A DNA stretch of 64,000 nt. Origin: Physcia stellaris. Lineage: Eukaryota; Ascomycota; Lecanoromycetes; Caliciales; Physciaceae. A program made the translations under genes and the position numbers. Of this stretch, positions 1 through 64,000 are shown piece by piece. The stretch lies in assembly GCA_018902385.1 (NCBI GenBank), contig JABSSW010000065.1:146144-210143 (forward strand), given 5' to 3'. Position 1 is the stretch's first letter. Each line of letters begins with the position of its first letter. The notes under the pieces are model-generated. The model had not been told where the DNA came from. It ran no database searches and saw only the letters and a list, made by a program, of their open reading frames with translations.

Positions 1-1004
1 TATCCTTGCTTTCGACCCTCCTGAGGGAACCCCGAAGTCGAACATGACGTTTCGTGAGCACGATGATGTCTTGGTTGAAAATATACGAGGCCGGGAGCGT
101 GATATGATCTTCGAGGAGACTGGTAGTGCCATTCTGGACATGAAGACTGAGATGAAGCGTGAAGATTTTGATGACGAAAAAAAGGTCAAACAGATCTATT
201 TGAGGGAAGTTGGGGAGAGGTTACAAGCATTCTTGGGAGCTACGAGGGTGCAGATCTACGAGCATCTGGTGCGGTCGCGAATCGTTAACAAATCGACTCT
301 CCTTCCAAACGTACACTGATTGTGATAGCTACGCAAAACCGAAACATCGTTTCCTATCTCTACGGGCGGACCTTATAAATATGACCAACCAACCACGATT
401 GCTCATATTGGTCCGATACCGATCATCCTCTATTCTATATCAATTGGCTGACGCCTTTAGATACTACTCCTGAATGGACGACAAGTTTGATCGAAGAGAT
501 TTGTGGAGCTAGCGCTAGTGAGCTCTTAAAGGGTCGAGTCCAGGCTATCAAGTAAGCGCGTCTGGAGCGACAAAGTAGTCGCTCTCTACTCACCACGCTG
601 TCAGTGTTTGGAAACCGTTACGAGGTCCAGTCCGTGATTGGCCTCTTGCAGTCTGTGATCGTTCCACTGTCGACGCGGCAAAGGATGTCAAAGCGGCAGA
701 CCTTGTATTTGCAAGACACGCGGTAGAGAATTGCCAGATCCATTACTCAAGCTGCCATAAATGGTACTATCTCAGTGACCAACAGCCGGACGAGGCATGG
801 GTATTTCTCCAGTCGGATTCTGCTGACACAGGGAGATCTGGTAAGCACAAGCAAGTCATCGGAGAGTTGAGTATTTAGCTGAGCCTGATTGAAGGTGTCC
901 CTCACTCGTCATTTCGATTGCCTGAAAGAGGCGAAGTTGGAGAACCACGAGAGTCCATTGAAGTCCGAGCATTGGTTTACTATGAGAAAATACCGGAAAA
1001 GTAA
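1..1004 (+). CDS. AsaB/CmcJ/NvfI-like oxygenase, 5' partial
   Basis: Five exons give an unbroken frame of 261 residues plus stop: <1-268, 329-410, 461-551, 605-840 and 895-1004. The introns are 50-60 bp and GT-AG, and the phases agree. The frame is already open at base 2, so the true start lies left of the window. Signature stretches of the fungal AsaB/CmcJ/NvfI family follow in order: FPISTGGPY, QPTTIAHIDTTPEW, ELLKGRVQAINVWKPLRGPV, DWPLAVCDRST, CHKWYYLSDQQPDE and VPHSSFRLPERG. Members are soluble enzymes of secondary metabolism (hydroxylase, desaturase or endoperoxidase reactions, non-heme iron type). The substrate cannot be read from sequence. The family is firm; the reaction is not. Confidence 0.82.
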
Positions 1005-1389
1005 ATGTCGCGAGGTTCGCCTTGTGGTAGACTGAGCTCAGCCGCAGTTCTATCGTACTAAACTAGTAAGCCGCTGCAGAATGCTGATCTCCTACTATTT
1101 CACTGCCACCCTGTGGCGTTCCTCATTGCGGCACTGCTAGCACACTATTCGCAGCCTTCCTCTTTACTCGTACAGATGGGGTTTGACTAAGTTGAGATTA
1201 GTTTAGCGCGAGGTCGATTTTCAAGGCTGCCATCTCTACCATGGGCCTCGTGGGGGAGATGGAATTGGTCTGCGGACGCCATATGAAAGCCAACAATGTC
1301 CATTTCGGGTGAGCCGTGTAACGATGGCCGCCGGATGGTACTGGTACTTTGTCGATCAAAAGGTACTGTGAGAGCGGCATTGCGATGAC
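1005..1389. other. Intergenic spacer
   Basis: No reading frame with family resemblance is seen. It holds the 3' end region of the oxygenase gene and presumably the promoter of the CorA-like gene. No clear regulatory motif is recognised. Confidence 0.5.
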
Positions 1390-3229
1390 ATGAATGCCTC
1401 TTCACCACTACCAAGGCAACATATGTCGCGCTTACTGCCCGAGGTCTCTATCAGCAAACCGCAGGACGAAGTGCAAGTATCGCAGCAAAACGATAACCGA
1501 AAGCTGTGTAAGTTCCCCGGTTTCGAGAGGTTTTCGGTGCTCATGATAGTGAATGGTCATAGTGACCCCACAGGCTTATGCAGAAGCTGTCAGTGAACAT
1601 GCCAAACAAGCGACAGAAGTTTCGCTTTATCCAGGCCAGAACTTTGAGAACCTTGCACGCTACCTGCTACGACCCTTCGAATCAACTGCCTCCAAAAATC
1701 CCTTTCAAGCACAAGCGCATCTAGCAGGTTTCCAACCAACACTGTATAGTTTTTATGCCTCGAAACCTAAGCGACGCATGGTACTTACCACATTAGAAGA
1801 CCTTTCACGAGGAAGGGAAATTCAGTCGCAGGATAATGAAGCTAACTCGTCCTCGATTCTGTTTGTGCGCGGACAACCGTCTGCTTTATGGCTGGCTGCG
1901 CTTGGAGCTACCTATCACATCGACCCAGAATACTATCAGAGGCATCTAGACTTTCGTTCTACGTTAGGAAGGCTGAACCACTTCTCCCTTCCTTCTCTGC
2001 CTTCATCCACGACTTACATCACAAAGCTTCGCTACATTACTATCTGTCAAAGCAACAGAAGAGCAGTATCGGATCAAGGGTTCATTGATTCATTGAGGTC
2101 CGATGGAAAGAAGGCCTTCGAACGGTACATGCATTCCCTCAATCAAAGCATTGAAAAGGGTATAGGAATTGGAAACTCTATTGTACGGGCTTACAACATC
2201 CATGACGACATTCATTCCTCCATTGAGCAAGAAATTTCAATCTACATGAGTCGGACTACGAGTGGTCCGATCTGTAAGTAACAGCAGCTTCCAAGTTGTC
2301 CCACCATACCGGTCCTGACTCCTCTGATAGGTCTGGTGTGGCTTGATACTGGGGAAGACTTAATGCAAGGCCCAGAAGGACCCTGGTTTATTAAGCCTGG
2401 AGACCGGAACGTGGGCTGGCCATACACCATTGTCCATCCCACAATACAGCACCAGCAGCAGATTAGCCTCAAAGCCCACCGGACGGCCATCAAGCAAGAC
2501 TTGCGACCAAAATCAAAGCTTGCTCAGAGTTCCTCACTTCTACATCTAGATTATGGAAAGCTGTACGACTCATCCGTAATGGCGTGTGACGCCTTCTATG
2601 CACTGGATGAGCTCTTCACATTCTGCGCAAATTCCGAGCTCCAATTCCTCAATCTAGTGGAGTCAAAGCTGTCTCAGGAGACTGGATATGCCCAGCTCTC
2701 GAACGACAACCCGCAGCTCTCAAACTTGCTTTACAGTCAAGACATACTCGAAGAGCACGCCAAGCGACTGCGCGAAAACATCGAGACCATCCGAATGCGG
2801 GGAGGTGCGAAATGGCCCCGAGCCTCGGAGCCCGCGATGAAGCATAAAGCAGAGTTTGCCGCAAGCTCCCTCTTGAAAGACTACGAGCATCTGCTCTATC
2901 GCACCGAAGCACTCTCGGAGCGGTGCCGACGCGGTGTCGGCGTGATCATGAGCAGTGCCAGTATCACCGAGTCGAAACGAGCCATCGCGCAGACCTACGA
3001 GGTGGCCAAATTGACCAAACTTGCGTTCTTCTACGTCCCGTTGACCTTCACCACTTCGATTTTTGGCATGAATCTAACGCCGATTGCGGCCGATCAGCGG
3101 AATAGTTTGTGGCTGTGGGTTGTCGTCTCGATTCCGGTCCTGATGATTTCACTTTTCGCACTTGTATATGACGTTTCTTCTCTGTTCAAGCGTGGCAGGC
3201 TGTTTTTGTCTAAATTCTTTAGTCGTTGA
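1390..3229 (+). CDS. CorA-like Mg2+ transporter family protein
   Basis: Three exons (1390-1507, 1587-2273, 2331-3229) join in phase to a 567-residue protein. The C-terminus has the CorA signature: a first membrane helix at about residues 499-517 ending in GMNL (514-517), a short loop, and a second helix at about 528-548, followed by a basic cytoplasmic tail. The long N-terminal part is soluble and poorly conserved, as in the many fungal CorA-like proteins that are much longer than bacterial CorA. Just before the helices lies a helical stretch (SESKRAIAQTYEVAKLTKLA-like), as in CorA stalk helices. The GMN motif is the selectivity filter in true CorA Mg2+ channels. The ion moved by this fungal subgroup is not established. 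The start at 1390 is the first usable ATG in the exon-1 frame; an extra upstream exon is possible. Confidence 0.8.
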
Positions 3230-3596
3230 AAATGAGGATTGTCTATAGTAGGAGTCGGGAGATGATGTATGAAATTTGGGTGTTGATATGGATAGGATGG
3301 GGTACATGACCTTGCTGAGCGTTTTGGACATAGTTATCTCTAGATTTTGTATAGCATATAGCATAGCGCGCCAATCTTCGTTTTCTCGGTTTCTGTTTAT
3401 AGGTCCCGTCGAGACTCGCTCCTGTTTTTATTTTGGATCTTGGAGTAGCGCTGCTTCGCCGGTACGAGGATCGGGTGGAAGTGTTATCTAGTTGTGATTC
3501 TGCGTGAGCTGTTTCCACTTGGTTGGCAAGGCGTGCGCGAACTTGGACCCGCGACGTATACACCTTGGACTGCCAATATTCGGCAACTCGAAGCAT
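3230..3596. other. Convergent intergenic spacer
   Basis: It separates the CorA-like gene from a minus-strand frame, so it should hold two 3' ends. The short frames here show no family resemblance. Confidence 0.45.
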
Positions 3597-4019
3597 TCAC
3601 TCGCTCCTCTTCTGAATTGAGTATATGCAGTGCATCAAGTAAAGGTCAATTGGGGGATGAAGGCCAGTAATGCCGTTTGTTTGGATATCTTCACGCATTG
3701 AGATCCTACCGTAATCCAATCCCCAAGTCTCGGCAGCTACGATCAAGAGTTTCTCCACATCGCCAGGATCATGCCATGTCTTAGGTCTTGCAATCAACCA
3801 CTTCCTGTAGCCAGATGGGCTCTGTTCGGACTTACACCTTTGTCGTGAACAAAATCCCATTTTGTCGAAAGCTTCTTTCTTTGAGTGCTTCGCCGGTCTC
3901 GCTCTAATTTCGATATGTTGCCGCGGCATCGAGATGGCGACAGCCTTTTCGTAGAGCTGCTGCGACGGTTTGCTTGACCTGTCTGTTACCAAGATCACCC
4001 TGGAAGGTTCCGAGACCGA
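3597..4019 (-). CDS. Hypothetical protein, last exon (5' part unresolved)
   Basis: An open minus-strand frame of 140 residues runs from a good acceptor (CCGCAG just above 4019) to the stop at 3597. It has a protein-like composition: a beta-type strand SRVILVTDRS, a Cys pair in GFCSRQRC, then GYRKWLIARP and VAAETWGLDYGRIS. I do not recognise the family. No convincing start lies in the exon itself. A possible donor (GTTAGT) about 60 bp upstream follows a stretch reading DNLDHACQAL, but the phase does not join, so the 5' exons are uncertain. It lies 317 bp downstream of the ketosamine kinase on the same strand. It may be a separate gene or a remnant. Confidence 0.4.
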   Translation of the reverse strand, partial: SVSEPSRVILVTDRSSKPSQQLYEKAVAISMPRQHIEIRARPAKHSKKEAFDKMGFCSRQRCKSEQSPSGYRKWLIARPKTWHDPGDVEKLLIVAAETWGLDYGRISMREDIQTNGITGLHPPIDLYLMHCIYSIQKRSE

Positions 4020-4336
4020 CTGCGGGGGAAAGCAGTGGTGCACTTTGGATTATGTAGGCACACTAACAGGGCCTGGCACGCGTGGTCGAGGTTATCGGGC
4101 GCTAATCTAGAAGTCTATTCGGCTGCGCCTTCAGGATTTTGGTAAAAGAAGATACTTGTTTCTTACACAGAATCCATCGCACTACATGGCTGAGCAGGTG
4201 GTGCAACCACCCGCAGCCGACGGCGGCGAGATATGCTCATAGTTTCGCACTATCATCTAGATACACTTATCAGATGTGATCGAACTTTGAAAGTCAGGTG
4301 TTTTGGCAAATACTTACCTCGAATGGATCCAACTCT
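4020..4336. other. Spacer below the ketosamine kinase
   Basis: This is 3' flank of the kinase gene, and may hold undetected upstream exons of the minus-strand hypothetical gene. Nothing else is supported. Confidence 0.35.
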
Positions 4337-5901
4337 TCAAGCACCCACATCTACATAATCTTCGAATCCACCTGGGTACTTAGCTACTAACCTCTTCATT
4401 TCATCAACAACCCTGAAGGTGGTCAGCCGCCTTCAATTCCGAAGGCATGAAGAGGCGGGACGGAAGAGAACAGAAGGAAAGGGGATCACACAGAGCAGAG
4501 GATTGGTGAACCTACATCTCTCTGAATGTTATCATTTCCGGGAACAATGCCGCAGCATGGAGGTTGAACCGCCTGTTCTCATTAGCGTAGGGAAACTTTA
4601 GTCGTCGAGCTATCTAACATTGAATAGAGTGCATTTCGATCATCGTAATCCTCCACAGGCTTTGCTTTCGGGATGTGTGAGTGGTAAGCGTCAAAATAGC
4701 TTTGAGTAAACTTATTCCGCTCCGGACGCCAATTTCCGAGTTCATCTTGAAAAAATCAGCATCGGTGACTGGATCTGTAAAGGATACTATTACACTCGTT
4801 GTGTGCGTAAAAGCTCGATGGATCGTAGATCAGAGGGAGATTCGTTGCCGCATCGACGGCGGTGTTCCCACACCAAAGGTCTCCATGCACAAGCGACGGC
4901 TTGACCGAACGTCCGTTAATCTCTAGGGGTCGAAGCAGTCGTGGAATGACCTTGGATACCATATCGAGTCGTAGCCCTTCAATCTCTTGCCAAGGACCGC
5001 CTCGTTCGAGATTTAACTTAATCATGTGATGGAAGCCGTTGGTAAAGCAACTCTCCCAAGTATCTGTGTATTCGTTGTCCTGCGGCAAATCCCCGTTGTA
5101 TGTCACGACGTGGAAGCCGAACTTGCCATTTGGAGAGCTGCTTGTAGTGTGCAACGCGGCAACTCTTTTACAGAATTCTGATGGCTCGGGCAGCTTTTGT
5201 ACGAGCTCGTAGAATTTGCAAACGTAGTAGTGCGCGTTTGGGATTTGCTTGAAGGAGCCGTGAGCTATCGGCTTGGGAACGAATTCGCCCTGAGCGTTGT
5301 GAATGGCAAGTGTTGATTCGTACTCGCCTTTCAAGGCTTCCCGGCCGTGATGGCCGAGAGAGACCTGACAGCGTGATTTCAGTCAGCTACCTAAATAGTA
5401 CGAACATACTAGCTCTGGGTACCAGATTTGCCGGAATATGTCCATGGTCTGGTTGTAAGTGCTGTTATTTTTTGGATACACCAACAGAACTATGATTACC
5501 CGACTTAGGGCGTAAGCAGAAGATGATGCCTTCCTCGTGTCGTTTTCATGCCGTCTTTATGCGATCTTCATATGCTTTGTAGCAAACACGGGTATACGTC
5601 TTGTCGTATTGGATGTATTGGATGGATTGGCGGCGATGCATGGGAGGATCGCACCATACCAAAGGATGGGATACTCACCTTCATAAAATATGTATCATTA
5701 TTGTCTCCGTTGCTGCTCTGGACGCTTATCTTATAGCTCTTTGCCCAGGCGGAAGAGCCATGTGCCTCTACCTCAACAGGCCCCTTGAAAAGTGCAATCT
5801 CTGCCGTCATAAAGCCTTAGTTAGTACCTACTTCATTGAATACGTAGGAAGATATGCCTACCTGAGAGGACTTCAGAATTGATCGTAGCTTCAGGTTCCA
5901 T
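4337..5901 (-). CDS. Ketosamine-3-kinase (fructosamine-3-kinase family)
   Basis: Six exons on the minus strand (5901-5862, 5815-5679, 5364-4794, 4745-4619, 4572-4516, 4412-4337) sum to 1008 bp, a complete 335-residue protein and normal for the family. The N-terminus reads MEPEATINSEVLSG. HGSSAWAK is the glycine-loop area, and TYFMKV carries the ATP-site lysine near residue 59. HGREALKGEYEST precedes the hinge, and LVHGDLWCGN near residue 220 is the catalytic loop, followed by YDPSSFYAHNEYELG. The C-terminal NALYSMRFNLHAAALFP and VAKYPGGFEDYVD are also family hallmarks. FN3K-type kinases phosphorylate ketosamines on glycated proteins, so that the sugar then falls off; they act in the cytosol. 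Intron 2 is unusually long (5678-5365, 314 bp) and contains a segment repeated near 10.0 kb. All other introns are 46-103 bp. Confidence 0.88.
5495..5592. repeat. Dispersed repeat segment inside kinase intron 2
   Basis: It shares TACCCGACTT, AGAAGATGATG and TTCATATGCTTTGT, in the same order and strand, with about 10,004-10,072. The segment lies wholly in the 314-bp intron. Confidence 0.55.
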
Positions 5902-6388
5902 TTCTCAAAGAGGGTAGATTTGCGAAAAAACGACTGTCTATCCACAGCGACTTGTAGACTGGTGTAACCTATAAAGCCTAAGTGTTCTGTACAACGAGGC
6001 AGCAAGCTCGGTCACCTCGTAAGAAGAGTTTGTTCTCGTTTGAAAGTCAACTGTTCTCTTAATGCCAGTAGTGGAGTACTTCTCAATAATGTACCGCCAC
6101 TCCCTCCGGACAAGGTGAGTATCAATGAAAGATATAAATCACTCGCCAAATCAACGTTACCCTTTTTTGGAATTCAGACCACAAAGTGATATGATCACGT
6201 GGGATAAGGTCCGCACTCAATTTTGCCAGGGGCGGATTGAAGTACTCGGCACACGTTGTCGTGTCACTCTCTACTCTGTCATCTACCCAACTTTGCGCTG
6301 ATCAAAAGCAGAATTCGTTTGTGATCTTGAAATAGGAAAACTTGCTTCGATCAGATGAAAATACAGCAAATCGGAAAGCAAGTCTTTC
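5902..6388. other. Kinase upstream region
   Basis: This is the presumed promoter of the minus-strand kinase. It contains one copy of the dispersed repeat at 6136-6250. No other gene is seen. Confidence 0.45.
6136..6250. repeat. Dispersed repeat segment, copy upstream of kinase
   Basis: It matches 9,807-9,995 on the same strand: shared words include TTTGGAATTCAGA, CCGCACTCAATTTT and a GATCA-centred block. Read on the minus strand, both copies encode a similar stretch (KLSADLIPRDH here, KLSAGLISDDH there), so this may be a duplicated exon relic. Confidence 0.55.
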
Positions 6389-6870
6389 ATGGAAGCTCAC
6401 GCCCAGGAAACTGCACAAGAGGCACACACCAAGACAATATTCCCCACCCTCGCGGGCGGATGGGGTGCTCAGCAATGATCTTTGGAGGGTTACCAGAAGG
6501 TTTCCACCGCTTCTGATTTGTCGACTAAAGGTTTCTGCACAATTATCACGGTTCCAAGTTCCAGATCCCGCCGCGTGGACAGCATGCTCAACTCACACTT
6601 GGCGCATCTTACGGTAAGTGATTCGAGTGCTTTTCCCACTGTTGCCGCGTCGTTGAGCTTTGAACCAACCGACTGTTGTACGATGTGATCAATCCTGGCA
6701 GGTTCTATGCCGCCGCTGTCATGAGGACCATCCTTGGTCTATTTATCATGAAATTGAACATGCAGCTCTCGCATGGCGAGGAGACTCGCTGAACCATCTT
6801 GCGCTCTTTCGCCTATGCTAGGCCAGGGACGACCGTGACTCTCCGTACATGCTCAAGTGTCCTGAAGGTC
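6389..6870 (+). pseudogene. Cytochrome P450, C-terminal relic
   Basis: Two patches resemble the C-terminal third of fungal P450s. The first (about 6470-6550, frame of 6342) reads NDLWRVTRRFPPLLI...LKVSA, like the K-helix 'SFxKExxRxxPxxLxxxxRKV' area. The second (6688-6850) reads INPGRFYAAAVMRTILGLFI, the heme-loop/L-helix 'CPGRFFA' region, followed by RSFAYARPGTTVTL, the usual end. The heme cysteine is replaced by asparagine at this point, an in-frame stop lies between the L-helix and the tail, and the patches are in different frames. The N-terminal two thirds are missing. It is therefore a dead fragment. The CYP family cannot be told. Confidence 0.62.
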
Positions 6871-7067
6871 TGTATTTGTATGTAAGGCAGGCGAGGTGCA
6901 GGGCAAGGAAGATGGTGGCTGTATTATTTGTAATTTACAATTAGCGTGCTTTCCCCCATCATCTTCTGCATCCACTTGGTCCACGCCTGCATTACCGCGC
7001 GATTGCCGGACCCATATAATCATAGTCACTTCTCTCCTATCTATACGGACTTTCCCAAGACATCGTA

Positions 7068-7454
7068 ATGCATGTCAACTTTGCCCTATATCACATTCCT
7101 CCTTTACTCGTCGCTACAGCCTTGACCTTTGGTGGATTGATACCATTCTTCAATGCTGAATATGCCATTTCTGAGTTCGGCCTGCCGTCACGTATTGCAA
7201 AGTCCAAACCAGCTCAATCGGTCATGATAGTCAGTTCCGCTCGTATCACAGCCATCGGGCTGGCACTATTCACCTTTTACTACCGTGGACAGCTTGAGGC
7301 TGTTGATACTATCCTGACCATCCTTGGGTACGTGGGTCTAGTCGATGGATACGTATGTTGGCAAGAGGATGTGCCTCGAAGGGCCGTATTCCGTGTCTTA
7401 TCTGGAATATTGATTGCTACGTGGGGCTGGTTCGGCCTGACCGCAGCAAACTGA
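7068..7454 (+). CDS. DUF4267-type small membrane protein
   Basis: A single exon encodes 128 residues with four predicted membrane helices: about 5-28, 49-70, 78-100 and 106-126. The spacing and the small-residue patterns fit the fungal/bacterial DUF4267 family: FGLPSR after helix 1, ARITAIGLALF in helix 2, GYVGLVDGYVCW in helix 3 and LSGILIATWGW in helix 4. Its function is unknown; it should sit in a membrane. The ATG at 7068 is the first in frame and gives a family-normal length. A neighbour just upstream is the P450 relic; no operon logic applies in a fungus. Confidence 0.7.
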   Translation: MHVNFALYHIPPLLVATALTFGGLIPFFNAEYAISEFGLPSRIAKSKPAQSVMIVSSARITAIGLALFTFYYRGQLEAVDTILTILGYVGLVDGYVCWQEDVPRRAVFRVLSGILIATWGWFGLTAAN

Positions 7455-8579
7455 GTGGACGAGTTGCAATGAAGGATCGCGAGGGTGATGCCTAACGACA
7501 AGAAATGATTTCCAGCTCCGATCAAACTCGGCTAGTAGTCCAATTCCGAATGTGACCTACCCGTGTACACAGCGTTGGTCACACTGTTTGTGGGGCAACA
7601 AATAGCGTCTTTATCTTTGGTCTATTTGCACATACGACAGCAGTAACACTAAGGTGACTGTCTCAATTTGCTGGCCAGGCCTAGACACTTTGAATAGACC
7701 GGAGGTGAACAGCACGGGGTTCTTCTACAGCTAGCGGCTTTCGACAGCGATAGAAGTGCGTTCGTCTCGGTCCAATATCCAGATTAACACCTGAAACTAT
7801 GGGCGAGGTGATTACGCTGTACGTTCAGGCGCTGCGGACCGTCTGGCTTCTGTTCGTTGCGATACTCTGCATGGGGTTCTGTTGAAATTCATGTGGTATT
7901 GTGTGATGACCATGAGACGGAATTTGGGCTTAGCGAAGGTGGGAGAACGACTCTGGGCGCAGAAGAGGTGAAGGTGTCTCTGTGAGTCACATAAGAACAG
8001 TATTGATAGGAGCCAAGGAGGTGAGAAGAGTTCTATCGAATTTCGATCAGAAGCAATAGCTCCACGAGAATGGGCGGTGATTGCTAATCTATCAAGCGAT
8101 GTCGATTGATACAATAATCAAGTCGAGTTTCACGACTGAATGACCAAACGGCTAATGAGAGAGGCATCTGCTTGATGCCTGCAATATTAATGTGCAATAA
8201 AGAGCTTGATGAAGTCCTAGACTGGAATCGTACAAAGACAAAAACAGAAACAAAAATCGAAAATCTTATGTTTTATCGCTGATCCGGCATCTGCACTTGC
8301 AGTAATTCGTGCAAACTTATTCCCTAACGATTCGGCGCAAAATCAAAAGGTGGAAAGTCACTCGTACATGTGGCATTCTTATGCCCTCCAAATAACGTTC
8401 CTCAACCCCAAAGACTGACGAACGTCATTTCTCTAATTCATTGACGCATCTTATCTCAGTATCAGGGGGGCACCACTCAACCTCAAGCATACCATTTAAC
8501 AGACGCCAGCGCTCTAACCTCCCCCGTTCCCCGGTCCAGCACCTCAGCAAACCGCTCCCTCCACCCCTCAGCCCGGTTT
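7455..8579. other. Long intergenic region
   Basis: Only short, unrelated-looking frames are present (the largest is about 100 codons on the minus strand, 7812-8114, of biased composition). No RNA gene, repeat or family match is seen. Confidence 0.5.
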
Positions 8580-9032
8580 TTAGCTACAAAAGCCTCGAAA
8601 ATCGTCACCTGACACCCCCAAAGCATTAGCATACACAACCTTCGCGGGATCTAGCATTTGGGTACAACTAACACTGTCATTCCATCCCACCCAGTCGTTG
8701 TTATTGGTCACTATATGGCACATACTCCGTTCTCCTTTTGAATCTGCGACAATCCTAAAATAGTTCCTGTCGTGGATGGGAAGGTTGCCTTCGCGTTCGA
8801 CGTGCTCGATGAGGTTGTTGATTGCAATTGGGATGCAGGCGAAAGGGTATGGTTTGCGCTGTTCTTTATGGGGTAGGAGAGGTCCTGCGCGTTCAAAGGA
8901 GAGGAGAAATTCGGTAAATGGCAGGGGGTAGGGGTTTGGAAGGTAGCTAAGGGAGAGAGATGGAGGAAGGTGAATTACTGCTGAAGCGGCGAAAGGTATG
9001 AGAAAAAGCACGAGGGAAGCAGAAAGAATCAT
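8580..9032 (-). CDS. Small secreted protein, unknown family
   Basis: One exon encodes 150 residues. The N-terminus MILSASLVLFLIPFAASA is a clear signal peptide with an AxA cleavage site before residue 19. The mature part is about 132 residues with four cysteines (in FACIP, SMCHI, SCTQM and GFCS), which could form two disulfide bonds. No membrane segment follows, so it is likely secreted. I do not recognise the fold. Size, signal peptide and paired cysteines resemble fungal small secreted proteins, but nothing here shows an effector role. An intron is not needed. Confidence 0.65.
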   Translation of the reverse strand: MILSASLVLFLIPFAASAVIHLPPSLSLSYLPNPYPLPFTEFLLSFERAGPLLPHKEQRKPYPFACIPIAINNLIEHVEREGNLPIHDRNYFRIVADSKGERSMCHIVTNNNDWVGWNDSVSCTQMLDPAKVVYANALGVSGDDFRGFCS

Positions 9033-10310
9033 GTCTAACGTCTATGAAATAATTGTGTGAGAACTATGGTGGATAATTGCAATGAGAATATTGCAATATA
9101 TCGCTACGAAGGATTAATGGCGAACAACCTCTCGCCCTACGGTAAGAGAAGAGAGTGAAGAAAGTATCTACAAGATCGAGCCATGCCCAGGCCGTCGAGG
9201 GAGATCTTGTAGTAGCTAATAGGTTATAGTTTTCCGGACGCCGTACACTCAGCCAGCATCGCTTGTCGCTTAACCGAACGAAGAGGAGCGTCACAAAGCT
9301 TCTGAGGAGCCTATCATTATTGCAGGATCCTGAAGCATACCTATATTGCACACTTGCATGAAGGAGTTCTACTATACTTGCACAGTGCGCATATCGCATA
9401 TGACCCTAGGTCCCTAGAGGTCACCATGGGCACGTTAGATCTAGCCGCTAACACTCATTGGACATCAAGTATTGATCACAGAATCTCAGGTGGCTATCGT
9501 ATTTAGAGCAGCGTATCTCAAGTCTCCTCGGCCACGAGAGCACCGATGGAGCTATCAAGTATAAGCTAAAGTGGGTGTTCTTGCAATGCTAAGACAATGG
9601 GATAGTACTAAGATAAACTTGGTGCATTCTAGTCAGGCTTGACACCTAAGTATCCTACTATAAGATAAGTAGAATGATTGCGTCGTTTCGAATAATAAAT
9701 AACAAAGGATCATGGCTGAACAAAAGTTTTCCCATGGCCTGGTACTAAGTGATGCGATGTTTCAACACACTCGCCCTGGACAGAACTGAGTGCGCATAGA
9801 AAATAGGAATCACTTATCAAATCACGCTTACCCGTCTTTGGAATTCAGAAAGTATTCTGATATGAATGGAGTTCTAGATTGGCCGTATTTCCGAATTCGG
9901 GCTATCGTTGGTTCATTCGGTTTGGATGGATGATTGTGATCATCTGAGATGAGACCCGCACTCAATTTTTCCAGGGCCGAGTGACATACTCTGATAGACC
10001 TGTGACTACCCGACTTGAAAACGGCATCAGAAGATGATGTTTCACCCATATCACATTCATATGCTTTGTGCCAGGGGATGGGTCCACGTCCTGACAGACT
10101 GAGCACATGGGATAGGAGGACGGGTTTTATACCTTTCAAGAAAACACCTTAATTGACCAGTCCAATCTGTATTTACCGGTATTTACCGGCCCGTTCGTAA
10201 GGGGGAAGGGTGGTTGACTGCTTCGTACCAACAGAAAGAGTCCTCCATGATCCCCCCTCCACTAAGGTATTCTCAATCACCACTTTTCGTGCTTTCTGAG
10301 ATCTGGTCGC
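9033..10310. other. Intergenic region with dispersed repeat
   Basis: It contains the repeat block at 9,807-10,090. The remaining short frames (for example minus strand 9,064-9,399) show no family resemblance and are probably chance. Confidence 0.45.
9807..10090. repeat. Composite copy of two dispersed segments
   Basis: 9,807-9,995 matches 6,136-6,250, and 10,004-10,072 matches 5,495-5,592. The two pieces are adjacent here but about 550 bp apart and in the other order near the kinase gene. The copies are clearly diverged, so the event is old. Confidence 0.5.
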
Positions 10311-12411
10311 ATGGCCTCCACTCCAGCATCTCGTCTCCTCTCAAAAGAGAGATTGACCGGATGGGTCCCACATTTTCCCGATCTTTTCGAACACTCGCCA
10401 AGCTTCAACACCTTGACAGCTACAGTGCAATCTCTGCAGGATGAACTTACCGCAGGCCGTCTTCAGAGCATCCAGCTCGTTGAAGAATATCAACGTTCAA
10501 TCTGTTTGTACAATGGATGGCTCGGAGCTGTCTACCAATTGGCTCCTGGCGCGATGGAAAGGGCACAAGAACTGGACTCGCTGAGGCAAAGTGGCAAAAC
10601 TTTAGGACCTTTTCATGGCATACCTGTTCTCATTAAGGTAGGTGACACTAAAGGCTATCAATGGAGGTGTTGAGATGGCTAGGATAACATCGCAACGCCT
10701 GAGGCTCTGGGCCTGGGCACGACTGGCGGTGCGATTGCTCTGATCGGCTCAAAGCCACCTGCTGGAGCTCCGATCGTGGATAAGGTAGAGCTTCCTCGAC
10801 TCTTGTAAGGACAATTTGTTTACGAATGGTATTTCCAGCTTTTGGAAGCAGGAGCCATCGTGTTAGGCAAAACAACTCTGTCGGTTAGTTCATTGCAATG
10901 ACCTACTTTGATACACATACTGAAATACTTTCAAGGAACTAGCCTACTATAAGTAGGTTTACAAGCACTCAAATCAACTGCTAAGTGATAGGCGAGTCGT
11001 GGCAACTGACCGGTCCAGGGATAAACGGATTCGCTGTGCATGGTCCGCAGCAGCAGGCCAAGCGCAATCGGCATATGTGCGTGGAGGCCAGGACTGGAAC
11101 GATGGGCCCGGAGGCCATAGCGTAGGTAAGCTTTCTGATGGAGAAGACACACTCTGACATGTGCCTAGAGCCCACTTGGCTCTTCTTCAGGATCTGCCAT
11201 TGCCGTCAGCGCAGGGTTTGCCCCAATAGCTCTAGGTACCGAGACTGATGGATCTCTTGTCACTCCTTCCATAAGAGCCTCCCTGTACACCGTGAAACCA
11301 TCAATAGGTATCATCGATGGAGCCAACATCATTCCCACCAGTCTGAGATACGACACCCCAGGCCCAATGGGGAAGACCCCGACAGATGTCGCAATCTTCT
11401 TGAACATCCTTGTGGATCATTCGAAGGCGAAAACACCTAAGGGTGATTACATGTCATCGATGATTGGAGAGTGGGCCGACATCAGTGTTGGTACTCTGGA
11501 CCCGGTGAAATGGAAGTTCCCCGATGCGTTCTGTAAAGCAATTCCGGAGGCAGATAAGCAAATGGTATTTTTGAAAACTTTCTAAGTTTCATTGGTTTGG
11601 CTTTTGACGGGTAACAGCTAGAACATACGACGGGTGCATACGCTAGGATTAAGAAGCTCGTGAAGAAATTTCAGGAGAATGTTCCCTTGCGTCCTTTGAC
11701 AGACTTCGACTACGAAGGAAGGAACGCGACCGAGACACTTATGGGTAAGTGATAAGAAATCTTCGAGCGGATCATTCTAAGAACGTACAGTTGCCGACCT
11801 GAAAGATGACCTGGACAATTATCTCGCTAGTTTAAAGGAGAGCAAGGTTAAAAGTCTACAGGAACTTGTTGACTGGAATCGTGCACATCATCAAGAGGCA
11901 CTCACGGAAGGCATGCTCTTCTCGAAGACCCTTACTAGTATCCTGCTAACCAAAGTAGAGTATCCCTTTCAGAAGTTTTTAGAGGAAGGCCTCGCCTTTC
12001 CTAAATCGGAGGAAGCTCGTGAGAAGCCACTTGCTCACGCCAAAGCTGTTGCAGCAAATTTCGACGATATGATCGAAAAGCACCAACTTGATGTCATCAT
12101 AGCTCCCGGTGACTGCATGCTGAGTACGTACGCAGCTGCTGGTGGTAAGTTGATATTCCAGAGTGTTCAAAATCACATATCCAACAAAGGATTGAGCATT
12201 GAGAGCTTTGACTGACTTCTGGGCTCAAGGATATCCTATTGGAACGTTGCCTCTGGACTATCTCGACTACAACGGCAGACCCGTGGGTCTGTTGGTTGCA
12301 GCACCTCGTCACAAGGAATCTACCATCCTCAAAGTGATGAACTTGTGGGAAACCACGTTCTCGCCTAGGAGGGAGCCCACGGAGTTTCTAAATCATCCCG
12401 TAAATGCGTGA
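10311..12411 (+). CDS. Amidase (amidase-signature family)
   Basis: Nine exons (10311-10637, 10683-10784, 10839-10883, 10936-10952, 11019-11121, 11169-11564, 11618-11744, 11791-12144, 12230-12411) sum to 1653 bp, or 550 residues. Family marks: GPFHGIPVLIKDNIAT with catalytic Lys near residue 109; GSSSGSAIAVSAGFAP (about 202-217) with the cis-Ser; GTETDGSLVTP with the nucleophile Ser near 227; GWSA-like AWSAAAGQAQSAYVRGG before it; and the C-terminal YPIGTLPLDYLDYNGRPVGL. Fungal members hydrolyse amides of varied kinds, so the substrate is open. There is no signal peptide, so it is probably cytosolic. The 17-bp exon 4 and its acceptor at 11018 are inferred from frame and family fit. The stretch encoded by about 11913-11970 is unusual for the family and could be an unspliced intron. 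Confidence 0.83.
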
Positions 12412-12514
12412 TGTGGATACTGTGAGTTTCACGGGACATGGCTGGATAAGGATGGAGGCCGACTTCGGGATAGTCCCATGTCTTGATAAGACCATCCATA
12501 CTGACGTCCAAAAT

Positions 12515-12857
12515 AGTGGATCAGTATGAGAATTGATAGACCAAATTTGCCTTCAACTAGTTCTGCAGTCCGTTGAATGCCCGCTTGAACCAACGCAACG
12601 ATGAGAAGGGAATCAAGAGCTGCTTTCGCTGGATGTAATCTCTTGTTCTAGCTTCCATTAGACAGGTATTGCATGGAACCTGACACAAAGGACACGGCAA
12701 GCCCAAAGGCGTGCGTGATGGTCTTGGTATCCAAGTTACGCAATTTTGATATGACGGCTACAGCACCAAAGCCCCCAGCTATGTTGATGTTGTGAATTAC
12801 CTGATGCCAGCTGCTCATCCGGAACGCAACGGCAATCCGAATATAGCCGACGGCCAT
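12515..12857 (-). pseudogene. MmgE/PrpD family relic
   Basis: The minus strand reads AVGYIRIAVAF, then GGFGAVAVISKLRNLD, then ITHAFGLAVSFVSGSMQYL. This is the classic core of the MmgE/PrpD family (2-methylcitrate dehydratase, cis-aconitate decarboxylase). After an in-frame stop it continues in the same frame with NKRLHPAKAALDSLLIVALV and a GIQRTAELVEGKFG stretch, again family-like. The N-terminal third and the C-terminal domain are absent. It is therefore a fragment, lying tail to tail with the amidase gene. Confidence 0.65.
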
Positions 12858-13440
12858 TGCGAACGGTCAGTCTTAACTATAGTGTATGGCATCAATATCC
12901 AATAGGTAGGTGAATCTATGTGTGGAAGTAATCGAGCTTGTAGGACTTTAAGCTCGGCGAGGACTTCGGAAATTTGCCAGAGATATGAACAGAGATTTCG
13001 AGTGCTTGCAATACTTGACTTGCGATCATACATCAAACGCAGAGTAACGACCAGACCCCAGAGTTTGATTGACCATGCGGGATAGACATTTTTGACAGCT
13101 TACAATTATATAAGGAAGAAGTTTAGAAAGGAATCCTCCGAAGCAGGTGGTCACTCCAGGCTCACTTTGACCCTCAAGCACCACATTTATACGTAAGAAG
13201 GAATGGGAAATGAGTAGATCAGATGAAGAGGTGAGGTGTTGTCACTCGCCGCTGATTAGGCCAAGAGGAGAACGAGGCGGAATGTTAGGGGGAAGGAACG
13301 AGGAAACTGGTAATTGGTCAATAAGCGAGACGTCACGTGACGCACCTTAATTGCTTGGCAATAGGTTTACTAGAAAACCGCCCGTAACACATCTGCAAAT
13401 AAAGCATAACAAGCATTCTCAAAATCATTCGATCAGATTC
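12858..13440. other. Spacer to the AT-rich border
   Basis: Ordinary composition continues to about 13,430, then drops within some tens of bases to the AT-rich state. No gene is recognised. Confidence 0.5.
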
Positions 13441-16400
13441 ACGTTACATTTTTTATTAATGATTTATTTTGCAATTTTTACGTATTGTTAAAAATCTCAT
13501 TTTTTGATGATCATTCTGAGAAAGAAAATTGCTAAAAGAGATTTTCGTTGAACGTTTTTTTAACTTTTCGATCGAAATAACAAAATCGATTTCATTACAA
13601 CACAACAATCACGTTTTATTGAGTATCAAGAATCAATATCAAACATTCAAAACACATAACGAATAAAAATATCAAATTACAACATTATACAAAATCATAA
13701 AAATGCGTTGTTTTAAACAACGTATTAAAATTTTCAAAATGTTATTCGAAAAAAATATCGAAACGAACATAACGAATTTTAAATTCAATATTCAATTCAA
13801 ATCAAAAATATCGAAAAATTCAATATTACATTATCAAATGATGTAAATCAATTATTATAAAATTCAGAAATCAAATTTATACTAAACATCAAATAAAATT
13901 AAAATTATAAAACAACAAAGACGCAAAATTATTCAATTGAGACGTTAAACATTATCAAACATTCGAAATCAAAATTTCAACATTTCATATTTTTCAAATT
14001 ATTTATCATTTCGATATTTGCATAAAATATTATTTGATTTTCAATCAATTTGTTTTTGTATTTACAAATTCATTGTTCGAATTGCGATCATCGAAAATCG
14101 TACGAAATCGATATCAGTCAACGATTTCATTGTATCAAGTGTGATTTGTGATCGGAAACATACGATATATTTTATCATTCAAACGAAAACGAGAAACAAG
14201 ATTCAAATCAATTCACAATCAAATTCAACGATTTTCATATCACATTTATCAATAATTCAAATTTTATTTTTATTTTTTCGCAATTTACGTTTTCAGAATT
14301 CGTCAAAAACAATACAGCAATCATGTCGATCAAATTCAAATATATCATCTTTGACGAAAAAGAAAACGAAAAACGTTGAATTGCGAAACTCAAAAACGAA
14401 TTTTTGAAAATTTCTCGAACAAAAAATGAATCGAAACAATCTGAACATTGTTCGAAAACAATGCAAAAAAATGAACAAATACGAATGACGATGTTAAAAA
14501 CATCGTCGTCAAAAAAATTTCATCGAAATCGATAAAATCGAATTCATTCGTTTTATTGATTACGAATATTTCGACAAAAATAAAAAACACAACGAAAACA
14601 AAACGCGAACACGATTATAATTTGAAATTTCAATCGTTTCAAAAAAAAAACGAAACGTTGAAAAATTATTATAAACGCACGATCGAATTGTTCAAAAATT
14701 CGACGACAAAAACGTTTCGATCGTCGAATCATTGAATATTTTGAAATTTTTTTCAAAAATATTATCGCGTATTACATCAAAAACATACGTGACGAAAAAT
14801 TGCAAACAAAAATTTACGTCAAACATGACGAAAACATTGAAATTCGTAATTTTTATGAAATTTGCACGTCGACAAAAGAAATTTTTCGAATTCAAAAACG
14901 TCAAAAAAATATCAAATCAAAAAAATTGAAAAAAAAAAACGCAACGAAAAATTAACATTTTTCGATAAAAATTCATGATTATCAAAATCGAAAATTACAA
15001 TTCGAATACATCAATTCAGATTTTACAATCGCAAATAATCACATTGAAATATATTATCGAGTTTATTTTTCGAATAATCGTTTTACGAATTTCAAACGTA
15101 TTCGAAATAATGATCGCATTCAAAATGTAATCAATGATTTTATAACAAATTCGTTGATTCGACATTAACAAAAAAATTTTTTACAAAATTTTCGATTCGA
15201 ACAAAAACATAATCAATCGTCATTTTCGTTTCAATTTTGAATACGTATCAATCGAAAAAATGAATCGACGAACAACGTGCGCAAAAAAATCGAAATTTCG
15301 AAACACGTAAATATCAACATTCGAATTCACTGTTCAATGAAATTTAAATATACAATTATTCGAAACACGATCATTAATGTTTCAAATGCGATTTATTTGA
15401 TTATCATGAAAATCAATACGATTATTCGATTTATCAACAAATAATTCATGCAAAACGACGCTTTATTTGAAAAACAACGAGTTATAATTTTTCAACATTT
15501 CGTAACTCGTCATATTCGCAATTTAGAAAAATTTATATTTTTCAACAACAATTTCAAACATCGTACAATTCGATTGTTTCAAAAACAACAAAACATCAAA
15601 CATGATTATCAATCAACAACGAAAACGTGATTCAACAATCTTCGAAATTTACAATGAATCAAATCATATATTACAACGAAATTCATGATCGTGATTTTTG
15701 ACATTGCAACATTTGCATCAGCATTTATTGTTTCATTAAAACATATTGATCGTATGTTTCAATTCAAACAATGTAAAATTGAACATGATTTTAATTGCAA
15801 TTCACTGAAATATGTTTTTGAAATGTTTGATTCAGAATATTTATCTGAAATATTCGATTACAACGATTTTGAAATAAAAGTTTTTACATTTCGCGAAATT
15901 AACAAAATTAATTTCGTGATTTTATTTCACGAAAATTTCGATAACTCGATCGTGTTATTCAACGTTATGAAAATACGCAAACGTCAAAAAAAATAACAAC
16001 AATTCAAATACTGAAAAGAACATTCAACAGAAACGTATTGTTGATTTTTCAATCGATCGACTCAAAAAAAAAAATAAACAGAAAAAGTCAAAAAAATAAT
16101 AAAATCGATTTCGAAAATGAGAAAAAAATTTGAAATTAACGTAAAAAATATTTTCATAAACAACATGATTATTTTATTTGTTATGTATTTGTATCAATTT
16201 TCATTTTATTTTCGCAACGAATCAAAACGTTTTATTATTGTTTTTCGAAAATCACGTACAAAAAAAACAAAAATTATTTAAATCGTAAATGTTCAAATCG
16301 TCAACACGAATTTCGTCGAAATCGATAAAAACAAAAACAACAAATGAATTATTAAAAAGTATTTACGAACAATCAAATGAATTATTCAACGTTTTTTATG

Positions 16401-18365
16401 TGTTCATCAATTGCAATAAATTTGACAAGAAAAATTTTTTAATCATTGAAATATCGTTCGATATAATCAAAATTGATCAAAAATCGAATTTGATCATAAT
16501 CAATCAAAAATTGATAAATGATTTAAATTTAAAAATGTATTTTGTTATCAAAATCGATTTTCGAAATATTCAAATGATCGTGATCAATGATAATTATTAC
16601 AAATTTCATTATTTCGTCATTTTTCACGTTCATGTCGAAAAAATCATTCGAAAGATTTGAGTTTTCGTCAATTCGAATCATAATAAAATTCAATTGTTAT
16701 TCGAATTTTCATGAAAATTCGATTTCAACAATGATAAATATACAAAAAAGAAAATTATCATTGATGACAAAATTACGAATAAAACAACAAAACTTATCAA
16801 TGTTTCGAAATTAATTGAACAACACATGAAAAATTTTTCGAATCATGCAAAAAAACAACATTACAAAACAATCAAAAAGAAAATTTTCAAAAACACAATC
16901 AAGAAATTTAAATCAACGATGCAACGAATTATGAATATAAATATCGATGAAAAATTAAATTCGAACGAATACGACGCATCGAAATCAAATACGAAAAATG
17001 AAATCATCAAATCAAATGATTATAAGAATTTTCAATAAATTCTGTTGACGATTTTAAAAAAATTCACATGTAAAATTCAAAAAAAAACATTACAACACTT
17101 TCAAGAAAACGTTATATCAATTCGTTGATTCATGCATCGATTACATCAATGCAAATATCAAATCATGTGATTTTTCATTTCGATGAAATGATCAATCAAA
17201 AAACAGCATTCGAATATTTAATGTCGTTTTCAACATTGTTCAAAATTTCGAAAATAATTCGCAATGTCGTTGTGATATTGAATACGTTTGTTTATTACAT
17301 TGAAACGATCAAAAAAATTCATTTTTTATCGTTTTGTTTTTAAACAAATTGAAAATACAAAAATCGAATATGATTGCAAATGTTCAAACGATAAAACATG
17401 TATTTTTCATTGAAACGAAAAAAAAATAAAATCGAAAAAATTTTCTTATCACGAATCAATAACGTTACTTTTATTTTTATGAAATTTGCAAATTTCAAGA
17501 TTTTTTTACAATTCGACGAATAATTCGACGAAAATTGAATATCAATCAATTCAACGAATTGTTGAAAAATGAATCAAAAACGAAAAAATCATCTTGAAAT
17601 TTGCAATTTCAGATTTTGCATTTCGTTTTAAAATTTTACAATTTATATGAACGTATCGTGATATCGAAACGAAAAAATTGAAAAAATATCGATCATTGAT
17701 TTCATCGTACATCGAGTCATTTTTCGTTTTGATTTGAAATTTTACAATGCGAAACAACATCGATTTATTTCAGATAAAAATGATTTGATATCAGATTATC
17801 ATTCAAAAAATATCGAAATCGATATGTACGAACGTACAGTCATCGCAAATGATCGTATTTTTCAATAAATTGTTGCATTTATATTAATATCAAAAGCGAA
17901 TCAAACAAAATCGAAATTCACGTTTAATTATCATTTCGTGTATGAGAAGTTCGTCGAAAACTTGATGAAATTCGCACAACGTACACACGATTTGTTAAAA
18001 CGATCAAATTATCGAACGTATTTTTCGACGAACATGAAACACGATTATTGAAATGTATTAATTCATTTCGAAAATCGTCATTATTTGACATTTCATGTTT
18101 CGAATATAAATCAATTGCAATCAATTCGCATGTCACAAAACATTAAAATTTCATCGTTTATTTTTATCGAATTAATGAACATCGTATTCGAATTCATATC
18201 AAAATCGTTTTCAAAGTCGTCATTGTTGCATGCAATAATACATACGACGTCATCGAATATATTTTTTTACATTGACGATATTTTCGACGATCATAAAATT
18301 TTCGAAAAACAATATTATTTTTTAAAATATCATTTTTTTTTTAAATTATTGTGATCACAAATGAG
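13441..18365 (+). mobile_element. Ty3/Gypsy LTR retrotransposon fossil, no LTRs found
   Basis: Recognisable parts, in order: a gag-like low-complexity region (about 14.2-15.6 kb), an aspartic-protease-like stretch (about 16.3-16.7 kb) with SNLIIINQKLINDLNL, and reverse transcriptase (about 17.9-18.35 kb) with NINQLQSIRMSQ, FIELMNIVFEF and the FYIDDIF catalytic box. These match a fungal Gypsy group. It is heavily broken (dozens of lesions) and ends abruptly after the RT palm. It is old, judging by saturated hypermutation. Confidence 0.65.
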
Positions 18366-18654
18366 AATTTTATTTTTTAAATTGAATGTTACGAGCATGT
18401 TTGACAAATAGATTTGACAAATAGATTTAATAAATAAATAATTGATATAATATGATCGAACAACGAATTATGTTTTAATTTTACGTCGAAATTAACGTGA
18501 TTTGAAATTTGACGTCGCATATTGTTTGCAATTTCAACATTTTGTATTTATTTATTTTTGCAAACTTATTGTTTTCGTTTAATTAATCAATAATACGTTT
18601 ATTCAAACACGATTCATGATATTACAATAAATTTTCAATTTTTATCGCTCGTCG

Positions 18655-21635
18655 TGATACGCGAACGTTCAAAAATAAAATTTCAAATCGATCAAATTTT
18701 TCGTGAAAAACAAACGACGAAAAGTTTTTTTGACGAAATAAACGACGAAAATCGTGTAATTACAAATCGAATTTACACGCAAACGACGAAATTTTCGACG
18801 ATAAAAAACGACAAAACGACGACGATTTTTTTTTTTTTTCGAAATGATTCGCAATTATCATGAAACAATTTCATTCAATTTATTTCGTCAAAATTTGAAT
18901 ATCGACGAAATACAAAAAAACGTTGAACAAATGTTGAAAAAAATTCACGAAATCGATGAAAAATTCACGATTCGTTACAAATTTCGTCAATTTTTTTTAT
19001 TTCAAACGTTGTGTCGAATCAAAACGACGATGTCACGCATTTTTTGAACATAAAAATCGTTCGTTAATTGAAATATTGAATTCAACATCATTTCGACGAT
19101 TTTTTGAACGTGTTCAATGATTTACGCATCGATCGAAACAAATATTTGATCGTTTTAAAAAAAAATTTCACGAATTCGTCAAATTGTTCAAAATTCAAAA
19201 AAAAAATCTGTTCGATATCGATAATATTCTCGAACAAATACGCGATAAATTTAAAACGTTCGAAAAAAAAAAAACGAATGATAAATCAATTTATTAACAA
19301 ACGTATTGAATATAACGATTTGATTAAATTGAATGAAATTCGTCGTTTCGAACGTGTTTTCAATTTCGATTCAAATGAAAATTCAAACAATATCGATGAT
19401 AACGAAAAAAAATTTGTTGTTAACGATTCGATTGTTACAAATTTTGTCAAATTTTCGAAAAAAAAACGCACGAACAAACATTCGAATTTCGATAAATTCA
19501 CGAACGATGTGAATTTTGATTGATTCACGTGAAAAATCAACGTTCACGATAAATTCACGATCAACAACGATTGATACGAAATTGTTCGATTCATGATCAC
19601 GACAATAATTGATTGAATTGAAAAAAAAACAATCAAACATATTCAATCTCGTCGATATAACAATTTGAATTATTTCGAAAATGAAATAATGATAATCAAT
19701 TTTTTCGAAAACATTTATGAAAATTCAAATCATCAACGCAACGTACGTCGAAAATATCGAGATTTGATCATGTTCGATATTCAAAATTTTCAATTTTTTT
19801 ATTCGAATTTTCATCGTTTGAATATTCAAATCAATTTCGATCAATTCACATTGATGAAAAATTTGATTGACAAATTTATCATGTCGTTAAAACAAACATT
19901 CAACAATTCGTTTCGTTATCACATCATTTTGTTCGCGTGAAAAAATGATATTCAACAAATGTATAACGATTTGATCAACATTCGAAAAAAATTCGAATTC
20001 GAATTCAAAATCAATTTTCGTGATTTTCAAATCGACGTTTGTTGTTTCGATTGCAATATCGTTCGTCAAATCAATCACATCGACGTTTTTGTCAAATTCA
20101 AAACGATCATAAACATGATTCGATCATCGATCAATTGATTATCACGAACAAATATTTCACGTGTGAAAAATTCGATCACATTTGAAAATTTTGTTTCAAC
20201 GTCAATAAATTTCAAAAACGTCAATGACATAAATTACAAATGTATCAATTGAATTTCGATATTGATTCGAGCGAATTTGATTCGAAAAATTGACGATTCA
20301 CGTCAAAAACGCGATTGATGAATGTTTAAAAATTTTTTTTATTCACGATGATAATATGTTTGATTTTTTTATCAAACGATTTTTAATCATCATTTGTACG
20401 TTATCATTCAACGATAATAAACATAAATTAAAAATTTTAATAAACATTGATGCAATTGATTATGCGTTGTTGATTATAAAAAAAAAAAAATCGCGCAATT
20501 TGTATGCAACATGCTGAACATGAAATTGATATTTTTATTGAAATCGAAATCATTGATTGAATTCGACGATCGTCATGTTTTTTAATAATTCACGCGATAT
20601 ATTTCAAATTAACGATAAAATTACATTTCGAATTGATCGTTTTTTTGTTAATCATTGATTTCGATAATCATTCGATAATTTTAAAAAATCGTGAATGAAC
20701 AAACATAAAATTATATTGAACATGATTTATAATAAATTGATTTTTAAATCGTTCAAATGCAATTATCACGACAATATATTCAATCAAACGATGCAAATTC
20801 GTCATTTAAAAATTTTCAAATCAAATCGTCGATGAAATATATTTAATTGACGTCGCGATACAAAATTATCGCAAAAAAATAATACAAAACACATAACGAC
20901 GATGAAATTTCGATATATTATTTTGTTTCGTTTCAAAATCAAATTTTTATTTTTTATTGTTGAAAACGAATCAAATATAATCGATTCGAAATGTTTCGAA
21001 TGTTCAATTCATTCAAAAATCGATATCGACGACGAATTGTCAACAATCGAATCAAATAATTCAAAATGATATTACGATTGTTACGAAAACGACATTCGTT
21101 GTAAAAAAAAACTGAAAAATTAACGTAATAAACGATGAAAAACGAAAAAACAACAATCAAAATTTTCGTTATTTTCAGAATTGAACTTTGACGATTCGAT
21201 GAATATCGCAATAATTGATATAATTTTTTTTTTGTTTGTTGATCGATATCAAAAATCGAAAACAAAACGTTCAATATTTTTTCATTACGATCAATTAAAT
21301 CGATTTCGCGTTCAAAACATTACAAACGAATTTTGAATCGTTAAAAATCGTCGTCATGATTGAAAAAAATTTTAAAATACGAACAAATCAAATCGATATT
21401 CGAACGCATAATAAAAAAAATGTCAAAATATTTTCGTCATTTATCAAAAATATTCGATTTTCAAAAAATCATCAAATTGTTTTTTCATAAATTATACGAT
21501 TATAAAATCGAATTGTTGAACGATAACAATTTTTTATTTCGCAATCGAATGTATTTTTTATTCGAATTCAAATTTAAAAAATTCAAAAAATATTTGAAAA
21601 AAAAATTTGCAAAAAAAATTTATCGTATTTAATCA
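18655..21635 (+). mobile_element. Second Ty3/Gypsy fossil, gag to start of RT
   Basis: The gag-like part includes FQFFYSNFHRLNIQ (about 19.8 kb), followed by a protease-like stretch (about 20.3-20.5 kb, ILINIDAIDYALL) and the pre-RT segment (21.36-21.63 kb) with a YDYKIELL motif and KKYLKKKFAK. The rest of RT, RNase H and integrase are missing, apparently cut off where the histone-fold composite begins. It is heavily broken and old. No LTR was identified. Confidence 0.6.
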
Positions 21636-21715
21636 AACGATATATGTTTTATTTGTTTTATTTGCGATCAAATTTAACGATCAATTACGTTTTGTGTAAA
21701 CTGATCGCGTCGAAT

Positions 21716-21960
21716 CAAGAACTTGAAAAAAATCAAAAATTTGATTCGAAAAAATCGAATCAAATTTGAAATGTAAAATTTGAAATTTGTTTTAACGTCA
21801 AATTCAAATTTTTGATTTTAATGTCAAATTCAAATTCAAATCGACATATTCGATTTGAAATTTGTTTTGACGTCAAATCAAATTTTTTTTTTGAATTTGA
21901 AATTTGATTTGAAAAATTTGATTTGATTTGAAATATTATTGATAAAAAATAATAAAAATA
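21716..21960. repeat. Left flank array of the composite
   Basis: Irregular repeats of TTTGATTTGAAATTTG and GTCAAATTCAAATT words with a spacing of about 40-60 bp. The composition and words match the array at 33,935-34,140. Being partly self-complementary, it does not allow the orientation of the two arrays to be decided by eye. Confidence 0.5.
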
Positions 21961-22149
21961 AATTTTATTTTTACAAATTTTATTGAAAAAAAAAAAATAT
22001 TACAAAAAATTTTAAACATGAATAATGAATAATGAATTTTGATAATACAATTTGAAAAAAAAAATTGATCATTATTCACAAACAAATGATAATGCATCAT
22101 GATAATGCATATTCGTTATTTAATCAAATTAAAAATCGAACATTATGAA

Positions 22150-22950
22150 ATTTGTATCGTTCGTATTTTCGTTATTTTCGAATTCGTTTTCGTCATCGAA
22201 ATTTTTCACGTTGTTTTTTTTTTCGTTATCGTCGTCGTTTTTTGCATTTTTTTTTTTTTTTGATCGCATTGAAAAATTCGATTTTAATATTTCGATTTTT
22301 CGCATTGTGCGAAAATGCAAAATTTTTAATTGTTTTTCGCATTTTTTTTATCGCGTTAACAAAATTCGTCGTTTTCAATGCGCGAATTTTCATATTATCA
22401 TAAAAAACGCGTTGCGCGATCAATTTCGTCATAAAATACAAATATTTTTTTATTGCGTTTTGCGTTCGTTCAATGTTTTCATTTTGAAATTAAAATGAAT
22501 CATTAATGAAATTAACAAATTTTGACATTGAAAATTCATCGATTGTTGCGCAAATTCGAAATTTGTTGTTTGACGTATGATTTCGATTGCATTTTTTTGA
22601 ACATCGTTTTGTCGTGTTTGTTCGTCGAATTTTTTTTTTTTTTGTTTTGTCGATAAAATTCATTTTTCAAAAAACACGCTAAAAATTAATTAAAAATCGC
22701 AATTTTTATATGCATTATTCGATTGCATTATCATGATTGTCGTTTTCAATACGAACATCGAACATTTTTTTTTTATCATTTTTTTTCATAGTTTTGCGAT
22801 TTTTTTCATCAAATTCAAATCAAACAATAATTTTCATCAAATTTTTTTGAATTTGAACACAACGACATTGTCGACATTTTGTGTTTTGTAAAATTTGATT
22901 TGAATTTTCGATCAATTTTTTTTTTTTTCGCGATTAACGACATTTTTTGA
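22150..22950 (-). pseudogene. Divergent relic, unit 1: basic/acidic protein, possible histone fold
   Basis: The minus strand keeps a frame of 71 codons (22,441-22,226) with ALKTTNFVNAIKK and SHNAKNRNIKIEFFNAIKK, followed by Lys/Arg runs and an acidic Asp/Glu/Asn-rich tail in a neighbouring frame. The same frame is kept in unit 2. The AKxRxIKIxFxNAIKK stretch resembles the last helix of H4/H2B-type histone folds, but only weakly. Upstream, near 22.86-22.9 kb, lies a region that in unit 2 reads as a Cys cluster. The gene is decayed; an intron-like spacer at 22,710-22,737 has the paired box motif in the minus orientation. Confidence 0.35.
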
Positions 22951-23399
22951 ATTCGTCGAATAAATTTTAACAAATGTAAATTGTGCAAATTCGAACATTT
23001 TGATGATAAATATCAACACGATAATGCGACAAAAAAATGCATCATTTTTGAACAATGTTCAAAACGTACGTCGAATATAAATCAATATCAATTAATCGAT
23101 AAAATTGAAAACAAATTTGTGATTGAATTCATCAACAAACGTGTTGCGATAAACAGTTGAATTATATTTAAAAACGAAAAATGAATCAAATTTGAAAATT
23201 CGAATTAATGTTTATTCGTTAAATTTGTGAATTTGTGTGCAATGAAATTGATTAACATCGATAATGCGATATAATCATGCATTCAATTTTGAAACGAAAA
23301 ATAACGAATATTACACACGAAAATAATCAAATTTAACAAATGATTTATCAATATCGAAAGAAAAAAAATTGAAAATGTTGTAAAAAATCAATCGAAAAT

Positions 23400-24660
23400 T
23401 ATTGACACGCGATTTTTGCGTTTATCGAAAAAATTTAAACGTCGAAATTAAAAACAATATTTCGATACAAAAAATTTAATTAAACATTCAACACGATCGC
23501 ATCGATATTTTCGCAACGTTTGCAAATAATGCAAATTTGTATCGCGAAAAAATGAATTTATTGATTGATGAACAACAATCGTTTCATCGCATGTTTAATT
23601 TTGTAATCAATAATAATTTTATTAAATTTTCATTTGTAACAACAATAGATAAATAAAATAATGCATGAAAATAATGCATAAATTAACAAAATTTAAAATA
23701 CTTCAACGTTCATTCAAAATTTAAAAATTTTCAAAACGTTCAATCAACAATTGCTATTGTTATGACGATGAATGAAAACGATAAAAATATTGCTGATAAT
23801 ATTTCAACGAAAAATGTGAACATTGATAAAAATGATAATGCAAAAAAATAATGCATAAATTAACAAATGATAAAACGTTTTGTTGAAAAAAATTGCATTG
23901 TTTGTTTCGTTTTCAATTAATATTTCGTCGATCAATTGAAACGTTTTTGCGAACGTTGTTCGAAAATTTAAATCGAAAATCGTTGTTGAAATGTTTATTG
24001 AATTTGTTAATGATAAAAAATTTGAAAAAACGCGAAATGATGAAATCGTTGATATTAATAATCATAATGATTTTTCGTTTTGTAAATCGAATAATGCATA
24101 ACGATAATGCATAAATTAACAAATCATCGCAATTGTTGAAAATGAAAACATTCAAAAAAAATTCGAAATATCAACATTTCAAATGTTTGAAAATCGAAAA
24201 AATGTCGAAAACGATAAATCGAATGAAAAAATATTTGATGAAAATGAAATCAAAATTGTTCACAAATTCGATATTCATGATATTGTCATTATTCATATTG
24301 AATTCGAAAATGATAATCAAATTTCAAATAAATCGAATAATGCGTCAAAATAATGCACAAATTCACAAATCGAAACACGCGTCATGAAAAAAACAAATCG
24401 ACAAATGAATAATGACATTAATGTGAACAAAAACAAAACGTTGATTACAAAATGATTAAAAATAAACATGATCGCGTTCAAATTTTTCGCGTTCAAATTT
24501 TTTGCGTTCAAATTTTTTGCGTCGAAATTTTTCGCGTTCAAATTTGTCAATAAATCGAACAAAAAATCAATCGCAAAACGTTTGAATTTATTGATTAAAA
24601 AAAAATCGCGAACAAATCGATAATGCATTCAAATCATGCGTTATCGAATATTGATTAACA
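23400..24660 (+). pseudogene. Upstream exons of the H3-fold gene, unit 1
   Basis: Several short acidic or mixed frames are separated by spacers with paired ATAATGCA boxes; many end in KS(N) just before a spacer. Near 23.5 kb the equivalent of a finger-like segment is seen. These look like exons of the same gene as the H3 fold. The exact exon borders cannot be fixed. Confidence 0.4.
24473..24545. repeat. 15-bp coding minisatellite, 5 units
   Basis: Units of about GCGTTCAAATTTTTC, some one base off. In the frame that continues to the H3 region in unit 2, it encodes a five-residue repeat with one lysine per unit. Confidence 0.8.
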
Positions 24661-24669
24661 CATCAATAA

Positions 24670-25043
24670 AAACACAAACGAACAAAATTCGAAATAATCG
24701 CATTGCGCGAAATCAAACGTTTTCAAAAAACGATTGAATTTTTAATTAAAAAAATCGTTCGTGAAATTTGTGAAAAAAATGATGCAAAACATAAAAAAAA
24801 ATGTCAAAATTCAAACATCGATTTTTGAAATTTTGCAAAAAAAAATATCGAAACGTTTGTCACAAAAATGTTTGAAAATAAATCAAATGCATTATTTTTG
24901 CGCATTATTTTGTTGATTAATTTTTATGAATAATTAATGCAAAAACGATTCATGCGAAACGAATAATTTTTCAAATGAAAAATATTCATTTTGTTCGAAA
25001 AATTTTGAAAATGTTTGTGAATAACAATGTTACAATTATTTAA
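24670..25043 (+). pseudogene. Histone H3-fold relic, copy 1
   Basis: The plus strand reads, in order: IALREIKRFQKTIEFLI (the alphaN helix; H3 has [16 protein letters not shown]), then SFVKFVKKMMQNI (alpha1), VKIQTSIFEILQ and KNIETFVTKMFEN (alpha2), and after an AT-rich interruption KTIHAKRIIFQMKNIHFVRK (alpha3; H3 has IHAKRVTIMPKDIQLARR). The order and spacing are those of histone H3. The protein differs from canonical H3 at many sites, more like a CENP-A-type or otherwise divergent variant. The frame is broken by decay. The interruption before alpha3 contains the paired TGCATTAT motif and may be an intron. Confidence 0.72.
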
Positions 25044-25199
25044 ACACAATGTTATTTTTGTTGAATAATTAATTTACATAATTTGAATTCGTGTTTGAAT
25101 TGTTTTTTATATCAATATTTGTCATGCGTGAAATGAAAATTAAATAATAATGCATGATAATAATGCATTTTCGTTATTTAATCAATTTAAAAATCGAAC

Positions 25200-26100
25200 A
25201 TTATGAAATTTTTATCGTTCGTATTTTCGTTGTTTTCGAATTCGTTTTCGTCATCGAATTTTTTCACGTTGTTTTTTTTTCGTCATCGTCGTCGTTTTTT
25301 GCATTTTTTTTTTTTTTTGATCGCATTGAGAAAATCAATTTTAATATTTCGATTTTTCGCATTGTGCGAAAAAACAAAATTTTTAATTGTTTTTCGCATT
25401 TTTTTCATCGCGTCAACAAAATTCGTCGTTTTCAATGCGCGAATTTTCATATCGTTATAAAAAACGCGTTGCGCAATCAATTTCATCATTGAATACAAAT
25501 ATTTTTTATTGCGTTTTGCACGCGTTCAATGTCGTTATCGTTTTGCATTTAAAATGAAACATTAATGAAATTAACAAATTTTGACAAATTTTGACATTGA
25601 AAATTCATCGATTGTTGCGCAAATTCGAAATTTGTTATTCGACGTATAATTTCGATTGTATTTTTTTACATCGTTTTGTCGTGTTTGTTCGTCGATTTTT
25701 TTTTTTATTTTGTTGATAAATTTCATTTTTCAAAAAACACGTTTAAAATTAATTAAAAATCGCAATTTTTATATGCATTATTCGATTGCATTATTATGAT
25801 TGTCGTTTTCAATACGTGCATCGAAGCATTTTTTTTTTTTATTTTTTTTCAAAATTTTGCGATTTTTTCATCAAATTCAAATCAAACAACAATTTTCATC
25901 AAATTTTTTTGAATTTGAACACAACGACATTGTCGACATTTTGTGTATTTTGTACAATTTGATTTGAATATTCGATCAATGATTTTTTTTTTCGCGATTA
26001 ACGATATTTTTGAATTCGTCGAATAAATTTTAACAAATATAAATTGTACGAATTCAAACATTTTGAATGTAAATATAACACGATAATGCGACAAAATAAT
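25200..26100 (-). pseudogene. Divergent relic, unit 2: Cys cluster plus possible histone fold
   Basis: The 5' part reads NCTKYTKCRQCRCVQ (about 25.92-25.97 kb), a finger-like Cys cluster. The 3' part (25,498-25,283) keeps 71 codons with LKTTNFVDAMKK and SHNAKNRNIKIDFLNAIKK, then basic runs. The conservation of this frame between two heavily mutated copies suggests it was the coding frame. The histone-fold reading is tentative; an unrelated basic nuclear protein is possible. Confidence 0.35.
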
Positions 26101-26416
26101 GCATTATCGTTGAACAATGTTTCAAAACGTACGTCGAATATAAATCAATACGAAATAATCGACAAAATTGAAAACAAATTTGTGATTGAAATCATTAACA
26201 AACGTAATACGATAAACAATTGAATCATATTTGAAAACGAAAAAAAAAACAATCGTGAAAATACAAAATAATATTTAATCGTCAAATTTGAAAATTTATT
26301 TGTAATAAAATTGATTAACATCGATAATGCGATATAATAATGCATACAATTTTAAAATATTCACAACGTAAATGATGAAACGAAAAATAACGAATATTAC
26401 AAAAAAATAATCGAAT

Positions 26417-27760
26417 ATGCGAAATGATTTATCAATATCGAAAAAAAAAAAAATTGAAAATGTTATAAAAAATCGATCGAAAATTGTCGACACGCGATTG
26501 TTACGTTTATCGAAAAAATTTAAACGTCGAAATCAAAAACAATATTTCGATGCAAAATATTTAATCAAACATTCAACACGATCGCATCAATATTTTTGCA
26601 ACGTTTGCAAATAAAACAAATTTGAATCGCAATGAAATGAATTTATTAATTGTTGAACAAATTTCGATAAAACGCATCGACAATTTTATTGAATATTCAT
26701 TTGTGACAATAATAAATAAATAAAATAATGCATAAAAATAATGTGTTGATTAACATTAATTAAAACATTTCAATTTATATTCAAATCACAAAAATTGAAT
26801 TATATTTTTATCAAATGATATCGATGTTATCAATTTCATAAATCAATTTTTAAATGTTGTCGATTTTCAAACAAACATTGAAAATAACGAAAATAATATT
26901 GATGATAATTCGAAAAATGTTCAAAATACGAATAAATAATAATGCATGAAAATAACGCATAAATTAACAATTTTCAAAATTTAAATTCGCGAAAATTGAT
27001 TTGTTTATTTCGTTTATGACGAATATTTAATCGTTCAAATTTAATGTTTTGAAAAACGTGATACGAACATTTAAAACGACAATCGATACGAAATTTGAAA
27101 AAACGAAAAATGATGAAATCATTGATGTCAATAATAATATCAATAATAATAATAATTTTTTTTTTGATAAATTAAATAATGTATGAAAATAATACATAAA
27201 TTAACAAATTATAACAATTGTTAAAAATACGAAAAACTCAAAAAAATTCGCAATGAAAACGATTCAAAAATCTGAAAATTCAAAAAATGTCGAAAACAAT
27301 ATTTCGAATGAAAAAAAATTTGATAAAAATGAAAATTTGAATGCAAATCAATTCGATGATAATAATTTTGACGATAATAAAACGAATAACGATAAAAATG
27401 ATCGAATTTTGAATAAATCGAATAATGCGTCAAAATAATGCACAAATTAACAAATCGAAAAACGTCGTAAAAAAAACAAATCGACGAATGAATAATGACA
27501 TTGATGTAAACAAAAACAAAACGTCGATCAAAAAATCACAAAAATTGATTTTTATCGCGTTCAAATTTTTCGCGTTCAAATTTATTGCGTTTAAATTTTT
27601 TGCGTTCAAATTTATCGCGTTCAAATTTTTCGCGTTCAAATTTGCAATTCAATCGAACAAAAAATCAATCGCAAAACGTTTGAAATCATTAATTAAAAAA
27701 AAAATCGCGAACAAATCGATAATGTATTCAAATTATGCGTTATCGAATATTGATTAACAC
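26417..27760 (+). pseudogene. Upstream exons of the H3-fold gene, unit 2
   Basis: The first frame (26,417-26,614) ends with YLIKHSTRSHQYFCNVCK, which has the His-x4-His and Cys-x2-Cys spacing of a C2H2-like finger. Acidic exons follow (27,253-27,425, rich in Asn, Asp and Lys), then the minisatellite tail (27,556-27,643), then the H3 fold. An N-terminal finger with a C-terminal histone fold is the inferred layout. Confidence 0.4.
27556..27643. repeat. 15-bp coding minisatellite, 6 units
   Basis: The same 15-bp unit as at 24,473, with one more copy, inside a 110-codon open frame (27,425-27,757). The repeat count differs between the tandem copies, so it changed after duplication. Confidence 0.8.
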
Positions 27761-27764
27761 ATCA

Positions 27765-28142
27765 ATAAAAACACAAACGAACAAAATTCGAAATGATCGC
27801 ATTGCGCGAAATTAAACGTTTTCAAAAAATCATTGAATTATTAATTGCAAAAAAATCGTTCGCAAAATTTGTGAAAAAAATGATGCAAAACATAAAAAAA
27901 ATGTCAAAATTCAAATATCGATTTTTGAAATTTTGCAAAAAAATATCGAAACGTTTGTCACAAAAATGTTTGAAAATAAATCAAATGCATTATTTTTGCG
28001 CATTATTTTGATAATTAATTTTTATAAAATAATTCATCAAAAAACGATTCATACGAAACGAATAATTTTTCAAATGAAAAATATTCATTTTGTTCGAAAA
28101 ATTTTGAAAATGTTTGTGAACAACAACGTTACAATCATTTAA
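27765..28142 (+). pseudogene. Histone H3-fold relic, copy 2
   Basis: This is the same arrangement as copy 1. KHKRTKFEMIALREIKRF resembles the H3 stretch [16 protein letters not shown], followed by KIIELLIAKKSFAKFVKK, then LQKNIETFVTKMFEN, and finally KTIHTKRIIFQMKNIHF. The alphaN-alpha1 part is one continuous frame here. Upstream lies the 15-bp minisatellite, which would encode a repetitive tail, and an intron-like spacer. The homology to copy 1 comes from the tandem duplication. Confidence 0.72.
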
Positions 28143-28247
28143 ACACAACGTTAATTTTGTTGAATAATTAATTTACATAATTTAAATTCGCGTTTGAATT
28201 TTGTTTTTCAAATCGATATTTGTTATGAATGAAATGAAAATTAAATC

Positions 28248-29489
28248 GATTAACATTTAAAAAACGCGAAATGTCAAATTATGTATGTATTTAACGATTT
28301 TGTTATCGAATCATCATCAAAATCATATGAAACGAAAACAAAATTTTTGTCAAATATGACGTAACAAAATATTATTAATTTTCATGCTGTTTATAATTGA
28401 TTTCGATTTATAACAATATTTCATGAAATAATAATAATATAATAAATGACTTTTTGTCAATTTTGAACAATACATTATATCATTATTTTTCATTTTAATT
28501 TTTGAATTGTTAAAATTTTATTTATGTTTTTCAAATAACACAATATAAATATGAATTTTAATTTTTGCATTAAATTATTGCGTGCAAAAAACTTAAAAAA
28601 TATTAAATATCGAATTATTCGAATATTTAATTTTTCAAAAAATCAAAAATCATCATAAATAAAACAAAACAAATGTTCATAATAACAATATTTGTTTTTT
28701 AATAAAATTGAAATTCATTTTCGATTGTTGAAAACAAATAATTTTAATACATCGAAATAAAAAATAAATAAAAAATATCGATTTAAAAAAACAAAAAAAA
28801 ATAAAATATTATTCGATTAATTTCATATATAAATCAAAACAATACGATTTGATATGTTATTTCAAATATATCATATATGTTTGTATAAATCATTTAAATA
28901 AATTAAATTATTAAAACATATATTATTTATATTACAATTATAAATTTATAATTATATTAATTATTATTATATTATTATATTTTTTTTTCGCAATTCGCAT
29001 ATGATTAATAAAATGACAATTTTTGTAATTTTATAATAATTTATATATAACATAATATTGAAATTTCAATGTTATATTATTTCGTACGTTTTTATTTTAT
29101 TAATTGTTTAAATTATTGTACGTTAATATTTTAATTTCAAATTTGTATTTTTAAAAACAAATATTTGTATTATATATATGTTTGAATTTGAATTGAAAAA
29201 ACGTTTATATTGAATTTCAAATTTTTAATTTTAAAAATGTATTTCAATTAAATTTTAATTTTTCAAAATTCGAATATAATTAATATCGATATTCGTTTTG
29301 AAAATTTCAATTGATTGAATTTTTCAATGAAAAATTTATAACATTAATTTTTATATACGAATTAACATGTTCAATAATTTTTTAATTAATTTAATATTTT
29401 GTTTTGAACAATTATTCGTTTTGCATGAATAATTAATTTGTTAACAATTAATAAATGTCAATAAAATTATAATTTCAAAATTCGAACAA
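28248..29489. other. Extremely AT-rich spacer
   Basis: This is the poorest GC stretch in the window, between convergent relics. No gene is seen. Confidence 0.6.
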
Positions 29490-29706
29490 TTAAAAAAAAT
29501 ATTTATTTTCGAATATATCAATGACATAAATTTCGATTGTTTTTTGTAATGTTTTCAAAACATTTGTTTGAATTCGTATTTCGACATTTTGATCAATTAT
29601 TTCAAACAAAATTTTTCGAAACATTCGTTGAAATGACAATTTTGATATCATAAAATCAATCGATTTTTGATATTTTCGAATTTTTTAAAAACGTTCAATC
29701 GCGTTT
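29490..29706 (-). pseudogene. Histone H3-fold relic, copy 3 (opposite strand)
   Basis: The minus strand reads KIRKYQKSIDFMISKLSF and then QRMFRKILFEIIDQ, closely matching H3 ([20 protein letters not shown], LVREI). It continues with VEIRIQTNVLKTLQ, KTIEIYVIDIFEN (H3 alpha2: ALQEATEAYLVGLFED). The alpha3 segment was not found. Sequence outside the fold differs from copies 1 and 2, so this is a separate family member rather than a recent copy. Its agreement with H3 makes a chance reading very unlikely. Confidence 0.72.
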
Positions 29707-29864
29707 TGTTTTTGATTTAATAAAAATCAATTTGTGCGAATCAAATGCATTATCAATATGCATTATTTTTTTTGATTTCGATTTTTTGTTCGAAACATTA
29801 TTCGAAACAATTTTACGCGAAATTTCAAAAACGATCAAATCGATTTGAAAATCTTTTTGTTGAA

Positions 29865-32800
29865 TCACAAATTTTTTTTTGCGCGAATTTTTTTTTCAAC
29901 ATCATTTTTACGATTTTTATTTCGTGAATTTTTAATTCGTTTATTCACGATTTTTTTTCGCGAATTATTATTGATTTGAAATTGATTAATTCGTTTTTGA
30001 ATCGTTAAAAATACGACGATGTTTTCGTTCGCAACAATATCGTTAAATTTCGATATTTTTCGCGATTTTCGATGCACATTATCAATATTTTTTTCGAAAT
30101 TTTCAACAAACGAATTGATTTTTTCATTTTTTTTGTTTTCGACATCATTCAAAAATTTCGTAATCATGATATTTAAAAAATCATTTTTCAATTTTTAATC
30201 GTCAAATACATTATTATTAAACATTATTTCGATTCATTTTATCGATGATTTTTTCGAAATTTTCAACAAACGAATTGATTTTTTCATTTTTTTTGTTTTC
30301 GATATCGTTCAAAAACATCGTGATTATTGTATTTAAAAAATCAATTATTAATTTTTAATCGTTGAATGCATTATTATTAAATATTATTTTGATTTATGTT
30401 ATCGATGTTTTTTTTTTGTTTTTTATTCGTGTCATTCAATTCAAATTTTAAACATTTTTTCAAAATCGAAAAATCGATATCAATTTCGTTTTTCATGAAT
30501 GTTTTATCGTTTCGCGAATTAAAATTTTCAATTTCGAAAATGTTTGAATTTTGAAAATGTTTTGATAAATTTGTCGTTAAAAAAAATTTTCGAACAAATT
30601 TTGTTGTATTATCAATAATATATTCAAACAATAAAATGAAAAATACAAATTTTCAAATTTTATAAAATTAAATGTTTGTTTGCGTTACGAAATAATTTAT
30701 CAAATAAATTATTAATAATAAATTAATTAAAATACTAAATTGAAAATTGAAAAAAAAAAAAAAAAAAAAATCAACGTTTATACGATTCGAAAATTAAATT
30801 TTGCAATTATATGCGATTATGCGCAATTTAATTAATATTTTCGATGTTTTGATTGAATGCAAATAATTTATGCATTATTTGTTTGCATTATCGATAATTA
30901 TTGCAAATTTCATTTCAAATCGTTTATTATTAAATTTTGAAATCATAAAACGAAACACTTTTTTTATTGAACGACGAAAACATTTTTTATCGCAATTTCA
31001 TTATTTTCGTTTTTTCATCGTTTTATTAAATTTCAAATTTTCGAAACAACATTTTTAAATTTTGCATTCATCGTTCGATTATAATATTTGATTATCATCG
31101 TTTTTTCAATCGTTTTTTGATTCAACATTGTTCGATCATATTTACAAATTCGACGTGTCAAATTGAAAATTCGTTTCATTTTTATCGATGAAACAAAACA
31201 AAACAAAATATTTTTCGTCATTCGAATCAATCGAAAAAAATTCGAAACATTATCGTTTCAATATTGTCAATTAAAATTTTTTTTCATGATTGATATAAAA
31301 AAATAACGTTCGATTTCGTTTTGTAATTGTTTCGATTTTCGATTCGATCGCAAAATCGAATTAATAAAAAAAATTTATTGTTTTGTTAAATTGAATTTCA
31401 ACGCATTATTTTGATACATTATTTTTTTATCGAACGATTAAAAAATAACGCGTTGAAAATCATCATATATTTTGTCATTATAATAATTTCGATAATAATT
31501 CAAAAATCGTTTACGAACGTCATTGATATACGCATGTTTTTTTTTTTTGTGATTTTTTCGAAATTGTCATTTTCATTTCAGATTTCATAAATCGATAATT
31601 TGTTGATTGAATTTAAAATATTAACAAAATCGTATATCAATTCATTATTTTTTTTTGTTTTCGCATAATATTTGAAAAGTTTTTGAATGATTTTCGCACA
31701 AACAATCAAAATTAATGATTTGTCGAAATATTAATTTTGTCGTATCGTTTCATTGAAATAATTCAAATGATCGTATAAAAAATTGAAAATTTTAAATTCA
31801 ATTTGCACATTAATGTTCGTAATTCGTGAAACAATCAACGTGATTTCGTAAAATGTTTTTAACATGTTTTCGAAAAATAAAATTTGATTTCAATTATCAT
31901 CAAATATTCGAATTTTGACAATTTTGACATCGTTGCGATTTTTTTGAATTCATTTATCAACGAATCGTCGAAATTGATAAACACGTCGTATCATAAAATA
32001 GCAAAAATTTCAACGAATTTTGACATTTTGTTTCAATTTTCGAAAACGTTTAATTTTTGTTTTTTTTTGTAATTTCACAAAGCGAATTTTTCGTTGCGAA
32101 AAAAAATTAATAACAATCGTCAAAACACGAATTTGATTATTTTGTTAACAAATGCATTATTTTTTTGTATTATCAAATTGATTTATTTTTTTAACGATTT
32201 TTGACATTTTTGTATTTTGTTCGATGTCATCGATTTGATCATTTTTCAAATTTTGAATAACATTATCGTTAATAATTTCGATTTCAATCGAGTTGATAAA
32301 ATTTTGTGCGATTAAATTGCACACATGAATTAAACAATTCATGAAATTTTGATTTACATTTCAATTAATGTTCATTTCAATCATCGTTAAATTCAATAAT
32401 TGTTTGAAAATGCGATTATTAAATGCATTATCAATCGTGATCGTTATTAATTTTTTTGTTATTTCATAAAATTTTAATATTGACAACAAAAATTTAACAT
32501 TTTTTTTTCGTCATGACAAACATTTAACGAAACAAAATCGATAAATTTTTTTTGATATTGAAAATTAATATTCATTCAATATATTATCACATTTAAATAA
32601 GCGATTTTTTCTTGATTTGATCAAACATTTAACGAAATAAAAATTCGATCAACATTTTTCAATTCGTTTTTCAATTGATCACGAATTTTTTTATAATTTT
32701 TCGTTACAAATTGATTTAATTTGATACGATGTAATAATTTCAAAATGAATCGATTCATTTTCAAACATATTCGAAAATGTTCGTTTTCGATCGTTCGATA

Positions 32801-33135
32801 AAAAAATCACAAACAATAAAAATTTTGATTAAATGTTTTTCAAAGAATTTTTCGTCGAATGTTGCACGAAAATCGAATTTTTTTTTTTTTAATAAAAATA
32901 AATAAATGCATTATTAACATGCATTATTCAACAAATTTACATTAACATTTTCGAAAAATTCGATTATTTTTTGAAAATCAAACGATATTGTTCGATTTTT
33001 TTTTTCAATTTTAAAACGATGTTTTGCGTTTTTCAAATGTTTGTTCATGACGTTGATGTCGTTATTTGCGTTTAACGAATGTTGTTGAATTTTATAACAT
33101 GTTTTACAAACAATCATTGATGTTTTGTTAAACAT
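29865..33135 (-). pseudogene. Minus-strand finger/acidic exons upstream of H3 copy 3
   Basis: Frames on the minus strand: 33,135-32,914 begins with a Met and has VCKTCYKIQQHS...MNKHLKNAKH, a Cys2/His2-like finger; 32,342-32,157 is acidic; 31,230-31,033 is basic; 30,631-30,377 is acidic; 30,191-29,865 ends in a strongly basic stretch (KKIVNKRIKNSRNKNRK) just before H3 copy 3. Spacers between them carry reversed box pairs. The order finger, acidic, basic tail, H3 fold parallels the left-half genes. Whether it was one gene is inferred. Confidence 0.42.
30086..30310. repeat. Internal direct repeat, about 160 bp apart
   Basis: 30,086-30,150 and 30,247-30,310 share a nearly identical block (CGAAATTTTCAACAAACG and what follows). 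On the minus strand it encodes KINSFVENFEKNID-type sequence, so it looks like an exon duplicated together with its spacer. Confidence 0.65.
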
Positions 33136-33934
33136 TTTCGTTATTTGAACAAATTTTTGTCAACATGAAACAATTTTATTTTTTTTGTTCGATCAATGTG
33201 AATTATTGTATTTTGTTTGAATTTTGTTCAAAATATTTTCATCAAAATTGATTTGTTTTTATCATTTTAAAAAAGCATTCGAATTTTTTTTTTTTCAAAA
33301 TACATATTTTTTATTGTTATGAAAATTAAAATCAAAATGTTTTGTTCGAAATTTTTCGTCAATTTGATTATTTGATTTTGACGATTATCAAAAATTGAAC
33401 TTATCGATAATTGAAATTTGTGATAATTATTAAAAATTGAAATGATTGATTGTTAAAAATTGTCAATTAACATATCGTTATCGTCGTTCATGATGAACGA
33501 ACTTTTTAAATCTTGAATTGAAAACGAAAAAAAATTCGAAAACAATTCGAAATTCGACATTTTATTTGACATTTGAATAAATGATAAAAATAATGCAAAA
33601 TGATAATGCAATTTGAAACATTAATTGTATATAACACGAAATTAAATTTCAAAATAATGTACAAAAATAATGCAAATATAATAATTGCAATTGTTCGATG
33701 AAAATTTTGAATCAAAAAATAATATATTTCAAAAAATAATAAATTATCGAAAAGAATTGATGATTGAAAAATACAATTTAATAATAATTTCGAATACAAA
33801 ATAATATTATGATTATCACGTTTGATTTATATGAAATAATGCAAAAAAAAATTCGAAAATTTTGAAAAAAAAGCATTTATAATTAATATCAAAAATATCG
33901 CGAAATAATATAATACGTCATGAAATTAAAATTC

Positions 33935-34140
33935 TTGACGAATCAAATCAAATTCGACATCGAAATTTGAAATTTGATTCAAATTCAAATCAAATCTTGA
34001 CATTTTGATTTGAAATTTGATTCAAATTCAAGTTTTTTAACGTGTCAAAAGTTTGAATTTGATTCAAATTCAAACTCAAATCGAAATTTTCGATTTGCAA
34101 ATCGAATCAAATCGACGCATTCGAATTTGAAACTTAATTC
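33935..34140. repeat. Right flank array of the composite
   Basis: Irregular repeats of GAAATTTGATTCAAATTCAAAT words, of the same kind as 21,716-21,960. It abuts the hAT relic. Confidence 0.5.
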
Positions 34141-34149
34141 GACGATCAA

Positions 34150-35957
34150 TTTATCGATTTCAATATTTTTCAAATTTTTTGTAATTTTATCGATTGACAA
34201 CGTTATTATCAAATTCGAATTATGTAACGAAATTTTCGTTACGAATTTGTGCATCAAAAAATCAAATACAAACAATATTTTGTTGATCGTAAATTCACGA
34301 TTTTCAATAATTTTGATGATTTCGAAAAATAATTTCAAAAAGTTTTTCATTTTTGTAAACGTCATTCAATCAAAAGCAAATAATCGATCGTTTTTCAATT
34401 CGAATTTTTCGTTGACAAAAATATTAATCGTCGTTTTGATTTTATTCAAAATTCAATTTATCATTATGTATCAAACATTTCATTTCGTAAATTGATTTCG
34501 TTTAGACATTAAATTTTTGTTGATATTCGTGAAACGTTGTACGCGTTAAAAAATGCGAAAAATGTAAATAATGATATTATGAAATTTTTTTTGCGAATTT
34601 AATTTTTTGTATTTTTGCAATTCGACATTGAATTTTTTTGTTTGACGAATATTGACGACGATTCGATATTCGACGTCAAAATGTTTGTCAAAAAAATAAA
34701 TTTGTATTGTTAAATTGATGATGTGATTTATGCAACGTAAACGATGTTTTATCGAATCATAATCAATATCGTGTTATTTTTGAAAAGTTTTCAATATTGT
34801 TTGCATCATCGTATCGTTGTTTTTTGCATTATTTATGACGAAATAATTTAATTTATCACGTATTTCATATTCGTTAAACGTTTGAAAAACAATTACAATC
34901 ATATTTTCGTCGAAATGAATTTTTTGCAATTTTTTTAACGCGAAAAAAATAGTTTTTTGTTGTATATTTTCATTGATAAAATGAAAAACGATAATCAACA
35001 TGTTCAAATTGTTTGAAAAATTTCAAACATCACATGTAATGTGAATATCGAATATCGTTTAACGTAATTTTATTTCTATTTTTTTCTGATTTTTTTTGAA
35101 AAATTTTATAATTTTTTCTTGATGATATTATTCGAACGAAAAAACATGTTGTTGACGAATGCGTTAATATAATATAAAAAAATTCGAAAATCGTTATTGA
35201 ATGTTTGATCGAAATTGAAATTGAAAACAATAATTCAACGCATGTATAAATATTCGATCATTTTTTTATTCATTGATCGAATCAAAAATTCGTTCAATTG
35301 ACGATTTTTTCGTTTATTTTTCAATTCGAATTGACGATTGAAAATTGTTTCGATTTTGATTTGATAAATCGTTTTTTTTTTTGCGATTTGTTCGATATAA
35401 TGATTTCATGTTTTTTTTTTAAATGATTGATTTGATTGAATTTTTTCGAATCGTAAACGTAATTTTTGAAATAACGATTGCATTGTAAACGTTTGACATC
35501 GATAATTGAATTTGTAATAAATGTAAAATGATCGTGAATGTTCGACGTGAATTTTTTTATGTTTTGTTGAAATAAAAAAAACTCGAAAAAATTTTTGATT
35601 TGATTTGAAAATTGCATTGTTAACGATTGATATTTTCGATTCGTATTCGAAATTCAAATTCGAATTATTTATTTTTTCAATTTCATGATAATTCGTTTGA
35701 TTCGCAATCAATTGATTAAATTTTTAATTATCGTTGAATTTCATGCGTTTCGATTTGAACGAATTGATTGACGTTTTTTGATTCGTATTGAATTGTTGCG
35801 ATATTTTTTGACGAAAACGATATTCAAATTCAACAAACATTCGTTTATCGATATTGCGAATGCGTTTCGCGACGAAATTTTTTGAATTGTTTGAAATTTT
35901 GTTGAAATATTTGTTAATATTCGTCGAATCATTTGATGATTCAATATCGAAATTCAT
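34150..35957 (-). pseudogene. hAT-family transposase relic
   Basis: On the minus strand, the N-terminal part (about 35.5 kb) reads LQCNRYFKNYVYDS and NQINHLKKKHEI, a BED-type finger. The core (35,007-34,774) reads FNEYEIRDKLNYFVINNAKN followed by NDT, the hAT signature seen in fungal copies as 'YGIxDKLGYFVLDNAxNNDT'. It continues in another frame with HRLRCINHIINL, the next conserved block (RLRCxGHIxNL). The C-terminal hATC dimerisation domain was not found; the element seems cut at the array at about 34.1 kb. Several frame changes make it inactive. It carries the same CpT-type hypermutation as its surroundings. Confidence 0.72.
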
Positions 35958-36195
35958 GATTGCATTGCAACGAAAACAACACGTTGCGTGAATGATAAAT
36001 CATGAAAATCGAAATTTCAATGTGAATGTTGCGAAAATTCGATGTAATGAATTTTGAAAATATCAAAATAATCAATAAATTTGATATTTTTGAACGTTTT
36101 CAAAATTCATTTGAATGACAAAAATTCAACATCATTAACAAAATCGCATTTCTGTTCGTATTTTTCGATATTTGAATATTTTTATGTATCATTAG

Positions 36196-36242
36196 TGCAA
36201 AAAATCTCATAATTATCATTACATTAATGAAGATTTTTGCAT
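36196..36242. repeat. Inverted repeat at the AT-block border
   Basis: TGCAAAAAATCT at 36,196-36,207 pairs with AGATTTTTGCA at 36,231-36,241 (one extra A), with a 23-base loop. It sits next to GTTAGTGCA and GTTATGCA repeats at 36,272-36,301, at the change to normal composition. It may be a terminal part of an inserted element. Confidence 0.5.
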
Positions 36243-36249
36243 AATTACA

Positions 36250-37142
36250 TTACGAAATTTGTGAAATAACCGTTAGTGCACGGTTATGCACTAGTTATGC
36301 AGTTAACAATTGCGAGCATTGGATTCCGCGTCCGATTCTCCGCAAAACCGTTTTCGGAAAATCCCGGAAAGCTTGGCTTAATACCAGGTGGATGTTTCCA
36401 CTCTTCTCACCAAGTCGGAGTGCAGCGATTGGAATTTACAATCATCAACCTCCAACTTCTGCCGTACGTAAGATTTTTTGGGTCAGGCTTTGCGCACCTC
36501 AAATCAAAATATGAGGTTCTACAACTTGATTGGGTCTCAGCGTACTTTTGCTTTCCCGTGTAATCATTCTTGAACGTTTCAATGAAGCTTTTGAAATGTA
36601 TGGTAGAAGTGATTGTAACGAATCTACCTCTCAGAGAACCTCTTTCCACGAAGATCCTGATATAGACGCATCCGAGAATGTCCTTTATGCAATCTTGAGA
36701 TGGCCAATTCCTTACCTTTTGGATGATTATTTGCACCGCTCTTGCCCCTTTCAGAAAGCTCATTATCGGCTTTTGCTCCGTGTCCCGATCTCGGAAGTAG
36801 GTAGGGTGATTGACTTTGAAAGCCGCTCGGTTGGGGCGGATATGAAGTAGTGGAAAGCCAGTGATAAAACTGCCAGGCTTGAAAAACCAGAGGGTTTAAG
36901 CGTGGTAAAGAAGGAGGGTATTGATGTATCAGGTGCAACGTGAGTCGTATTGCTGGGATTCTGTGGTGGTTGGTGTGGTAAGTTATAGAGTAAAGAATGG
37001 ACAGATCCGTGATCCGATTAGAATTGGCAAGTTATAGATTTGTCCTTCCACACGCTTGTCTCCTAGTTTGCCGCAAAAGTCCATCGTAGACGCACCAGAT
37101 CCAAACAAGGTCCATCAAATGGACATCAGCTCGTGTTCGCAC
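36250..37142. other. Spacer, no recognised gene
   Basis: Normal composition. Overlapping frames of 95-118 codons on both strands show no family resemblance or coherent splice pattern. Possibly degenerate coding sequence. Confidence 0.4.
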
Positions 37143-39803
37143 TTATTCCATCAGCCTGTCACCAATAATAGGCTTTCTTTTCTTCAACGTTTCGAAAGCC
37201 TCCAAAGTAATGGGAGTCAGGTCATCAGTGTCAACAGCAGTGCTGTCGCCGTCGTCAAGATACTGGGATTCAAGTCGACGTTGCCTCTCCTTGGAGAGCA
37301 AAGTTTTCTTAGAAATCCCGCAGCGCTCACAGGCTATTATCCAGTCCTCCATCCAGCCAAAATGGTATGCAATATTTGTTGGACTAACGCCTCCAAAAGT
37401 AGTGGCCCATGGATCTGCACCTCCGTAGTGGATAAGGATATAGGCTAAGTCTTTGATAATTGGAGATGCCTCAACGGAATGTTCGATCCAGAAAACCATA
37501 TGCAGCGCCTGGGCTCCATGAACTGGCTCTCTCATAGAGACATCAACTCCAAGAATGCAAAATAGGAATACCGCCATAACATTTCCTGGTGATCTGGATG
37601 ACACGCTTAAAAGAACATTAACCATCAATGGCGTGAACATTGTATCCTCACGCTGGAAGACGGACATATCGTTCAAATCCAGACCCAGATCACACAGAAA
37701 TTGTGCCCAGTTGAGAAAGTCATTCTCCCTAATCATATTAGGACCCCCAGGAGCACTTTCTTCTGGCTCCTTCCCGGATTCCAGACCTGCCTTCAATTCG
37801 TACCCTGCCGCGGAACGTAATTCACTCCCAGAACTGGAGTCCTTGAATTCAGACTTTTCCTCCGAGTAGATATCTCCCCACATTTCCACGTTGAAAGCAC
37901 CGCCGATATTAGTAAAGCGACTTAAAAGAAATGATCCTATCATGTCTATATCGGAGTCGTATCTATTCAACAATCGTAGGACAGAATAGTACTCGGTTAC
38001 CTCTGTCATGGCGTGAGGAATTGATAATATGGATCCGGCAGCTGCGGCTACCATACAGCTAGCCCCGAATCTAAATCGACACGTGTTAAATGTCAAGTCG
38101 GCTACTCAGTGATTTTGGAGACTTACTGGTCCGTTGCCATCAGGTCGGCTCCCTCCAACAAAAGAAATTCACACATCGCGGTATCACCATATAAGGAGGC
38201 GTCCTACTACGCTCAGATTCTGGACGTTGATTTTTCGCAGAGGGAACCCACTTACATGTAACAGTGAAGTCATATTGCCTTTTCTATCAGTTGGTGCGGC
38301 CAGTCCCGCGGCAAACAATGTTTTGAGAGCTTCAATATCGCCATTATTGACGCATCTGAACACCTCTGCGTTATCTGGAACAATTGCGAAGGTTGTGAGC
38401 ATGGGACATCGTTCATAGAATCCCCTATGACCTTGTTGGCTTTTGTACTCAACGGAAATTCCTCGAGCCAGAATTGTGCTCAAAGATGGCCGGAAGTCTA
38501 TGGACACAGAGTAGGAGTATCTGGTCGATCCATTATAGTCTGTGAAAGCTCGAAATTCAGCAGGTGATCTGCATCGGGAAGCTGAGATGTAAATTGTTAA
38601 AACGCCAATTGGCCAGCAGAAGCTCCAATTCCGACGCCACATTAGAGTCCATTTTGGGCCATCGCTGTCGTTTCTTTGCTCTCTATTTGTCAGGACATCG
38701 GACATTTTACCTGTGCCCTCGAGTAAGGAATCATGACGAGGGACAAATGCATCATTCCGAAGTTCTGGTGAACTGGAACCTGATCCGGGTTTCTGGTCTC
38801 TCTCGTGGTTGTACGCTGCTTCTTTTGCGGATAGATGACCCAACTCCGAAACAATTTGGTCGAGGCCTTTGCGAATGCCTTCCAACTGTGCATTTTCGTT
38901 CGACTTGTAGGGATCCAGATACTCCTCCACGACAGGGGGAACAACCCTGCGAAGTTCTGCTCGTACAATTCTAGTCAGAAGCTCTATGGAGGCCGTTTGA
39001 AAGGTAGAGTGTGACTTTGATGCTCTTTCATCTACTTGTTTTGTGGCTAGTAGACGGAGCATCTGATCTAGTTTGTCCATGACCAAGGCGTTACCGTCAG
39101 AAACTGGCTTCAGCCGCGTTCCGATAAGACCAAGTGCAGTCGTATGCTGGACGAAGTTGCTGTATTGGATCCGCGCGAGGTTGTCTACTTGTTGGCTGAG
39201 TGAATATCTCGCTCCCTCTGCATGGCTCGCAGTAGACGCATCAAGCTGCCGCAGATCATTACGTACATTCAGGATCTCTCCATATAATTTGATCTCCGTT
39301 CTTCTATGGTGAGGCCACATCAACCCAGTTGCAGAACGTAACGTGGACGTGGCCATCACATAGGAGCTTACTCACTGTCCAAGAATCTGAAGCACAGTTG
39401 AGACTGACATTTGGCGGCTGTCCAATCTTCTGACAATCTCAGAAACTTTCTTTTCTTCCAGAACCCATTTTATTCTTTGGACCCTTTTTCCTCTAGTACT
39501 TGATGGCGATAGACACTTGGACAGTAACTTCAAGTCTGAGTCGATATCTCGGAGTTGAGTTTTTACTACATCTGGCAAAAGTTGCTGCTGCTCAAGGAAA
39601 AGCTTCGAAGACTCGTACTCATTCACATAACGCCGTAGGCTGCCTAACGTGGACTCGAGATTCTGTGCGCTCTGTCGCGCGCGGTTGATGGCGTTCGGAG
39701 CATCTTTCCACTCATCGACGAGCGTGTAGATACCCTTGCAGGCGCGGACGGTGACATCGACGAAGGATACAACGGCTGCCACTGTTGAGAACGGATCGGC
39801 CAT
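37143..39803 (-). CDS. STAND/NLR-type N-terminal domain protein with ankyrin-like region
   Basis: Four exons (39803-39376, 39303-38256, 38203-38127, 38070-37143) sum to 2481 bp, or 826 residues, with good splice sites and phases. The N-terminus MADPFSTVAAVVSFVDVTVR plus the next 120 residues is the helical 'fungal N-terminal / Helo-like' domain found in front of STAND proteins and ankyrin proteins, related to heterokaryon-incompatibility and NLR systems. A coiled middle follows. An ankyrin-like segment lies at about residues 465-515 (EALKTLFAAGLAAP, LLHDASLYGDTAMCEFLLLE, GADL). The C-terminal third has LAYILIHYGGADPW, also ankyrin-like. No NB-ARC or NACHT P-loop is seen. The gene is complete and sits in a 4.4 kb normal-composition island between two hypermutated blocks. 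A partner or role cannot be read. Confidence 0.78.
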
Positions 39804-40621
39804 GTCAGAAACAGTAATGACGATGGGGAAGGATCCAAAATGACAATGGACTTAAGAGAGCCTCGATGGAGGCTGTGTAGAGGTAAGGCTGTGGGTGGTG
39901 GTGTAAGCCTGCCGCGGGGCTATCATGTCGCGGGGCCTGACCTGCATGATCTACATCATCTGTGTAACAGTCGGCGGAATAAGTCTCAGGGCTCTTATTA
40001 AAGACAGGACCTCAGGCAGTCTACAGCTACCGAGCGGACATCAAATCCACTAATGGTGCCATCTAAGGCCATGTCATAAGCTTTACTTGGTGCTGGTCTC
40101 GGACTCACCTTACAGGAAGGAAGACGCTGCAGAGGCTCGGGGTCACACCCTCCTCGCAGCAGCAGCGAAAGAGATGTAGTGTAGTCGCGTGTGCGTGCAA
40201 GCTTCATACTGCTTTACCCCAGAAATAAGTCATCGACATTTCCTGCGTACACCGTCGAAAGTTGAACCCCGGGGCTCATACATGGGCGAGTTCAATACTC
40301 TAACTTCGAGTATGTCTTCACCTAAAGTCAGTAATGTGGAGACACGAAAATCATACTTGACCATCAAATATGCCAAGTTTGGGTGAGAGTTGGCGTACAA
40401 GACTCGCTGTCCATTGGAATTCGTACATTACGCCGGACCCCAATAGAGAAATCGACGCGTGAATGCTGATAAGACGCTTTTGTGAGTGTAGATACTTGAT
40501 AGAAAGTCGTAATATTCGAGCTAAAAGATGAGACCAAGGCATAACCGGGGCCCGCCTCCCAAACACTCGTACCTCGGTTAGGGGCTCCACTAACATAATA
40601 ATACGGCCAGACCCTGATAAT
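39804..40621. other. Upstream region of the NLR-type gene
   Basis: Presumed promoter of the minus-strand gene. Short frames near 40.0-40.2 and 40.36-40.65 kb lack family resemblance. Confidence 0.45.
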
Positions 40622-40951
40622 ATCGTTGTTTTCTTGAATATCAACGCACACAGTGCTTATTATTAAAAAGTGATTCCATAGATCGATAGAACATGACGTA
40701 ATTGCATATCAGCAGTGATTTTATTATATACATAGTCTTGTTGGTGAAATAATTATGAAATCTTAAACTCGTTATTGCATACGAGCTGTAACGTCAAGCG
40801 TCAAACATCGTCGTTTTCTTGAATATCAACGCACATAATGTTTATTGTTAAAAAATAATCTCATAAATCGATAAAACATGACGTAATTGCATAGCAACAG
40901 CGATTTTATCATATACATAGTCTTGTTGATGAAATAATTATGAAATTTTAA
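40622..40951. repeat. 145-bp direct repeat pair at the AT-block 2 border
   Basis: Copies at 40,622-40,766 and 40,807-40,951 are offset by 185 bp and share TTTTCTTGAATATCAACGCA, AACATGACGTAATTGCATA and ATACATAGTCTTGTTG. The copy nearer the AT block has more AA/TT where the other has AG/CT, matching the hypermutation pattern. Confidence 0.8.
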
Positions 40952-42012
40952 CAAGATAAACGTTTGCAAATTGCAACAGCGCTTTATGTAAAGTTGAAAT
41001 TATCGAATATCATCGCTTTTGTCATTTTCATTTGACATTATCGCATCATCATCACGATCATCGTTTTGTTGTACGAAACATCACATTGACAATTCACGAT
41101 TGTACGTTGAAACGTTGATGATTTTGCGTTCGAATATACACATAATTACGTTCAAATTGCAAAAATCGAGCGTTTCGTTCAAGCAATTTTCAGTTGACTT
41201 TTGATGAAATCAACATTTTTCATATCATAATATGATATAATATGACAAATTCGTGAATTTTTTCAAAAAAATTTCGCGCGAAATTTCAGAATTAGAACTA
41301 AATCTGATAAGATTGCGAAATTCTCTCGCGACTTCATCTATTTCGCACGTTAATTGTATTTGCATTCAGTGAGTAAAACTTACAAACAAAGATTCATTTT
41401 GAAATTTGAAATGAACTTTATTCAAAAAATCAAACAGATTGAAAATCGAACGAATGCGCATTGAATTATAGTGAAAAGCGCATCGTTGCATTGCAAATAT
41501 TGCGAAAGTTGAACATTTCGCGAGCAGACATTTGACAGTGATATAATCTTCGAAATCTCATAAGTATTGCGATAATAAATCGATTTCTGTTATTTTTGCA
41601 ACGTTGAAATGCGCTCAATTTACTTTACAATTTTAACTAAATAGACGAAAATCATATGTGATTGTTGATTGAAATGCAAACGATACAGCAATTGCACGAA
41701 CGCAAAGATTTTGATGATTGATCGAATCAAAAATAACATATTATTTCTTTGAAAACGTGAATTATGTATTGATTGAATTTATCGACTTTAAGAAATACGA
41801 ACGTTGAATTGATCAAAATTTTTCTCGATCGATCATTCGCGTCAAGCGAATTTACAGAATATTTTATTATAGAAAGATTTTATATATCATGTCATGACAT
41901 GACATGACATGTCATACAATATGCATATACATAACATACATACAAAAATTCTTTTTAGCGTTTTTTCTTTTAACGTCGTTTTTAATTCGTCGCATGTCGC
42001 ATGTCGCATATT
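40952..42012. other. Moderately mutated repeat-type sequence
   Basis: AT-rich but still with some CT and AG. No gene seen. At 41,888-41,918 there is an ATGAC pentamer run that is also palindromic; at 41,988-42,010 a GTCGCAT(G) run of three. Confidence 0.5.
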
Positions 42013-42172
42013 TGTTACGATAAATCGTAATGTGAATGAATAATATGTTTGATTGTTATTATTTAAAAGACAAAAAACAAAATATGAATTCGTTTCGAAA
42101 TTTTGCGAAAACGTTAATTTTTTCTGATCAAAATATTTTAATTTCAATTTTATGTAAAAATTTATCGTAACA
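42013..42172. mobile_element. 160-bp TIR element (MITE-like), copy 1
   Basis: It starts TGTTACGATAAAT and ends ATTTATCGTAACA, perfect 13-bp terminal inverted repeats, and has no coding capacity. The second copy at 50,637-50,796 has exactly the same length. No clear target duplication is visible, so the superfamily is open. Confidence 0.72.
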
Positions 42173-42391
42173 GATGTCATCAAACGAAAAAAATCACAAC
42201 GTTTTCGTTGTGTCGCGTGACGAAAACATGCGATTCATTTATGAAAAATCTATTAATAATACAATGAAAAAAATAAGAAAACGATTTGTTTTTTCGTTCA
42301 TTGATTCAAATGTTTTCGTGAATTACGTTCGATCAGAAACAATCGACATTTTGTATAACAAATGATTTAATATTTTCGTTCAGAACTTTCT

Positions 42392-42618
42392 TCAAAATTC
42401 ATTCAGACGTCGATTTGTTTCGACAAAAAAAATGCGTTCGATGAAACGACGACGACGATGTTTTAAATGAATGCAACGAAAATGTTCATGCAAATCGTTG
42501 TTGAAACGAAAAGTTCGAAAACAACGACGACATGTATGAAAAATGATTTTCGCAACTTGACGATCAACATACGATTTCGCGAATAATTTCGTTTTCGAAA
42601 CATGCATTGAATTATCGT
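42392..42618 (-). mobile_element. C2H2-finger fragment of an older Gypsy element
   Basis: The minus strand reads HTCRRCFRTFRFNNDLHEHF, a finger of the kind seen in one fungal Gypsy group and, in related form, at 62.6 kb. It is cut on its 5' side by the insertion of the LTR element at 42,619. Broken. Confidence 0.5.
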
Positions 42619-42913
42619 TGTAAAACATTCAAAATTCAAATCGACATAAAATATGATCGAATTTCGATAAAATCGAAATATGCATCATGATCACATGCAA
42701 AACAAATATCGAATTCGAAAAAATGTTGTTTGCATTTCTTTATACAACAACAAACAACAAGTCGAATGATTTGCAATTGAAATTTTTTATTCTTTTTATT
42801 CGTACATTTGTATATAACGAAAAAATAATGATTAAAATTTTTGATTTCTTAGAAATTAATCTAATTATCAATCAAAAACTATACATTTTTGATGTCACAT
42901 TTCGTATTTTACA
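42619..42913 (+). repeat. 5' LTR of element A
   Basis: 295 bp, TGTAAAACATTC to CGTATTTTACA. Its partner is at 48,790-49,084, the same length. Confidence 0.85.
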
Positions 42914-45900
42914 TTTTAATTTTTATCATAATCATCAAATTAATATCATTCGTGTATACAACACATCAAGTCAACATTATATTTGTTTTTTTTTTTTCAC
43001 GAACATCAATAAGTCGATTTTTGATTTTTCAAAATCAAACGTCATTTCGCAAAAATATCGAACATACATTCAACAACAAATTGTTCGATATGAAACATTA
43101 CGCAATCAAATCATTTCATCAATCGTTCAAATTATTTTTTTTCAAAAAAAAATCATTTTACATCAAAATAATGAACGACAAATCAAATTTATTTTCAAAA
43201 AACAATTACAAAAAATGAATTCAATACGTTTGAAAAATGAAAAATCAATTCGACATGAATCAAACGAACGAATACGTCGAAAATTCGAACAAAATCAAAT
43301 TTTTCTTTGTTGTCATTTTTTTGAAAAGAAAATTTAATGTTCAATTGTTGTAAAATGTCAAAATCAAAAACAATTCAAATAAAAAATATACATGAAAAAA
43401 ATATGTTGACTTTTTCAAAAAAAACATTCAAAAAATTTTCATTAAAAAAAAAACAATTTTCAAAAATATAAAAATTATAAACAACGAATCAATCAATCAA
43501 TACGAAATTACGATGTTCATCGTATTGTTTTCGTTGCGAATTTACATTTTATCATGAAATTTCATTTGCAATAAAATTACAAAATTTCATTTTGAATTTT
43601 ATTCAAAACAATCAGAACTTTTTTGCAAAACAAAATATCGAAAACAACAAAAATGAAATTTTGAAACGTTTCAAATGTCGAAAGAATAATGAACGCAAAA
43701 AACAACGCAATTCAAACAAAAATAAATTTAAAAACGATTATAATAAACGCAAAAAAGACGAAAAAAATTCGACGAAAAAAAAAACAATAATCAATTTCGA
43801 TTCAACAAAAATCGAAAAGAAAAAAACGATAAAAAATTCAAATTTGATAATTTTAATCAAAAATCAATCAAATTCAAAAAAATTATGACGTTGAATCAAA
43901 AACGAATTCAAAAATATTATGAACAACAATAAATGCAAAAATTGCGATAAATCAAATTGTATTTTCAAAAATTGTAAAAATAAAAAATCGAAAAAATATA
44001 CATGAAAAATAACATTCGATTCGAAATCAAAAAAATAATCGATTTGATAATTTTCAATCAAATTGACACAATGAAAAATTTTATATTGAATAACGAAATT
44101 GATTTTAATTTTGACGAATCGTTTACGATCGATATCGAAATCAAAAACGTCAAACGTCGTCGAAAAAAATTTCGCATGATTAAATGCAAAAAAACAATGA
44201 TCAAAATAAATAAAAAATCAAACGAGAAAAACAAATTAAAATTCGAAACAATCATGAATTCAAAAACAAAAATCAATTTGATAAATAATATTTTTGTTAA
44301 ACAATTTGAATTAAAATCATTCAACGTGTTTAATTGCGAAACAATGATTATCGATAATCATTTTTTCAAAATTTATGACGTTTATTTCGTGCAATTCGAA
44401 ATGCAAAACGAAAACGATGTAAATCGTTTTTTCAATGATAATTTTTAAAAACGAACTTGACATGAAACATGACGTTAAATTTGTTATGAATGCAATTATC
44501 AAACGCAAAAATAAATTGAAAAATCGACAAAATCGAATCGTGATCATTGATTGTAAAATCAATTTTTTTTATCGTAAATCGTATCGAGAAAATCGAATCA
44601 AAAAAATTAATCAACGTTGTCGTCGATAACAAAAAACAAATTTTCGTCATGTTCGTACGAATTTTTCATGACGAAAAAAAAAAACATGAATAACGTACAC
44701 ATCGAACGACGAACACAAATCGATTCGATTTTTGCGAAAATAAAAAATAAATCAAATATCAAAATCATTATATTCGAAATTTTGAAAAAATTCGTTGATT
44801 TGACAAATAAAAACAAAATATACGAATTATTTGATCATGAATCAAACGATCATGTTATTGATTTGAAATCAAACAAAAATTTTTTTTATAATTTCATTTA
44901 TTCATTGTCAAAAAACGAATTTAAAATATTACGAATTTATTTGAATAAACATTTCAAAAACGATTTCATCAAATTTTTCATTTTTTCAATCGAAACATCA
45001 ATTTTGTTCGTCAAAAAAAAACGAAATTTTGAAATTATGTGTGAATTACAAAAACTTGAATTTTTTGACGATAAAAAATAAATATTTCTTGTCGTTAATC
45101 GATGAAAATCTAAATCGTTTGAACAAAATTCGCATTTATACAAGTTTCGATATGATAACAACATACAATAAACTACGTATCAAAAAAAAACGAATGAAAA
45201 ACGACGTTCAAAACACGATATGAACATTTTGAATATATCGTTTTATTTTTCGATTTTACTAATGCATTTGCGACGTTTCAAAATTTCGTCAATAAAATTC
45301 TGATCGAACGATTCGATTTCATTGTCATAATTTATTTGAACGATATAATCATATATTTCATAAACGAAAAACAACATATCGAAAACGTCAAATGAATGTT
45401 AAATCGTTTGCGAAAACACAAATTTTTCATCAATATGAAAAAATGTTAATTTTTCAAAAACAATATTGATTTTTTAGATTTCGTTGTATTTTCAAAAAAA
45501 ATACAAATGCAAAAAAATAAAATCGATATTATACAAAAATGATCGACGTTCAAAAACGTGTCAAAAATTTTGAAATTTTTGAATTATGCAATTTTTATAA
45601 ACGATTCATCAAGAATTTCAATAAATTGACATTATTTTTAATTTCAATGCTAAAAAAATCAACAAAATTTCATAAAAAAAAATCAAACGAAAACGTAATT
45701 CGAACAAAAATCGAAACAAAAATCATAACAAAAAACGATTATCGAATGATTTTTTGATTTTCGAAATTTACGAAATTTTCAAACGTTTACGAAATGCATT
45801 TCTGAAAATATTTATTTTGCAACATTTCGATTCGACTAAATTCATACGTGTAAAAATCGACGTTTCGAACAAAACAATAAATGAAATTTTTTGTCAATTC

Positions 45901-48789
45901 GACGATCAAAATTATTAACATTCGATAATTTATTTTTTCAAAAAAATGATTTCAACGAAATGCAATTATAAAATTCACGACAAAAAATTTTTGATTATAA
46001 TTTTCGCATTCAAACAATGACGTCATTATTTCGAAAAAACGAAAAAACAAATATTCGTTTTAACGAATCATCGAAATCTCAATCGTTTCATGATCACAAC
46101 GAAATTATCATTTCGACAAATACGATGAACGCAAAAACTGTTTCGTTACAATTTCGTCATCGATTATCGTTTTGACAACAAAAATTTTGCAATCGATTTG
46201 TTTCGACGATTTGATTATATGATCACAATTGAAAAAAAAATTGAAAACAATCGTTAGATTCTGACGCGTTTGCGACAATTTTTGTAATCGATTTCGAACG
46301 AATTTCAAATTTGCGTGAACGAAATTAAAACGACGATGTTCGAATTCAATAATGAAAAAAACAAATTTGCGAATGATTTTTTTAATTTTCAAAAATGTGC
46401 ATCAAACGTGATCATCGATGAATGAAAAATATTAATATTAAATAATGCAACGATTTTTCAATCGATCAACGAAATATTTGCAAAAAAACATATTCACGAA
46501 TTTGATGTTGCATACGACGATAAAATCATTGACAATTTCGTCGAATTGATACGTTCATTGCTAAATCAAAATTCATGCGCGATTTAAATGAAAAAAAACT
46601 AATTATTTTTGATATGTCACATTCGCATTGACAAAACGAAAAAAAAATATTGTGACACGATAATTATTTATACGTTTCGTCAAATTTGAAAAAAAATGTC
46701 ATAAAAACAAATCATAACAATTTTTTCGTTGATCATTTCGAAATAAAACGTATTTTTGAATTGATACGAAAAAAATATTATTGATTTAATCAAAAACGAA
46801 ACAATTTCGAAAAAAACGTCGAATACGATTCGAATATGCGTGCACAAATAAAAAAACATTGCGAAACATGTGTTATTTGCAAAAAAAACAAAATATTTCG
46901 TCACAAATCATATGAAAAATTCTCGTTTTTTTTATATCGAAATTCATATGAATTGATTTTACAATGAATTTCGTAACGAATTTTTCAAAAAACAAAACAT
47001 GAAATGAAACGACTTATGATGCAATATTCGTTGTGATAAATCGTTTGATCAAAATAACACATTACATTTCAATCACGAAAACGATGATCGCAAAAAATCT
47101 CGTCGAGATTTTAATTCGAAAAATCATTAAATTTCATGATTTTTCATCGTCAATAACAACAAACAAAAACTCGATTTTTATCGTTAAATATCATGACGCA
47201 TTATGTTATATTTTGAAAATAAAATTGAAATTATTCACGATTTATCATTCGCAAACAAATGATCAAACGAAATGACAAAACTTAATCATGAAACAATATT
47301 TCAAAATTTTTGTCAATTTTGAACAAAATGATTGAATGAAATTATTGTCGATAATTGAATTTGTTTATAACAATAATAAACATGCGTTCACGCAAATGTC
47401 ATCGTTTGAAACGATGCAAAAATACACGTTCAAAATGTTTTTCGAAAATTTTGCAAATTTTAAAGTTAAATTCAAATTTGTTAAAAAACATGTCGAAAAA
47501 CTGATCGAATTGATGAAAATATTGAAAATTAATTTAATTTACGTTCAAAAACAGCAAATTAAATACAAAAATGCAAAAATCAAATTGATGAATTTCGACG
47601 TGAAAAATTACGTCAACGTCAACGTCAAAAATATTCGTATCAAACGCAACAAAAAATTGAAATGAAAATTTTTCGAATCATTCAAAATATTGAATACAAT
47701 AAAAAATCAAACATATCGCATAAATATATTTAAACGTTGACGAATTCACAATGTTTTTCACGTTTCGTTGTTCGAAAAATCATATCTAAAAGAAAAAAAA
47801 ATTCGTTAAAATTCACATATCAGTCAAATGACATCGACATCGAAAAAAACGAAAAATTCATCAATGAAAAATATTGAATCGAAATCATTTTAAACAACAA
47901 AATTTACAAAAAAAATCAAGTTTCGAACAAATCATATAATAAATCAGAATTTTACTATTTCGTTCAATGAAAAAATTACGAAAAACGTATTTGAAAATTC
48001 GTTTCAATGATCAAGCATTTCAAAAATATGTTCAAAAAATTTCATATGAAAAATTCGAAAAAAAACGATATCAATAAATTTTGAAATCGTCGACGCGTTC
48101 GACGTCAAATAAATGTAATTTTCACGATGAAATCGTTGACAAAAAAATCAACATTTTACATTTGATTCGATGTTATTTATTGTTTAAAATTTACGACGCA
48201 TGAAAAACTGAATCGTGTCAAAAACATTTTCAAAAATTGTTGTTCGATTTGATTGAACGTTAAATATAAATGTGAAATATGATGTTAAATGCAACGATAA
48301 AAATATCGAAATTTGATATGTCAATTGCGATCGCGATTATTCGACGTTTATTTCGTTTAACAATTTGCAATAACATATCGATTTTGATATACGAAAACAA
48401 AAAAATGAAATATGCAAAAAAATTCGAATTCGATTTCGTTGTCAACAAATCAATTGTCAATTATCATATCGAAAATTGTGAATTGTACGAAATCAAATTA
48501 TCGATATTGAAAACAACAAACAATAAAATCATCAAATCATGTTTTTTTTGAATCATTCAAAAAAATGTTTTTTCAAATTTTTAACGCAAACTGACTGTGA
48601 ATTGCGAAAAATATTCGATGCGAAAATCACGATCACAATGATTTTTCAAATCAACGATTTTCGATGCGAAAATCACGACGACAATGATTTTTCAAATCAA
48701 AAAATATACAAATTTAGAAATTTTTGTTACAAAACAAATAAAAAAATTTTGATCATTTCAAAAAATTTCGATGTTAAAAAAAAAACGCA

Positions 48790-49084
48790 TGTAAAACATT
48801 CAAAATTCAAATCGACATAAAATATGATCGAATTTCGATAAAATCGAAATATGCATCATGATCACATGCAAAACAAACATCGAATTCGAAAAAATGTTGT
48901 TTGCATTTTTTTGTACAACAACAAACAACAAATCGAATGATTTGCAATTGAAATTTTTTATTTTTTTTATTCGTACATTTGTATATAACGAAAAAATAAT
49001 GATTAGAATTTTTGATTTCTTAGAAATTAATCTAATTATCAATCAGAAATTATATATTTTTGATGTCACATTTCGTATTTTACA
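48790..49084 (+). repeat. 3' LTR of element A
   Basis: 295 bp; about nine differences from the 5' LTR by eye, most of them transitions in CpT/ApG context. Confidence 0.85.
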
Positions 49085-49403
49085 ATCGCATTTTTGATAA
49101 TGTACGATTTTTGATTGATCGATTTGTTGAAATTTGATTCATTGATTGTAAAATTCGCGATCTTGATTGAATGCGTGATTTGAATAAAAAAATGTAAAAA
49201 ATATGTCATCAAAAATACAAAACATTTTGTATGACGAAACGATCGATTTTTTTGACATGATTTCGATAAATGTGAATTTGACGCGAATCATTTTCGTAAA
49301 AATGAATTGTTGAAAACATTTCGAATTTAACGTTTTCGAATTTTAACTAATAGACGTTTTTTGATTAATTGCGAATTTGAAATAAAAAATGATTCGAATT
49401 TGA

Positions 49404-49928
49404 TTGAAAATTTTTGAAAAAAATTCGATTTTTTTGATATGTAATAAATTTATTCGTTTTGATTTTTTAACGAACATTTCGAATAGATTTTCGATGATCA
49501 AATATGACTTTTGTTGTTTTCGAAACGAAATGAATAAACGAATAATTGATGCGATTTTCAACGTTTTTGATGTTGATTTAAATGCAAAAATTGAAAAACG
49601 TGATAATTTTGATACAACAATTGAACGTGAAACGATTTCTGTTCAAAATAATGATTTTTTTGATATTGCAATTGATGAAATTGATGAAATCATAAAAAAA
49701 ATATCGAAAAGTGAATTTTTCGAAATCATTTCTGAAAAAATAATAAATGATATGAACATCAATGTTGATTCATTTCGTGATAAAAATGTTGCAAAAAATG
49801 TAAACATTACGATTATTGCGAACATCGTTTTTGATACAAATTCGACGATTTCGTTTCGAAATGAAATAAAAAATGCGAACATTGTTTTTGATAAAAAATG
49901 TGTTCGTATCGCGATCATTGCGATTTGA
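49404..49928 (+). other. Unrecognised 174-codon open frame in the AT block
   Basis: An unusually long uninterrupted frame for this block. The composition is acidic (FDIAIDEIDEIIKKISKSEF) with no finger, membrane helix or known motif. In the flank of element A, it may be part of the older element that A entered. Real coding origin is uncertain. Confidence 0.25.
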
Positions 49929-50636
49929 CTTGATGTAAATTTCGCGATATCGTTTGCAAATTTCGTTTGTTGTTGTTGTTTTGTTTTGTGAATTTACTTT
50001 TTGATTCGCAAAATTTTCAACTTTTTTTGTTTTTGCGAATCAAATTTCTGATACAACATTTTGCATAAAGTATCGAGTTTTTGCGTCAAATAATTTTGCA
50101 AATAAAACGTTTATTCAAAAAATCATTGCTTTGCAAAATTTTGAAAACAATAACGAACAATGAAACGTGTTTTTGTTTCAAAATGTTTTTTCGTTTTCGA
50201 TTCAAAATTCGCTAGAAATTTATTGACGTCGCGATAAATAATTATGTTTTTTTGTACATTACGTTTGCATCGAAATACTTCGCAAATATAAAAAAATTTG
50301 AATAGAAAATGTCGAGTTCTCGCTGATAAATTGAATCGAAATGCGACATGATGTAAAAAAAAAAATCGAAACGAATCGATCAAACAATTAGATAAATAAT
50401 AAATAAATAAAAAATAAATAAATAAATCGATAAATAAATTTGTTGACGTCAAATGATCAAATATTCGATGTGATTTTTAATACAATAAAATCAAATATTT
50501 TTCAACGAAATTGATGATATTTTTCGATTTTGTTGCTATTCAACGATGTTGATACGATTCAGCGACGTTGATCGTTGCTAAGAAAATTCTAAACAATTTG
50601 AAAAATTGTCGATCGTATGTTCGATGATATTATCAT
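49929..50636. other. AT-rich sequence without recognised gene
   Basis: It contains an ATAA-rich microsatellite-like run (about 50,393-50,435). Nothing else is supported. Confidence 0.4.
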
Positions 50637-50796
50637 TGTTACGATAAATCGTGATGTGAATGAATAATATGTTTGATTGTTATTATTTAGAAAACAGAAA
50701 ACAAAATATGAATTCGTGTCGAAATTTTGCGAAAACGTTAATTTTTTCTGATCAAAATATTTTAATTTCAGCTTTATGTGAAAATTTATCGTAACA
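50637..50796. mobile_element. 160-bp TIR element (MITE-like), copy 2
   Basis: Same ends and length as the copy at 42,013-42,172. The interior is nearly identical (TGAATGAATAATATGTTTGA and TTTTTTCTGATCAAAATATT shared). Confidence 0.72.
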
Positions 50797-50810
50797 ATAT
50801 CGTTGATTGC

Positions 50811-51012
50811 ATTATTGCTACGAGATTTGCAATTCAACGAAACAACGTATATATTACGAAACTTGTAATTCAACGAAACAACGTATTACGAAATCAATTA
50901 CGAAATTTGCAATTCAACGAAACAACGTATATATTACGAAATTTGCAATTCAACGAAACAACGTATTACGAAATTTGCAATTTAACGAAACAACGTGTTA
51001 CGAAATCAACGT
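50811..51012. repeat. Minisatellite, about 30-39 bp units
   Basis: Five units of a TTGCAATTCAACGAAACAAC core followed by GTAT(ATAT)TACGAAA. It lies just after MITE copy 2. Confidence 0.8.
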
Positions 51013-51698
51013 GACAACGTTATCAAATTTTGAGCAATTTCTGATTCAATTGCTCAATTTGTATGATAAATTGTATGATAATCAAACAGTTGATTTGAAA
51101 ATCTTTGTGAATTTTCGTCGATTTCAGAATTTTTAAACTGAATACGAAATAAATTGATTCGAAATAAAATTTATTCGCAAATCGTGTTTTTCACGTTAAA
51201 AAATCATTTTTGTATTGAATTAAATCGATTATGATGCAAAAATCACGAACGATTACGAAAAAAATCAATAATATGATTTGATTAAAATTATATAATTTTA
51301 ATTCTGATTTGTCATTTGTAATTGTTACGATACATTACGATTTTGATCAACGATCGCTTTTTATGACGATGAAATTCATCTGTACGAAATGTTAATTACG
51401 AATTTGTTATTTTGTTGTTATTGAAAAAATCATGAATAATTATCATTTTATTGTTTTGAATTTCGTTATTCTTGTAAATTACATGCAGATGAAAGCACAA
51501 AAAATATGCGAATATCAAAACATGAATTTCAACAAAAACGCATTAATTTTGTTTTCGTCAAATTATATTAATTGAATTTTGATTGCAACATTTGCACAAC
51601 ACATTTGCGAAAATTGTATTTTTAACACTTTTTCACAACAATCGTTTGTGTTATTTGTTTTGTATTTTAACGAATTCAGTTTGAAATTTTCGTGCAAA
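51013..51698. other. AT-rich sequence, no gene seen
   Basis: Moderately mutated, no family match on either strand. Confidence 0.4.
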
Positions 51699-51784
51699 CT
51701 TTTTCAACGATGTAATTTTTTCAACGATGTGATTTTCTCAACGATGTAATTTTTTCAACGATGTAATTTTTTCAACGATGTGTT
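51699..51784. repeat. 17-bp minisatellite, 5 units
   Basis: Unit TTTTTTCAACGATGTAA with small variants (GTGA, TTTTCTC). Confidence 0.85.
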
Positions 51785-52015
51785 GTTTGAAATTTTCGAA
51801 CAAACTTTTTCAATGCGATGAATTCGATGCGAAAATGCAAAATCGAACGAATCGAAATTCGATGATTTATTGACTTCGAATATGACGTAAAATCGATTCG
51901 TAAAACGTGCGATCGAACGATCGAAAACGTTTTGAATTTTTTCATGAAATAAAATATCGATGTGAAATTTGATATTTAAAATTGAATAAAAAATACATCA
52001 TAAAACAAATATCAA

Positions 52016-52270
52016 TTGTTTGAATTTTGCGATGTTGAACGAAAATGCAAATCACATCATGATTTGATAACATCATTGTGTTTCAAAATTTTCAAATATT
52101 TTTGCGACATCAATAAATCGATATCTATGAAATTTGACTGTAAAAAATTCATTAAATATGTCGATGCAATGTCAAAAGCTGAAAATAATCGAAAAATCGA
52201 TAAGAAAAATGATGTATCGAATGCGACGAACATGCATCGATGCAAAAAATGCAAAATCGAATCTTTTTGA
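52016..52270 (+). other. Unrecognised 84-codon frame
   Basis: Reads CDVERKCKSHHDLITSLCFK ... KKFIKYVDAMSKAENNRK ... MHRCKKCKIES, protein-like in composition with Cys and His pairs, in a less mutated stretch. No family recognised and no start context that convinces. Confidence 0.25.
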
Positions 52271-52384
52271 TTTGATTAAATTTTGTCAAAGAATCAAATC
52301 GATTAATATGCGAAAAGATCAAATATTTTTAACATTATTTGTTTTTCTTGATCGAATTTCTATTTTGCAAAATCGAATATGTAA

Positions 52385-52590
52385 TATGATTGCATAATAC
52401 GCTTTCTCGAAATTGTATTGTTTGATTGTACAATACGTTTTCTGAAACGATATTATCTGAACGTGAACATTTTGATCTGTACACTTTTTCGAAGTTGTAT
52501 TGTCTAATAGATTGTTTCTTTTTTTTTAACAATTGTACAGTAAATCAATACGCTTTTTCGAAATTGTATTGTCATCGTTGTATTTTTTTT
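52385..52590. repeat. Repeated palindromic-type unit
   Basis: Four variants of AATACGCTTTCTCGAAATTG followed by TATT, each with AATAC...GTATT ends that can pair. Unit spacing is about 50-65 bp. Confidence 0.6.
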
Positions 52591-53644
52591 TTCGTATTTA
52601 TCGAGCGATTAAGTTTCAAAAGATAATAAAAAGAAAAAACGAAATTAATCGTGTTAAATCAAGACGAAATCACAACAAAAATAAATTTTTATCATATTCG
52701 TTAAACAATAAAACAAATAAACAAAACATACAACAACTTTTAATTTTTTCAAATCGATTCACGATTGACAAAAAAGATGAACGAACAAACAACAAACAAA
52801 CAACATGTTAATTTCTTCAAAATAATGACTTTTTCGAAATAGAAAAATCAATACTTTTTCAAAATAAAACGAAAAGAAACGAAATTTCAATAACGTTGTT
52901 TCATGAATATTTCATTGTTTTCAACTCTTGAAACATTTGACATGATTCAATCAATAAATCAATAAATGACGAAACGTTTTTGACAATGTTTGCAAACAAA
53001 AAAAAAACGCGAAAATGTCGAAAAAAATAAACGCATCGAAATAAAAAATCGAAAAATTCGCAAAAATGACGTGCGAATTGAATGTTTCATCGAAACGTGT
53101 GTTGTTGAAAATGTTTCGAATTTAATCGATTTGAAAACAAATAAAATCGTCGCATTGAAATATGACGTAATGCGCGTTTGTATGAAATCAAATTTGCAAT
53201 TGTTTTTAAAATTGCATTTGTCAAAATCGCGCGAAAACAACGATTTGTTATGACGTGATTGCAAATCAAATGAATTTGATTTTTCAACGAACATGCGAAT
53301 CAAATCGTTCACAATGAAATAAAATTTCGATGATATAAATGTTTGAAACGAAATGAACGAAACATGTTATGACACAAGATCAAATTAAATGATATGAATT
53401 TAAATCAAATATTTTGACATGATTTTTGACAAAAATTTTGTCGTTATTTCATATTAAATGAATGATGATCAAACAACTGATTCGCAATTATTGTACATAA
53501 ATTGACATTTTGTCGTTCATAATTTTTAAATCAATCAATTCACACATTACGCATAACAATTGATAATATCATTCAAACGATAATTTGTACGTAAACAAAA
53601 CGACATCATTTTTTGTTTTTTAACGTATCAATTTTCGAACAGTT

Positions 53645-54036
53645 TTGCATTTTGTACGCAAGTCATTTGTTCATCAATATTTTTTTCGTTGTCATCGTCG
53701 AAAATTTTATTGTTTTTTCGATTTGACGTTTCGATCGAAATCAATCATCAACAACAAACATTCAATTGAAAATGAAAATTTCAATCAAATTTCTCATTTT
53801 CTTTACAATTTTCAGCAAAAACGATTGATTTTTTTTTCAAATATTCAAAACATTTCGATTTTTCGTGAAAATTCGCGTTGTCATCGTTCAATGACGACGC
53901 ATTTGAATGTCAATTTATCATCGAATTTTTGTTTGATTCGAACAATTCAATTTAACGATTTCATTTGTTTTTTTATCAACAAATAATTTGTTCAACAAGT
54001 TTTGAAAATTTCAATTCGTTTTTTTTTTGTTTTGTT
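53645..54036 (+). mobile_element. Left part of an older Gypsy-type element split by element B
   Basis: A 113-codon frame with Cys/His-rich patches runs up to the insertion point of B. The inserted element interrupts it and related gag-like sequence resumes at 60,571. Assignment to the same older element as 60.6-62.8 kb is an inference from position. Broken. Confidence 0.35.
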
Positions 54037-54346
54037 CGTAAGAAATTCAGAATTCAAAATCTGCAAAAAACGCGAATCGAATTTCGACTGTCGAAATTTC
54101 AAATCAAACAGATTCGAAACATCAAATCGATTATACAATGAAACAAACAGTTTCGTCATATTAATAAAATCAGCGCAACAACGATTATCGCATCGATATT
54201 TGCGCATATGCGCTGAATGATGTGTACGTTGCATCAAGCAAAACGAATATATAACAAACTTTGTGAAAAGTAATTAGTTTTGCAATTATTAATCTAAAAA
54301 TAATATCGTTTTCTGTTATACATTTCTGATGCTCAAGTCTTTTACA
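54037..54346 (+). repeat. 5' LTR of element B
   Basis: 310 bp, ending TTTTACA. It differs from its partner at about 20 sites, all transitions by eye. Confidence 0.85.
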
Positions 54347-57300
54347 TTTTAATAATTATCATAATTTACGATTAGCATCACTCGTGTATAATTACAACTA
54401 AATATATCTCAATGATTGCACGCGATATTTCATCATTGTCAAATTCAAATGCGAAATCTTTGTTCGAAGAATTTGAAAAAAAAACATTCATTGCACAATG
54501 AAAAGTTTATACTCGTCAGCAAGTGATTTTAGCACGTCAACGTTTCATACAATCATCGTTTTTTGTTGCATCTGAAATTTCTCGTCGCAACGATAAGTTT
54601 TATCACATCAAGACAATTGAACAAGCATTTACGTTTTACATCGAAAAATTCTACGTCGAATGAATATCTCATACTCGAATCATGAAAAATCAATTCAAAA
54701 TCAATCAATGCGATCGTTTCGCAGACGATTCGAATAATATTAAATTTGTGTACGTTAAAATTTTCTTGAAGCGAAAAATCACTATTCACATGTTATGAGA
54801 AATCGACGTCATTGCAAAATCAAATGAAAAACGCACTTGAATCGAATACAAAAACTTTCTGAAAATCAACGTATAAAAAATTTTCATCAAAATCGAAAAT
54901 ATTTACGATAAATATTTGAACTACAAACAAATCAACAAACAATTTGTCATGAATTATAACGTCAATCGAATCGTTCTCATGACTCAACTTACGTCGAAAC
55001 TGAAATTCAATAATCACGAAAAGTTTCAGAATTTCATAAAAAAATTGCTTTCGAAACATAAACGTTTTCTCGCTAAAAAACGCGATATGCATACTAAAAT
55101 TGAAATTCTTAATCGTCTCAAGAAGATCGAAAACGCTGATTATCAAAATAATCAACATAACAAACAAAAAGTCATCGAAATTAACATCAACAATGATTTC
55201 AACAAACGAAAAAGAAATGACGATAATTTCATCAACGAAAAAAAACAATTCAACAAAAAAAGCAAACTCAACAACAATGACAACGAAAATAACAATGACA
55301 ATGAAAAAAACGATAAGAAATTCAAATTCGATAATTTTAACAAGAATTCAATCAAGCTCAAACTGTATCGTTGAATCAAAATCGAATTCGCTGTCATAAA
55401 AAAAAATAAAAAATGTTTTGAATGTGATAAAAACGATCACGATATCAACGCTTGCATCAATAAAAAAAAATGCATTGTTTTTGCAAAGTTTCTGTTCGAA
55501 ATCGAAAAAACAAAAAACTAAACGACTTGACATTTTTCAATCAAATTGACATAGTGAAAAACTTTTTAACGAACAATAGCAACGACGACGAATTTTTCTC
55601 GACGAGTTTTAGCGATATCATCAGCAAACGTCGTCGAAAGAAATTTCGCACGATTAAATGCGATAAAATCAAAATCAAAATCAATGACAATGAGATTTTT
55701 GCAATCATGAATTCAAAAACAAAAATTAATTTGATAAATAACGTTTTTGTTAAAAAGTTCAAACTAGTTTTATTCGACGTTTTTTTCTGTGAAGTCATGA
55801 CTTTTGACAGTAATCAGCTCAAAATTTATGAAATTTATTTCGTACGACTAGAAATTTCGAACGAGAACGACGTGAATCGTTTTTTCAACGAAAACTTTCT
55901 AGAAATCGATTTATTCTGAAATATATCGTTAAATTTGTCATGATTTAAATTATCAAAAACAGAAATAAATTGAACTGCTAATAAAATTCGATTTTGACAA
56001 TTATCAATTCAGAATTTTTTTTTCATCATGAATCGTATCGAGAAAATCGAATCAAAAAAATTAATCAATGATATAATTGACGAAAAGAATGAAATTTTCG
56101 TCATGTTCGTACGATCGTTTCGTGACGAAAAAAATGATTTCGATGAAATACATATCGAGCGACGAATTCAAATAAATTCAATTCTAGTGAAAATAGAAAA
56201 AAAATCAGACATCAAGATCATCATATCTGAAATTCTGAAAAAATTCGCAAAAATCTCGAATGAAAAAAAGATTTACGAATTGTCGATTCATGAATTTGAC
56301 GATCACGCAATAAATTTGAAATCGAACAAAAAATTTTCTTATGAATCAATCTATTCGCTATTTGAAAACGAATTAACAATATTGAAAATTTATTTGAACA
56401 AACATTTGAAAAACGATTTTATCAAATCGTTTATCTTCGCAACAAAAATTTCAATTTTTTTCGTCAAGAAAAAGAACGAAAGTCTACGTCTGTGCGTGAA
56501 TTACAAAGATTTAAATCTGTTAATTATCAAAAACAGATATTTTTTATCGTTGATCGATGAAAACTTTGATCGTTTTAACAAAATTCGAATTTATACAAGT
56601 TTCGATATGATTGCAACATACAATAGATTTCGTATCAGAAAAAATGATGAATGAAAAACAACGTTTCGAACGCGATATGAACATTTTGAATATATCGTTT
56701 TATTTTTTGATTTCACTAATGCATTTGCAACGTTTCAGAATTTTGTCAACAAGATTTTGACAAAACGATTCGATTTTTGCGTCATAATATATTTTAACGA
56801 TATCGTCATTTATTCTATGAACAGAAAGCAACATATCGAAAACGTTAAATGAATTTTTTAACGCTTAAAGAAACATAAATTGTTCATCAATAACGACAAA
56901 TGCAAATGATTCACAAACAATATCGAGTTTTTGAATTTTGTCGTCTTTTCAAAAAGTGTGCAAATACAAAAAAACAAAATCGATGCGATACAAAATTGAT
57001 CGATTTCGAAAAACGTGTTTGAAATTCTGAATTTTTTGAAATTGTGTAATTTTTACAGACGTTTCATCAAGAACTTCAATAAATTGACATTATTTTTCAT
57101 TTTCATGCTAAAAAAATCAGCAAATTTTCACAAGAAAAAAATCAAACGAAAACGAACTGTCAATCGAAATCGAAATCGAAATAAAAAGCGAGTATCAAAT
57201 AGTTTTTTGATTTTCGAAATTTTCGAAACGTTCAAATTTTTTAAACAGACGTTTTTGAAAACATTCATTTTTCGACATTTCGATTCAATTAAACGAATTC

Positions 57301-60260
57301 GCGTGAAAATCGACGCTTCGAACAAAATCATAAAAAAAATTCTGTGTCAATCAGACGACGAAAAACATTGACATTCGATAATTTATTTCTCGAAAAAAAT
57401 GATTTCGACGAAATGTTATTACGAAATTCATGACAAGAAACTATTGATTATTGTATTTGTTTTCAAACAATGACGTCATTATTTCGAAAAAATCAAAAAA
57501 AAAATTTTCGTTTTGACAAATCATCGAAATTTCAATCGCTTCATGACAACAACGAAACTGTCATTTCGACAAATTCGATGAATTCAAAAATTATCACGTT
57601 ACGATTTCATCATCGATTATCGTTTTGATACAAAGAATTTTGCGAACGATTTGTTTCGACGATCAAATCATATGATGATTTTTGAAAAGAAAATCGAAAA
57701 CAATCGTCAAATTTTGAATCAATTGCGACGATTTCTTCAAACAAACTCGTTGAAATTTCGAGCTTGTATCGATGCGATTCAAGCAACAATGCAAAAATCA
57801 AACTATCAACACGATTCGTTTTCGAAATGTCAAAATGTTCAAGAAACGAAATCAAACGTGATCATCAATGAGTGAAAAATCATAATATTGAATAGTGCAA
57901 CAATTTTTCGATCGATCGATGAAATGATTGCGCGAAAACATATTCACGAAATCGAAACAACATACGACGAAAAAATCATCGAAAAAATTACTGAATTGAT
58001 GCGATCATTGTTAAACAAAAATCTTTGCGTCGTACAAGTGAGAAAAAAATTAACTATTTCTGATATGTACAATGAGCAATGACGAGACGAAAATGAAATG
58101 CTATGACACGAAAAGTGCTTGTATCTGTCATCAAGTCTGAAAAAAAACGTCATTAAATCGAATCATGACAATTTTTTGATCGAACATTTTGACGTTGAAC
58201 GCATCTTAAAATTGATACAAAAAAAATACTATTGATCAAATTCAAAACGAAATGAAAAAAACATCGAGCAAAATCGTGACATGCGTGCACAAATCAAAAA
58301 ATATTGCGAAACATGCGTCATCTGCAAAAAAAGCAAAGTTTCTCGTCACAAATCATACGAAAAACTATCGTTTTTTTCTATATCGAAATTCAAATGAATT
58401 GATTTGACAATGAATTTCGTGACAAAACTATTTGAAAGCAAAACATGAAACGAAATCACACATGACTCGATATTCGTCGTGATGAATAAACTGACGAAAA
58501 TGATTCATTACATTTCAATCACGAAAACAGTGATCGCAAAAAATCTGACTGAAATTCTGATACGAAAAATAATAAAACTTTATGATTTTTCGTCGTCAAT
58601 AACAATTGATCGAAATTTCATTTTCACGTCAAAATATCACGATTCGTTGTGTTACGCATTCAAAATCAAATTCAAATTGTTCACGACATATCATTCGCAA
58701 ATCGATGATCAAACAAAACGACAAAATAACATCATGAAACAATATTTTCGAACGTTCGTCAATTTCGAACAAAACAATTGAATAAAATTATTGTTCATGA
58801 CGAAATTCGTTTACAACAACAATAAACATGCGTTTATTCAAATGTCATCATTCGAAATCATGCAAAAATACATTTCAAAAATGTCATTCGAAAATTTCGC
58901 GAATTTCAAAATTAAATCAAAATCTGTCAACGAACATGTCAAATATCTGACAAAATTGCTAAATGTATTTAAAATCAATTTAATTCACGCACAAAAACAA
59001 CAAATCAAATACAAAAATGTTAAAACAAAAACGTCGATGAAATTCAAAATGAAAAATTACGTCAATTTCAACGTCAAAAATATTCGCACAAAACGTAATA
59101 AAAAATTCGAATGAAAATTCTTCGAATCATTCAAAATATTCGAAATTATAAAAAATCAAATTTATCGTATAGATATATCAAAACGTTGACGAATTCACAA
59201 TGTTTTTCATGTGTCGTTTCTTGAAAAAATCAAAATTAAACGAAAAAAAAAGAATTTCGTTAAAACTCACATATCAGTTCAAGAATATTGACATTGAGAA
59301 AAACGAAATCACAGAAAAAGTATACGACGTTGAAGCAATTGAAAATAATAAAATTTTCAAAAAAAATCAGATTTCGAAAAAATCATACAGCGAATCAAAT
59401 TTTTACTATTTCATTCGTTGAAAAAACTATGAAAAACGCATTTGAAAATCAATATCGATGATCAAACATTTGAGAAATTTGATACGAAAATTTCACACAA
59501 AGAATTCGAAAAAAAACGATGTCAACAAATTGTCGAATCGACGTCGTATTCGACGTCAAATAAATGCAATTTTCTTGATGAAATCATTGATTAAAAAACA
59601 AACTCGTCAATGATTTTGTGCTGTTTATTGTCAAGAATTTACGTCGCATGAAAAATTGAATTGTGTCAAAAACATTTTCAGAAATTGTTGTTCGATTTAA
59701 TCGAACGTCGAATATCGTGATAAGATAAAAATAAAAAATCGAAAAAATTTTCGAAATTTGATATATTCAATGCGATCGCGTTTATTCGACGTTTTTCGCG
59801 TTTAATCATTTTTTTTTTGAACAATTCGTCGATTTCAATATACGAAACAAAAAAATAAAAAAATAATGATTGATTCAAATTCAAATTTCATTGTCATTCA
59901 ATTAATTGTCAATCATCAAATCGAAAATCGTGAATTGTACGAAATCAAGTTTTCGATATTGAAAGCAACGAACAATCAAATCATCAAATCATGTTTTTTT
60001 TGAATCATTCAAAAAATGTACTTTCAGATTTTTAACGCAAATTGACTAAAAATCAAATAGAATGATAAATTATTCGATGCGAAAATCACGATCACAATGA
60101 TTTTTCAAATTATAAAATTTTCGAATGCGAAAATCGCGATTACAGCGATTTTTCAAATCTCATGAATACAGCGTAAAAACACAAACTTTCAATTTCAACA
60201 ATGATTCAAATCAGATGATATTGTTATTTCAAAAAATTTCGATGTTTAAAAAAAAGCGCG

Positions 60261-60570
60261 TGTAAGAAATTCAGAATTCAAAATTTGCAAAAAGCGCGAA
60301 TCGAATTTCGACTGTCGAGATTTCAAATCAAACAGATTCGAAACATCAAATCGATTATACAATGAGACAAACAATTTCGTTATATTAATAAAATCAGCGC
60401 AACAACGATTATCGCATCGATATTTGCGCATATGCGTTGAATGATGTGTACGTTGCATCAAGCAAAACGAGTATATAACAAATTTTGTGAAAGATAATTA
60501 ATTTTGCAATTATTAGTTTAGAAACAATATCGTTTTCTGCTATACATTTCTGATGTTCAAGTTTTTTACA
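60261..60570 (+). repeat. 3' LTR of element B
   Basis: 310 bp, TGTAAGAAATTC to TTTTTTACA, followed directly by the TTGTT duplication. Confidence 0.85.
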
Positions 60571-62770
60571 TTGTTTATCATCATTTTATTTCAAATTTCA
60601 ATACGACACATTATTTTCATTTAAATCATTTTGATTGTTTTTACATCACAAATCATTCGCATTGCGTTTGAATTATTCGATTACATCGATACAATTGATT
60701 CAATTTATTTTGTCAATACATTTGCAAAAATTATTGTGAACAATATCGTAATTAATTGTTTTAAATCAATATCGTTGTCAATTATTAATCATTCAATTTC
60801 GACAAACATTGTTTATTCAGCAAAATGAATCGTCGACAAAATTCGTTTTCGTAAAAATTTTAAAATTTTCGTGATCGTCATCGAAACGTATCGAAACAAT
60901 CAATCATTTTTCGATTGAATTAATGATCGAATTACGTCATTCATTTTTGATTTAAAATCGACGATTGCAAATATTTTTTTTGATATTTTTTACGTTCATT
61001 TTTCGAAAAATTTACGTCGTAAATTTCAAATCATTTCGTCGACGTCGTTTTTTCAACGACGAAACAACATCATAATTTCGCTAAACATCATTTTTCGAAA
61101 CACAAAAATATCGAATTTATTTTCGCATTCAATTCAAATATGACGAACGAAAATAACAATTGACAAAACACGAAATTCACGCAACAACAATGACAAATTT
61201 TTAAACATTGATTACAAATGTTCGAAACGATATTCAAACAAAATTTCAAAACTTTGTCGAATCATTAAATTCAATCGAATTTTTTTGACAATGATGATGA
61301 CGTCAAATGAAATGTTCAAAAAACAAAATTTTTCGATTCGTAATACAAAAAAAAAAACGTTATTATCGACAATTCGATCGAACATTCGAACAAAAATACA
61401 TATTTTCGAAATGTTCATTTTTATTGAAAAAATTAAAAATATGATATTGTTCAAAAATGTTAATGTGATTCGAACAAATTTTTATAATTGTATGCGTGAT
61501 TACGCGTTACGTTAATACACAAAAATAATCAACGATAATCAAAAACGATTGATCAAATTCGAAAATGATGTAAAAAAATGAAAACGTTTGTTGTTGAAAC
61601 GATACAAAAAATCGTCATCAACAATGTTGACGATCATTACGAAAAAAAAATACACGATAAAAAATGTTCGTCGACATCGCGAATCATTCGATTTCGTTGA
61701 AATTATAATCAAAAAAATTAAATCGACAATGATGTCAATTTATTCGCAATTGTATTTAATTTACAATGAATTGAAATTGAAATTTCGACGAAATTTGATC
61801 AAATCGACAAAAAAAATTACAATGAATGAGTTTTTTCAACAATTTGATAATAAAAAAAAATATAATAAAACATCGAAAATCGATATCGATTTTATCATTT
61901 TTTTGAAAACGAACGTCGTTTTTAATTCAATTATCGTTTTCAATTATTAACATCAATTTCATTCGATTCGTATAATATTTTTTTTGTTATCAATGAGCGT
62001 GTAAATTACGAAAATTTCAATAAATTTTTTTCGCAATTTCGTCAAATTCAATATTCGACATCGTATTAATTTGAAAAACAAAATAACGTTTACATTTTTC
62101 AACAACGTTCATATCAGTCAAATTATTCAAATCGACAACAATCGACATAAAACACGCAAAAACGTTCATACGCAAATCAACAATATCGATTTCAACAAAC
62201 GCAACAAAACGAAATTCAAAAAAATCGAAACACGTTCGATTCGCGATTTCAATATTCGCAATTTTTACGTTTTAATAATTATTTTGTTAATTTTTCAAAT
62301 TCATTTTCGTTTTCGTTTAAACAAAATATTTATTTTAATCAAAATGAAACGTTTAATCAAAATAAAGCATTATATCGACGAACGTATTTTGCGAAAAAAA
62401 AAACAAAAAACAATTATTCAATCGATGAAAAAAATTATCAAAATGATCACAACATGAATATTGAAAACGCGTCAACGATATTTATGATAAATGATAAATA
62501 TCATGACGAAAAAACATTTCGAAATTCAAAAATTTAATGAAAATTATGTAATTCATGAATCATTCGAATATTTTGTGAATATTTCAATCAAACAAACGAA
62601 AATTTATTCATGCAAACGTTGTCAATCGAAATTTTATTTTAATAACAAATTTCATCGATATTTGCGTTCGTGTCGAACAATTTCGATTAAATTTGACACA
62701 TCGTCGACGAAAAATATTTATAATTATCAAACATTTATCATGAATACATTTTTGTTGTTTCGATTTTGAC
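60571..62770 (+). mobile_element. Gag and C2H2-finger part of an older Gypsy element
   Basis: The gag-like part (61.3-61.9 kb) reads FEMFIFIEKIKNMI and later QLYLIYNELKLKFRRNL, typical of one fungal Gypsy gag. A finger follows at 62.59-62.67 kb, SCKRCQSKFYFNNKFHRYLR. Broken and old; protease and RT do not follow on this strand. Confidence 0.6.
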
Positions 62771-62814
62771 GTCAAATTTCAATTCGATTGACATTCATTC
62801 ATTTTTCGAAATTT

Positions 62815-64000
62815 TCATCGTAAATTCATTGTCGTTTCACAGTTTTGAATAATTGACGCAACGTTTGCAAACTTAATTCGAACGTTAACGTCATCGTAAA
62901 CGATAATTTCAACAAACAATATTTTTTTCGCATTAATATTAACATTTGACACGATAAAATTGTTAAAATTGTTTGCAGAATTGATTGAAAAATTGATCAA
63001 ATTTGAAACGACGAAATTAATCGCGATCGCGTCGTGCAAATTTTCATAATTAATCGTCATAATCGCGTTAATTGTCATGATCGAAACATCAAATTTCAAT
63101 GTTTGTTTGAATCAATTTTTAAAAACAAATTTATGAACATTAACAGCTAAATGAACGTATTTCGAATTAATTAAATAGCATTTTTTTTTTTCGTATTTTT
63201 GTACGAATTTCAAACGCGTATTTTAGAAAATGTAAACATTTTCAAAATTGACGTTGTTCATTTGAATCATCTTTGTATGTGCATCAATGATATGAAAAAA
63301 TACGTTTTCATTTTGATTTAAACGTTCAATTCGCGAAAACGTGAACATAAAATCGCGTTCAACAAATAAATTATTCTTTTCACGTAATTTGAAAAAAATC
63401 GTAAAAATTGATTTAATTGATATTTTAATAATTTCGTTGACACGAATCACGCGTTTGATTTGTGAATTTGCATTGATGACATTGAATTGTATTTTAATGT
63501 TTTTTGCAATTTTCGATGATAACAATTTGTTTGTTTACATTTATATTCATTCGTTTTGAATTCAATATATCATTGTCAAAAAAAAATTTTGTTTTCAATT
63601 TTTTCATTATGTAAATCTGTCGAATGAACGTGACGATCGCATTTTCGTCATTAATCGAAATTTCGAAAATTCGAAAAATTAATGAAATATGATTCGTCGT
63701 GATTACAACGACGTTTTCAATGTCGCGAATTTTGAGAAATTTCATAATTTGTCGCGCATGAATTTGATAATCAAATATTTTTGCATCAAAATTTACGATC
63801 GATTAATGACGCATCGCATTCGATATCGACGCATATATCGATAAAAAATTGTTTTATGTTTATTTTAAATCGTGACGTAACGTTACGAACGAAATTCGAA
63901 ATTGAATCGTATATCGATTTTAACATTTGATTGTATCGTTTGATTTCGCAAACAAAAAATTTGTAAACGAAATTTTCGACAAGTTACATGCACAAAATCG
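62815..64000 (-). mobile_element. Gypsy-type protease region, opposite strand, runs off the window
   Basis: On the minus strand, 63,745-63,494 resembles the retropepsin of a fungal Gypsy group (FIRQIYIMKKLKTKFFFDND), continuing with INANSQIKRVIRVNE, ERDFMFTFSRIERL and a VYDDVNVRIKFANVASI stretch down to about 62.85 kb. It is probably the same family as 60.6-62.8 kb but inverted. Partial, broken, old. Confidence 0.6.

Follow-up and report, generated by a model that had tools for sequence, protein, structure and literature searches.

Three places in the window, a 64,000-nucleotide stretch of the genome of Physcia stellaris, are very probably dead genes for H3-fold histones that lie inside a family of 12.5 kb fungal hAT DNA transposons. 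An initial annotation, made from the letters alone, had proposed three H3-fold relics on both strands, and both the relics and their coordinates, which were correct to about 10 bases, were confirmed. We searched the six frames of positions 14-36 kb, with TGA taken as W and the remaining stops as X, using a profile built from 25 natural H3/CENP-A proteins, none of them an element copy. The minus-strand relic (29487-29714) scored 52.0 bits and the two plus-strand relics 24.3 bits (27778-27948) and 21.6 bits (24679-24903), with extra plus-strand pieces at 27834-28115 (7.8 bits) and 24900-25016 (5.0 bits). AT-rich frames abound in K, N, I and F, from which a chance resemblance might arise; however, the top score among 100 dinucleotide shuffles of the same region was 3.3 bits, far below the relics. 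In addition, a search for less mutated relatives, which the initial annotation had called for, independently found natural relatives of both gene classes described below in other public assemblies, some of them seemingly little mutated. Chance is thus refuted, and its probability is practically nil.

The initial annotation had also called for a profile search of these places, and the answer depended on the profile. Our H3/CENP-A profile matched in all three, but Pfam Histone, run on whole frames, reported the minus copy alone (E=5.7e-5) at 23.8 bits, which falls short of the curated 26.4-bit cut-off. When the genome was searched with Pfam Histone, the minus copy reached 30.7 bits, above the cut-off; the window's plus copies were not among the matches listed. 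Matches in AT-rich copies occurred across the genome, and some sister copies carried the first exon in a single frame (best E 1.2e-8), with internal stops present. The plus copies had been described as running through the H3 helices in the right order, and this order holds when it is read across frames, though not within a single frame, because these copies contain small frameshifts. The identity of the fold was demonstrated, and in the PDB the top match was a solved histone H3 for the profiles of both class A (E 3.1e-20) and class B (E 8.1e-20). With the exons joined manually, the profile rows aligned to solved H3 chains over 86-89 positions and so covered the whole H3 fold, N-terminal helix through helix 3.

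All three relics are of the H3 fold, but they do not represent three independent genes. The two plus-strand genes, A1 and A2, belong to one class (class A) and are not independent of each other because each lies in one unit of a single tandem duplication of approximately 3.1 kb; the minus-strand gene is a different kind of H3 (class B). Copy comparison placed unit 1, bearing A1, at 22084-25141 and unit 2, bearing A2, at 25142-28246, both on the plus strand and 83% identical. The fold region of A1 (24676-25043) comprises an exon at 24676-24879, a putative intron of about 54 nt and a last exon, and that of A2 (27775-28142) an exon at 27775-27977, a putative intron and a last exon. The fold region of the class B gene spans 29354-29714 on the minus strand, with an exon at 29714-29505, a putative intron of about 59 nt and a further exon part at 29442-29354. 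All three genes are frameshifted in the window. The two classes seem to carry their intron at a common site that is empty in the host H3 gene, whose own intron sits eight codons downstream; the AG at the end of the putative class A intron is not kept in the copies shown. Relative to H3, class B has three additional residues in loop 1. A histone-like partner gene, noticed by eye on the minus strand at 22084-23084, was rejected, as it had no Pfam match in the window or in another copy (C91).

The borders of the element were demonstrated from copy boundaries and aligned termini, which delimit 12,457 bp at 21697-34153. The left terminus (21697-21720, plus strand) reads TAAACTGATCGCG in the window copy and TAGACTGATCGCG in less mutated copies, and the right terminus (34130-34153, minus strand) is the inverted left terminus with a 2-bp difference in length; in little-mutated copies, terminal inverted repeats of TAGACTGATCG point inward at both ends. 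The expectation of a mobile repeat family was borne out: counting those of the window itself, the genome contains at least 19 right ends and at least 15 left ends, and the copies are collinear across 21.7-34.15 kb. The co-residence of the three histone genes was demonstrated at nine of the nine loci that span their positions, eight of which were fetched for having a Pfam Histone match, the exception being the window. Eight copies were tried for an 8-bp target site duplication, and both termini were located in five; the flanks of C16 matched at 7 of 8 bases, with one G/A difference, while C65, C5, C44 and C47 showed no flank match. No intact element was found among the copies read, which are part of all copies. 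The spread of the element is young, since transversions between copies amounted to approximately 1% or less in nine pairings. Rfam gave no match.

A decayed hAT transposase lies in several pieces, with borders read by eye, at 30964-33258 on the minus strand, and its C-terminal hAT dimerisation domain is at 31266-31087. The Dimer_Tnp_hAT profile gave 21.1 bits in the window (cut-off 21.4), 18.7 bits, again below the cut-off, in a single frame of copy C53, and 23.4 bits when six pieces of C53 were joined; in the genome search, six copies of the element (C27, C47, C30, C31, C16 and C53) scored above the cut-off. The joined C53 transposase had DAYSLEEPER as its sole protein match (E=7e-5) and had no match in the PDB. 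The carrier is a hAT DNA transposon, although these domain scores are modest, and its transposase would have mobilised the whole unit. Some giant viruses carry histones, and a virus-like element had been suggested for this DNA. A viral or virus-like origin is very improbable given the inverted termini and hAT transposase; moreover, no viral family appeared in the six-frame Pfam matches, and no class B relative was confirmed in a viral contig collection queried with the class B alignment. The same query confirmed no class B relative in a prokaryote-only genome contig collection.

The element also contains 25 bipartite sites on both strands between 22089 and 33673, in which the heptamer ATAATGC occurs twice with a 13-bp period; 17 of the sites are exact and 8 have one mismatch. 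The rest of the window holds none, all 25 lie clear of the histone exons and the dimerisation domain, and the motif occurs 336 times genome-wide vs. once for the reversed pattern. With regard to an introner reading of this motif, the class A intron has a reversed site and the class B intron has none.

The mutation context was demonstrated by comparing copies. From C53 to the window, cytosine was changed at 31 of 31 CC, 293 of 313 CT, 68 of 661 CA and 7 of 470 CG positions, so that the repeats show C-to-T change in the contexts CpC and CpT; the figure for CpA was 2-12% in nine pairings, and the CpA preference of Neurospora-type RIP was not found. The element copies read were thus damaged by RIP-like C-to-T decay before a pyrimidine. 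If the CpY context is general for this fungus, it would represent a type of RIP whose preference is nearly the reverse.

When units 1 and 2 were compared in four copies, transversions per 100-base bin numbered 0-6 in the fold and 7-21 at 23684-24384. Of the seven fixed transversions in the fold region, the first exon has two, both at third codon positions, the intron has one, and the second exon has four, all at codon positions 1-2. We considered whether this pattern reflects purifying selection and rejected it as evidence of selection on the fold: the intron is conserved between units equally to the exons, so the low divergence may reflect gene conversion, which fits equally well.

Phylogenetic analysis bears on where these genes came from. 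In a 24-row tree, obtained from 36 rows by dropping twelve (six mutated rows of the element and six with long branches), a CENP-A clade (99/97) excluded both classes, and class B adjoined one H3, P0018 (91/94). The host CENP-A grouped with fungal CENP-A in the 36-row tree. A clade of class A and class B had support of 95/83 in the 36-row tree; we do not claim it, since it vanished once the mutated and long-branch rows were dropped, and a joint origin, with the mutated rows removed, was neither supported nor rejected (p-AU 0.365). The initial annotation had raised a captured CENP-A-like family. On this rival reading, CENP-A would be the source of class B or of both classes, with the element or host centromeres as their target. 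The longer loop 1 of class B does go in the CENP-A direction, and the 60 PDB matches listed for class B include fission yeast cnp1. However, apart from the clade that excludes both classes, the AU test rejected class B with CENP-A (p=0.021), although class A with CENP-A was not rejected at 0.05 (p=0.064), and the four least mutated relatives (P0122, P0124, P0009 and P0011) are nearer to the host H3 than to the host CENP-A. We therefore disfavour this capture and regard it as improbable, a verdict that is not final given the long branches.

A more serious rival is plain transduplication, in which a hAT accidentally caught a host H3, as a transcript or a gene, and amplified it as useless cargo, which RIP then destroyed. 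There is an argued precedent in Pseudocercospora fijiensis (PMC6710886), a grouping of class A with the host H3 and one Filobasidium H3 was not rejected (p-AU 0.184), and selection on the fold was not demonstrated. Set against this are the putative introns at a site empty in the host gene, the existence of two distinct H3 classes, the longer loop of class B, and the identity of just 52-57% between the four least mutated relatives and the host H3. Accidental capture is possible, but we would not expect it. Rather, the H3 genes have probably long resided in the element lineage instead of being freshly captured from host H3, because of the introns, the two classes and the strong divergence even in little-mutated relatives. 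The element carried the transposase on the minus strand of its right part, two class A genes and one class B gene, with the class A pair arising by internal tandem duplication; it spread to at least 19 places before the RIP-like decay set in among the copies read. While the element was alive, its H3 variants might have entered nucleosomes and shifted element or host chromatin into a state that favoured the element, which we offer as a guess.

The initial annotation knew of no named fungal element carrying H3, and this was wrong, because H3-carrying hAT elements have already been published in Pyrenophora tritici-repentis (PMC3538342) and in Pseudocercospora fijiensis and five relatives (PMC6710886). 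Our comparison rests on these published descriptions. As in those elements, an H3-fold gene lies here between hAT termini at high copy. The Pyrenophora element likewise has a hAT transposase, terminal inverted repeats, tens of copies and an H3-like gene assignable to neither H3 nor CenH3; however, it measures 5.6 kb, or 2.3 kb in a second form, and has a single H3L plus a central ORF, compared with 12.5 kb, three H3 genes and two classes here, and its copies are nearly identical, with ESTs found, whereas the present element is decayed (PMC3538342). The Pseudocercospora elements are also hATs with decayed copies within AT-rich blocks and have one or two H3-like copies each. The P. fijiensis element is 9.5-9.9 kb long with hundreds of copies and 8-bp target duplications; its H3 was judged to be an intronless capture of a host transcript, in contrast to the putative introns and two classes here, and its RIP context is CpA instead of CpY (PMC6710886). 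Relative to these accounts, the two H3 classes in one element, the 13-bp-period motif and the CpY RIP-like decay are new, and the present element has more histone genes, and more diverged ones, than the described fungal elements. Fungal DNA transposons with a TET/JBP dioxygenase, as far as their available description goes, likewise carry a chromatin or DNA-mark gene, though the cargo differs (PMC12730594).

It is conceivable, if far from assured, that a fungal hAT lineage has H3 variants of its own, a long-lived family comprising classes A and B, which the element uses, for example to wrap or mark its DNA and resist silencing; the variants have their own introns and, in class A, a long, fast-changing N-terminal region. 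If it is true, the two published fungal groups and the present one would represent one recurrent partnership rather than repeated accidents. With one more hAT that carries H3 genes, this time in two classes, accident is less likely, and one may ask whether transposons put their own histones to use; the relatives in public assemblies make this testable.

The initial annotation had claimed three histone H3-fold relics between 24,670 and 29,706 of the window, and this claim was borne out by profile searches. A profile built from 25 natural proteins (H3 and CENP-A), with no element copy among them, was run against the six frames of window 14-36 kb and scored 52.0 bits at 29487-29714 on the minus strand, 24.3 bits at 27778-27948 and 21.6 bits at 24679-24903, both on the plus strand, against a top score of 3.3 bits over 100 dinucleotide shuffles of the same region. 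A whole-genome search with Pfam Histone gave 34 matches, including host genes; on contigs C30 and C59, it matched two plus-strand genes and one minus-strand gene within ~5 kb, in the same arrangement as in the window. A tandem duplication of 3.1 kb holds the two plus-strand genes (class A), at equivalent positions in its two units, and the minus-strand gene (class B) is distinct from them. All three genes were found in 9/9 loci covering all three positions (the window, L009-L014, L023 and L026), a count that is uninformative on the frequency of histone-less elements, as all of these loci but the window were chosen by histone match.

The region 21697-34153 repeats in the genome as a single block. 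Its right end was found at no fewer than 19 places including the window, with at least 87% identity across most of a 2 kb query, and its left end began at or near the terminus in at least 15 places, 40 of 261 left-end candidates having been scored; both numbers are minimum estimates. Ten loci possess both ends, nine of which span 12.2-13.0 kb (two of these reaching a contig end), and the one on C5 spans ~15 kb. The termini are inverted repeats, reading TAGACTGATCG inward from either side in little-mutated copies, and a target-site duplication was seen in one of the five copies whose two termini were located. Two copies, on C29 and C35 (loci L069 and L070), have 20 identical bases of left flank and may have been duplicated along with their surroundings. 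Between 33.3 and 31.0 kb, the minus strand carries a decayed hAT transposase, in which the hAT dimerisation domain scored 21.1 bits, slightly below the cut-off of 21.4. The domain exceeded this cut-off in six element copies; in the C53 copy it scored 18.7 bits in one frame and 23.4 bits when six transposase pieces were combined. These pieces matched one protein, plant DAYSLEEPER (E=7e-5, 20% identity over 52%). Read by eye, the start of the transposase may hold a BED-like zinc finger, for which searches gave no match.

Against solved structures, histone H3 was the best of the 60 matches listed for both class A (E 3.1e-20; 173 in all) and class B (E 8.1e-20; 176 in all). Loop 1 has the H3 length in class A and is three residues longer in class B. 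Both classes have an intron-like break in phase 1 right behind the FE codons, and its removal yields the H3 length. Among the copies shown, GT is kept in some and AG in most for class B, and GT in one and AG in none for class A, in which the end of the break was inferred from the relative P0122. The intron of host H3 (C26) lies eight codons downstream of this break, and host CENP-A (C7) is split farther upstream. Open frames alone suggest that the N-terminal region of class A is long and rich in lysine. At 23684-24384, comparison with the unit 2 counterpart revealed 7-21 transversions per 100-base bin versus 0-10 in the rest of the units; this may reflect rapid change in the N-terminal part of a histone or, alternatively, gene conversion elsewhere. 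We also observed a host H3-like gene of normal GC content (L022, ~2418-3779; C52, near 302.4-303.8 kb), which is broken by a ~1 kb insertion with inverted ends and may have its intron at the site used by the element genes, and a second, diverged host CENP-A-like gene (L018, C6:415593-415998), on a contig that also carries an element copy ~21 kb away.

The class B search returned 5949 proteins, and among the 120 listed, 12 (P0001-P0006 and P0008-P0013) showed 68-88% identity over part of the query; P0032 is shorter, with 73% identity. The class A search returned 65 proteins, the close ones being P0121-P0124 (50-74% identity). All close relatives of both classes lie on public-assembly contigs of <5 kb. 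P0122, P0124, P0009 and P0011, which look little mutated, showed 52-57% identity to host H3 and 44-51% to host CENP-A. In a 36-row tree, in which biased composition is common to the mutated rows, classes A and B formed a clade (support 95/83). When little-mutated relatives alone were used (24 rows), the classes fell apart, and the AU test did not reject a single A and B clade (p-AU 0.365). Grouping class B with CENP-A was rejected (p=0.021); grouping class A with CENP-A was not rejected at 0.05 (p=0.064), nor was class A with host H3 and one Filobasidium H3 (p=0.184).

The decay is RIP-like, with CpC and CpT preferred and CpG nearly spared. When less mutated element copies were paired with more mutated ones (nine pairings), C to T changes occurred chiefly ahead of C and T, at rates of 90-100% for CC (one pair had no countable CC), 37-96% for CT, 2-12% for CA and 1-4% for CG; from C53 to the window, they affected 31/31 CC, 293/313 CT, 68/661 CA and 7/470 CG. 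Because transversions between these copies amount to 0.2-1.1%, the spread of the element is young. By reasoning from the CpC/CpT context, the expected new stop is TGA from TGG, and the frames therefore remain fairly readable. Window 14-36 kb contains no CC and one GG, and CC is missing from both AT-rich stretches (14000-36000 and 42000-64000). The latter holds two related repeats of ~6.5 kb, at 42619-49095 and 54038-60586, flanked by direct repeats of ~306 bp (96% identical) and ~330 bp (92% identical), respectively, which are possibly LTR retrotransposons. According to PMC5496416, RIP prefers CpA, then CpT, CpG and CpC in Neurospora, and CpA and CpG in Trichoderma reesei. A limited literature search found no comparable CpC/CpT-preferring decay, which does not prove its absence.

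The bipartite motif [AG]TAATGC-N6-[AG]TAATGC occurs 17 times exactly in the window and 25 times with at most one mismatch (22089-33673), always within the element, and heptamer pairs up to 40 bp apart show a 13-bp period only. Genome-wide, it occurs 336 times, versus once for the reversed pattern, and nearly all of the first ~100 places listed lie in element copies. None of the 25 window sites overlaps the histone exons or the dimerisation domain. The motif could be a putative binding site of the transposase or another element protein; alternatively, it could mark related introns. One exact motif outside known element copies (C19:456008) lies in an apparent intron of ~44 nt.

Judging by titles and the beginnings of abstracts, no histone-carrying hAT was found beyond those of two papers. 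Manning et al. (2013) described a 5.6 kb hAT of Pyrenophora tritici-repentis with an H3-like gene that fits neither H3 nor CenH3 (PMC3538342). Dhillon et al. (2019) reported that a hAT of 9.5-9.9 kb in Pseudocercospora fijiensis carries one or two H3-like copies and that five relatives also contain H3-like repeats, with decay by CpA RIP; they judged the gene to be an old, intronless capture (PMC6710886). The second copy in P. fijiensis has a 16-residue insertion (PMC6710886), and the inferred intron of the window's element, if read through, adds ~18 residues. H3-carrying hAT elements are thus already known, and the window's element is a variant of that kind.
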